From a virus: a DNA stretch of 41,726 nt. Location: IMG/VR virus record IMGVR_UViG_3300029267_001422, positions 1 through 41,726 of that record; one strand, written 5' to 3'. A program made the translations under genes and the position numbers. Every line of letters begins with the position of its first letter. Position 1 is the stretch's first letter. Below are positions 1 through 41,726 of this stretch, piece by piece. The notes under the pieces are model-generated. The model saw nothing but the letters and a program-made list of their open reading frames with translations, was not told where the DNA came from and did no database searches.

Positions 1-50
1 ATTCCCGCCGCGCCGCCACTGGAACGCGAGGGCTTGGAGCCCCCGCAACG

Positions 51-85
51 GCGGCCCGGTGCGCCCAGATCGTCCGCCGGGCCGC
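51..85. other. Stem-loop, 9-bp perfect stem
   Basis: GCGGCCCGG at 51-59 pairs with CCGGGCCGC at 77-85 around a 17-base loop. It is duplicated at 41633-41667 by the terminal repeat. It is one of a series of stems in the noncoding region that spans the contig junction. No U-tract follows, so it is not a classical terminator. Confidence 0.6.
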
Positions 86-100
86 TCAGACTGCCACGCC

Positions 101-115
101 CGCCGGACGGTCCGG
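101..115. repeat. 15-base palindromic motif, copy 1
   Basis: CGCCGGACGGTCCGG contains the odd palindrome CCGGAC-G-GTCCGG. The same 15 bases occur at 3316-3330 inside the winged-helix gene, and again at 41683-41697 through the terminal repeat. A protein-binding site is possible; chance recurrence in very GC-rich DNA is not excluded. Confidence 0.4.
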
Positions 116-137
116 TGAGGCCGCCGATACCGCAGGT

Positions 138-165
138 CCCGGGGCGGCTCGTGACGCGCCCCGGG
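138..165 (+). other. Stem-loop overlapping the first ribosome binding site
   Basis: CCCGGGGCG (138-146) pairs perfectly with CGCCCCGGG (157-165), loop of 10 bases. The 3' arm runs into the G-rich Shine-Dalgarno stretch (about 163-172) of the gene starting at 178, so it could end upstream transcripts or limit ribosome access. The regulatory role is inference. Confidence 0.45.
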
Positions 166-177
166 GAGGGGGATGAG

Positions 178-507
178 ATGACGCTGACAGACCTTGCCGC
201 CGAGATCGAGCGGCTCGACGCGGAGGCGACTCCGGGACCGTGGGACGCACCCGGTGAGCGATTCTGGGAGGGGCTGCTGGTGTTCGGGATAGACAAGCCA
301 CTCGCGAACTTCGACACGATCACGCCGATGGTCGGACACCGAAACGCATGGTTGACCGCCACCCTCCGCAACCACGCCGCTCACATCGCCCAGGCGCTCC
401 GGCTGCTGGAGCGGGCGAACGACACCATCGTTATGGACGGGATGCACGGCAACAAGGCGTGGAAGGATGACTACGCGGCGCTCTGCGCCGAGCTTAAGGG
501 GGGATGA
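178..507 (+). CDS. Ead/Ea22-like small phage protein
   Basis: A 109-residue protein. The open frame extends upstream to 34, but the ATG at 178 is preferred because it follows GGGGAGGGGGATGAG directly and because the upstream part lies in the terminal repeat. An ATPGPW motif near residue 20, followed by an Asn/Ala-rich helical end, is the pattern of the Ead/Ea22-like family found in many phage early regions, whose biochemical role is unclear. First gene of the left operon; the next start lies one base beyond this stop. Family assignment is by pattern only. Confidence 0.7.
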   Translation: MTLTDLAAEIERLDAEATPGPWDAPGERFWEGLLVFGIDKPLANFDTITPMVGHRNAWLTATLRNHAAHIAQALRLLERANDTIVMDGMHGNKAWKDDYAALCAELKGG

Positions 508-508
508 G

Positions 509-754
509 ATGAGGACGATCAAGGTCCGCGCGGCGGTGGCATACGACCCGGAGACCGGCGCGGCCGATGTCGCGGGCTGGCTCATCGACGGGTCGCTGCC
601 GGCCGACGACGAGCAGTTCGCGCGCATGGCGAAGAGCAACCTCGACAGCGGCGAGGGCTCGATTCTGCTCGGGTTCATCACCGCCGAGCTGCGGGTGCCG
701 GATCCGTTCGTGCCGCGCGAGGTGGGCGCGGCGATCGAGAGGAGGGAATCGTGA
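509..754 (+). CDS. Hypothetical early protein
   Basis: An 81-residue protein starting at an ATG just after the previous stop; the overlapping end of the upstream gene (GGGGGGATGAG) provides its ribosome binding site. The frame opens earlier, at 467, but that start would overlap the previous gene without a good site. Acidic and soluble, with alternating beta-like and helical stretches and no Cys motif or membrane segment. I do not recognise a family. Its stop overlaps the GTG of the next gene, so the two are probably translationally coupled. Confidence 0.7.
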   Translation: MRTIKVRAAVAYDPETGAADVAGWLIDGSLPADDEQFARMAKSNLDSGEGSILLGFITAELRVPDPFVPREVGAAIERRES

Positions 755-1824
755 GTGTACCGGGTGACTTTCCACAACTCACCAATCCGGACCACCCGTG
801 GCCGGCTATGACGCCGCTTGTCGTGTGGCCGGACGAGGCTCTTGCGATCTGGCGCGAAATCCGAGACCTGGTGCGCGACCGCCTGCCGGACCAGGCCTCC
901 GCGCCTGAGCATGTGCCCCAGCCGGACCCGGCGCCGGACGTGTTCGAGGAGATCCGCGCCGAGCGCGCCCGCCAAGACTCACGGTGGGGCGGGCCGGAGC
1001 ACGACGACACTCACGGTCCGAACGACTGGTGCCGTCTCATTCGCGAGCGCAACGTCTACGACCTCGCTCGCGGCGAGGAGGAGAAGTTTCGCCGTCGGAT
1101 GGTCGTGATCGCGGCGCTCGCGGTTGCGGGGATCGAGACGCACGACCGGATGGTGGGCAAGTCGCGTGAGGCGCCGGAGGAGGAGCCCGGCGTGGGTGTG
1201 GTGAACACGGTATGCCCCGAATGCGGCGAGAACATCCAGATCGATGCGGGACCACTCCTGGGTCGGCTGCAGCGCAAGACCGTCCGCCTGTGCAAGCAGA
1301 TCGAAATAGACGAGAGCGCCCTATCTGAGCGTGACGCCGAGATAGCCCGGCTGCGCGCGGAGGTCGAGCGGCTCCAGAACCTCTGCGTCACCTGCTCGAC
1401 GTGCGGCACCGGCCCGCTCGCGTCGGGCGTGACCTACTGTGACGGATGCGATACCGAGCGCGAGGACGAGATCGCCAACCTCCGCGCCGACCTGGAGCGG
1501 GTGACGCGGGAGCGGGACGACTTCGAGAGTCAAGCGGAAGCCAACGTCGTTGCCGCATACGACAGCGACGGATCCGCGTGGAAAGCCCGCGCCGAGAAGG
1601 CCGAGCGGGAGGCGGCGCGGATGCGGGAGGCGCTGCGGGGTCGTGGTGGTATCCGCGAGTTGCTGATGCATGTCGAGCCGAGCAAGGCCCGACTCGCGGT
1701 GATCCGCGCAATCGACGCCGCCCTCGCCCCGCCGCCCGAGCCGGACAAGCCGGTCGAGGATGACGACCTGAGCGGGGCGGAAATCCGGATCGACCCCGAG
1801 ACGGGAGCTGCTGAGTATGCGTGA
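751..1824 (+). CDS. Zinc-ribbon and coiled-coil protein with a MazG-like segment
   Basis: A 357-residue protein with a GTG start preceded by GAGAGGAGGGAATC. Residues of about 65-135 carry a pattern (RWGGPEHDD, then a helical FRRRM...IAALAVAGIE run) common in phage proteins sometimes compared to MazG-type nucleotide pyrophosphohydrolases; catalysis is not demonstrable here. Two Cys pairs follow near residue 152 (CPECG) and a denser cluster near 210-230 (CVTCSTC, CDGC), suggesting zinc ribbons. Between and after them are long charged coiled-coil stretches. It looks like a DNA- or RNA-binding early factor, but no function is established. It overlaps the previous gene by 4 bases. Confidence 0.7.
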   Translation: MSVPGDFPQLTNPDHPWPAMTPLVVWPDEALAIWREIRDLVRDRLPDQASAPEHVPQPDPAPDVFEEIRAERARQDSRWGGPEHDDTHGPNDWCRLIRERNVYDLARGEEEKFRRRMVVIAALAVAGIETHDRMVGKSREAPEEEPGVGVVNTVCPECGENIQIDAGPLLGRLQRKTVRLCKQIEIDESALSERDAEIARLRAEVERLQNLCVTCSTCGTGPLASGVTYCDGCDTEREDEIANLRADLERVTRERDDFESQAEANVVAAYDSDGSAWKARAEKAEREAARMREALRGRGGIRELLMHVEPSKARLAVIRAIDAALAPPPEPDKPVEDDDLSGAEIRIDPETGAAEYA

Positions 1825-1844
1825 GGAGGTGACGCCGTGAGCGA
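1825..1844 (+). repeat. Duplicated translation-start cassette, copy 1
   Basis: GGAGGTGACGCCGTGAGCGA covers the ribosome binding site and GTG start of the gene at 1837. The same 20 bases recur at 2010-2029 over the start of the gene at 2022. Both genes encode Cys-pair proteins. Confidence 0.85.
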
Positions 1845-2025
1845 GGAGGTCTACGAGTGTGCAGGGTGCGCAGGGGAGATCTCGGCCGTGGAGGCCGTGT
1901 GGCTCCCGGAGGTCCCGTGGCGGCAGAAGGTCGTGGAGCAGCCGAGGCCGTACTGCTGCGCCGAGTGCCTCGCGGTCAATCCTTACACTTGCGGTTGGGA
2001 TGGTGGAATGGAGGTGACGCCGTGA
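1837..2025 (+). CDS. Small Cys-rich putative zinc-binding protein
   Basis: A 62-residue protein with a GTG start behind a strong GGAGGTGACGCC site. Cys residues occur as CAGC near position 8 and as CCAEC near 44, with another near 53, which fits one treble-clef or ribbon zinc site. No catalytic motif or membrane segment. Its stop overlaps the GTG of the following gene, which shares an identical 20-base start region. Role unknown. Confidence 0.65.
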   Translation: MSEEVYECAGCAGEISAVEAVWLPEVPWRQKVVEQPRPYCCAECLAVNPYTCGWDGGMEVTP

Positions 2026-2029
2026 GCGA
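2010..2029 (+). repeat. Duplicated translation-start cassette, copy 2
   Basis: Exact copy of bases 1825-1844, spanning the ribosome binding site and start of the gene at 2022. It suggests small-gene duplication or exchange at start regions. Confidence 0.85.
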
Positions 2030-2339
2030 CCAGGGACCGAGCGATACCCGCGAGGTGCGGGTCGAGTGCCCGTTCTGCCGGGGCGCGGGCAAGGTCGATC
2101 GTGACGCCGAGTGCGCGACCGGGGGGATCCTGTCGGACCACCGCGCCCGGGTCGCCGCGCTCGAAGCGGAGCGGGACGCCCTGCGGGAGCGGCTCGCGGC
2201 GCTTGAGGCGGTCGCCAAGAGATTGGCAGAGACCATGCTGGCGGCCGAGGAGAAGGACAGTGACTGGTTCTGGAGGGATGAGGTGAAGGTAGATATCGAC
2301 GCCGCCCTCGCCGAGGGGCGCGGGGAGGTGGAGGGATGA
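2022..2339 (+). CDS. Zinc-finger and coiled-coil small protein
   Basis: A 105-residue protein beginning at a GTG that overlaps the previous stop. A longer open frame reaches back to 1857, but that part is the shadow of the upstream gene. Near residues 16-30 is CPFCRGAGK followed by another Cys, resembling half of a DnaJ-type CxxCxGxG zinc centre. After that the chain is a predicted coiled coil (RVAALEAERDALRERLAAL), then an acidic tail. Function unknown; the fold suggests a small nucleic-acid or protein adaptor. Confidence 0.65.
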   Translation: MSDQGPSDTREVRVECPFCRGAGKVDRDAECATGGILSDHRARVAALEAERDALRERLAALEAVAKRLAETMLAAEEKDSDWFWRDEVKVDIDAALAEGRGEVEG

Positions 2340-2596
2340 GCACTTACTGGATGCGCTTCTACATCCCTGGGGGCGACCCACGGCCGATGACGGTGCCTCC
2401 TCCGTGCGAGTGGTGGTGCTCTGGGAGCAGCGAGACTCACAGCGCCGTCTGCGCCCTCCTCGTCACGGACGACAGCCCGGAAGTCGTGGTCCTCGATGAT
2501 CGGTTTTGGCCGGACGCGGAGATCGACTCCATGGACGAGAAGCCGGACGGGTGGCGACCGAGTGACCGATTCCCGCCGAAGGAGGAGACGGCATGA
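2336..2596 (+). CDS. Hypothetical early protein
   Basis: An 86-residue protein whose ATG overlaps the previous stop (ATGA). It is rich in Trp and Pro in the first third (YWMRFYIPGG, PPPCEWWCSG) and ends in an acidic segment with a DRFPP motif. Small Trp-rich proteins of this outline are common in GC-rich phage early regions, but I cannot name a family. The end of the gene supplies AAGGAGGAGAC, a perfect ribosome binding site for an ATG at 2593. Confidence 0.65.
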   Translation: MSTYWMRFYIPGGDPRPMTVPPPCEWWCSGSSETHSAVCALLVTDDSPEVVVLDDRFWPDAEIDSMDEKPDGWRPSDRFPPKEETA

Positions 2597-2620
2597 GCAA
2601 GCTCACGCGGGAGGACGTGG

Positions 2621-2848
2621 ATGCGCTGCGGACAGAGCGGAGGGCTCGTCCTAGCGGAGATCGAGGACGGACAGTGTAGCCGGTGCCTGCTCCTCGATAT
2701 CGTCCGCGCCGCCGAGGCGTCCGCGCTCCGGCGGGCGGCGGATCGCATCGACGCATCGTGCACCTCGCAGCAGACTCGCATCGTGGTTGGCGTCATCAAG
2801 GGATGGCTCCGCGCCGAGGCCGACCGCGCCGAGAGGGGGGAGGCATAA
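2621..2848 (+). CDS. Small Cys-pair protein, probably frameshifted at its start
   Basis: From ATG 2621 a 75-residue protein can be read, with two Cys sites (Cys3, then CSRC near 19-22) and a helical body. A better start exists at 2593: it has AAGGAGG at ideal spacing and reads MSKLTREDVDALR before the frame collapses into an Arg-rich run and stops at 2679. Joining that start to this frame needs a +1 shift somewhere in about 2621-2650. The intact gene may therefore be 2593-2848 with an assembly indel, a real mutation or a programmed shift. Function unknown. Confidence 0.5.
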   Translation: MRCGQSGGLVLAEIEDGQCSRCLLLDIVRAAEASALRRAADRIDASCTSQQTRIVVGVIKGWLRAEADRAERGEA

Positions 2849-3537
2849 CCGCCCCCGCCACCATCCCCGCCGAGATCGCCGACCTCCTCCTCGAGGCCGC
2901 CGGCCACGAGCTTCGCCTCGAGGCGCTGCTCCGGCGCGCGGCCCGGGCGGTGGCGCCGGAGTGCCGTGGGGCGGTCCGGGACATGGCCGCCGACGTCCGC
3001 GACCAGGCGCGCGGGCTCATGCGCCACGCGGGAGATTCGGGCACGGGCAGCCATGGGACGGCGCTCGGGCGCCTGCCCCCGCGGGAGGCCCTGGACATGG
3101 CCCGGACCCTCGCCGAGCAGATCGCGTGGCTCCTGAGCCGCCTGTCCGAGCGCCTCATGCGGGAGGGATGCCTCGAGGCCGCGCTCTACGTCCACATCTG
3201 TGAGGATGCATCCTGGAGGATCCGGGACCGGCTCGAGGGGCGCCGGCCGATGCCCATCGCCGTACGGCTCCCCACGGACGGCCGCCCGCGTCCGGAACCC
3301 CACAAGCCCCGGGCGCGCCGGACGGTCCGGAGCAAGATCGCCGACGCCATCGACCAGGTGCTGCGCGAGGCCGGCCGGCCGCTCGCGCTCAGGGAGAGCG
3401 CGGAGAGGACGGGCATGCAGAAGGGCCACGCGGGCAACGCGCTCCAGATCCACAAGGACCGGCGGGGGTGGGTCTGCCACGGTTCCCGGGGCTCGGCACG
3501 GTGGACGCACGGACACACGGAGGACGCGGGAGAGTGA
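2803..3537 (+). CDS. Winged-helix DNA-binding protein upstream of helicase
   Basis: About 230-245 residues. The convincing coding sequence (helical, Ala/Leu/Arg-rich) starts around 2845-2865, just after the previous stop, but no ATG, GTG or TTG is placed there. ATG 2803 is the nearest start and has poorly spaced AAGGG. At 2845 an ATA overlaps the previous TAA as ATAA, exactly where ATGA overlaps normally sit. The N-terminal part is helical; the last 75 residues contain a winged-helix pattern (KIADAIDQVL, PLALRESAERTG). Position directly before the helicase suggests a replication initiator or loader role, which is inference. Confidence 0.6.
   Translation: MAPRRGRPRREGGGITAPATIPAEIADLLLEAAGHELRLEALLRRAARAVAPECRGAVRDMAADVRDQARGLMRHAGDSGTGSHGTALGRLPPREALDMARTLAEQIAWLLSRLSERLMREGCLEAALYVHICEDASWRIRDRLEGRRPMPIAVRLPTDGRPRPEPHKPRARRTVRSKIADAIDQVLREAGRPLALRESAERTGMQKGHAGNALQIHKDRRGWVCHGSRGSARWTHGHTEDAGE
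3316..3330. repeat. 15-base palindromic motif, copy 2
   Basis: Identical to bases 101-115. It lies in the winged-helix gene about 200 bp before the helicase start, so it could be a site bound by a replication or regulatory protein. Role is speculative. Confidence 0.4.
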
Positions 3538-5615
3538 TCACCAAGACGATCGCCATCGTCCCGACGCCGGCCGCCCGGGAGTCCGCCGCGGCCGCGTGGC
3601 AGAGGTCGTTCGCGCTCCCCCCGGAGACCGCCGACCCCGCCGCCGGCGCCCGCGTCGTCATCCTCGACCACGACCAGGCCCGCGCCGAGGCGCTCGCCGG
3701 GATGCTCCACCCTGTGGCCCAGGACGTCCGGATCGTGGCCGTCGACGTCGAGCACGAGGCGATGGCCACCCCCTTCGCCGCCGTCCAGGAGCGAGCCCGG
3801 GCCACCCCGTCCTGGTCCCCGCCGGTGTCCCGGACCCAGGACGGCGAGCCGGTCCCGCACGAGGACAACGGCCGGGAGCGCGAGCGTGGCTCGGTAAGAT
3901 CTTACCGAGCGCGAATCCCGGATGGCGTCCCGCCCCACGACGAGGAGGCCGAGCTCGCCGTCCTCGGCAGCATGGCGCTCGACCCCGAGGTCGTCCCGAG
4001 CGTCCTCGACATCGTCGGCGCGCCGGACTTCTACCGCACCGCCCACAAGATCGTCTTCGAGACGATGGACCGGATCCACTCCGACGGCCAGCCACTCGAC
4101 CTGGTCGTCATCAAGGCCGCCCTCGAGCACGCCGGCCAGCTCGAGGAGGTCGGCGGCGCCTACTACCTCGCGCACGTCCTCACGTCCGTCCCGAGCGCCG
4201 CGAACGCCGTCCACTACGCCCGGATCGTCCGGGACCGGGCCCGGGAGCGCACGCTCATCACGCAGGCCCACGGGCTCATCCGCGACGTCCACCGCGGCCA
4301 GCTCGCCCCCGGGGACCTCGCCACGCACTACGCCGAGGCCCTCGGGCAGGTCGCGGCCGGGGCCGACGCGGGGATGGCGCTCGGGCCGAGCCTCGACGTC
4401 GAGGAGATCGAGGGACAGGAGGAGACCGTGGAGTGGATCTGCGAGGGACTCATCGGCAAGGACACCGTCAGTCTCTTCTCGGGCCACTTCAAGGCCGGGA
4501 AGACGACCTTCCTCCTGTCGATGCTCGCCGCCATCGAGCGCGGTACCCCCTTCCTCGACCGCGAGACCCGGCCCACCCGCGCCCTCGTCCTCTCCGAACA
4601 GGGAGGCGTCACGCTGGCCCCGATGCTCCGCAAGGCCGGCCTCGAGCACGCCAGGCTGTACACGAGGGCCCACCTCCACCGGGGGCCATGGGCCCAAGTC
4701 GTCGAGGCGGCCTCCCGCGAAGCTGAGACCTTCGACTGCCGCATCGTCGTCGTGGACACGTTCGCCTCCTGGGCACAGCTGGCCGAGGGCCAGGAGCAGG
4801 ACGCCGGCGCCACGGGTGAGGCCCTCGGGCACGTCCTCCGCGCGGCCGAGGCCCGCGGCCAGACGTGGATCCTCCTTCACCACCTCCGCAAGGCCGGCGG
4901 CGAGCACGGACTCGGCGCGAGAGGGTCCGGCAACATCGGGGCCCAGGTCGACACACTCCTCGAGCTCAACCGCGTCCAGGGCCAGGAGACCGCCCGCAAG
5001 CTGTCCGCGCTCGGCCGCCTCGAGGGGCTCATCGACACCCTCGTGATCGACCTGACGGAGGACGGCTACCAGGTCGTCGGGAGCACGCAGGACCTCGCGC
5101 AGCACGTCTCCCAGGAGCGGTTCGAAGCCCTCGCCCGGGAGGTCCTGGAGTACGTCGACGAGTACCCTGGCAGGACCCGCCGAGAGATCGAGGAGGCCAT
5201 CCCGGGACGGCGGCAGGCGCTCCGGACAACGCTCGCGCACTTGGTGCGCCACGGGAGGATTGAGGTCCGTCCCGGCGCCGGCAACTCGCAGCGTCGGGAG
5301 TACCACCGCCCCCCTCCGGTCGGCCCTGATGATGAGGGGTGCCCGGGGGTGCCCCAAGGGGTGCCCGGATGCGTGGGGGTGCCCGGGGTGCCCGGGGGTG
5401 CCCGGGGGGTGCCCGGGGCACCGGTCGAGGGGGGTGCCCCCGTGCCGACCCCCGGTAGGGAGGCACGGGGCACCCCCGACCAAAGCACGGCTGAAACGGC
5501 AAAAAACGAAGAGGGGTGCCCGGTCTGCTCCGACTGCGGACGAGAACTCGAGGAGGACTCGCGCCGGACGAGGTGCGTGTCCTGTGCGAGCAAGGCGAAG
5601 GAGGAGTCGACGTGA
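3534..5615 (+). CDS. Replicative helicase: DnaB-N domain fused to RepA-like ATPase
   Basis: A 693-residue protein with a GTG start overlapping the previous stop. Domains in order: an unassigned 1-90 region and charged linker; a DnaB N-terminal domain from about 133 (PPHDEEAELAVLGSM) to 260; a RecA-fold ATPase of the RepA/AAA_25 type with Walker A GHFKAGKTT (about 320-328) and Walker B RIVVVDTF (about 402-410), then LLHHLRK; a winged helix (about 523-590); a Gly/Pro/Val linker; and a C-terminal zinc ribbon (CPVCSDCG ... CVSC). Cellular DnaB instead pairs its N-terminal domain with a DnaB-type C-terminal motor. It probably unwinds phage DNA at the origin. The linker-encoding DNA holds iteron-like repeats, and a 22-bp palindrome lies at the junction before the DnaB-N domain. 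Confidence 0.85.
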   Translation: MITKTIAIVPTPAARESAAAAWQRSFALPPETADPAAGARVVILDHDQARAEALAGMLHPVAQDVRIVAVDVEHEAMATPFAAVQERARATPSWSPPVSRTQDGEPVPHEDNGRERERGSVRSYRARIPDGVPPHDEEAELAVLGSMALDPEVVPSVLDIVGAPDFYRTAHKIVFETMDRIHSDGQPLDLVVIKAALEHAGQLEEVGGAYYLAHVLTSVPSAANAVHYARIVRDRARERTLITQAHGLIRDVHRGQLAPGDLATHYAEALGQVAAGADAGMALGPSLDVEEIEGQEETVEWICEGLIGKDTVSLFSGHFKAGKTTFLLSMLAAIERGTPFLDRETRPTRALVLSEQGGVTLAPMLRKAGLEHARLYTRAHLHRGPWAQVVEAASREAETFDCRIVVVDTFASWAQLAEGQEQDAGATGEALGHVLRAAEARGQTWILLHHLRKAGGEHGLGARGSGNIGAQVDTLLELNRVQGQETARKLSALGRLEGLIDTLVIDLTEDGYQVVGSTQDLAQHVSQERFEALAREVLEYVDEYPGRTRREIEEAIPGRRQALRTTLAHLVRHGRIEVRPGAGNSQRREYHRPPPVGPDDEGCPGVPQGVPGCVGVPGVPGGARGVPGAPVEGGAPVPTPGREARGTPDQSTAETAKNEEGCPVCSDCGRELEEDSRRTRCVSCASKAKEEST
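3889..3910. other. 22-bp perfect palindrome inside the helicase gene
   Basis: The left half GCTCGGTAAGA is followed directly by its exact reverse complement TCTTACCGAGC, with a central AGATCT. It lies at codons 119-126, between the unassigned N-terminal region and the DnaB-N domain. Its A/T-rich core stands out from the surrounding GC-rich DNA. A dimeric protein would recognise such a site; operator, origin or recombination functions are all possible. Confidence 0.85.
5336..5521 (+). repeat. Iteron-like GGGGTGCCC cluster
   Basis: GGGGTGCCC occurs in direct orientation starting at 5336, 5346, 5358, 5376, 5385, 5395, 5406, 5431 and 5513, and inverted at 5467-5476. Spacing of 9-12 bases is frequent, near one helical turn. 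An A-rich stretch (about 5481-5512) interrupts the otherwise very GC-rich cluster. The DNA encodes a low-complexity Gly/Pro/Val linker of the helicase. An origin inside an initiation gene is known from lambda gene O; that this is an origin is inference. Confidence 0.7.
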
Positions 5616-5881
5616 CCAAGGCGAAGAGCTTCAAGCGGATGAACCTCCCGGCGTGCTGGAAGGTCCGGGTCTACATGCGTGGAGGCGGGGTCATCCACCT
5701 CGTCGCCAAGACGGAGCCCGCCAAGACCGAGAACGACGATGGCCAGATCGTCCACGTCGAGGCCGACTGGATCAAGAACACCAACCACGGGGACACCATC
5801 GCCTTCATCGACTGGACCGAGGCCTCGGCGCTGACGTGGCGGTACACGGGGCCGAAGGATGAGGACAACCCCTCACTATAA
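5612..5881 (+). CDS. Hypothetical protein after helicase
   Basis: An 89-residue protein with a GTG overlapping the helicase stop and AAGGAGGAGTCGAC upstream. The frame opens earlier at 5516, but that part shadows the helicase zinc ribbon. The chain is beta-rich with many Lys, Asp and Trp (KVRVYMRGG, HVEADWIKN, FIDWTEA) and no Cys pair. I recognise no family. It is the last clear gene of the left block before a 268-bp gap. Confidence 0.65.
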   Translation: MTKAKSFKRMNLPACWKVRVYMRGGGVIHLVAKTEPAKTENDDGQIVHVEADWIKNTNHGDTIAFIDWTEASALTWRYTGPKDEDNPSL

Positions 5882-6149
5882 GAGACTGTCCAAGAGGATA
5901 AGTGAACATGCGCGTGCGCCTTGGACCCCGCGCCGCCCCTCCCGCCGGCGTCGCGGCGGCGACCGACCGACCCAGAACCCGGACACCCAAGGCGTCGATG
6001 CTCACCCAAGGGTCCATCCGGACCCCCCACATGTTGTGGTCACCCCCCTCCAGGCACGACGATAACGAGACCGGAGTTGAGACAATGAGTAATGGCAATG
6101 GGTTACGTCATGTCACGACGCAACAGAACAATCATTATCGGACCCAACC
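5882..6149 (+). other. Intergenic region with small hairpins
   Basis: This stretch of 268 bp has no well-supported gene. A weak frame from ATG 5908 to 6153 (81 codons) has ordinary codons at first and A/T-ending codons at the end, so I doubt it is translated. GGGTCC (6010-6015) pairs with GGACCC (6020-6025), and CCACA pairs with TGTGG at 6028-6040. The last 90 bases are clearly richer in A/T than the flanks, as expected of a control region before the gene at 6150. Confidence 0.5.
6110..6138 (+). promoter_or_regulatory. Weak sigma70-like promoter candidate
   Basis: ATGTCA (6110-6115) and CATTAT (6133-6138) are 17 bases apart, each matching consensus at 4 of 6 positions, in the A/T-richer part of the gap. 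Transcription would start near 6145, a few bases before the GTG at 6150, which has no Shine-Dalgarno sequence. Low confidence. Confidence 0.25.
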
Positions 6150-6620
6150 GTGAGGATCCTGGCTCTCGACCTCGGCATCAGCACCGGATGGGCCGCGCTC
6201 CTCGACGGCGGCGCGGTCGAGTCCGGGACGCAGGTTCACGACCTCCGGCGGGGGGAGAGTCGCGGGATGCGCTACCTACGGTTCCGCGCATGGCTCGGCG
6301 GCGTCCTCGACCAGGTGCGCCCCGACGTCGTCGCCTTCGAGCAGGCGCACCACCGGGGCGGCCCCGCGACCGAGATCGGCGTCGGCCTGTCGACCCGCGT
6401 CATGGAGTCCTGTGCCGAGCGGGGCATCGAGTACACGAGCGTGCACACCGGGACGCTCAAGAAGCACGCGACCGGGAAGGGCTCGGCGAACAAGGACGCC
6501 ATGGTCCAGGCCGCGCGCGACCGATGGCACATCGTCCCGGAGACCGACGACCAGGCCGACGCGCTCTGTGTGCTGGCGTGGGCGATGGACGAGCTTGGCG
6601 TGGGGGAGGACCGCCGATGA
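6150..6620 (+). CDS. RuvC-like Holliday junction resolvase
   Basis: A 156-residue RNase H-fold nuclease with a GTG start. The opening MRILALDLGISTGWA places the first catalytic Asp at 7; Glu64 lies in VAFEQAHHRGG; the final acidic pair is in TDDQADAL (Asp134, Asp137), with Lys104/105 nearby. This is the RuvC arrangement of four acidic metal ligands, and the length is near that of cellular RuvC (about 170). Phage resolvases debranch recombination or replication intermediates before packaging. Its location just before the terminase genes fits that job. Confidence 0.85.
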   Translation: MRILALDLGISTGWAALLDGGAVESGTQVHDLRRGESRGMRYLRFRAWLGGVLDQVRPDVVAFEQAHHRGGPATEIGVGLSTRVMESCAERGIEYTSVHTGTLKKHATGKGSANKDAMVQAARDRWHIVPETDDQADALCVLAWAMDELGVGEDRR

Positions 6621-6814
6621 GCCACCCCGCCCTCGACGACCCGCCGCCCTGGCGCGTGTGCGTAGACGGCCATGACCTGGTCACACTGTACCGCGCGGCG
6701 AAGGCCTGGCTCTCGGGGGAGGCCCTCCCGGAGGACCTGGAGCCGCGACGGGTCGGGGATGCCCTGACGCGGACTCACGAGCGGCTCGAGCGGTCGCTGC
6801 GGAGGCGGTCATGA
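6617..6814 (+). CDS. Hypothetical small protein
   Basis: A 65-residue protein starting at an ATG that overlaps the resolvase stop (ATGA). The frame is open upstream to 6092 but that is the resolvase shadow. It is helical and Arg/Leu-rich at its end (HERLERSLRRR), with one Cys. No family recognised. It overlaps the next gene by ATGA, so the run 6150-7008 reads as one coupled unit. Confidence 0.6.
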   Translation: MSHPALDDPPPWRVCVDGHDLVTLYRAAKAWLSGEALPEDLEPRRVGDALTRTHERLERSLRRRS

Positions 6815-7008
6815 CCCCGGGCTTCACGCTCTGGGGCCGCGCGCGCTCCGGCGGCCCGTGGCGGGAGTACGAGACCTGGCCCGACGCCGACCATGCGCAC
6901 CGGGAGGTGGAGGGCCTGCGGCGGGCCCGTCCGGACCGGCTGTACGTGATCTGTCTCGAGGGGGATCCCGCGCCGGAGGCGGTGACGGTGGTGGCGGAGC
7001 GGCCCTGA
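6811..7008 (+). CDS. Hypothetical small protein
   Basis: A 65-residue protein, ATG overlapping the previous stop. The sequence suggests one small alpha/beta domain: a beta hairpin rich in Trp and Arg, a helix (DADHAHREVEGLRRA) and two strands (RLYVICLEG, AVTVVAE). No motif that names a function. The neighbouring resolvase and terminase give context only. Confidence 0.6.
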   Translation: MTPGFTLWGRARSGGPWREYETWPDADHAHREVEGLRRARPDRLYVICLEGDPAPEAVTVVAERP

Positions 7009-7009
7009 C

Positions 7010-7252
7010 GTGATCGTCCCCACCCCCACGCAGGACGAGCTCGAGGCCCGGTGCGACCGAGTGCTCGACCAGATCCTCGCGTGGCCGGTGGTGAACGTGG
7101 TGGACCTTCCGGGCGCACCCCTCGGGGAGGCAACACACCGAGTGAACGGCTGGCTCCCCGAGCCCTACCACGACCCGCTGATCCATCCGGGTCTTCGCCC
7201 CTGGACGCCCGAGGAGGTGACGGCCTGGTACCTCGGGGTGGACCCGCGGTGA
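7010..7252 (+). CDS. Hypothetical small protein
   Basis: An 80-residue protein beginning at GTG one base after the previous stop. It has a helix at the start (QDELEARCDRVLDQILAW) and a Pro/Trp-rich end. No family recognised. Followed by a 57-base gap before the putative small terminase. Confidence 0.6.
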   Translation: MIVPTPTQDELEARCDRVLDQILAWPVVNVVDLPGAPLGEATHRVNGWLPEPYHDPLIHPGLRPWTPEEVTAWYLGVDPR

Positions 7253-7309
7253 CGCCTCGCGCCCGCAGGAAAAGCGTGCCGAATCACGATGGCCGGGTGA
7301 TGATCGACC

Positions 7310-7915
7310 ATGTCGCCCACCCTCACCAATCCGGTCCCCGAGCATCCCCGGACCCTCGTCAACCCACCTCCCCGCGATCAGCGTCTCCCTGACGGCCGGT
7401 GGCGATGGGACGGCCCCCCGGAGGGCATGCGTGCGCTGGCGTACGAGTTCGCGCGCCGCGTGCTGAAGGGGGAATGGTCCAAGGACCCCCGCGCTGGCCG
7501 GATCGTCCGGATGAGCACGCTCTGCCGAGCGGTGGATCTCCCTGAGAACCAGTACGAGGTCTGGCGAGACCGGTATGACAGCGGCAAGGACCACCCGTTC
7601 CGCGATGCCTGGCTCGAGCAGATCCGGTACGTCCGTGAGCACCACGCGAGCGCGATGGAGCTGGTGGCGGACAAGGTAGGTCTCGGGGCCGGCACGGACG
7701 AGGAGATCAAGGGCGCGACCGACCGGTGGAAGGTGCTGGAGCAGCTCGGGCGATTCACGCCCTCGAGCAAGCTGCAGCTCACGGCAGAGCGGAGCGGGTC
7801 GGACACCCAGGTCGAGTTGTTCGAGGCGTTCCTCGCGGATCACCCGAAGACGGCACGGCAGTTCGACCGCTGGCTCGCCGAGCGGTACGCCAAGGACGCG
7901 AGCGGTGCTGCCTAG
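7310..7915 (+). CDS. Putative terminase small subunit
   Basis: A 201-residue protein directly before, and overlapping by 11 bases, the large terminase gene. The first 40 residues are Pro-rich; an internal ATG at 7427 follows GGAGG closely and could be the true start. From there the chain is helical with a possible helix-turn-helix (STLCRAVDLPENQYEVWRDRY) and a charged C-terminal half, as in small terminase subunits that recognise packaging DNA. The assignment rests on position, size and HTH-like look rather than a clear family motif. Confidence 0.6.
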   Translation: MSPTLTNPVPEHPRTLVNPPPRDQRLPDGRWRWDGPPEGMRALAYEFARRVLKGEWSKDPRAGRIVRMSTLCRAVDLPENQYEVWRDRYDSGKDHPFRDAWLEQIRYVREHHASAMELVADKVGLGAGTDEEIKGATDRWKVLEQLGRFTPSSKLQLTAERSGSDTQVELFEAFLADHPKTARQFDRWLAERYAKDASGAA

Positions 7916-9371
7916 CCCGGCCGCGCTGGCCCAGGTGGTCACGGGCGGCCGGTTCAAGCGCCCGCGCCACCTCGAGGCGATCAGTGACCGGCTGGTGGAG
8001 CTCACGACGCCGGACTCGAGGGCTTCGCGGTTGATCGTGGCGGCGCCTCCCCGGCACGGCAAGAGCGAACTGATCTCGCACTACCTGCCGGTCTGGTACC
8101 TCGAGCGGTGGCCTGCGAAGCGGGTGATCCTCTGCGCGTACGGTGCGGAGTTCGCGGAGAGCTGGGGCGACAAGGCGCTCAACACGACGCGTACGGCGGT
8201 GTCGGACGGCCTGCTCCGGACGCGGGTGCGGCAGGACCGGGCGTCGGGGTCGTTCTGGGAGACCGAGGCCGGCGGCTACATGAAGTGCGTCGGCGTGGGT
8301 GGCCCCCTCACCGGCCGCGGCGCGGACCTGATGGTGCTCGACGACCCGATCAAGAACGCGGAGGAGGCGCACTCCGAGACGTACCGGGAGAAGCTCTGGA
8401 ACTGGTGGTTGACGACGGCGTACACGCGCCTCGAGCCGGGCGGGGTCGTCGTGCTGACGATGACGCGCTGGCACGAGGACGACCTGGCGGGGCGTCTGCT
8501 CGAGCAGCAGGCGGACCCGTGGGACGTCCTGGATCTGCCGGCGATCGCCGAGGAGGACGACCCGCTCGGGCGCCGTGAGGGCGAGGCGCTCTGGCCGGAG
8601 CGGTACCCGGTCGAGGATCTCGAGGTGAAGCGGCGCGCCGACGCCCGCACCTTCGACTCGCTCTACCAGCAGCACCCGACGCCCGAGGGTGGGGCGGTGT
8701 TCCGCCGAGACGACTTCCGGTTTTTCCGGATTCGTGAGGATCACTACGATCTCGTCGGGGTGGGAGCCGAGCCGTCGCGGCGTGTTCCGATTGCTCAGTG
8801 CTGGATCGCGCAGACGGTGGACACGGCCCAGAAGGTCAAGACGGTGAACGACTGGACGGTGCTGCTGACGTTCGTCGTGGGCCCGGGGTTCCTCGGGTTT
8901 CTGCGGGTCGAGCGAGATCGCATCCCGGTCCCCGAGCAGTACGCCTGGATCACATCGCGCCGTGGAGAGGCCCGCTTTCAGGCCGTCGAGGACAAGAGCT
9001 CGGGGATCGGGCTGATCCAGCAGGCGGCGAACGAGGGTCGACCGTTTCGGATCTTGAAGGCGGACGTGGACAAGGTGACGCGCGCTCAGTCGCTGGCGAT
9101 CGCCTACCAGAACCGCATGGTCCATCACCTCGCCGATGCGCCGTGGGTTGGGGCGTTCGAGCGAGAGCTGCTCTCTTTCCCGGACGGCAAGTTTGACGAC
9201 CAGGTCGACTGCGCCGCGTACGCCGGCCAGCTCATGGCCGAGCTCGGGACGGGATCGGCGCTTCCTCTCGATTTGCGGGTCTCATCCGAGGACGACGACT
9301 GGTTCGAGGATTCGCGGGACCGTCCCCGTACGTTCGAGGACGAGCTCGCCGCGGCCTACGGGAGCTTCTGA
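7905..9371 (+). CDS. Terminase large subunit (Terminase_6 type)
   Basis: A 488-residue ATP-driven packaging motor and nuclease. The GTG at 7905 follows AAGGA. ATPase: Walker A APPRHGKS (47-54, Lys53), Walker B LMVLDD (142-147) followed by PIKN, and the coupling motif TMTRWHEDD (185-193). Nuclease: Asp306 (TVDTAQK), Glu362 (VEDKSSG) and Asp432/Asp435 (KFDDQVD), the RNase H-like set. Length is typical. It cuts and pumps DNA into the prohead with the portal made by the next gene. With a Mu-type head, headful packaging would be expected, in line with the circular map. Confidence 0.95.
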   Translation: MLPSPAALAQVVTGGRFKRPRHLEAISDRLVELTTPDSRASRLIVAAPPRHGKSELISHYLPVWYLERWPAKRVILCAYGAEFAESWGDKALNTTRTAVSDGLLRTRVRQDRASGSFWETEAGGYMKCVGVGGPLTGRGADLMVLDDPIKNAEEAHSETYREKLWNWWLTTAYTRLEPGGVVVLTMTRWHEDDLAGRLLEQQADPWDVLDLPAIAEEDDPLGRREGEALWPERYPVEDLEVKRRADARTFDSLYQQHPTPEGGAVFRRDDFRFFRIREDHYDLVGVGAEPSRRVPIAQCWIAQTVDTAQKVKTVNDWTVLLTFVVGPGFLGFLRVERDRIPVPEQYAWITSRRGEARFQAVEDKSSGIGLIQQAANEGRPFRILKADVDKVTRAQSLAIAYQNRMVHHLADAPWVGAFERELLSFPDGKFDDQVDCAAYAGQLMAELGTGSALPLDLRVSSEDDDWFEDSRDRPRTFEDELAAAYGSF

Positions 9372-11506
9372 TGCCGACAGCGACAGAGGACAGCATCTAC
9401 GGGCCGTCGGGTGCGCAGGCGCTCCAGCCGCTGCTCCCGTACCGGAACTACCTCTCCGACCTGTACCCCTACGCCCTGAGCTCGGTGTACCACGGCCATC
9501 GCCTGTGGGACCCGTCGTATGCGGACTCGCGGGACCCGGACCTCTGGGAGCGGATCCGCCGTGACCCGGTGGTCGCCGCGGCGTGCGAGATCCGGATGCA
9601 CTCGGTGGCGTCTCGGTTCTGGCGGGTGATCCCCGGTGGTCAGACGAGCATGGACGAGGGGGCCGCGTCCGTCGTCGAGGAGATGGTCCAGGGAATCGAG
9701 CGGTTCGCGCAGAGTCGGTACGAGCTCGCCGGCGCCGTCCTCACCGCACGATCGTTCGCGTACATCGAGGGCGACCGTCAGTTCGGCGCGTACGGCGGCC
9801 GGTTCGCGCGGTGGTGGGTTCCGACGAAGATCACGGACATCGACCGCCGGCGGATCCATCACGCGCCGGTCTGGTCGACGGAGCCGGATGGACGGCGCAC
9901 GCTCCGCACGCAGATGATGCTCTGGTCCGTGACCGAGAACGCGTGGCGACCGATTCAGGACCTGAGGCCCTTCGTCCGGCACATCTACAACGACGAGGAG
10001 GCTCGGCTCGGCTACGGGCGGGGCTTGATCGAGGCGGTCTACTTCTACTGGTACGCGAAGACGATCGCGCTCCAGAAGGGGCTCCGTGGTCTCGAACGCT
10101 GGGCCGAGGGTGGGTTCGCCGTCGGGGTGGACGGCCTGAAGGCCGCGAGCACGACGAAAGACAACGACACGATCGTTGCTGCGTGGAAGGACGCTTGGAA
10201 AGCGTGGTTCTCGCACTACCTCCTGGTCCACGACAAGGCCGACGAGCTGAAGCCGGTCCCGGGGCCGAGCGAGGGCCATCAGATGGTCCACGAGTGGCTC
10301 CGCTACCTCGACGACGCGATCACGCGCCTGATCCTTGGGTCCGTGCTCCCGTCCGGCGGGGCGTCCGAGCAGGGCTCGCTCGCACGGGCCGAGGTCGAGG
10401 AGGACACGACCGAGAGCCTGATCCAGTACGACCGGATCCTGCTCGACGACACCCTGACGCGGGACCTCGTCGGCTGCATCTGGTTCCAGAACCGGCAGCT
10501 GTTCTTGGAGATGTTCCCCGGGGCCAAGATGCCGAAGTTCTCCTCGGTCCAGGAGAAGAGGAGCGACCCGACCGAAGCGGCGCAGGTCGTCGCGACCCTC
10601 CACGGGGCCGGGATCGCACTGCGCGAGGACGAGGTCTACGAACGCACGGGATTCACGGCGCCGGGGCCCGAGGACAAGGTGCTCGCCGGGGCCGCTCCGG
10701 GCGCCGGCCTCGACGCACTGTTCCCCAGGCAGGTGGGAACGAAGGGGATGGGCGGCGAGGGGGGGGCTCCGGCGCAGTCATTGCGCATGACCCACGACGG
10801 TGACAGCGTCGTCCTTCTTGGTGCCGACGGATCCGATCGGGCAATCTTCGACATTCGTGAGCGCTGCCCGGATGGAACCGTGATGCCGAAAGACGGAGAT
10901 TGCTCGGATCATGGTCCGGCCAAGGACGATCCCTCAGGGGCCAAGCCCCCCGAGACGAAAGAGAAGAAAGAGAAGAAAGGCAAGGACAGCGTCCCCACGC
11001 GCCCACAGGGACAGTCCGCCGAACTCTGGGCCAAGAATGAGGAAGTCGCAGCGTCACGGATGGGGGCAGCGCGACCTTCCAAGTCGCTCATGGACGTCTA
11101 CCAGACCGCCGTGCGGACGAAGGACATGTCCATCGAGGAGATCGTGTACGGAGACGAGGTCCCTGAGTGGATATGGGACTCCCCTGTGTTCAGAACGGCC
11201 TTCGAGTCGGGAAGAAACGGGGACCCGATGCTCACCTACGTCTCTGGGTGGCGGTACGGGGACATTCCCGAGAGCGGGTATTCCTACAACTACCGGGAAC
11301 AACAGCTCGAGCCAGGATTGAGCCTCATGGCGCTCACGGGAGAGCCTCCGGTCAAGTCACTGATGACCGGAGTGCAAGGGCGCCCGATTCGGTGGGTTGA
11401 GGGTTGGCTGATCCCTGAGCCCGGTGGCGAGGGGGAGCCTCTGATCGTGGGCGCGAAATACGTCGAGGGAATACAGGGCGAGCATGCCCCAGAGGAAAGC
11501 GAATGA
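9371..11506 (+). CDS. Portal protein, Mu gp29-like (DUF935), with a C-terminal extension
   Basis: A 711-residue protein whose ATG overlaps the terminase stop by one base. Residues of about 30-460 follow the DUF935 pattern: SRDPDLWERIRRDPVVAAA near 54-72, the YGRGL region near 217, and a helical C-terminal crown. The portal forms the ring through which DNA enters. From about residue 465 an extra region of 240 residues begins: a Cys-containing stretch, a Lys/Glu-rich linker (ETKEKKEKKGK), and a Trp/Tyr-rich globular piece (GWRYGDIPESGYSYNY, RWVEGWLIPEPGG). Portals of this family usually end near 450-520 residues. The added domain is unlike anything I recognise and uses more A/T-rich codons, so it may be an acquired cargo domain. 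Confidence 0.88.
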   Translation: MPTATEDSIYGPSGAQALQPLLPYRNYLSDLYPYALSSVYHGHRLWDPSYADSRDPDLWERIRRDPVVAAACEIRMHSVASRFWRVIPGGQTSMDEGAASVVEEMVQGIERFAQSRYELAGAVLTARSFAYIEGDRQFGAYGGRFARWWVPTKITDIDRRRIHHAPVWSTEPDGRRTLRTQMMLWSVTENAWRPIQDLRPFVRHIYNDEEARLGYGRGLIEAVYFYWYAKTIALQKGLRGLERWAEGGFAVGVDGLKAASTTKDNDTIVAAWKDAWKAWFSHYLLVHDKADELKPVPGPSEGHQMVHEWLRYLDDAITRLILGSVLPSGGASEQGSLARAEVEEDTTESLIQYDRILLDDTLTRDLVGCIWFQNRQLFLEMFPGAKMPKFSSVQEKRSDPTEAAQVVATLHGAGIALREDEVYERTGFTAPGPEDKVLAGAAPGAGLDALFPRQVGTKGMGGEGGAPAQSLRMTHDGDSVVLLGADGSDRAIFDIRERCPDGTVMPKDGDCSDHGPAKDDPSGAKPPETKEKKEKKGKDSVPTRPQGQSAELWAKNEEVAASRMGAARPSKSLMDVYQTAVRTKDMSIEEIVYGDEVPEWIWDSPVFRTAFESGRNGDPMLTYVSGWRYGDIPESGYSYNYREQQLEPGLSLMALTGEPPVKSLMTGVQGRPIRWVEGWLIPEPGGEGEPLIVGAKYVEGIQGEHAPEESE

Positions 11507-11835
11507 ACTGGCGCACAGGCATCATCCAGGGCATCGGCTTCTGCGCATTCATCGTCGAGGACGAACTCCCCGACACGATTCATGTCCGCAACGTCACGAT
11601 CCCGCAGCCCGTCCAGGATCGACAGGGCCGGGCGGGCATCGCGTGGTCCCCGTGGTGGCCGGAGCAGCTCGAGTACGCGCTGACGCCGGTGACCGTGATC
11701 CGGGACCACATCTTCGCGCTCGCCGACGCCGGAGAGAAAGCCGTCGCGAAGGCCGAAGAGGCCTGGGGGATGCGGAAGATCCAGGTCCCCTCGCCGCAGG
11801 GCGTCGTCATCCCCGGAGGCAACGGAGCCCGGTGA
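11503..11835 (+). CDS. Hypothetical protein between portal and minor head protein
   Basis: A 110-residue protein, ATG overlapping the portal stop (ATGA). Trp-rich in the middle (IAWSPWWPEQLEYAL), then a helix with many Ala and Glu. Could be a small head accessory factor judging by position. No motif recognised, no membrane segment. Its stop overlaps the GTG of the next gene. Confidence 0.6.
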   Translation: MNWRTGIIQGIGFCAFIVEDELPDTIHVRNVTIPQPVQDRQGRAGIAWSPWWPEQLEYALTPVTVIRDHIFALADAGEKAVAKAEEAWGMRKIQVPSPQGVVIPGGNGAR

Positions 11836-12692
11836 ACAGCGACGCACTCCAGGAGTTGCTCGAGCAGAACACGACGCAGGTCGTGTTCGCGATGCGGATG
11901 CTCGGCCGGGCGATTGCGGACGGGTCCGTCGACGGCCGGAACGAGGGTCTCGGGACGCTCACGGACGCGCTGACAAAGATCATGGGGCAGGCGGACTACG
12001 CCGGCCGGGAGGCGGTCGCGGCCGGTCACGGGTTCACCGTCGGTGGAGGTCGCGCTTCTGTCGGTGGTGCTGGCGGAGGTGGGCCTGGTGGTGGAGGTCC
12101 GACGATCCTCGCCCCGGGAGCAGGTACCCCTGGCCGCGGCCAACCGACGATGCTCGACCAGATCATGGCCCGGTACAAGGCATGGCACGCGCCGACCCTG
12201 GCCCGGGACGCCTCCGGCCAGATCGAGCAGAGGATCCGTCAGAGCTTCGACGAGGGCCGGGATTCGACGCTCGCGGTGCTCGAGGACGTGAACCACTGGA
12301 CGGTGTCCTACGCGGACACGGTCTACCGGACGAACGTGGCCTCGGCCTACGCCGCCGGGGCCTGGCAGCAGAGCCTCGACCCGGACATCCTCGAGATCAT
12401 CCCGGCGAAGCTCTACTCCGCCATCGGGGACAGCGACACGCGGCCGAATCACCAGGCCGCCGACGGGCTCATTGCCGGTGTGATGGATCCGATCTGGGAG
12501 ACGTACTCGCCCCCGATGGGGTTCCGGTGCCGGTGCTCGCTCCTCGATGTCGATCGCTTCGAGCTCGAGGATCGCGGGCTTCTGAATCCAGACGGGAGTG
12601 TGACGCGCGTCCTACCGAGGAACTTCGCGAAGGCCCACCCGGACCCGGGATTCGGCACCGGACGGCCGGACCGTCGCGTCTACGGGAGATGA
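11832..12692 (+). CDS. Minor head protein, Mu F-like (SPP1 gp7 type)
   Basis: A 286-residue protein from a GTG overlapping the previous stop; the open frame upstream to 11484 is a shadow. A Gly-rich linker (about residues 72-95) separates a helical N-terminal part from the head-protein domain. The signature is near the end: DSDTRPNHQAADG, then PPMGFRCRCSLLDVD, the Cys/His-bearing motif typical of Mu F/SPP1 gp7 proteins. Such proteins sit near the portal and assist DNA entry or head assembly. At 286 residues it is shorter than Mu F itself. Confidence 0.85.
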   Translation: MNSDALQELLEQNTTQVVFAMRMLGRAIADGSVDGRNEGLGTLTDALTKIMGQADYAGREAVAAGHGFTVGGGRASVGGAGGGGPGGGGPTILAPGAGTPGRGQPTMLDQIMARYKAWHAPTLARDASGQIEQRIRQSFDEGRDSTLAVLEDVNHWTVSYADTVYRTNVASAYAAGAWQQSLDPDILEIIPAKLYSAIGDSDTRPNHQAADGLIAGVMDPIWETYSPPMGFRCRCSLLDVDRFELEDRGLLNPDGSVTRVLPRNFAKAHPDPGFGTGRPDRRVYGR

Positions 12693-12694
12693 CC

Positions 12695-12895
12695 ATGAGC
12701 TTCAACGCAGGAACGTTCTATGGCGGAAAGGCGTACCGAACCCGGTGCGGCCAGTTCGTCGTCCAGGGAATGACGGTGCTCCGGGCCGACCGACGCGACA
12801 AGACGCCCGTCAGCGAGTGGGAAGCCAAGGCCGCCCGCGGGGAGCGCGATGCCGCGATGCGGGCGAGCGCGAGGGGCGCGCCGAAGAACCGGTGA
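12695..12895 (+). CDS. Hypothetical small basic protein
   Basis: A 66-residue protein. ATG 12695 has GGGAG at good spacing; ATG 12689, two codons earlier and overlapping the previous stop, is the alternative. The chain has a small beta-rich start (FNAGTFYGGKAYRTRCGQFVVQGM) and a charged helical end. I recognise no family. Confidence 0.55.
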   Translation: MSFNAGTFYGGKAYRTRCGQFVVQGMTVLRADRRDKTPVSEWEAKAARGERDAAMRASARGAPKNR

Positions 12896-13065
12896 GACGA
12901 CACCGGACCCATCGCAGAGTCATGCGTCCAGCGCGCGGCCCCTGGGGGTGCGTGGCGTGGCTCCTGGTCCTCGCACTCATCCCCGCCGCACTGTTCGGGC
13001 TGTGGGTGCTCGCGCTTCTGATCCTGTCGGCGATTGGAGTCGGAATGGGGGCCACATGTACGTGA
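12892..13065 (+). CDS. Small membrane protein
   Basis: A 57-residue protein with a GTG start overlapping the previous stop (ATG at 12922 is an alternative). After an Arg/His-rich leader comes a long hydrophobic stretch of about 36 residues (CVAWLLVLALIPAALFGLW, then VLALLILSAIGVG) with a Pro in the middle, enough for one long or two short membrane segments. The positive N-terminus would stay inside. It overlaps the glycosyltransferase gene that follows, so it might anchor or assist it; a holin role is possible but the location is unusual for one. Confidence 0.5.
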   Translation: MRRHRTHRRVMRPARGPWGCVAWLLVLALIPAALFGLWVLALLILSAIGVGMGATCT

Positions 13066-14285
13066 TCGTCCCACACGTCGGCAAAAGCCACCTCACGCTC
13101 CAGTGCCTCGAGTCGATCCCGGATCGGCACCACCCGATCCTCGTCGATGCGAGCTACGTGGCGGATCTCGACGTCTACGCCGAGAACCACGCGCGACGGA
13201 TGACGTACGTCCGGCCCGAACGCGTCCCGCAGTGTCTCGCCGCGAACTGGAACCTTGGGGCAGAGCACGTACCCGAGGCTGAACACGTCTGGCTCTTCGC
13301 CGCGAGCGATGTCCAGTTCTACCGTGAGTCCTGGGTTCGGCTTCGCGATCTGCTCCGGTGCTTCCCGGATGCCGGGATCATCCGCGATCACGCCACGAAC
13401 TGGAACGTGTTCGCGATGCGACGCTGGGCGTGGAATCTACTCCGGCCCATGGACGAGCGGTATCAGCCGTGCGGGGGCGAGGACGACGACCTGGTGATGA
13501 AGTGCCACCACTCCGGGATCCGGATCAAGTCCGGGTGGATCGGGGTGAATCACCTGGAGGGTGGCCATGCGACCAGGCTCGATATCCGTCGGGAACTCGC
13601 CGGAACGACGTGGGACGGGCGCCACAGAAACATCGCCGTGTTCCAGAGGAAGTGGGGCTGCGTCCCGAGTCTTCGGAGCGATCCGAAGTATCAGGCGGCT
13701 CACGCCGAGGTTCACATCGAGGGGCGCCGGAAAGAGCCGCCGGCGGAGTGGAGCGGGCATTCGATCCCTAGGAGCCGCAAGCCGTGGCCAGAGAAGACGT
13801 GGCCACTGCCGCTTCAGATCCACATCGGTTGTGGACGCAAGCCCGCAAAGGACCGTGTGAACACAGATGTTGATCCGAGGGCGAAGGCCGACGTGATCTT
13901 CGACGCGGCCAGAGACGAGTGGCCATTCGAGGACGACAGCGCGGTGCTCGTCGAGGCCTATCACGTTCTCGAACACATGAGCCGCGAGGAGGGCAGGACG
14001 TTCCTGGCCAAGGCTCATCGCGCGCTCAAGACCGGCGGCCAGATCACGCTCGAGTGCCCCGACCTCGGGGCCGTCTGTGCGAAGTTCCCAGGGTCCCAAC
14101 GCCGCATGAGCTGGAGCCTCTATGGGGACCAGAGCACACCGTGGCGTTTTCACCGATGGGGCTACTCGCGCGAGACGATCAGGCTCGCGCTCGAACGTGC
14201 CGGCTTCCGGGGTGTCGAGGTCGGCGACGGCACGGACTATCACGCGGCGAGTGAGCCGTGCTGGAGAGCGGAGGCGAAGAAGTGA
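13056..14285 (+). CDS. Glycosyltransferase-methyltransferase fusion (GT first)
   Basis: A 409-residue predicted bifunctional enzyme. ATG 13056 lies inside the end of the membrane-protein gene. Residues 1-220: GT-A-like glycosyltransferase with VIVPHVGKSHLTLQCLESI at the start, NWNLGAEH near 64 and an Asp motif FAASDVQF (Asp85) as sugar-nucleotide/metal site; a GGEDDDL acidic motif follows near 148. Residues of about 253-405: class I SAM-dependent methyltransferase with IHIGCGRKP (256-264), a conserved VLEHMSREE and ALKTGGQITLECPDL. The expected chemistry is sugar transfer followed by methylation, on an unknown acceptor. It lies amid head genes together with the mirror-ordered fusion that follows. 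Confidence 0.75.
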   Translation: MYVIVPHVGKSHLTLQCLESIPDRHHPILVDASYVADLDVYAENHARRMTYVRPERVPQCLAANWNLGAEHVPEAEHVWLFAASDVQFYRESWVRLRDLLRCFPDAGIIRDHATNWNVFAMRRWAWNLLRPMDERYQPCGGEDDDLVMKCHHSGIRIKSGWIGVNHLEGGHATRLDIRRELAGTTWDGRHRNIAVFQRKWGCVPSLRSDPKYQAAHAEVHIEGRRKEPPAEWSGHSIPRSRKPWPEKTWPLPLQIHIGCGRKPAKDRVNTDVDPRAKADVIFDAARDEWPFEDDSAVLVEAYHVLEHMSREEGRTFLAKAHRALKTGGQITLECPDLGAVCAKFPGSQRRMSWSLYGDQSTPWRFHRWGYSRETIRLALERAGFRGVEVGDGTDYHAASEPCWRAEAKK

Positions 14286-15940
14286 TCGAGTACGACCGCG
14301 ACGGCAACGTGAACACCGCAGAGTTCTGGGACGCAGCCTGGCGAAGAACGCCAGAGGACGGTGCGAACAAGGACGGGGTCCGAAGGGAGGTTCTCCGCCG
14401 GCTCGAGGCGCTCCCTGCGGCTCGCGTTTGGGAGTACGGGTTCGGCGGACTTCACCTTGCCCGCGCGCTCGGCGCGGATCGATGGCACGGGGTCGATCAC
14501 TCGAAGGTCGCCGTCGCGGCGGCAAAGGACGAGGGGTTCATCGCAGAAGTCGGACGGTGCGCGGACAGTCCGGGGTTCGTGAAGTCCTACCTCGTGGCGC
14601 TCGAAGTCCTCGAGCACCTGGACGCGAATGAGATGGTCGCGTTCCTCGAGGCGAGCCGTCGCGCCCCTCACGCGTTCTTCTCCGTCCCCGGCCCGAGGAT
14701 CCCCGACAAGCACTTCGGCCAGCATATGCGTGGATGGGACGGGCCGGAAGACCTCGAGCAATTCCTTCGGCAGTGGTGGCCGCACGTCGAGGTGACGCCC
14801 GTCGACGCCTACCTACTGGCGCATTGCCGAAAGGTTCCGCCTGCACGAGAACCGATTCTCACGGTCGGATGCTCGACGCTGCTGGACTTCCACGGGTTCC
14901 TTTACACGGCGGCCTCGTGGATGACGCACCACGGGACGTTCGATGGTCGAGTCGAGTACCTACTCGCCGACAATCATCCCGAGCCTACGGCGAGGCTCCG
15001 CGGGTGCCCGGAGTGCTCGAGGCTCAAGACGCCCGGCGAACGCTGCGCCTCCTGCGCGAAGGCCGTCGAGGACATGGAGGCTCTTGCCGACCAGAACGGA
15101 GTCCGGTACATCCGATGGGCCGAGAAGCAGGGGACCTATCCGGGAAAGAACCGCCTCAAGGTCGAGGCTCGCGGGAAGTGGGTTCTCACGATGGACTCCC
15201 ACGTCCTGCTCTCGCCTGCGACGATCGAGCGGTGCATCGAGTGGATCGAGGAGAACCCCGAGAGCGACGACTTCCACCACATCCCGTGTCTCTTCCGAAC
15301 CCAGAAGGGGGTCGCCTGCGCGATCGATTTCCGCAGGCAGGACTACATCTACCGGAATCGCAGCGGATCGAAGCAGTTCCCCGTCTACGGATGGACGCGC
15401 CAGGCCGAGACGGCCGGCGACCCCTACCCGATCGCCGCGATGATCACGAGCTGCTACCTAGTGCGCCGTGACGCCTGGTTCTCCGCCAAGGGCTACGACC
15501 CGATCCTCGGGAACTACGGGGGCTGGGAGGGACCGATCCAACTCAAGTGGTGGCTCATGGGGCGCCGCGTGCTGTCGATGCGGCACTCGCGTCAGGAAAT
15601 CATCGACCGGACCGGGTGGCTCCACCACTGGCACCTGTTCTGCAAGCCTGGAACGCGAATGGCCAACCAGACCGGCCGCGTCCACACGGGCCCGAGCAAG
15701 ATGCGGAACTTCGCCGCGTCGTCTGCGGTGATCGGGGGCGAGGCGTTCGTGCGCCAGCACTGCGCATGGAAGGGCTGGGACTTCAACCGCCCCGAGATCC
15801 AGGCCGGCATGGCTGAAGGGCTAAAGCTTCGCCCGTGGATGGTCTCCAAGCTTGCACGTCCGGAGTGGGAGGACATCTTCGAGTTCTTCCGCTGGATGCG
15901 TGACGAGAAGATCCCTGGCGCGATGACGGAGTGGTCGTGA
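14282..15940 (+). CDS. Methyltransferase-glycosyltransferase fusion (MT first)
   Basis: A 552-residue predicted enzyme from a GTG overlapping the previous stop, with GGAGG 7 bases upstream (ATG 14258 is an alternative). Residues 10-185: class I methyltransferase with VWEYGFGGLHLARAL, GVDHSKVAVAAAKDEG and ALEVLEHLD. From about 190: family-2-like glycosyltransferase (ILTVGCSTLLDFHGF, LLADNHPEP), an inserted four-Cys zinc site (Cys242, 245, 255, 258), the catalytic-site DSH (305-307) in WVLTMDSHVLL, and GGWEGPIQLKWW further on. Its domain order is the reverse of the preceding gene. Acceptor unknown; the Thr-Pro-rich virion proteins encoded just downstream are candidates. Confidence 0.75.
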   Translation: MIEYDRDGNVNTAEFWDAAWRRTPEDGANKDGVRREVLRRLEALPAARVWEYGFGGLHLARALGADRWHGVDHSKVAVAAAKDEGFIAEVGRCADSPGFVKSYLVALEVLEHLDANEMVAFLEASRRAPHAFFSVPGPRIPDKHFGQHMRGWDGPEDLEQFLRQWWPHVEVTPVDAYLLAHCRKVPPAREPILTVGCSTLLDFHGFLYTAASWMTHHGTFDGRVEYLLADNHPEPTARLRGCPECSRLKTPGERCASCAKAVEDMEALADQNGVRYIRWAEKQGTYPGKNRLKVEARGKWVLTMDSHVLLSPATIERCIEWIEENPESDDFHHIPCLFRTQKGVACAIDFRRQDYIYRNRSGSKQFPVYGWTRQAETAGDPYPIAAMITSCYLVRRDAWFSAKGYDPILGNYGGWEGPIQLKWWLMGRRVLSMRHSRQEIIDRTGWLHHWHLFCKPGTRMANQTGRVHTGPSKMRNFAASSAVIGGEAFVRQHCAWKGWDFNRPEIQAGMAEGLKLRPWMVSKLARPEWEDIFEFFRWMRDEKIPGAMTEWS

Positions 15941-16083
15941 TTTGCGCATGCACCACCCGGTATTGCGACGGCTGCGGCCGGACGACGAAGCACGTCTCGG
16001 CGGGCGCCGACCGCTGTCAGTGCGTGGAGTGCGGGCGGGAAGTCCTCACGACGGACTGTGAGATGCGAAAGGAGCCGATCTGA
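15937..16083 (+). CDS. 48-residue zinc-ribbon protein
   Basis: A very short gene with a GTG overlapping the previous stop and a TGA that overlaps the next ATG (TGATG). It has 8 Cys in 48 residues: Cys3, 5, 10, 13 (YCDGCG), 27, 29, 32 (CQCVECG) and 41. The two CxxC knuckles can form one or two zinc sites. Tight coupling on both sides and high G/C third positions support translation. Function unknown; it may accompany the glycosyltransferases, one of which also holds a four-Cys site. Confidence 0.65.
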   Translation: MICACTTRYCDGCGRTTKHVSAGADRCQCVECGREVLTTDCEMRKEPI

Positions 16084-16529
16084 TGGCCGTCCTGCAGATC
16101 CGGCTCGAGAACCGGGCGCGCAAGGGCTACCAGCCCGAGCAGGGCTACCTCCGCGGCATGGTCCTCCGGGTCCATCCGGACAGCTACCGTCCCCAGGCCC
16201 GCATGTCGCGCCGCTCGTTCGGCTGGATCCGCGTCCCGGACCTGACGCGGGCGCAGGAGGCCGAGCTGCTGGAGCCGGATTACGGGAGCAACCCGATCCC
16301 GGTCGACCCCGGCGATGACCCGAACTGGGCTGCGATCGAGCCGGACCGCCCACGCAAGGTGATCCTCGACCTGAGCAAGCTCCGCGCCGAGCTCCCGACC
16401 CTCCAGCGGACCCGCCACGACCTCGCGGTTACTTGGGGCGAGGACCAGATCGAGCACGTCGAGGCGTCGGCGACGGCGATCTCGCGGTCTCGGGTGTCCG
16501 CGTCCATTGCGTCGGACCTGGTGCGCTGA
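16083..16529 (+). CDS. Hypothetical virion-region protein
   Basis: A 148-residue protein, ATG overlapping the previous stop. The first 60 residues are Arg/Tyr-rich and beta-like ([22 protein letters not shown]), followed by a DPGDDPNW loop and a helical C-terminal half ([13 protein letters not shown]). No recognised family. TGATG coupling to the stalk protein that follows suggests co-expression with virion proteins. Confidence 0.6.
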
Positions 16530-18142
16530 TGGCGATCACGACCAACCACGCGCGTGGCTGGTACACCATCGCAGCGGGCGAGGATTACGACGACCTGTTC
16601 GACTTCGCCGATGACTTCGGGACGCAGACCGAGGACATCATCGGGAAGATCGTCGCCGACGAGGATGTTGGCGGCACGGCAGCCAATTTCGACCACGACG
16701 CGGCCGGCCACAACTACACCGTCACGGTCGACTCGGCAAGCCGCTACCCAACGTCGTCTTCGTGGCCCGGGAATCTCGAATCTGCCAGTGACTATGCCCG
16801 ATTTAACGGGGCAATTCTTGGTCTCAAGGAGCCCGGCGGGATCGTCGAGTGGATTGTCTTCGACAACGCCGGGAAGATCCTCGACTGGGGCGGGTCGGTC
16901 GTGCGGAACTGCGTCCTCATCGACGCCGGCGCGACTCACGCCGTCCAGAGGGCCAACATTGCGGGCGGGGTCTCCTACTACCACAACCTCTACATCTACG
17001 GGGCGGTCTACGGGATCTGGTCGCAGGGCGCAAGCGGTACGTTCCAGGGCAACCACATCTCGATGTTGTGCGGGAATAACGGTGGGATCCACGCGGAGGC
17101 CGCCAATACCCGGTGCGAGCACTGCGCATCTTTGGCCACTGCGACCGAGGACTGCTGGAGCACTGGCGGGTCGGGGTCCTTCGTCGGCGACTACAATCTG
17201 TCGAGTCAGAGCACCGACTCGGACATGCCGGGTGCGCACAGCGTGGCAAACGTCGCGGCGGCGGACTACTTCGAAAACGTCACCGCCGGCAGCGAGGATC
17301 TCCACAAGAAGGCCGCGCTCGACGGTTCGTACGAGGGCGACAGCGGGGCGAGCTTCGGCACCGGGTGGCCGGGCGACGACATCGACGGCGACACCCGCTC
17401 GGACTACGACATCGGGGCGGACGAGATTGTTGGTGGGACCCCGACCCCGACTCCGACCCCGACTCCGACGCCAACCCCGACGCCGCGCACGCCCACGCCC
17501 ACGCCGACCGCAACGCCGACGCCGACCCCGACGCCGACGCCCCGGACTCCGACGCCAACGCCCACAGCCACCCCGACGCCGACGCCAACGCCAACGCCGA
17601 GAACGCCTACACCGACTCCGACCCCTACACCTCGGACCCCGACGCCGAGCCCCACCCCGACCCCGACTCCCAGGACGCCGACGCCGACGCCGACGCCGAG
17701 AACCCCGACCCCGACGCCCACGGCCACCCCCACCCCCACCCCGACTCCTCGAACGCCTACACCTACGCCGACAGGGACCGTCACCCCGACGCCGAGCCCG
17801 ACACCGACGCCTCGGACACCAACCCCGACTCCGACGGCGACTCCTTCGCCCACCCCGACGCCTACACCAAGGACGCCGACACCCACGCCGACCCCAACCC
17901 CGAGGACGCCGACCCCGACGCCACGAACCCCCACGCCGACGCCAACGCCGCGGACTCCAACCCCCACCGCGACCCCGACACCGACCCCCACACCAACGCC
18001 CAGAACTCCGACTCCGACGCCGACCCCAACTCCGACGCCGACACCAGTCGGAGAACCGATCATCGAGTTGCGCGTGTACGGCCCGCCGGTGCTCCCCGTC
18101 ACGAGCTACAGGACGCCGTTGAAGGTGGGAACCGGGCTGTAA
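16529..18142 (+). CDS. Beta-helix surface protein with a long Thr-Pro stalk
   Basis: A 537-residue protein. Residues 1-300 look like a right-handed parallel beta-helix of the kind seen in choice-of-anchor/pectate-lyase-like surface proteins: repeated short strands ([28 protein letters not shown]) and a terminal [10 protein letters not shown] motif. Residues 304-506 are almost pure Thr-Pro, broken regularly by Arg and Ala ([14 protein letters not shown]). The last 31 residues are ordinary again and may be an anchor or cap. The region resembles stalk linkers of secreted bacterial proteins. Placement in the virion block suggests a spike or head/tail surface fibre. Thr-rich stalks are classical O-glycan acceptors; glycosylation here is inference. 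Confidence 0.7.
17438..18046 (+). repeat. Degenerate Thr-Pro codon repeat (203 codons)
   Basis: A 609-bp in-frame array of ACN-CCN codon pairs, mainly ACG/ACC and CCG/CCC, broken by CGC/AGG/CGG (Arg) and GCN (Ala) codons every 7-18 residues. Synonymous third positions vary, so the array is old or selected at protein level rather than a fresh slippage product. All other frames are open too, which explains spurious frames here. Confidence 0.95.
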
Positions 18143-18225
18143 GGTGGTCTTGGCAAGTTTGTCAGTTCTGAAAACCCGTGCGACGGTGGATACCTAGAGA
18201 CGCACAGCAAAGGACGACGCACAGC
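18143..18225 (+). other. Short intergenic gap
   Basis: A gap of 83 bases between two virion genes. A TTGTCA at 18059-like register (18159-18164) resembles a -35 box but no -10 element sits at a workable distance, so I do not call a promoter. AAAGGA at 18209-18214 serves the ATG at 18226. Confidence 0.4.
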
Positions 18226-18615
18226 ATGACAACGATCGGGCCATGGCAGGTCGAGGAGGAGATCGCGATCAAGACCGCGACGGTCCTCGCGATCTTCGTT
18301 GCCAGCGATCGGGCTCGCCGCACCGCGGTGAATCTCGATGGGAAGGTCGTCACCCTCAGAATCCAGGGTGGGGCGTCCGTCGCCGCGAAGACCTACACCG
18401 CGGCGAATCGCACGCAGACCGGCTCGAACATCGGCTGGTGCGACGTCACGCTCAACGAGACCTACCACACAGAGACGGGCGACTTCGAGGCCAAGGTCTT
18501 CGTCGATCCCGGCTCCGGGAAGCCCGTGAACTACACGCCCCCGTGGCGCCTGACGTTCGTCGACGACCTGCTCCAGACCCCAACCCCCACGCCAACCCCC
18601 ACGCCAACCCCGTGA
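18226..18615 (+). CDS. BppU-like beta-sandwich protein with Thr-Pro tail
   Basis: A 129-residue protein; ATG 18226 follows AAAGGA, though a GTG at 18178 keeps the same frame. Residues 20-115 read as an Ig-like sandwich similar to the N-terminal domain of phage baseplate upper proteins: VVTLRIQGGASV, a central turn with TGSNIGWCDVTL, TGDFEAKVFVDPGSG, and a closing WRLTFVDD strand. Residues 118-129 are a pure Thr-Pro tail. In BppU proteins this fold serves as an attachment module. Here it precedes the protease gene, so it may be a capsid-decorating protein. Confidence 0.6.
   Translation: MTTIGPWQVEEEIAIKTATVLAIFVASDRARRTAVNLDGKVVTLRIQGGASVAAKTYTAANRTQTGSNIGWCDVTLNETYHTETGDFEAKVFVDPGSGKPVNYTPPWRLTFVDDLLQTPTPTPTPTPTP
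18577..18612 (+). repeat. C-terminal Thr-Pro tail, 12 residues
   Basis: Six ACC/ACG-CCA/CCC/CCG pairs end the protein immediately before TGA. Compare 17438-18046, 20380-20418 and 23355-23384. Confidence 0.9.
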
Positions 18616-18622
18616 GGCGACC

Positions 18623-19896
18623 ATGAGAGGCTACCGCGCCACCCAGCAGCCGGACGGGACCTGGACGATTCACGACGTCCCCGTCATGGCCGAGGTGCGC
18701 GACGGCGAGCGCGCGAAGGGTAGGTCCGTGGATCGCGACTGGCTCGAGGGGGCCGTGGCGAAGGCGAGGGCCCGCGCCGACCAGGACGGCTACATCGCTC
18801 CGACGCATGTCCACCATCACGACGATGGCGTTCCCACCGAGCGCGCCGGCCACCTCGTACCGAGGGCCGTGCGCCGCATGCCGTACGAGGGGCGGGACCG
18901 TTGGACGCTCTTCGCCGATATGACGGACATCCCCCAGGTGATCTACGACCGGATTCGGGCGGGAGACCTCCCGTACCGATCCGTCGAATTCGAATGGAGC
19001 ACCCCCGAAGTCCTCTCGCTGGCGCTCATGCCGGACGAGGTGCCGTTCTTCCGTTTCGGCCTCCTTCGCATCGCGGAGGAGCAGCCGCGCGACCCAGAGA
19101 CAGCTCCGCAACGGTTGCCGGAGCAATGTGCGCCGGCGGTGGCAATGCTCACCGCAGGGACTGCCGAGCGAGCCCTATTCCGATTCCAGGAGGGTAGTAT
19201 GCCCATGGAGCAGGAAGGGACCACGACCATCCCCGAGCAGGGGGCCCCGAGCGGTTTCGAGGAGAAGGTTCTCGAGGCACTCGCCGCCATCCTGCAGGCG
19301 GTCACCGGCGGCGGACAGCAACTGGCCGACGACGGTGACGAGGCGCCCAAGGAGGAGATGGCCGAGGAGAAGGACGAGAAGGAGGAGATGGCCTGCGAGG
19401 ACAAGCCCGACGCCATGAAGGCGGCGCCGGACGAGTCCGGGCAGACCATCGCCAAGCTCTCGGCCGAGGTAGCGGGCCTGAAGCACCGACTCACGCTTCG
19501 CGAGAAGCGCGAGGAGCATGCCCAGCTCGCCTCCAAGGCGAAGGCCGCTCTCAAGGAGTGGCCTCTGTCCGAGTCCGACGAGGCGGACATCGAGAAGTTC
19601 GCCGCGAAGGGCAAGGCCGATCTCGACATCTTCGTCGAGGCGTACAAGCGCAACGTGCCGAAGGACCCGCCCAAGGACTTCGACGCGTTCCAGGCCCGCG
19701 CGAAGCTCGAGGACACCGAGGTGGTGATGAAGTTCGCCGCCAAGGGACCCGACCAACTCGACGCGGCCCGCAAGGCGTCGGCTCTGTTCCGGAGGATGCG
19801 CGACGTTCCCGGCTTCAAGGTCGACGAGGAGACGTTCATCAACGACCAGGTGGAGCGGATGCATAACTCCGCCAACGGGCGTGAGGAGGTGCTCCG

Positions 19897-19900
<4 letters not shown>
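18623..19900 (+). CDS. Capsid maturation protease-scaffold (Mu I-like)
   Basis: A 425-residue protein. The first 180 residues match the pattern of Mu I-type head proteases: MAEVRDGERAKGRSVDRDWL, a His/Asp cluster (APTHVHHHDDG near 59-69), an AGHLV strand, and a RSVEFEW motif near 118. From about 195 the chain becomes acidic and helical (EEMAEEKDEKEEMA, AEVAGLKHRLTLREKREEH), the usual look of an internal scaffold. In Mu the scaffold is also produced as a shorter product from an internal start; the in-frame ATG at 19200 could do the same here. It lies directly before decoration and major capsid genes. Confidence 0.75.
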
Positions 19901-20421
<521 letters not shown>

Positions 20422-20436
20422 GAAAGGAGACCTTAG

Positions 20437-21432
20437 ATGCCCACCAATCCAGTGGTCGTCGACAGTGGCCTCCTCATTCCGGGGCTGCTCACGACCTTCA
20501 GCGACGCTTACAAGATGCGGTACAAGAAGGTGGCCGCCCGCATGGGCTCCGTCATGGAGCTTGGCGTCCCCTCGACCCACCGGACCGAGTACTACGGCGC
20601 CTTCAACAGCGCCCCGTACCCGAGACGCTGGGACCGCGGCACCACGGCCGTCCGCAAGGCCTTCGGGTCGTTCGGATGGACCACGACGAACCTCGTCTGG
20701 CAGAACGGCGTGGAGTGGTTCGAGGAGGATCTCGACGACGAGCAGACGAGGACGCTCTTCGGGCAGGCTCAGGCCGCCGGAGAGAACTTCGCGACGCTCC
20801 ACGAGCGGATCTTCTACCAGATGCTCGGTGCCCTCACGGACGCCGACCTCCTGGAGTCCGTCCCCAACGCAGCCGACGGTTCCGCGATCTTCGCGGCCAG
20901 CCGCTTCGGCACGACCGCGGGGAACATCGTCTCCGGAAACGGTGTCGCCACGGCGGCGGCCGTCCGGGGTGACTTCTGGACCGCGGTGGAGTACCCGCGG
21001 CTCTTCCAGGACACCGAGGGCCAGCCGCTCTGGGACGAGGACATCCTCGGCGACACCATCACCGTGACCTACAACGCCGACAACGAGGAGGTGTTCCGGG
21101 AGGCGTTCCTCCAGGGCCGCACCCTCGAGTCGGTGGGCACCGCGGGGACCGACCTCGCCGCCACGGCGGTCACGAACACCATTCGCGAGTCCGGGCTGAA
21201 CATCCAGCTCTGGCCGACGCAGCGCATCGGGGACAACGACTGGTTCGTCGTCTTCGGCGCCGCGCCGCACAAGCCCATCTACCAGCAGTCTCGCCAGGCG
21301 CTCCGCGAGGTGATCGCCACCCCGCAGAACTCCGACGAGTGCCGATCCGAGCGCAAGAACTACATCCAGTGGGACGCGCGCTTCGGCTACGGCGCCACCG
21401 TGCCGTACCAGATGGTGAAGGTGAACAACTAG
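20437..21432 (+). CDS. Major capsid protein, Mu T-like
   Basis: A 331-residue protein preceded by AAAGGAGACCTTAG, one of the best ribosome binding sites here. It matches the Mu gpT major head subunit family: FGWTTTNLVWQNGVEWFEEDLDD-type N-terminal segment near 83-100, TLHERIFYQML near 124, FREAFLQGRTLES near 221, and a YGATVPYQMVKV C-terminal strand. Length is close to Mu T (about 305). It forms the icosahedral shell with an HK97-like fold. A strong hairpin just after the stop may protect or end its message. Confidence 0.88.
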   Translation: MPTNPVVVDSGLLIPGLLTTFSDAYKMRYKKVAARMGSVMELGVPSTHRTEYYGAFNSAPYPRRWDRGTTAVRKAFGSFGWTTTNLVWQNGVEWFEEDLDDEQTRTLFGQAQAAGENFATLHERIFYQMLGALTDADLLESVPNAADGSAIFAASRFGTTAGNIVSGNGVATAAAVRGDFWTAVEYPRLFQDTEGQPLWDEDILGDTITVTYNADNEEVFREAFLQGRTLESVGTAGTDLAATAVTNTIRESGLNIQLWPTQRIGDNDWFVVFGAAPHKPIYQQSRQALREVIATPQNSDECRSERKNYIQWDARFGYGATVPYQMVKVNN

Positions 21433-21444
21433 CCGCGAGAGCAC

Positions 21445-21471
21445 CCGGGGCGGCCCACTCGGTCGCCCCGG
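21445..21471 (+). terminator. 11-bp hairpin after major capsid gene, no U-tract
   Basis: CCGGGGCGGCC-like arm at 21445-21455 pairs with 21461-21471 (one G-U) around loop CACTC. Position 13 bases after the capsid stop suits a 3' stabiliser or weak terminator that lets the capsid message exceed downstream genes. No T-run follows, so complete termination is unlikely. Confidence 0.55.
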
Positions 21472-21499
21472 ACCCGCGGCGCATTCGAGGAGTTCTTCG

Positions 21500-22075
21500 A
21501 TGAGCGACGACGTCTTCGGATTCGACGCCGCGGGAGAGCAGGAATCCGGTTCAGAGGCCGAGGGCGCAGCGCCCGCTGCCGCGACCGGGACGAAGGGGCG
21601 CAAGAAGCGCAAGACACCGAACGCCCCGAAGCCACTGTCGATCACCCCCAAGAAGGTGAGCTTCCCGGAGCCCGAGGAGCGGTCGTACTACCTCTGCGGA
21701 CTCCTTCCGGACTGTCCGTTCGGATCCATCTCGTTCGGCGGGATCGACTTCAGCAAGTGGGAGCAGTCCCAGGTCCCCCGAGAGGGTGATCCGACGCGAA
21801 CCATTCTCTCGGCTCCAATGCAGGTCTCCGGCCGCGTCCATCATCTGACGGACGTCCAGAAGGAGGCCGTACTCGAAGGCGTCGCGAAGAAGGTGATCCG
21901 CTCGGCGGGCACCCAGAAGACGCTCCGCTCGATGGACGGGAGCCGCTACCGGGACTTCCGGCCGGTGGCCGGGGATGAGCCCGTGGCGACGTACGTCTAC
22001 ATGGTCGAGATCGAGAGCCCGACGCTCGTCGACCGCACGTATCCGCCGGCCTACCCCCCGCTCCTGAAGAGGTGA
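21500..22075 (+). CDS. Hypothetical head-region protein
   Basis: A 191-residue protein, ATG after GAGGAGTTCTTCG. The first 55 residues are low complexity: acidic/Ala-rich, then Lys/Arg-rich (GTKGRKKRKTP), probably disordered. The remainder is a beta-alpha domain with SYYLCGLLPDCPFGSI and a TYVYMVEIE strand. Position between major capsid and a connector-like set of genes suggests a virion component. No family recognised. Confidence 0.6.
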   Translation: MSDDVFGFDAAGEQESGSEAEGAAPAAATGTKGRKKRKTPNAPKPLSITPKKVSFPEPEERSYYLCGLLPDCPFGSISFGGIDFSKWEQSQVPREGDPTRTILSAPMQVSGRVHHLTDVQKEAVLEGVAKKVIRSAGTQKTLRSMDGSRYRDFRPVAGDEPVATYVYMVEIESPTLVDRTYPPAYPPLLKR

Positions 22076-22079
22076 CCTG

Positions 22080-23387
22080 ATGGCATCCCCGACCGAAGCG
22101 GACATCCAGGGCCAGATCGGCAAGGCCTGCAAGATCTTCGAGGAGATGCGTCTCTTCGGGCACGTCTCCTCGCCGAACCTCCTCCAGATGGAGGGCGACC
22201 TCGTCGCCGCGGCCGAGGGGGATTACTCCCCCGAACTGCTCGCCGCGTGGCAGTCGGTCCGGACGGGGTACGCGGGGCTCATCGACCAGGCCGTCACCGT
22301 ACTGACTCCGCTTCTCCGGACCTACGGGCAGTTCATGGGGATCCCGGACACGGACCCCCAGGCAATCCTGACGAGGCTCTTCGAGAGATTCACGGACGAG
22401 AGCCTGACGGTGGAGACCCGGGCGTTCACGTTCGGGAGCCCCGCCGCGGACGGAGGGAACACCGGTACCGGCACGGTGAACCGTCTGACGACGGACGCGA
22501 ACGGCCAGGACATCGAGAACCAGACGGCGGACGGAAAGACGTGCGAGTGCATCTCCGACGAGCACTCCGGAGCCTCCGAGCACGAAGAACTCTTCCTCAT
22601 CCGTGGGGAAACCGAACTCCGGGACCGCATCCAGATAGCCGGCAGCGGACTCCAGGGGACGCTCAAGGCCTTCTCGGCCCGCGACTCCCAGAAGCTCATC
22701 CAGAACCCGTCATTCGATCACATCGACGGTTCCGTCGGATCGCTCACGTCCATCCCCGGGTGGACGCCGACCAGCGCCCTCTCGAACTTCGACCTCAACA
22801 CGGCGTACTACCGCAACCCCTTCGGGTCGAGCGTCACGCCGTACAGCCTGAAGATCGTCGGGAACGACACGCTGTCGCAGAACTTCAACGTCCGGCGCCT
22901 GACGTTCAATCCGAACATCCCCGTCTACCTGCAGATCGCGTACGACTCCCAGACCGGGAGTTGCGATGGAGGACTGACGCTTCATCTCGGTGGAGTCACC
23001 GCGCAGGTCGCGGATCTCTCGGCAGCGGGGGCCGGGTGGAACATCCTCCGGATCGCGCTCGACGAGGACTGCTGGTTCGAGAACTGGAACCAGGAGGATC
23101 CGACGATCGGAATCCAGCTCTCCGGCCAGTCCACCGGCTACGTGCTCATCGACGACATCGTCTTCTACCCCATGGCGAACTTCGACGGGGCCTGGTACTC
23201 GATCGTAGGAAGCGGTACGCCCTTCCTGCGCGGGGACAAGTTCACGTGGGAGGACACGGAGACGGGGGCGATCATCCAGCGGTGGCTCATGCGGGCGTAC
23301 CGACGCTACCTCCCGCACGACGCGTCACCGACATGGGCGGACCCGGGCACGATCACCCCGACGCCGACACCCACTCCGACCCCGTGA
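22080..23387 (+). CDS. Virion protein with CBM-like domain and Thr-Pro tail
   Basis: A 435-residue protein. Residues 1-130 are helical; a Thr/Gly/Asn-rich stretch with two Cys follows. From about 200 a beta-sandwich resembles a carbohydrate-binding module: LIQNPSFDHIDG, IPGWTPTS, SLKIVGNDTLSQNF, a GGLTLHLGG strand and YVLIDDIVFYP, the usual order of the xylanase-type CBM fold. The last 10 residues (426-435) are Thr-Pro pairs. It could bind host glycans or decorate the virion. Family assignment by motif order only. Confidence 0.6.
   Translation: MASPTEADIQGQIGKACKIFEEMRLFGHVSSPNLLQMEGDLVAAAEGDYSPELLAAWQSVRTGYAGLIDQAVTVLTPLLRTYGQFMGIPDTDPQAILTRLFERFTDESLTVETRAFTFGSPAADGGNTGTGTVNRLTTDANGQDIENQTADGKTCECISDEHSGASEHEELFLIRGETELRDRIQIAGSGLQGTLKAFSARDSQKLIQNPSFDHIDGSVGSLTSIPGWTPTSALSNFDLNTAYYRNPFGSSVTPYSLKIVGNDTLSQNFNVRRLTFNPNIPVYLQIAYDSQTGSCDGGLTLHLGGVTAQVADLSAAGAGWNILRIALDEDCWFENWNQEDPTIGIQLSGQSTGYVLIDDIVFYPMANFDGAWYSIVGSGTPFLRGDKFTWEDTETGAIIQRWLMRAYRRYLPHDASPTWADPGTITPTPTPTPTP
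23355..23384 (+). repeat. C-terminal Thr-Pro tail, 10 residues
   Basis: Five ACN-CCN pairs run to the TGA of the CBM-like virion gene. Confidence 0.9.
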
Positions 23388-23398
23388 CGAGGTGACCC

Positions 23399-23827
23399 AT
23401 GACGCTCGCGACCGAGGTCCAGACCCGATACGGGGCTCAGTTCCTCGTGAACCTCACGAACCCTGGGGACACGACGACGACGACGATCAACACGACGACC
23501 CTCGGGCTCGCCGCGACGGACGTCGAGGCAGACTTCGAGATCCACGTCGGGGTCGAGTTCGACGCGAGCAACGCGCTTCACGTGACCGTGGCGTGCGAGG
23601 GCGTCATCGCCAAGCTCATGGAGCGGACGGGCCACGCGAAGGCCGAGGACCGCGAGATGGCCTACTACCGTCGTCTGAAGTCCCTGGGACAGGTCACGGC
23701 CAGGGACCGGATCCTGCCGACGAGCGATAGCCCGTACGAGCCGTCCGTGCCGAATCCCGACGTGACTCATCGCCCGGCTTTCGACGACGAGGTCTTCGGG
23801 GGGATCATCCCTGGGGCGCCACAGTGA
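23399..23827 (+). CDS. Head-tail connector-like protein (Mu gp36 type)
   Basis: A 142-residue protein. MTLATEVQTRYG, a Thr/Asn-rich loop, then DVEADFEIHVGVEFDASN, VACEGVIAKLMERTG and a final Pro/Asp-rich tail follow the helical pattern of gp6/gp36-like adaptor proteins that sit beneath the portal. Position after capsid genes and before a gpG-like gene agrees with the Mu order. Its stop overlaps the GTG of the next gene. Confidence 0.6.
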   Translation: MTLATEVQTRYGAQFLVNLTNPGDTTTTTINTTTLGLAATDVEADFEIHVGVEFDASNALHVTVACEGVIAKLMERTGHAKAEDREMAYYRRLKSLGQVTARDRILPTSDSPYEPSVPNPDVTHRPAFDDEVFGGIIPGAPQ

Positions 23828-24456
23828 CGGCCACTGTGATCCTGGGCGGGGAGGACCCCGAGCGCGACCTCGAGGCGCTCCTGCGCATGATGCGGGACGG
23901 CGGGAGCGCCGTCTGGCTCAAGACGACGAAGCAGATTGCGGCGCTTCTCCAGGCGGCCTCCCAGCGCGCCTTCAGGGACCAGCGATTCGGCACGGATGTC
24001 TGGCCGCCTCGCTACCCGAACCAGCAGGGGCCGCCATTCGCGAACGTGGCCGGGATCCTCTCTGATCTCAATCGAGGGATGAATCCTCCCAAGCGCCGCT
24101 TCGAGAACCGCCCGGCGCTCCGGGACACCGGCGAGATGCTGAACCGGCTCCGGGGGGCTGCCGCGGTCACCTTCGGCGACTTCGCGATCACGCTTCGCTC
24201 TGACGTGCCCTACGCGGACAAGCATCAGACCGGAGGGCAATCCAAGCAGCCCGTCACGGCCCAGGCGAAGCAAGGACTCTCGAGGCTCCTCAAGCGCCGT
24301 CCGGATCTCAGGCCTCGCCTGGGGTTCCTCTTCACGCTCCCGATGCTTGAGACCGAGGTGGCGAAGCGGCCGTTCATAGGCGTTACCGATGAGACAAAGC
24401 CGAAGATCGTTCGGACGGTGGAGCACAACCTCACGGGGAAGCCGTGGCAGGCGTAG
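23824..24456 (+). CDS. Virion morphogenesis protein, Mu gpG-like
   Basis: A 210-residue protein from a GTG overlapping the connector stop. Pattern of the phage virion morphogenesis (tail completion) family: helical start, FRDQRFGTDVWPPRY near 50-64, RPALRDTGEMLNRL near 97-111, VPYADKHQTGG near 128, and KRPFIGVTDE near 182. In Mu the family protein is needed for head-tail joining. The gene overlaps its successor by 13 bases. Confidence 0.75.
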   Translation: MTATVILGGEDPERDLEALLRMMRDGGSAVWLKTTKQIAALLQAASQRAFRDQRFGTDVWPPRYPNQQGPPFANVAGILSDLNRGMNPPKRRFENRPALRDTGEMLNRLRGAAAVTFGDFAITLRSDVPYADKHQTGGQSKQPVTAQAKQGLSRLLKRRPDLRPRLGFLFTLPMLETEVAKRPFIGVTDETKPKIVRTVEHNLTGKPWQA

Positions 24457-25010
24457 GGTCCATCGCCAGGATCAAGGGGGCGCTCGTCCTCTCCCCCACG
24501 TCGCTGACCGGCGCCAGCCCATTCGGCGGGACGCTTCTCGAGCCGACACGGGACATCGTGGTCTTCTGTGGCGCGGATGCTCAGGCCATCACAGCCGAGG
24601 AGTGGGGCGGCCAGGCCGTCGAGATTCTCCAGGGGCCAGACGAGGCTCGGATCTCGGTCGTCCTGCGGGCCTGGGACGCATCGGCGCTTGCGGCGGCTCT
24701 CCCTCACAGCGAGGCGGGTGCGAGCGGAGACAGACTCTGGTCCTACCAGCCGGCCGCAGACGACGAGGACACAGTCCGGCCGGGCCGAGCCCTCGGAGAG
24801 TCCTACGGGGTCACGATCGCAGTCATGCCCCGCGCGATCGACCGGCAGCCGTGCGTCGTCCTCCACAACGCCGTACCGGCAATCGAGCAGACCCACCGTC
24901 TTCGCCTCTCCTTGAACGCCGAGCTCGACCTCGGCATGGTCTGGCACGGGCTCCCCGACGACTCGGGCCGGGTGGTGTCGATCGGCCGGAGAGGGGACAT
25001 CACGCTATGA
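24444..25010 (+). CDS. Tail protein, candidate major tail tube
   Basis: A 188-residue protein starting at GTG within the end of the gpG-like gene. Beta-rich, with a turn-rich N-terminal part (ALVLSPTSLTG, GGTLLEPTRDIVVF), a QAVEILQGPDEARISVVLRAW segment and a LRLSLNAELDLGMVW hairpin. This arrangement is common for tail tube subunits of siphophages; the size and location between head completion and tape measure genes agree. No decisive motif, so the tube role is tentative. Confidence 0.5.
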   Translation: MAGVGSIARIKGALVLSPTSLTGASPFGGTLLEPTRDIVVFCGADAQAITAEEWGGQAVEILQGPDEARISVVLRAWDASALAAALPHSEAGASGDRLWSYQPAADDEDTVRPGRALGESYGVTIAVMPRAIDRQPCVVLHNAVPAIEQTHRLRLSLNAELDLGMVWHGLPDDSGRVVSIGRRGDITL

Positions 25011-25237
25011 GGCTCGGCTTCCTGTCCTCGTGCCTCGGGATTACCTCCGACGACCCCTCGCTGCCGGATCTCGTCCGGCGCGCCGCAGATCGGTTCGTCC
25101 GCGCCGGAGGATCGGTGACGCTTACGGAGTGGGCGGGGATGTCCGAGGACGAGCGCCAGGCCCTCATCGACGCACAGGAGAGCTTGGTCGACGGAGACGA
25201 CGTCGATCAGGCGCTACACGAGGCGGTGGCCCCGTGA
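25007..25237 (+). CDS. Hypothetical small tail-region protein
   Basis: A 76-residue protein, ATG overlapping the previous stop (ATGA); the longer upstream frame is a shadow. Helical and acidic (LVRRAADRFVRAGG, LTEWAGMSEDERQAL). It occupies the place where tail assembly chaperones lie in many phages, yet no slippery heptamer is visible at its end. Overlaps the next GTG. Function unknown. Confidence 0.55.
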   Translation: MRLGFLSSCLGITSDDPSLPDLVRRAADRFVRAGGSVTLTEWAGMSEDERQALIDAQESLVDGDDVDQALHEAVAP

Positions 25238-26010
25238 ACGCGTGGCAGGGCTTCAGGCAGGTCCAGAGCATCCTTCAGGCCGCGACCTGGCCGGGGAGCG
25301 CGGCCAAGGTCTTTGCCACCGGAAGCGTCGTGGTCTCTGTTTCTCCGGCGCCGCAGGTCTTCGACTCGATGCGGCCCCCGATCGTGCTCATGCGGCCGAT
25401 GGGTGCGCAGGCCGACCCCGAGCACGACCAGGAGCCCGACCTCATCCACCAGGAACTCGCGATCACGATCGCGCAGATGGTGGCGGGGGACGCCGTCGGA
25501 GAGCACGCCCTGATGGGGGCGGGCCGCCAGGCGAACTCCGCCCAAGGCCGCGGCCTCCTCGAGATCGAGGAACGGGTGCTCGACGAGCTGGCCGTCGTGG
25601 ACGAGCTCGAGGGCCTGAGCATCCTCTGCCGGCTCCGCTCGATGCCGTCGGCCACTGTCGAGGGCGTGAACTACATCGTCTGGAGGGACTACCTCTTCGA
25701 CCTCATCGGAACGTCCACCCGCACGTACGAGGCCGCCGGCTTCCTCGAGGCCTCGGTGTCCGGCGGGACGGTCACCCTGACGTGGTCGTTGCCGACGGCC
25801 CGGTACGACATCGCATCCTGCGTTCTGCGCCGCGCGTCCGGAGCAACAGCTCCGGCGACGGTGGCTGACGGGACAGGGATCACGCTTTCGGGCGATCTCG
25901 CGACGACTGTCGACGACACCCCGGGGTCCGGGACCTTCAGCTACGCCCTGTTCACGGTCTACGCCGACGGCACCTCCGATGCGCGCACGGTGACGGTGGA
26001 GGTGTCCTGA
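25234..26010 (+). CDS. Putative tail terminator-like protein with FN3-like domain
   Basis: A 258-residue protein with a GTG start overlapping the previous stop. Residues 1-165 form an alpha/beta domain (QSILQAATWPGSAAKVF, DLIHQELAITIAQ, a conserved middle RGLLEIEERVLDEL) that resembles tail terminator proteins. Residues of about 172-258 read as a fibronectin type III domain: GGTVTLTWSLP, a YDIASCVLRR strand, a SYALFTVYADGT strand. FN3-like additions are common on tail proteins and may aid surface binding. First-domain role is tentative. Confidence 0.5.
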   Translation: MNAWQGFRQVQSILQAATWPGSAAKVFATGSVVVSVSPAPQVFDSMRPPIVLMRPMGAQADPEHDQEPDLIHQELAITIAQMVAGDAVGEHALMGAGRQANSAQGRGLLEIEERVLDELAVVDELEGLSILCRLRSMPSATVEGVNYIVWRDYLFDLIGTSTRTYEAAGFLEASVSGGTVTLTWSLPTARYDIASCVLRRASGATAPATVADGTGITLSGDLATTVDDTPGSGTFSYALFTVYADGTSDARTVTVEVS

Positions 26011-26651
26011 TGTCGACCCCCATCGGAGACGCGGTCGTCAAGGTCAAGATCGACACGACGGACGCCCGTGCGACGCTGGACAAGCAGGACGAGCAGCAGA
26101 GGCGCATCGGCCGGGACGAGAGCCGGACCCGGCAGGTCAAGGAGCGCGAGGAGCGCCAGGAGAAGACGAAGGCTCGAGGACGCCGCAAGTTCGCGCCGAG
26201 GATCCCGACCGCACGAGGCGTCCTCGCGGCCGTTCCGTTCGCCGGAGCAGCCGTCCTCATGGCGGAGTACGGACCCGGAATCGCGGAGATGACGCGCGTC
26301 GTCACCGAGCGCGTCGTGTCCGGCCTCCCATCGACGATACGTGACATCGTGAACGGCTTCGTGGGCCTTCTCGTCGACCAGGTCAACGACGGGGCCGAGC
26401 GGATCGCCAAGCTCGAGTCCACGCTCTTCGCGGCGTTCGGAGGAGTGACCGATGCCGCGGAGCTCGCGAAGGTCGCGTTCCTCTGGAAGCAGACGGATGT
26501 CGCGGAGCAACTCCTGAAGATCATCGAGGGCCGGTACGAGATCCGCAAGGCGCAGGGCATGGGCCGGTGGGCGGAGCGTCAGATCCGAAGAAAGGCCGTG
26601 GGCGAGGGCTTCGGCACCGCGCTGGCCGACCTCATCAAGACCCAGGAGTGA
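26010..26651 (+). CDS. Very short putative tape measure protein
   Basis: A 213-residue protein, ATG overlapping the previous stop. Residues 10-62 are highly charged and helical (DKQDEQQRRIGRDESRTRQ); a hydrophobic stretch (GVLAAVPFAGAAVLMAEYG, about 70-88) resembles the membrane-active part of tape measure proteins; the rest is helical. It sits right before the large tail-tip genes. At about 0.15 nm per residue it would set a tail near 30 nm, far below usual siphophages. Rhodobacter gene transfer agents also have short tape measures. No other tape-measure candidate exists in the genome. Confidence 0.5.
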   Translation: MSTPIGDAVVKVKIDTTDARATLDKQDEQQRRIGRDESRTRQVKEREERQEKTKARGRRKFAPRIPTARGVLAAVPFAGAAVLMAEYGPGIAEMTRVVTERVVSGLPSTIRDIVNGFVGLLVDQVNDGAERIAKLESTLFAAFGGVTDAAELAKVAFLWKQTDVAEQLLKIIEGRYEIRKAQGMGRWAERQIRRKAVGEGFGTALADLIKTQE

Positions 26652-26654
26652 CCG

Positions 26655-28121
26655 ATGCTGACGCGAGAACTGGCCGTCCACTACGGCGGAGTCATCATCG
26701 GCGGGGGATCCCAGTCCTACCGGCTCGACGGCTATTACCGGTCCGAGATCGGATACGAGCGCTCATTCGTCGAGTTCGACTTTGTCGTCACCGCGTCGAG
26801 CCATCCTGAGTTCGTGGCCCTCGTCAAGGCGGTCGAGGACGAGTTCCGAAAGCCGAATGGTCGCCTTCGCGTCACCATTCACAACTCGATCGTCGTTGAC
26901 CTCTCGCACGAGACATCGACTGGATTCAACGCGCGCCCCTCGATCTCGAAGTCCGGAGGGAAGAAGGACACTGCACGGAGCCGTTCATACCGCGTCCGGA
27001 TCGACTTCGACATGCCGGCTGATACCGGCGAGGAAGTCTCGAGCGGACTGCGCGAGTCCACGGTCGATCTCTCCTACTCCCCGAGCCGCCGCCGCACGGT
27101 GACCTTCGCCGGGCTCTACACGGCCCTCGGGAGCGCCGACGCCCGCGACGTTTACGAGGCCAACGCGGACTCGTACTGCGATGACATTCTCTCGGGATTC
27201 GGGGGCACCTACGAGCTCGTCGAGGAGCCGCTCGTCGAGGCGGACGCCCAGGACAAGCAGTGCCGCTGGCGTCGCGTGTACGAGGAGGTCGTGTTCGGCC
27301 AGGGGGCCGGATCGACGGATGACGCCGCGATCGTCCGGCAGGATCTGCGGATCCAGCGTCGAAGGATGGCGCCTGGAGACACGCTGAACACATACGGAGG
27401 GGACGCCGGAGGCCCCGCTCCAGGAGGGAGTGCTGGCACTTCAACGGCACAGCCCACGAATCGACTCGTCGAGGTCGTTGCGAATTACGATGCCTGGATC
27501 CGGAGCGACCAGACCACGGACCTGGTGGGGAAGTACGACTCCACGATCAAGCCGTGGATCCTCCAGCAGGTCGAATCTCTGGTCGAGGGCAAGAAGGCAC
27601 TCGTCGACGAGCAGGTCGAGCCGCAATACGACGACAACCGGATCTCGGCCGTCCTGACGTTCCACGTCCAGGCCGGTGGCGACGCCGCGCCGCTCGAGCG
27701 TGAGGTCTCGATCGAGGACACGCAGGAGAGCGGAGAGACGCTCGTCGGGGTATGGTCCGGAAACCCCCTGGAGAAGTACAAATACCAGAGGCCCACGCGG
27801 CTCCGCAGGACCGTGACGCTGCGTCTCGTCATTCCTGGCGTGAAAGGACCCGGCTATGCGGCAGCCATGGGTTTCGACGCAGCGGACGCTGCGAACGCGA
27901 ACGCGCCCGTTCTTCGTCCTGGGGACACCGGGGGAACCACCTGGGCCGAGGTCACCCGCACGTCCCGATCCGTGCCGAAGGTCCGGGGCCTTGACGGGGA
28001 GACGCTGGAGACCACCGAGATCCACGCCTCGGTGACCCGCGAGCTCTACAAGCCGCGCCAGTCGTCCGGCGGAAACGCCGTGACTCATGGGGGGCGCCCC
28101 GCCGGCGCCGTGACCGGATGA
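26655..28121 (+). CDS. Tail-tip protein
   Basis: A 488-residue protein after the tape measure candidate. The first 160 residues are beta-rich (LAVHYGGVIIGGG, RSYRVRIDFDMPAD); a second part contains ADSYCDDILSGFGG and a QDKQCRWRRVYEE motif; a Gly/Pro linker around 250-270 is followed by another beta domain. Distal tail or baseplate proteins of GC-rich phages have this look and gene position. I cannot assign it to a named family. Confidence 0.55.
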   Translation: MLTRELAVHYGGVIIGGGSQSYRLDGYYRSEIGYERSFVEFDFVVTASSHPEFVALVKAVEDEFRKPNGRLRVTIHNSIVVDLSHETSTGFNARPSISKSGGKKDTARSRSYRVRIDFDMPADTGEEVSSGLRESTVDLSYSPSRRRTVTFAGLYTALGSADARDVYEANADSYCDDILSGFGGTYELVEEPLVEADAQDKQCRWRRVYEEVVFGQGAGSTDDAAIVRQDLRIQRRRMAPGDTLNTYGGDAGGPAPGGSAGTSTAQPTNRLVEVVANYDAWIRSDQTTDLVGKYDSTIKPWILQQVESLVEGKKALVDEQVEPQYDDNRISAVLTFHVQAGGDAAPLEREVSIEDTQESGETLVGVWSGNPLEKYKYQRPTRLRRTVTLRLVIPGVKGPGYAAAMGFDAADAANANAPVLRPGDTGGTTWAEVTRTSRSVPKVRGLDGETLETTEIHASVTRELYKPRQSSGGNAVTHGGRPAGAVTG

Positions 28122-30295
28122 CGAGGGCGACACTCAACGGACTCCCGTGCCTCGACAGCGGCCCCGTTCGGTGGCCCCTGCGCCCCGGGGTCGAGCCGGT
28201 GACGGCTCAGTTCGACATGACTCCGGACGACGCCGAGGGCGTGCTCGGCGCACCCGAGGTTATGCTCAACGTCACCGGGCCCAGGGAGTCCTTCTCGGTT
28301 CACCGACTGTCCGTGCTTTCGGAGGTGTCCTCCGGGAATCCGGCAATCCGCACCGTCATGGTGACCGACCAGCGGTGGTGGTGGCGCTACCGGTACATCC
28401 GGCGAGGGTACAACATCCGGAGACTCATCGGCGTGCGTCGGCTCAAGGACCCGCAGACGCTCGAAATTCAGCCGGTCCCGGACGATGTGACCTTCGCGCC
28501 GTGGAGCCTGTACCCGCCCGATGACGGCCAGCGGAAGTGGCTCGCAGGCGAGGTGCTCCGGGACGTCCTCGCGCATGTCCTTCCGTCCGGACGATCCGTC
28601 CCGGACACGAGCGGATTTGACGAGATCCCGATCGAGGATCTCAAGATCGACGACAGTGGAGACGGAGCCGTCCGGCGGGTGCTCGACTTCCTGGTCGGCG
28701 CCGCGATCACGGTCGGGCTCGACGGAGAAGCGCGGCTCTACAGCCGTCTCTCTGGACGCGAGGCCGAACTCGCCGGGCGCATCCCGGACGAGATCGAGGA
28801 TGGCGGACACCTCCGGATGGTGTCCAGGCGTTTCCTCCGCCCGAGCAAGATCACGGTTCTGTTCACCCGAGAGCACGAGCTCCGGTTCGACTTCGAGGAG
28901 ACGGCGAGCAAGACGAGCACGGCGGGCCTACCCGCCGGTGAACGCGTCATGGACAACGTCCTTCCGGTCTCTGACTTCGAACTGGAGCTCTCCTCCGGGA
29001 AGACTGTCGCGCAGGGGACATGGATCACGTTCGTCCAGGCGCTCAACGCCTGGGGGGATGTCCCGATCCTCGGGGCGCTCGACCTCCCGAAGATCCAGGA
29101 AGCGATGGTTCCGTTCATCGACCTGTGGTCCGGCGTCCGGCTGGCCGGGATGCTCGTCCCGCCGGACGAGTACGCGGACTGGGCGGGCCGGATCGGCGCG
29201 ATCCAGCAGCACTACCGCCAGACGTTCCGCATCCGCCGTCAGTGGATGGACCGGATCCGATCCTTGAGGGCGTACCGCGTGGCGCTTCTCGATGTCGAGA
29301 CGGGGACGCGCGGTCCGGCCGTGGCTTACACGAACTTCGCCTACCTGTCCTCGAACCGGTCTCTCTGGGCGGACTTCGCGGCTGGAGTTGGCCTCAACTA
29401 CGCCACGAATATCAGGCGATACCCGGTCAACGGGGTGATCGGCCGGCGGGACGCGCCTGCTCCTTGTCGGGTCTCGATCGTGGACGGGGACGAGGGAGTG
29501 ATCAGGCTCGACTTCCTCGGAGACGCGTTCGGAGTGCACACGCAGGCGTTCCCGTCGATGATCGAGCTCCAGGGAAGCACGCTTGGCGCCGACGGGTATC
29601 CGAAGGACCACCCGCACGCCGACCTGAAGCGCGCTCGCTTCGGGGAATCCGTCGCGTTCAACGCGATCGCACGAGGATCCAAGAGGCCCAAGCTCACGGG
29701 GTCGCACAAGGCGGCTGTGATCCTGACCGCAATCGCCGGGAGCCCGAACACGAACGACCAGCTCTTCGGCGTCGAGATTCGACCCGACGAGGTGGCGGCG
29801 ATCTTGCCTCCAGGGAACCGGGCCGGGATCAGCGACCGTGACTGCCTCGGCCCCCCGATGGAGATCCGGATTGCCCCATCCATCGAGACGGCCAGGATCC
29901 CCTGGCTCGACAACCAGTCCGAGGTCATCGAGACCGCGTTCGGGGTCCGTCCCGGGCCGAAGCCCGATCTCTCGGATCTGGTCCTCAATCTGGAGGGTGC
30001 GTCAGGACCAGAGATCGGCGGCGCATCTCTCCGGTCTGTCGCGATCGCAGCAGCGGCTCGCGTCTACGGATCCATGGCCGACCGCCTCGAGGGAGCGGCG
30101 ACGTTCGACCTTGCCCCGAACATCGGCCTCGACGGATGGATCCAGGAGGTGTCGCACGAGCTGACCGTCAACGGCGAGACGTTCACGCTGGTCACGCTGC
30201 CCCAGGGTGAGACCGCGCCCGTGAGTCTCTTCGCGCTCATGGACAACGGCACCCGCGCGACGCTGCTGAAGCTCGCGAGCCCGGAGAGAGGCTGA
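28118..30295 (+). CDS. Baseplate hub-like tail protein
   Basis: A 725-residue protein, ATG overlapping the previous stop. Beta-rich N-terminal part with a Trp/Tyr/Arg patch (DQRWWWRYRYIRRG near 83-96), a middle section with VLRDVLAHVLPSG and LDFLVGAAITVGLDGEARLYSR, and a long alpha/beta C-terminal part. The LDG...AR-LYSR type strand is frequent in hub proteins at the tail tip. Size and place between the distal tail protein and the fibre agree. No peptidoglycan hydrolase motif is evident. Confidence 0.55.
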   Translation: MTRATLNGLPCLDSGPVRWPLRPGVEPVTAQFDMTPDDAEGVLGAPEVMLNVTGPRESFSVHRLSVLSEVSSGNPAIRTVMVTDQRWWWRYRYIRRGYNIRRLIGVRRLKDPQTLEIQPVPDDVTFAPWSLYPPDDGQRKWLAGEVLRDVLAHVLPSGRSVPDTSGFDEIPIEDLKIDDSGDGAVRRVLDFLVGAAITVGLDGEARLYSRLSGREAELAGRIPDEIEDGGHLRMVSRRFLRPSKITVLFTREHELRFDFEETASKTSTAGLPAGERVMDNVLPVSDFELELSSGKTVAQGTWITFVQALNAWGDVPILGALDLPKIQEAMVPFIDLWSGVRLAGMLVPPDEYADWAGRIGAIQQHYRQTFRIRRQWMDRIRSLRAYRVALLDVETGTRGPAVAYTNFAYLSSNRSLWADFAAGVGLNYATNIRRYPVNGVIGRRDAPAPCRVSIVDGDEGVIRLDFLGDAFGVHTQAFPSMIELQGSTLGADGYPKDHPHADLKRARFGESVAFNAIARGSKRPKLTGSHKAAVILTAIAGSPNTNDQLFGVEIRPDEVAAILPPGNRAGISDRDCLGPPMEIRIAPSIETARIPWLDNQSEVIETAFGVRPGPKPDLSDLVLNLEGASGPEIGGASLRSVAIAAAARVYGSMADRLEGAATFDLAPNIGLDGWIQEVSHELTVNGETFTLVTLPQGETAPVSLFALMDNGTRATLLKLASPERG

Positions 30296-32805
30296 TGTTC
30301 GTCAACGACTCCCGCGGCGGCCTCGGACGGCTCGGGTTCCTGCCGTTCCAGCACCACGACTACGGCCAGCGATACAGCCTCGACATGCGCGCCTCGGTGT
30401 GGGGCTGCCGGATACTCGATCACGAGATCGGGGAGGGCGAGCTCGGGCATTACGTGTGGGACGAGGGCGCGGTCGGAGACGTGATCGGGGCGTTCCACTG
30501 GCCATCCAGTGGTGCGGCGGGCATCACGGGAGAGACCTCGGGGCGAGCCACCGGCGCGTGGTCGTGGGTCTACCCTGCGCTCGTGAATACGCAGGGTGGG
30601 AGCGGTGGCCCGAGCGGAGCCGTGACCCCGAGCACGCAGACGCCGACGGACGGTCCAGCGGTCATTCCGGAGATCACTCCGAACCCGGACGGGACGACTC
30701 CGACCGGCGGGGGGCTTGGCCCGATCTACTACGCGGGTGGGCGGATCGGATACCCGACACCGATCACGCCCGCCGCCAACTGGGGGGCTGGAGGCAACGG
30801 AGGTGCTGGCGGGGGTGCTGGTGGAGCTGGTGGTGCGGGAGGAGGTGGTGGAGCAGTTCCCGCGATCGGAGGCGGCAACCCGATCTGGGCCGGAGCTGGC
30901 TTTGCGGGGGGCGCTCCTGATCAGGGCGGGGCTCCAGGAGGCGGAATCAACGTTGGGATCGGAGGGCAGGCCTGGGCGCCGTGGTGGGCAGGGGTTCAAG
31001 CCGACGTAGGGCTTCCTGGGAATCAGCCGTTCTTTGGGTTCTTCGGACCTCCCATGGGGATCCAGACGCAGGGTTTCTGGGCGGACACACCGCAGGCCAC
31101 GGGTGGGCTCTTCGGGGTAGGCCTGCCACAGTCGTTCCCCGTGTTCCTTCCTGGGTTTCTCCCTGGAGTGAAACCCAGGCCAAAGTCCAAGACGCCCACG
31201 CAGACGGCATTCTGGATCAGCGACCTCGGGGACATCGACGAGGAGGACCGTCCGGCGCAGAGCCTCGTCCCGATCCGAGATGAGAACTGGGAGGGGGACG
31301 GACGGTTCTCCCCTGTCGCGTCGCAGCCGCCCCAGGAGTGGCCGGTCCTCCCTCGCGGCATGGCCGGCGTCGTGGTCCAGACCACGGAGGAGAGCCGCCA
31401 GGTCGTTCAGTTCCACCCGACCGACCCGCGTCTCGTCTCGCCGCAGCTCTACGGTGACCCCCGAGCCGGATCCATCGTAGAGGAGCCGAATGAGGACGGC
31501 GAGCTCGACGGCAGCCGTCAGGCGCACCTGCAGTCCATGATGCGCGTCGTGGTCGACCCGCAGGGAATCGGCAAGAAGGGCGAGAGCACGATCTCCTGGA
31601 ACATCGGGAAGACTCCGAGGAGGGACGCTCAGGGCGGGCTGGTGACTGATGTCATGGGCCATGGGCACATGGGCGTCCAGGGAGGCGGGCCGCTTCTCAC
31701 CGGGAACAGCAAGTGCTCGCACATCATCGGCAAGGATGCCGACGACGTGACGATCCGGTCTGGGCATCTGGCGATCAGTTCGCTGTTCACGGACGCCGAT
31801 GGGAGTCGAGACGCTCCGCTCGAGTTCGAGACGATCTACGAGGACGGGGGGGACCTCGACTTCCCGATCCGTGTGCACCTCGGACACGATCAGAATAGCC
31901 GGCATGGGTGGCTCGGCGGTGACCGTCCCGGGCTCTGGCGCTGGTGGACGACAAGCTACTTCGAGACCACCCCACCGACGATCGATGACGAGACACCTCC
32001 GCCGACCACTCCACCGCCGTCAATTCCCGTCCCCACGCCGCCCAACGGCACTCCCACCGGAGGTGGAACGACCGTCTACGATCTCCTCGCGCAAGACCCC
32101 CATGCCCAGGAGGGGTATGTCCACTCCGCTGGCATCATCGCCGGCCCGGGGACCCTCGCGAAGCCGCAGCGGGCCCAGGCCGGAGCCGGTGATGTCCGAG
32201 GCGCCGCGTCGATGTCTCCGGACGCGCTCAGAGAGTACCGCACCCTGACGCCTCTCACGGGTCGCATCGAGGCGTTCGGCGCGCAGGGAGGGACGCCTGG
32301 CGGCCCGTACTTCGAAGATCCGCCGGACCCGGCGGGATGGGAATACACGTACCGCCCCGGCGAAGGGCGGAGCCCGACGGGCACGGCTCCGGGCGGCTGG
32401 GTCATCCTGCCTCCGGAGGTTGGCCTCGAGTCGGTCGACGAGGACTTCGCGCCAGCCGCGGTTTCGACATCCCCGGTTGCCTTCCTGGCCGGCCCCGGCG
32501 CCGTGATCGGCTGCGGCACCCCTGAGCTCGCCACTGGTGGGGTCGCGAGCGGCGCGACGTTCGAGGCCGCGGACGAGGACTTAACTCTGCGTCGGTACGA
32601 CAACGTCGGCGAGCAAACCTCATCCGTCCGCCTGCTCGACATGGCCGAGATAAAGACCCTGGCCGGCCTTGACTTCACGCCAGGCGACCTGAACGACGTG
32701 ACCGAGACGGGCGATCAGAAGCAGATCGGCGTGAGGGTCGACTCCGGGAACGAGTCCATTCAGATCAACATCGGCGGGACGATCTTCACGGTCGCACTTG
32801 CGTGA
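30295..32805 (+). CDS. Large fibre-like tail protein with Gly-rich block
   Basis: An 836-residue protein and the largest product here. Order: N-terminal attachment-like region (GRLGFLPFQHHDYGQRYSLDMRA); Thr/Pro-rich linker (about 100-150); a Gly-rich block about 160-200 (GGAGGGAGGAGGAGGGGG); an aromatic/Pro/Gly region; a beta-rich central domain with HGHMGVQGGG and HIIGKDADDVTIRSGHLAIS; a second Thr/Pro linker (about 560-590); and a C-terminal domain with LDFTPGDLNDVTE, as in fibre tips. Likely the receptor-binding fibre or spike. Glycine-rich stretches can form polyglycine helices in phage adhesins. Confidence 0.65.
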   Translation: MFVNDSRGGLGRLGFLPFQHHDYGQRYSLDMRASVWGCRILDHEIGEGELGHYVWDEGAVGDVIGAFHWPSSGAAGITGETSGRATGAWSWVYPALVNTQGGSGGPSGAVTPSTQTPTDGPAVIPEITPNPDGTTPTGGGLGPIYYAGGRIGYPTPITPAANWGAGGNGGAGGGAGGAGGAGGGGGAVPAIGGGNPIWAGAGFAGGAPDQGGAPGGGINVGIGGQAWAPWWAGVQADVGLPGNQPFFGFFGPPMGIQTQGFWADTPQATGGLFGVGLPQSFPVFLPGFLPGVKPRPKSKTPTQTAFWISDLGDIDEEDRPAQSLVPIRDENWEGDGRFSPVASQPPQEWPVLPRGMAGVVVQTTEESRQVVQFHPTDPRLVSPQLYGDPRAGSIVEEPNEDGELDGSRQAHLQSMMRVVVDPQGIGKKGESTISWNIGKTPRRDAQGGLVTDVMGHGHMGVQGGGPLLTGNSKCSHIIGKDADDVTIRSGHLAISSLFTDADGSRDAPLEFETIYEDGGDLDFPIRVHLGHDQNSRHGWLGGDRPGLWRWWTTSYFETTPPTIDDETPPPTTPPPSIPVPTPPNGTPTGGGTTVYDLLAQDPHAQEGYVHSAGIIAGPGTLAKPQRAQAGAGDVRGAASMSPDALREYRTLTPLTGRIEAFGAQGGTPGGPYFEDPPDPAGWEYTYRPGEGRSPTGTAPGGWVILPPEVGLESVDEDFAPAAVSTSPVAFLAGPGAVIGCGTPELATGGVASGATFEAADEDLTLRRYDNVGEQTSSVRLLDMAEIKTLAGLDFTPGDLNDVTETGDQKQIGVRVDSGNESIQINIGGTIFTVALA
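30781..30860 (+). repeat. Gly/Ala codon-rich tract
   Basis: A run of GGN codons broken by GCN, encoding the Gly-rich block of the fibre protein (about residues 163-188). Confidence 0.85.
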
Positions 32806-32870
32806 CGGGAGCCGCAACGAAACGAAGGCCGGGGGGCCACGATGGAGACGAAGAGCACCAACGGAGCGAG

Positions 32871-33107
32871 ATGGCAACGTGCGGCGAGAACAAGTCGAGG
32901 CTCGACAACCACGCTGAGCGGATCCGGTCCCTCGAGCTCCGTCTCGGCCGAAACAACATCGTCGGCGAAACGCGCTGCCGTGAGCGCATCGCCACGCAGG
33001 AGGCAAGGGTGAGCCGCGTGGAACGGAAAGTCTCGAGCATGGACCTCCGCCTCTGGGGCCTGCTCGTGATCGCCCTCGCGACGCTGCTCAAGGTCGCGCT
33101 GGGCTGA
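32871..33107 (+). CDS. XhlA-like coiled-coil membrane protein
   Basis: A 78-residue protein from ATG 32871 (GGAG 4 bases upstream). The same frame opens at a GTG (32802) overlapping the fibre stop; the extra 23 residues (Gly/His/Arg-rich) look noncoding, but the coupled start cannot be excluded. A heptad-rich helix (SRLDNHAERIRSLELRLGRN, VSRVERKVSSMDLR) is followed by a C-terminal membrane segment (LWGLLVIALATLLKVAL). This is the layout of XhlA-type phage hemolysin/holin partners. Opens the lysis-type cassette. Confidence 0.7.
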   Translation: MATCGENKSRLDNHAERIRSLELRLGRNNIVGETRCRERIATQEARVSRVERKVSSMDLRLWGLLVIALATLLKVALG

Positions 33108-33108
33108 G

Positions 33109-33120
33109 AGGAGGTGATCC
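33109..33120 (+). promoter_or_regulatory. Extended Shine-Dalgarno sequence
   Basis: AGGAGGTGATCC is complementary over 12 bases to the usual 3' end of bacterial 16S rRNA (GGATCACCTCCT). It directly precedes GTG 33121 with the core GGAGG six bases from the start. It is the strongest ribosome binding site noticed in the genome and decides that start. Confidence 0.85.
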
Positions 33121-33357
33121 GTGGAGTGGCTGATGGAGCACTGGGAGATGGTCGCCGCCGCAGGCGCGCTGATCGTCGCGGTGCTCAAGGCGTTCGGGCA
33201 GGCGCGGTACGCTCGTGTGGTCGCGGATCTCGTGACGAGCATCGAGCGCGCGAACGCCGCCGACGTCAAGGCGCTGGCGCAGAGCGCGAGCGTCAAGAGC
33301 GGGACGGCGCCCCTGCTCGCGAAGATCGTCAAGGCGCTGACGGAGGGAGGATCATGA
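33121..33357 (+). CDS. Holin-like small membrane protein
   Basis: A 78-residue protein with a GTG start behind an unusually extended Shine-Dalgarno sequence. A membrane helix lies at about 9-25 (MVAAAGALIVAVLKAFG), followed by a helical soluble part (ADLVTSIERANAADVKALAQ). One membrane span after a short N-terminus suits class III-like holins or phage small membrane proteins, and it sits between an XhlA-like protein and a lipoprotein. Lysis role is by context. Confidence 0.6.
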   Translation: MEWLMEHWEMVAAAGALIVAVLKAFGQARYARVVADLVTSIERANAADVKALAQSASVKSGTAPLLAKIVKALTEGGS

Positions 33358-33737
33358 GGTACGAGATTCGGGCCGTGCTGGCGTTCGGCGGGATCCTGGC
33401 GCTGCTGGTGGCGCTGATCTTCTGTGCGGGATGCGGCACCACAGTCCACGGCGAGGAGGGCGTGACGCTCAAGCGGGAGCAGGCGAGCATCCACCTGTTC
33501 CCCGCGTGCCCGACCCTGCCCGCCGATCCGGTGGCGGCGAAGGAGATCACGCTCGCGTGGCTCCAGACACTCAAGGACATCGCCGGATCGCTTCCGGCAG
33601 GGCTCCACGCCGAGATCACGGCGACCATCGACCGGAGCACGAGCGGGCAACTGAGTACCGCGACGGACGTGCGATCCGAGATCCAGGCAAGCGTGCAGGA
33701 GGCGTTCAAGGACTTCTACAAGGCACCGATTCCGTAG
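33354..33737 (+). CDS. Putative lipoprotein of the lysis cassette
   Basis: A 127-residue protein, ATG overlapping the previous stop (ATGA). Signal region: basic MRYEIR, hydrophobic AVLAFGGILALLVALIF, then CAGC, with Cys27 as likely lipidated residue (the -3 position is Cys rather than Leu, so the lipobox is imperfect). The mature part is helical with one more Cys. An outer-membrane spanin subunit would be one option in a diderm host; any envelope lipoprotein is possible. Last gene before the strong terminators. Confidence 0.55.
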   Translation: MRYEIRAVLAFGGILALLVALIFCAGCGTTVHGEEGVTLKREQASIHLFPACPTLPADPVAAKEITLAWLQTLKDIAGSLPAGLHAEITATIDRSTSGQLSTATDVRSEIQASVQEAFKDFYKAPIP

Positions 33738-33748
33738 GCGACCTCGAC

Positions 33749-33766
33749 CCGCGGGCACTCCCGCGG
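33749..33766 (+). terminator. Short hairpin after the lysis cassette
   Basis: CCGCGGG (33749-33755) pairs with CCCGCGG (33760-33766), loop CACT. It is the first of two tandem hairpins behind the last late gene. Confidence 0.65.
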
Positions 33767-33778
33767 ATTCTCTCCTCC

Positions 33779-33818
33779 GGGCCCCCGCTCTACTGAGGGC
33801 GGGGGCCCAATCTTTTTT
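33779..33818 (+). terminator. Strong intrinsic terminator of the late operon
   Basis: GGGCCCCCGC (33779-33788) pairs with GCGGGGGCCC (33799-33808); inner pairs extend it to about 13 bp with loop ACTG. AATCTTTTTT follows at 33809-33818, a clear U-tract. This is the only classical rho-independent terminator I see in the genome, and it ends the virion/lysis transcript. Confidence 0.93.
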
Positions 33819-33877
33819 CGGAATCCCGGCAAGCGGAGCGATCCCTTTTTCCAATTTTCTCACTTGCGCGGATTCCG
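33819..33877. promoter_or_regulatory. 15-bp inverted repeat, candidate operator
   Basis: Arms 33819-33833 (CGGAATCCCGGCAAG) and 33863-33877 (CTTGCGCGGATTCCG) are reverse complements with 13 of 15 matches, 29 bases apart. The spacer holds a T-rich stretch. The right arm overlaps the candidate -35 box of the promoter for the ribbon-helix-helix gene, so it could be its autoregulatory operator. Confidence 0.6.
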
Positions 33878-33892
33878 ATCATGTCGTATCGT
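33864..33892 (+). promoter_or_regulatory. Promoter candidate with leaderless start
   Basis: TTGCGC (33864-33869) and TATCGT (33887-33892) are spaced by 17 bases. TATCGT fits the TANNNT -10 pattern of high-GC bacteria. Initiation 7 bases after the -10 would fall on the A of ATG 33899, giving a leaderless message, which agrees with the absence of a Shine-Dalgarno sequence. Confidence 0.45.
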
Positions 33893-33898
33893 ACCCAC

Positions 33899-34072
33899 AT
33901 GAGCACGACACCAACCACCGAGCCGGCCGAGGCGCCCGGCACCAAGACCGTGCGGATACCCGCGGACCTGCACACGCGCCTCAAGGCTACGGCGGCACTC
34001 GCCGGCCGCACGATCGAGTCCTACGCCGAGGAGCTGCTGCGCGGGGCTCTGGTGTCGGAGGACGCCGCGTGA
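33899..34072 (+). CDS. Ribbon-helix-helix (CopG/Arc-like) regulator
   Basis: A 57-residue protein. ATG 33899 is favoured by the promoter geometry; ATG 33881 in the same frame would add six residues, and neither has a Shine-Dalgarno sequence. After a Thr/Pro/Glu-rich leader the ribbon strand TKTVRIPADL is followed by two helices (HTRLKATAALAGR, TIESYAEELLRGAL), the RHH fold that binds DNA as a dimer. Such proteins commonly repress their own operon; an inverted repeat lies directly upstream. Its stop overlaps the GTG of the ParB-like gene. Confidence 0.75.
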   Translation: MSTTPTTEPAEAPGTKTVRIPADLHTRLKATAALAGRTIESYAEELLRGALVSEDAA

Positions 34073-34971
34073 CAACCACGCGCGCCACCTACACGCTCTG
34101 GCCGATCGACGAAATCCACATCGAGAACCGTATCCGGGAAGACCTCGGCGACCTGGAGCCGCTCTCGGAGAGCATCCGCGCCGTCGGCCTGATGCACCCT
34201 CCGGTGGTCATGCGGGACGGGCGCCTCGTGGCGGGCGAGCGTCGAGTCGCCGCGTGCCGGCTTCTCGGCAAGACGTCGATTCAGGTCACGGTCGCAGCGG
34301 ACTGGACTGACGCGCTCCGGCTCCGCGCGGAGGGCGATGAGAACACCTGCCGGAAGGATCTCTCGCCGCTGGAGAAGAAGGCGCTCGCGGACCGTCTCCG
34401 CCCGGAGCTGGAAGCGGAGGCGAAGGCCCGGCAGCGGGAGGGGCAGGAGCGCGGACGGGAGGCGCAGCGGACCGGGGAGCGTGGTTCCCGGAGATTCTCC
34501 GGGAACGCCAGTGAAACCCGCGACCTGCTGGCCAAGGCGGTCGGCACGAGCACATTCACCCTCGGCCATATCGACAAGGTCGTCGAGGCCGCCGAGAAGG
34601 ACCCGAGCCTCGCGCCGGTCGTCGAGGAGATGGAGCGGACCGGGAAGGTTCACCCGGCCTACTGCGTAGCCGTGAAGGGCGAGAAGCCCAAGAACGGACG
34701 GGCGAAGAAGCCCGCCAACGGGAACGGCAAGAGGAACATCGAGGGGAACGTCGGCAACCCTCGCGTCATCCCGAAGCGCCCGTCGGACTACGGGCCGCGG
34801 CTGGAAAAGGCCGCCGACATGATCGAGCAGACGATCACCGCCGTCCTCCACGAGCTCGGTGCCATGAAGGACGGCGGTGAGATCCAGGGAGCCAAGGAGC
34901 TGGCCGCTCGTTTCCAGGCGCTCGGCGCGCAACTCCGGAAGCTCGCGAAGCAAGTGAAGGGTACCAGATGA
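34069..34971 (+). CDS. ParB-like nuclease-domain protein 1
   Basis: A 300-residue protein from a GTG overlapping the previous stop. Residues 10-90 match the ParB/sulfiredoxin N-terminal fold: IDEIHIENRIRED, LSESIRAVGLMHPPVVM, and the nucleotide-contacting GERRVAACRLLG. The middle is charged and helical (RPELEAEAKARQREGQER) and may include a helix-turn-helix region (ETRDLLAKAVGTSTFTLGHI). The end is helical. No ParA gene is present. Possible roles: partition-like DNA binding, transcription control or nuclease action. Confidence 0.8.
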   Translation: MTTTRATYTLWPIDEIHIENRIREDLGDLEPLSESIRAVGLMHPPVVMRDGRLVAGERRVAACRLLGKTSIQVTVAADWTDALRLRAEGDENTCRKDLSPLEKKALADRLRPELEAEAKARQREGQERGREAQRTGERGSRRFSGNASETRDLLAKAVGTSTFTLGHIDKVVEAAEKDPSLAPVVEEMERTGKVHPAYCVAVKGEKPKNGRAKKPANGNGKRNIEGNVGNPRVIPKRPSDYGPRLEKAADMIEQTITAVLHELGAMKDGGEIQGAKELAARFQALGAQLRKLAKQVKGTR

Positions 34972-35855
34972 CCACGAAGGCAGCAACGGCATCTCCGCCC
35001 GAGGAAGATCCGCCGCGGCGCTTCTCCCTCATCGACCTCTACTCGTGGGATGAGGAACTCGTCCGCATCGGGGACATCCAGACCAAGCCGGAGTACCAGC
35101 GGGCGACATCTCACGCGTGGATCCGCAAGACCGCCAAGGAGTTCGACTGGCACAAGTTCGGGATCGTGGAGATTTCGGTCCGCGATGAAGGGTCCTTCTG
35201 GGCGATGGACGGGCAGCACCGGGTCGAGGTTCTCAAGTTGCTCGGACTGGACGATGAGTCGATCCCCGTCGCGCTCTACCGCAATCTCGCCATCAAGGAC
35301 GAGGCGTCCATCTTCTGGGCGCGAAACGGCGGACGGTCCGTCCACCCGTTCGATCGGTTCAAGGCGGAACTGCTGGCCGAGTTCCCAGAAGCGACGGCCA
35401 TCAGTCGGGTCGTCAAGGCTGCCGGACTGAGGCTCACGCGGGAGAGGGTTCGCAACGGCGTGGCCTGCGCGACGGCGCTACGTCGCGTGTACTCGGGTGA
35501 CGTGCTCAAGCTCAAGCGCCCCATGCCGACGGCGCTCAAGGAAACCCTGCTCGTACTGAAAGACGCATGGATGGGATGGGAACCTCCGACCGGAAAGAAG
35601 CCCATCACGTTCCACCCGTCCGCCGTGGAGGGAGTAGGCGCCCTTGTGGCGCGCCACGAGGGCAAGGTCGACCTTAACCGCCTCATCGAGCGACTCGCGG
35701 CCTACCCGAACGGTCCCATCGGCTTCATCGGAAACGCCCGACGGCTACAGGAGGTCCGCGGAGGGCTTCTCCGCAACGCCGTCGCTGACCAGCTCACGGA
35801 GACCTACAACGACAGGCTCCGCGTGAACCGGCTCCCTCCGTGGAGCCCTGCGTGA
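34968..35855 (+). CDS. ParB-like protein 2 with DGQHR motif
   Basis: A 295-residue protein, ATG overlapping the previous stop. Pattern of phage ParB-superfamily proteins with DGQHR (DUF6551-like): VRIGDIQTKPEYQR near 32-45, HKFGIVEISVRDEG, then WAMDGQHRVEVLKLLG near 82-97, replacing the GERR motif of the preceding protein. The C-terminal 150 residues are helical. DGQHR proteins occur in phages and DNA-modification systems; activity is unknown. Adjacent with the GERR-type protein, it may work as a pair. Confidence 0.75.
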   Translation: MTTKAATASPPEEDPPRRFSLIDLYSWDEELVRIGDIQTKPEYQRATSHAWIRKTAKEFDWHKFGIVEISVRDEGSFWAMDGQHRVEVLKLLGLDDESIPVALYRNLAIKDEASIFWARNGGRSVHPFDRFKAELLAEFPEATAISRVVKAAGLRLTRERVRNGVACATALRRVYSGDVLKLKRPMPTALKETLLVLKDAWMGWEPPTGKKPITFHPSAVEGVGALVARHEGKVDLNRLIERLAAYPNGPIGFIGNARRLQEVRGGLLRNAVADQLTETYNDRLRVNRLPPWSPA

Positions 35856-35860
35856 CCACC

Positions 35861-35921
35861 CAGCGGGCCCTCCCGGCTCGGGACCTCGTCCACAACGCGC
35901 CCTGCGCCTGTGGGCCCGCTG
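35861..35921 (+). terminator. 10-bp inverted repeat after ParB-like genes
   Basis: CAGCGGGCCC (35861-35870) pairs with GGGCCCGCTG (35912-35921). Inside, TCCCG/CGGGA (35871-35883) forms a small hairpin. CTTTCCTTGG follows but without a T-run. It lies in the 84-bp gap after the ParB-like pair and is a probable attenuator or processing site; a 28-codon frame from GTG 35852 over it is unlikely to be real. Confidence 0.5.
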
Positions 35922-35939
35922 CTTTCCTTGGGGGATGAG

Positions 35940-36183
35940 ATGCGAGCAGAGAAGCCGCCCCGCCGCCCGACGTTCGCCGACCTCGCCACCGTGCGCGTGG
36001 TCGGGTCCACGCTGGTGCTGCTGCCCGCCGGGCCGGTGCGGCGCCGCCCGGCTCCGCGAGGAGAACGAGGACCTCCGCCGCCGGCTGGACGCGCTGACGC
36101 ACGGGCGCATCGGCTCTCCGCGGGTGGTTGCCGAGGTGGCCCGGCGGACGCTCGCGAAGGTCCGGGCGCGGAGGGCGTCATGA
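35940..36183 (+). CDS. Small coiled-coil protein with a +1 frame break
   Basis: From ATG 35940 (after GGGGGATGAG) the frame reads about 36 sensible residues (MRAEKPPRRPTFADLATVRV onward) and then degrades into Arg/Pro/Gly-rich sequence. Shifting +1 between about 36036 and 36054 yields a normal coiled-coil end (LREENEDLRRRLDAL, VAEVARRTLAKV) that stops at 36183, overlapping the next ATG by ATGA as genes here do. Third-position G/C switches frame at the same place. So the gene is about 80 residues, interrupted by an indel or a programmed +1 shift. Function unknown. Confidence 0.55.
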
Positions 36184-36464
36184 GCAAGCACAAGGTCAGC
36201 CACGCAACCGCCATGCTCGCCGCGATGGTCGCCGGCAGTCCGGTCCAGTTCGCGCCGAAGCCGAAGCGGGTCGGTCCCGCCCTCCCGCCGGAGCCGAAGG
36301 AGGCGAAGCCGAAGATGCGAGTCAAAGTCGTCCGGCACATCGTCGAGTTGTGGGAGGTCAAGGCGGACTCCCCGAAGGCGGCGAAGTCCCGGGCGCTGCG
36401 CGGTGTCGGGAAGCGGGTCACGTCTTCGACGACGGCGACCTATGCGAGCGTGGTGGCGTCGTGA
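36180..36464 (+). CDS. Hypothetical basic protein
   Basis: A 94-residue protein, ATG overlapping the preceding stop. Its frame continues upstream to 35910 without a stop, but that is the non-coding register of the previous gene. Lys/Pro-rich middle (FAPKPKRVG, PPEPKEAKPK), then a beta-alpha unit (MRVKVVRHIVELWEVKA, SPKAAKSRALRGV). The end resembles small modules that precede SAM- or nucleotide-related proteins only superficially; no family assigned. Confidence 0.6.
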   Translation: MSKHKVSHATAMLAAMVAGSPVQFAPKPKRVGPALPPEPKEAKPKMRVKVVRHIVELWEVKADSPKAAKSRALRGVGKRVTSSTTATYASVVAS

Positions 36465-36805
36465 CCGCCCGCGGCGGCAGTCGCGCGGACCGTCCGATCC
36501 TCGGGCTCGCGGAGCCGACGTGGCCTACCGGCATTGGGGCCTATCCGGACCCGTGCCCGGACTGCGGCGAGCCCATGAAGACCAGCGACGGCGTGACGCT
36601 CGCCTGCGACTCGTGCGGATACGCCGAGTGTATCCTCGCCGACGATCTGCACGTGCCGGTGGTCCTCGGCGGGCAGGGCCGTTCCCCCGAGCGCCAGTCC
36701 CGCGACGTGCGCATCGGCTGGTGGATCCTCGCCGGATTCGCGCTCGCGATTGCGGTCGGAATCGTCCTGACCACGGTCGGCGTGATCCAGGTGGTGGCGC
36801 GATGA
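36461..36805 (+). CDS. Zinc-ribbon protein with C-terminal membrane segment
   Basis: A 114-residue protein from a GTG overlapping the previous stop. A four-Cys zinc ribbon near 30-56 (PDPCPDCGEP, LACDSCGYAEC) is followed by a polar linker and a hydrophobic helix at about 86-110 (IGWWILAGFALAIAVGIVL). It is therefore probably a membrane-anchored zinc-binding protein with its ribbon on the cytoplasmic side. No known family. Confidence 0.6.
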   Translation: MTARGGSRADRPILGLAEPTWPTGIGAYPDPCPDCGEPMKTSDGVTLACDSCGYAECILADDLHVPVVLGGQGRSPERQSRDVRIGWWILAGFALAIAVGIVLTTVGVIQVVAR

Positions 36806-37008
36806 CCACTGCTGAGCGGACACGACTCCTCAACTTTCTCGCCTCGATGCCAGGCCTCGGCCACGACGTGGTGGACCGTGGCGAGCTGCGCGACCTGCTC
36901 CGTAGCACGGGAGGTCAGATCATGTCGCACGGGACCCTGTGGGAGATCACATCGAAGCACCTCGGTGGCGGCATGTACCGGGTGAGTACGACGCGGTGGT
37001 CCCGATGA
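36802..37008 (+). CDS. Hypothetical small protein
   Basis: A 68-residue protein, ATG overlapping the previous stop. Helical start (ERTRLLNFLASMPG), then a RGELRDLLRST helix and a beta end (MYRVSTTRWSR). No family recognised. ATGA overlap with the next gene. Confidence 0.55.
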   Translation: MTTAERTRLLNFLASMPGLGHDVVDRGELRDLLRSTGGQIMSHGTLWEITSKHLGGGMYRVSTTRWSR

Positions 37009-37475
37009 GCGCGCTCACGCCGGCGCGGCGGCAGGAGCTGCGCGAGATGCTCGCCGAGACACGATGGCGCGAGCGGATCGAGTGGGGTGGCACCGTCGGT
37101 GTCATCAACACCGACGAGATCCTCGCCCTGATCGACGCCGCCGACGAGGCGGACCGGCTGCGCAAGCAGCTCGCGCTCAAGACGAGATGGCTCGAAGGGA
37201 TGCCGTTCTGCCCGGACCACCGGGACAAGGTGAGCGGGAAGCCGTGTCGAGAGTGCCGCATCGAGCGGCTAGAGGCGGCGCTCAGGGTGTGTCGCTGGGG
37301 ATGCGCCACCGCCGAGGAACAGGCCGCTGCTCAGTACGGCCCAGACTGGCGGAACAAGGTGATCGCCGCCGCCCTCGCCGGGGAGGGCCGGCCGTCCCCG
37401 CTCGCCGACCCCGAGATCGCCCGCGACACCATCCTACAGCACACCGACCTGTCGCGCACACCCGACGACGACTGA
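37005..37475 (+). CDS. Hypothetical coiled-coil and Cys-motif protein
   Basis: A 156-residue protein, ATG overlapping the previous stop. The first 65 residues are helical (ARRQELREMLAETRWRER, LALIDAADEADRLRKQLAL). A Cys/His set follows near 67-85 (PFCPDHRDKVSGKPCREC), enough for a zinc knuckle. The remainder is helical and acidic at its end (RTPDDD). Such helical, Cys-bearing proteins recur in this genome. Function unknown. Confidence 0.55.
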   Translation: MSALTPARRQELREMLAETRWRERIEWGGTVGVINTDEILALIDAADEADRLRKQLALKTRWLEGMPFCPDHRDKVSGKPCRECRIERLEAALRVCRWGCATAEEQAAAQYGPDWRNKVIAAALAGEGRPSPLADPEIARDTILQHTDLSRTPDDD

Positions 37476-37490
37476 GGAGGGAGGACCGCC

Positions 37491-38390
37491 GTGACCTACC
37501 GCGTCCTGTGCCACAGTACCGCCCCCGACTGGATCGACAAGCATCACGGCAAGATCGGGTCCTCAGATGCCGCCGCGCTCCTCGGGGTATCGCCCTGGTG
37601 CTCGCGCCTCGAGCTCTACGCCCGGCTCATCGGCGCCGTGGAGCGGCCCGAGATCGGTGACCTCGAGCACATCCAGATCGGACTCGCGCTCGAGGCCCCG
37701 ATCGGCGAGATGCTGGCGGAGCGCCTCGAGATGGACCTCGTGCCGTGGGGCGACCTCCTCGAGAGTACCGCCCACCCGTGGGCCATCGCCACGCCCGACT
37801 GGCGCACGCCCGACGGGGAGCCGGTCGAGATCAAGACCGTCGGGACCGCCGCGCTCGGCAAGTGGAGCGAGGGGGACATCCCGCCGCAGTACGCCTGCCA
37901 GGTCCAGCACCAGTGCCTCGTGACCGGGGCGGATCAGGGCATCATCGCGGCGCTCACAGCGGCGCCGGCCTTCCGGCTCGTGTGGGGCTGGGTGCCGCGG
38001 GACGAGGCCGTCATCGACGAGATCCGGCGCGCCGGCGACGACATGATGCGCCGGGTGGCCGAGGAGGACCCGCCGCCGCCGGACGACAGCGAGAGTGCCT
38101 CCGCCGCGATCACCGCGCTCTACCCGGAGACGGAGGTCGAGGAGTTCGCCGCGCTCTCGGGGGAGGCGGTCGCCTGGGACGAGCGACTCGAGGTCGTCAA
38201 GGCCGAGAGCAAGGCGCTCGACGCCGAGAAGCGCGAGCTGACGAACAAGATCAAGGCCGCGATCGGGCCCGCCGCCGGGGGCGTGCTCCCGAACGGCGTC
38301 TCGTACAAGGCGAGCCGGTACACGGTCGCCGCCAAGGTCATCGAGAGAAACGAGTTCAGCGTCTTCAAGCTGACGAGGAGGGGAGCATGA
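37491..38390 (+). CDS. YqaJ-type recombination exonuclease
   Basis: A 299-residue protein with a GTG start after GAGGAGGGAGGACCGCC. The lambda-exonuclease/YqaJ fold is clear: GSSDAAALLGVSPW (23-36), QIGLALE with Glu68, then Asp103 (TPDW), Glu113 and Lys115 (PVEIKTV), and PPQYACQVQHQCLVTG (131-146). These are the PD-(D/E)XK catalytic residues. It degrades one strand of dsDNA ends to expose ssDNA for RecT, encoded next. The C-terminal 90 residues form a charged coiled region (LDAEKRELTNKIKAAIG). Overlaps recT by ATGA. Confidence 0.9.
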   Translation: MTYRVLCHSTAPDWIDKHHGKIGSSDAAALLGVSPWCSRLELYARLIGAVERPEIGDLEHIQIGLALEAPIGEMLAERLEMDLVPWGDLLESTAHPWAIATPDWRTPDGEPVEIKTVGTAALGKWSEGDIPPQYACQVQHQCLVTGADQGIIAALTAAPAFRLVWGWVPRDEAVIDEIRRAGDDMMRRVAEEDPPPPDDSESASAAITALYPETEVEEFAALSGEAVAWDERLEVVKAESKALDAEKRELTNKIKAAIGPAAGGVLPNGVSYKASRYTVAAKVIERNEFSVFKLTRRGA

Positions 38391-39424
38391 GCAACGCACC
38401 GGCGACGACGGCCCGCGGGGAGATCGTCCCGCGCAACCAGGCGATCGCGAACATCCAGGCGACGCTCGACAACGAGCGGTTTCTCGCCCGGGTGGCGGAC
38501 ACCGCGGTCAAGGGGCTCGACGCCCGCCACGTCGCGAACGTCGCCCTCAACGTCATCCGCACGAACGACGCCCTGCAGCGCTGCGACCCGATGAGCATCG
38601 CCGGGGCGCTCTGCCAGGCGGCGAGCACGGGGCTCCTGCCGGGCAACGGGCTCGGGCACGCCTACCTGATCCCGCGCGGCGGGGAGTGCCAGTACCAGAT
38701 CGGCTACCAGGGCTGGCGCGAGCTCGCGATGCGGTCGGGGCACGTCCGGTCGATCGTCTCGCGCTGCGTCTACGAGGGCGACGAGTTCGCGTTTTCCTGG
38801 GGGACGGAGGACGACATCCTGCACCGGCCCGGGAAGGGGCACGGCGGCGACCCGAAGGCCGTCACGCACGTCTACGCGGTCGCCCACATGCGGGACGCGC
38901 CGCCGGTGATCGAGGTCATGGCGCGGGCCGAGGTCGAGCGGATCCGCGAGAAGGCGCGCGCGCGGTCCGGGCCGTGGGTCACGGACTGGGCGGAGATGGC
39001 GCGCAAGACGGTGATCATCCGGCTCTGCAAGAGCTTGCCCCGCACGGCCGAGATGGCGCGTGCGATCGAGACGCAGCCGGAGATGGGCGATCCCGAGGAC
39101 ATCGTCGAGGGCCAGGTCGAGGTGATCGACCAGGAGACCGGGGAGGTGACGCGCGGGTCGGCGTCGAAGCCGAAAGCCGAGCCGGACAACAGTCCGCCCG
39201 ACGCCTGCTTCGACTGCCAGAAGGCCCTCGGACCGCGGGCGCAGCGCTTCCCCGTCGACGAGGCCGAGGGGCAGGTCGTGTGCCTCGCGTGCCAGCGCAA
39301 GCGGGAGAAGGCCGGGGACGCGCCGGCGAACGAGCCGGGGCCCGGCGACCAGGTCGCGGACGCGGTCCACGCGCAGCGGACCGAGGAGCAGCAGGCGACT
39401 CTCGGCGACGACTTCGGGTTCTGA
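38387..39424 (+). CDS. recT: RecT-family single-strand annealing protein
   Basis: A 345-residue protein, ATG overlapping the exonuclease stop. The RecT family core spans about 30-250: ALCQAASTGLLPGNGLGHAYLIP near 76-98, CQYQIGYQGWRELAMRSG, and KTVIIRLCKSLPR near 206-218. It anneals the ssDNA made by the exonuclease. Beyond 270 is an added zinc-ribbon tail (CFDCQKALG, CLACQRKRE) and a disordered acidic end. RecT itself ends near 270 residues, so the tail is extra and may recruit a partner. Confidence 0.92.
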   Translation: MSNAPATTARGEIVPRNQAIANIQATLDNERFLARVADTAVKGLDARHVANVALNVIRTNDALQRCDPMSIAGALCQAASTGLLPGNGLGHAYLIPRGGECQYQIGYQGWRELAMRSGHVRSIVSRCVYEGDEFAFSWGTEDDILHRPGKGHGGDPKAVTHVYAVAHMRDAPPVIEVMARAEVERIREKARARSGPWVTDWAEMARKTVIIRLCKSLPRTAEMARAIETQPEMGDPEDIVEGQVEVIDQETGEVTRGSASKPKAEPDNSPPDACFDCQKALGPRAQRFPVDEAEGQVVCLACQRKREKAGDAPANEPGPGDQVADAVHAQRTEEQQATLGDDFGF

Positions 39425-39425
39425 G

Positions 39426-41297
39426 ATGAAGGTCACCCGCCTCCACCTCGCCCGCTTCCTCGGCTACGAGGACCTCGAGATCCACCTGGCCGAGCGCATC
39501 AGCATCTTCGTCGGCCCGAACGGCGCCGGGAAGTCGAGCATCCTCGACGGCATCCGCGTGGCGCTCACCGGCACCGTCGCCGGCGTCGCCCGCAAGGACG
39601 CCGCGCAGCTCCAGTACCTCGGCAAGGGCAAGCCCTGGGCCGTCGAGCTCGACCTCGGCGAGCGCACCATCCGCAGGACCGCGACGACGCTCTCCGTTAT
39701 GGAGGACGACCGCGCCGTGAAGCTGAACCAGACAGACCTCGACAGCTGGGTCCGCGACCGCGCCGCACTGGCCGCGCTGCTGGATGTCGGCCACGCGCTC
39801 CGCATGACGCCGGCCGAGCGGCAGGACCTCGTCTTCCGCCTCGCGGGGATCTCCGTGACTGCCGAGGACCTCGAGGCCCGGGGGCTCCGCAACCCCGCCA
39901 TCCGCGACCACGCGCTCCGCGGCAACTGGAAGAGGGCCGAGAGCGAAGCGGCCGAGCGCAAGCGGGCCGCCGGCCGCGAGCTCTCCGACCTCATGATCGT
40001 CCCGCCTCAGGATCGGGAGGTCGCGCTCACGAAGCCGACTCCTCTCTCCGCGATCGACGACGAGACGCTCCGCAAGATGCGCGGCCGCGTCGCCGACCTC
40101 GAGAACAAGGAGCGCGAGATCGAGCGCGAGATCGGGCGGCTCGAGGGTCGAACCGCCGCGTCCACCGACGGCCTCGAGGAGCGGCTCGCCGAGGTCCGGG
40201 CGCAGATCGCGAGCCTCGAGGAGCGCGACCCGGCGCGGGAGCACGCCGCGGTCGTCGCCCGGATCGGCACGGGCCGCAAGGTGCTCACCGAGGCCCGGGA
40301 GGCGACCGCCAAGCTCGAGCAGCAGCAGCGCGAGATCGAGGACGCCTCCCGGGCCGCCGGCGAGGAGATCAAGCGCCTGCGGGGCGCCGGGACGAAGCAC
40401 GTCTGCTCGATCTGCGGGCTCGAGCACGAGGGCAAGGTCCAGACCGCGGCGATCGAGACGCTCCGGGAGGACATCACCGGGCTCGAGACGACCGCGGCCG
40501 AGCTCGCCGCGAAGATCCAGGAGGACCGAACTGCCGAGGCCGGGATCGTCGGCAAGCTCGAGAGCCTCAAGTCCGAGCGCGACCGGCTCGCGGCCGAGGA
40601 CGCCCGCGCTGTCGCGCTCCGCAAGGAGGCCGGCGAGATCGAGGCGCGCATGTCCGTCCCGCCCGTCGGCAAGGGCGAGATCACCGACCTCGAGGACACG
40701 CTCGCTGCAGTCCGCGAGAAGCTCGAGCGCGGCCGGGCGATCGTCCGGGAGGTCGACCAGTACCGCCAGGACGTGACCGCGTGGGAGAACGCCGTCCGGC
40801 GCCGCGAGAAGCTCGCCCGCGAGGTCGAGGACTTCCGGGTCATGGAGACCCGATGCCGCCCGGAGGGGGTCCGCGCGGAGCTGCTGGCGCCCGTCCTCGG
40901 GCCGATCCGCGAGCGGCTCGCGTCGTGGGCACCGCTCCTCGACGGCCTCGATGTGACGCTGACCGACGACTTCGAGGTCGAGGTCACGCGGCAGGGCCAC
41001 CCGATGCGGCTCTCCGGCTCGGAGGGATGGCGTGTGTCGATGGTGCTGGCGGACGCCCTCGCGCAGCTGTCGGCGCTGCGGTGGCTCTGCCTCGACGAGA
41101 TGAGTCTCCTGGACCCGGGCAACCGCAGGGCGGTCACGCGGCTGCTGGCGCGGCTCGAGGAGGACTACGACCAGGTGCTCATCTGCTCGGTGCTCGGTGA
41201 GGTGGAGCCGCGGCAGGCGCCGCCGGCGTCTGGGGTCCGCGTGTACCGCGTCGGGGACGGCCGGGCGGTCGCGATGGCGGATGCGGAGGCGGCATGA
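39426..41297 (+). CDS. SbcC/Rad50-like ATPase
   Basis: A 623-residue protein one base after recT. N-terminal ABC-type half with Walker A GPNGAGKSS (30-38, Lys36), Gln-loop region near 110-140, two long coiled-coil arms (about 205-320 and 340-470) flanking a Cys hook CSICG (Cys327, Cys330), signature LSGSEGW near 528-535, and Walker B RWLCLDEM (Asp557, Glu558). This is the SbcC/Rad50 plan, but shorter than the roughly 1,000-residue cellular SbcC. No Mre11/SbcD nuclease gene is present; the adjacent YqaJ nuclease may fill that place. Acts on DNA ends in recombination. Confidence 0.87.
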   Translation: MKVTRLHLARFLGYEDLEIHLAERISIFVGPNGAGKSSILDGIRVALTGTVAGVARKDAAQLQYLGKGKPWAVELDLGERTIRRTATTLSVMEDDRAVKLNQTDLDSWVRDRAALAALLDVGHALRMTPAERQDLVFRLAGISVTAEDLEARGLRNPAIRDHALRGNWKRAESEAAERKRAAGRELSDLMIVPPQDREVALTKPTPLSAIDDETLRKMRGRVADLENKEREIEREIGRLEGRTAASTDGLEERLAEVRAQIASLEERDPAREHAAVVARIGTGRKVLTEAREATAKLEQQQREIEDASRAAGEEIKRLRGAGTKHVCSICGLEHEGKVQTAAIETLREDITGLETTAAELAAKIQEDRTAEAGIVGKLESLKSERDRLAAEDARAVALRKEAGEIEARMSVPPVGKGEITDLEDTLAAVREKLERGRAIVREVDQYRQDVTAWENAVRRREKLAREVEDFRVMETRCRPEGVRAELLAPVLGPIRERLASWAPLLDGLDVTLTDDFEVEVTRQGHPMRLSGSEGWRVSMVLADALAQLSALRWLCLDEMSLLDPGNRRAVTRLLARLEEDYDQVLICSVLGEVEPRQAPPASGVRVYRVGDGRAVAMADAEAA

Positions 41298-41304
41298 ACA
41301 CGAC

Positions 41305-41332
41305 GGGCCCGGGGCCATCCCCCTCCGGGCCC
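41305..41332 (+). terminator. Stem-loop after the SbcC-like gene
   Basis: GGGCCCGG (41305-41312) pairs with CCGGGCCC (41325-41332), loop of 12. Position just after the last recombination gene suggests a terminator, but no U-tract follows. Confidence 0.5.
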
Positions 41333-41339
41333 ATCCCCC

Positions 41340-41363
41340 GAGGGGCGGCTCCGGTCGCCCCTC
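41340..41363 (+). terminator. Second stem-loop after the SbcC-like gene
   Basis: GAGGGGCG (41340-41347) pairs with CGCCCCTC (41356-41363); inner pairs can shorten the loop to TCCG. Tandem with the hairpin at 41305-41332. No U-tract. Confidence 0.5.
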
Positions 41364-41376
41364 ACCGAAACCGAGT

Positions 41377-41411
41377 CATCGTGGCTCTTCCGAAAGGTGG
41401 CACCCACGATG
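41377..41411. other. Stem-loop, 8-bp perfect stem
   Basis: CATCGTGG (41377-41384) pairs with CCACGATG (41404-41411) around a 19-base loop. Confidence 0.5.
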
Positions 41412-41417
41412 CTTCAC

Positions 41418-41433
41418 GCCCGGGAAACCGGGC
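41418..41433. other. GNRA-tetraloop hairpin
   Basis: GCCCGG (41418-41423), loop GAAA, CCGGGC (41428-41433). A 6-bp stem capped by GAAA is a typical stable RNA element and hints that this region acts as RNA. Confidence 0.6.
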
Positions 41434-41436
41434 ACT

Positions 41437-41500
41437 GCAGCCGATGGGGACAAACAAGCCATAATGAGGTTGAAACAGGTCCTCGAACCCCATCGGCTGC
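41437..41500. ncRNA. 13-bp perfect stem with 38-base loop, candidate structured RNA
   Basis: GCAGCCGATGGGG (41437-41449) pairs without mismatch with CCCCATCGGCTGC (41488-41500). The loop is A-rich (ACAAACAAGCCATAATGAGG onward) and contains a 4-bp GAGG/CCTC sub-stem. TGCTTCACGCC (41410-41420) and TGCTTCACACC (41498-41508) sit as direct repeats around it. I tested a tRNA reading: the 7-bp outer stem could pass as an acceptor, but no T-arm or anticodon arm can be drawn. An RNA element or a protein-binding cruciform is possible. Confidence 0.5.
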
Positions 41501-41516
41501 TTCACACCAAGAACCC

Positions 41517-41537
41517 GAGCGGGCGCGTGCCCCGCTC
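41517..41537. other. Stem-loop, 7-bp perfect stem
   Basis: GAGCGGG (41517-41523) pairs with CCCGCTC (41531-41537), loop CGCGTGC. Confidence 0.5.
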
Positions 41538-41569
41538 CGCCGTCCCGGTCGCGCGAGGCTACGGGCCAC

Positions 41570-41599
41570 GGCGGCGCGGTCCATTCCCGCCGCGCCGCC
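41570..41599. other. Stem-loop spanning the terminal-repeat boundary
   Basis: GGCGGCGCGG (41570-41579) pairs with CCGCGCCGCC (41590-41599), loop of 10. The terminal repeat begins at 41583, within the loop, so this hairpin is complete only at the right end or in the circular form. Confidence 0.6.
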
Positions 41600-41726
41600 A
41601 CTGGAACGCGAGGGCTTGGAGCCCCCGCAACGGCGGCCCGGTGCGCCCAGATCGTCCGCCGGGCCGCTCAGACTGCCACGCCCGCCGGACGGTCCGGTGA
41701 GGCCGCCGATACCGCAGGTCCCGGGG
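41583..41726. repeat. Terminal direct repeat, right copy
   Basis: Exact copy of bases 1-144. See the left copy; it joins the noncoding region to the start of the left operon. Confidence 0.97.

Follow-up and report, generated by a model that had tools for sequence, protein, structure and literature searches.

Tandem stem-loops at the circle junction of an uncultured phage genome suggest a plus-strand structured RNA that may act on ribosome-binding sites

The window analyzed here is the whole 41,726-nt stretch of an IMG/VR virus record. Its first 144 bases are the same as its last 144, which gives a circle of 41,582 bp; the segments 41298–41582 and 1–177 therefore form a single 462-nt gap between genes. 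The genome has a GC content of about 68% and carries nearly all of its genes on the + strand. The gap is preceded by a gene for an SbcC-like ATPase, which closes a recombination cluster with ParB-like and RecE/YqaJ exonuclease genes, and is followed by gene 178, for the product of which the family search returned no match (Table 1). No tRNA or tmRNA was detected in the window with ARAGORN.

Many uncultured phages possess the structural module of this phage (TerL, a Mu-type portal and the genes for head and tail), at roughly 30–50% protein identity. Protein searches with the SbcC-like ATPase, TerL, MCP and DnaB retrieved such distant phages with the common structural module and, besides them, one nearly identical sequence. 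This 16-kb fragment, IMGVR_UViG_3300017987_000521 (L127 / L309), has 99.98% identity to window positions 10437–20574 over the 10.1 kb compared and, judging from its sequence, is practically the same virus from a second sample; it is the sole close sequence found and stops short of the gap. The major head protein showed 47% identity to L189:10001–10990, on contig PBAZ01000025.1 of a Chloroflexi MAG. This gives a faint indication of the host group, since the contig itself may be a binned phage.

The original prediction held that the gap lacks a believable gene, and the codon use of the region is indeed non-coding. According to a codon-use score trained on the genes of the same phage, the gap upstream of gene 178 is negative or near zero throughout, in contrast to gene 178 itself (Table 1), and an upstream extension of that gene scored below the 1st percentile of gene pieces. 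Two open reading frames were also rejected as genes. The 56-aa frame at 41294, whose start codon shares an ATGA with the stop of the SbcC-like gene and which has a plausible SD (GGAGG) upstream, scored −0.18, below the 1st percentile of phage gene pieces; the 78-aa frame at 41464, with its start inside the H5 loop, scored −0.14, again below the 1st percentile. Over its first 34 codons, however, the 78-aa frame reached 0.12, a value found among the lowest-scoring true genes, and a short coding stretch within them is a borderline case.

Table 1. Hairpins, seeds, start motifs and flanking genes of the gap; positions are those of the window.
Feature	Positions	Strand	Description
SbcC-like ATPase gene	39426–41297	+	Gene before the gap; 623 aa; phrog_77 6.4e-29; Pfam AAA_23 1.1e-12
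H1	41305–41332	+	Perfect 8-bp stem (10 bp in the model fold); 8-nt apical loop CCAUCCCC, the first putative anti-RBS seed
Seed copy 1	41315–41323	+	CCATCCCCC; 41315–41322 unpaired with probability 0.86–1.0 (isolated RNA)
Seed copy 2	41331–41339	+	CCATCCCCC; 41333–41339 form the single-stranded H1–H2 linker
H2	41340–41363	+	Perfect 8-bp stem; cUCCGg tetraloop (UNCG class)
H3	41373–41415	+	Perfect 8-bp stem at 41377–41411, internal loop, inner cGAAAg tetraloop; then CTTCAC
H4	41418–41433	+	Perfect 6-bp stem; gGAAAc tetraloop
H5	41437–41500	+	Perfect 13-bp stem; 38-nt A-rich loop; then TTCAC
H6	41517–41537	+	Perfect 7-bp stem, low weight; 7-bp form absent from some model folds
H7	41570–41599	+	Perfect 10-bp stem over the circle junction (41570–17; 41599 = position 17)
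Rest of gap	1–177	+	Two perfect 9-bp stems (51–85, 138–165); structure near chance
GGGGGATGAGATG, copy 1	168–180	+	Start of gene 178; proposed cis target
Gene 178	178–507	+	First gene after the gap; 109 aa; codon score 0.56
GGGGGATGAGATG, copy 2	499–511	+	Start of gene 509–754; overlaps the stop of gene 178
GGGGGATGAGATG, copy 3	35930–35942	+	Start of ORF 35940 (uneven coding signal)

Nine perfect stems had been claimed across the gap, and all of them are present with zero mismatches (Table 1). They also exceed the frequency in dinucleotide shuffles, the check that had been named for them: the gap contains 7 perfect stems of 8 bp or longer that do not overlap, in comparison to 0.88 ± 0.87 in 400 shuffles, none of which reached 7. 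On the + strand, the fold has a z of −5.8 over 41298–41530 and of −6.2 over 41298–41726 (429 nt). The corresponding − strand values are −2.8 and −3.9, a strand difference that is by itself no proof of strand, since G-U pairing stabilizes the − strand shuffles. The claimed density of stems applies to 41298–41582, and mostly to 41298–41520, but does not extend over the whole gap. Taken alone, segment 1–177 is no more folded than its shuffles (P = 0.24 for the number of base pairs in stems and P = 0.045 for the number of stems with 8 bp or more; + strand fold z from −0.8 to +0.7), so the excess comes from 41298–41582. We place the real feature at about 41298–41582, with a core at 41298–41503. The sequence TGCTTCAC has just two copies in the genome, one at the 3′ end of stem H3 (41410–41417) and one at that of stem H5 (41498–41505).

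A genome-wide fold scan ranked the 160-nt segment at 41361 fifth of 1,040, behind the T-tract terminator region near 33.8 kb (on both strands), a tandem-repeat tract near 17.4 kb and a locus near 19.4 kb on the − strand. Seven relatives of similar genome size were checked for a large folded gap; a few of their gaps are moderately folded (z down to −4.8), and none was shown to be related.

Perfect stems are identical on both DNA strands and loops are not. The loops cUCCGg, cGAAAg and gGAAAc belong to tetraloop classes known to stabilize RNA hairpins. All three are found in the + strand fold of 41298–41530 (in H2, H3 and H4, respectively), where they make up three ultra-stable tetraloops; the − strand fold of this segment has none. 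Shuffled sequences contained 0.09 stable tetraloops on average, with three in 0 of 400. When the genome was scanned in 718 windows of 233 nt, 673 had no such tetraloop, 44 had one and a single window, the one in the gap, had three. The unpaired bases of the gap fold are A-rich (38% A, against 21% overall). These results, which are evidence from a single sequence, point to an RNA on the + strand. The original prediction of a structured RNA is supported by the excess of stems, the low-energy fold, the tetraloops on one strand and the absent coding signal, but its naming of the GOLLD and ROOL classes is not: there is no Rfam match beyond chance up to E 10, there are no tRNAs and the structure consists of simple hairpins in a row.

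Searches for relatives of the gap covered several collections. Rfam cmscan, at the gathering threshold and with E up to 10, gave nothing beyond chance. A DNA search of phage and plasmid records yielded no relative of the gap, the single weak match in the plasmid records (68 bases) lying inside a coding gene. Virus contigs, searched by protein anchoring and with region-specific DNA patterns, contained no homologous gap, and the pattern matches had no further similarity. A single-sequence covariance model matched just itself over 2.7 Mb of loci; over 100 genomes from the class of the Chloroflexi MAG it gave one match, which was rejected as a relative of the gap, being an ordinary terminator hairpin with similarity mainly to H2. 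Because the collections searched yielded no phage at an intermediate distance, the lack of relatives does not speak against a function. According to these searches, the putative RNA is an orphan with a candidate function, having no relative in Rfam, in phage and plasmid records or in virus contigs.

The 5′ part of the gap carries two C-rich seeds. The sequence CCAUCCCCC occurs twice in the genome, both times in this part of the gap, in the H1 loop and in the H1–H2 linker, and both seeds arise from a 16-nt tandem duplication at the 5′ end. Unpaired bases in the isolated RNA amount to 8 of the 9 for copy 1 and 7 of the 9 for copy 2 (probability 0.84–1.0). The seeds are complementary to GGGGGAUG, a part of the 13-mer GGGGGATGAGATG, of which the genome has exactly three copies (at 168, 499 and 35930), all at gene starts. 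Copy 1 with the next TCC makes an 11-nt complement to the ribosome-binding site (RBS) of gene 178. With 10-nt seeds, the starts of genes 178, 509 and 35940 ranked 1–3 among 44 by duplex energy (−17.4 to −18.2 kcal/mol), while 1% of the random background reached −14.9 kcal/mol or better. In a model fold of the full leader, the RBS of gene 178 pairs with either seed with a probability near 1. The hallmark of an anti-RBS RNA, here an unpaired CCAUCCCC(C) complementary to GGGGGAUG at genes 178, 509 and 35940, is present. Together, the seed pairing, the three top-ranked starts and the leader fold suggest an anti-RBS RNA with gene 178 as its target in cis and perhaps with genes 509 and 35940 as targets in trans.

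The statistics of seeds and targets (P 0.03–0.055, post hoc) are suggestive only. The chance of one CATCCCCC, a C-rich octamer, in the shuffled region is P 0.04–0.055, and that of the 11-nt match to gene 178 is P 0.03, both calculated post hoc. The second seed is a tandem duplication of the first and hence not independent evidence. The RBS of gene 178 has the 6th lowest accessibility of 44, occluded RBSs being frequent in this GC-rich genome. Duplexes calculated without constraints for the entire 5′ segment show no preference for genes 178, 509 and 35940. Neither analysis was specific for gene 178, and both weigh against the proposed mechanism. The seeds are also similar to a generic anti-G-rich-SD sequence. 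A search for a sigma-70-type promoter found none.

We interpret the gap as a structured RNA of the + strand, possibly an anti-RBS regulator, for which we infer transcription, pairing in vivo and an effect on translation. Due to the post hoc match, the duplicated seed, the common RBS occlusion and the unspecific duplexes of the whole segment, we give the anti-RBS model a probability of about one in three. According to this model, which is drawn from one sequence, the core would consist of five consecutive stem-loops (41298–41503) read from the + strand. The two C-rich copies of CCAUCCCCC, one in the H1 loop and one in the H1–H2 linker, would pair in cis with GGGGGAUG where the translation of gene 178 begins; genes 509 and 35940 could be bound at their starts as well, either in cis or, by a released RNA, in trans. 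Pairing at a start would block ribosome binding, and the tetraloop hairpins H2–H4 and the 13-bp stem of H5 may serve for stability or protein binding. It appears rather unlikely that a two-seed phage RNA of this kind coordinates the translation of at least three phage genes with an identical GGGGGAUGAGAUG start, which would be a phage-internal regulon under a previously unseen five-hairpin RNA. If real, the RNA would be an orphan class absent from Rfam, in an uncultured phage lineage with a widespread structural module, and its proposed seeds and the common start motif would provide a model, open to direct testing, in which a phage RNA controls the translation of genes of the same phage.

We rank the anti-RBS model level with a plain structured untranslated region that has no antisense role. 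Such a region would be a set of tandem hairpins ending the transcript of the SbcC gene and acting as a block to decay, as an RNase or protein site, or in attenuation before the next operon, and it would be an ordinary finding. The position of the gap directly after the last gene of the recombination cluster, with all genes in one direction, agrees with this explanation, as do the strongly folded + strand with its stable tetraloops and the resemblance of H2 to a terminator hairpin of a Chloroflexi-type genome. However, it leaves the match between seeds and targets unexplained, and the hairpins have no T-tract, while the same genome possesses a textbook T-tract terminator at 33779–33819. As GC-rich hairpins 3′ of a gene, those of the gap are similar to intrinsic terminators, but they differ in their number, in the conserved-looking A-rich linkers between them and in the lack of T-tracts, and the terminator at 33779 looks different. 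A T-tract terminator within the gap was rejected, with 0 sites combining a hairpin and a T-tract in 41200–41726.

A site acting at the DNA level (a replication origin, a recombination hot spot or a packaging site), in which the inverted repeats would be protein sites or extruded hairpins, is unlikely in our view. The 13-bp inverted repeat encloses a 40-mer that is among the most AT-rich in the genome and the neighboring SbcC-like protein is annotated as a subunit of a palindrome-specific nuclease, but stable tetraloops on one strand are a signature of RNA, iterons were looked for and not found, and there is no evident GC-skew switch at the junction. A pac or cos site is expected at or next to the terminase genes, whereas TerL (7905–9371) and the end of the gap are about 7.7 kb apart. 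The packaging or origin site of the original prediction received no positive evidence, with the terminase genes about 7 kb off. Much less probable than a DNA site is a new large ornate phage RNA akin to GOLLD or ROOL over the whole 462 nt: its length, its location in a phage and the z of −6.2 over 429 nt would fit, but the 3′ part (1–177) is at chance level, and the simple serial hairpins come with no tRNAs and no Rfam match. We give equally little credence to compositional noise, that is, chance stems in GC-rich non-coding DNA, or to an assembly artefact at the contig ends. The GC content of 70–79% over much of the gap and the near-chance state of 1–177 are in line with noise, and the contig ends do lie within hairpins; the dinucleotide shuffles, however, control for composition and still exclude chance for 41298–41520.

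Among known RNAs, GOLLD and ROOL are phage-encoded, large and ornate, and often lie near tRNAs (PMC12286853). The putative RNA of the gap shares with them a phage origin, a non-coding nature and strong folding (PMC12286853), but it is smaller, consists of simple hairpins in a linear order, has no tRNA neighbors and does not match their covariance models. The aSD-loop sRNAs of Rhizobiales (SmelA075/SmelA099), alongside which the related Rhodobacter RS0680a has been named, carry CCUCCUCCC loops (PMC3927594). A row of hairpins and a C-rich loop complementary to ribosome-binding sites are common to them and the gap (PMC3927594). In contrast, the seed of the gap is CCAUCCCC(C), found in one loop and one linker only; the RNA is phage-borne, its other hairpins are GNRA/UNCG-capped and no sequence relation was found. 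Instead of CCUCCUCCC in several hairpin loops, the gap has the loops CCAUCCCC, UCCG, GAAA, GAAA and an A-rich 38-mer. The 6C/B11 sRNA of mycobacteria has two C-rich hairpin loops (PMC10470900), and its similarity to the gap lies in C-rich single-stranded loops with a proposed pairing to G-tracts in 5′ UTRs near start codons (PMC10470900); the gap, however, has one C-rich loop (H1) and a C-rich linker. The 6C model was absent among the Rfam matches at E up to 10. By analogy, the RNA of the gap would act like the aSD-loop or 6C sRNAs, yet the lack of a 6C match and the different hairpin layout would make it a member of neither.

The description of the rest of the genome as packed with genes applies with the exception of further non-coding stretches at 5882–6149 and 33738–33880. 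The latter, which is equally well folded because of the T-tract terminator inside it, follows the structural genes and contains a textbook intrinsic terminator with 13-nt arms (33779–33808) and then a T-tract. A second inverted repeat, of 16 nt (33818–33878), adjoins gene 33881, the product of which has weak similarity to an Arc-like repressor, and the stretch is likely a site of transcription punctuation and control. The AT-rich non-coding segment 5882–6149 lies 5′ of a RuvC-like gene and is a candidate promoter or origin region. Inside gene 18623–19900, the segment 19361–19520 folds with unusual stability, above all on the − strand (z −5.8); a search there for inverted repeats of at least 10 nt found none. 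Several repeat tracts were also observed. A long degenerate tandem repeat of GACCCC/GACGCC units at 17437–18046 coincides with a strong local change in GC skew and is probably a repetitive protein segment. About eight GGGGTGCCCG units form an array at 5336–5418, near the end of the DnaB-like gene, and a short CCGACC array of 5.8 copies is located at 20383–20417.
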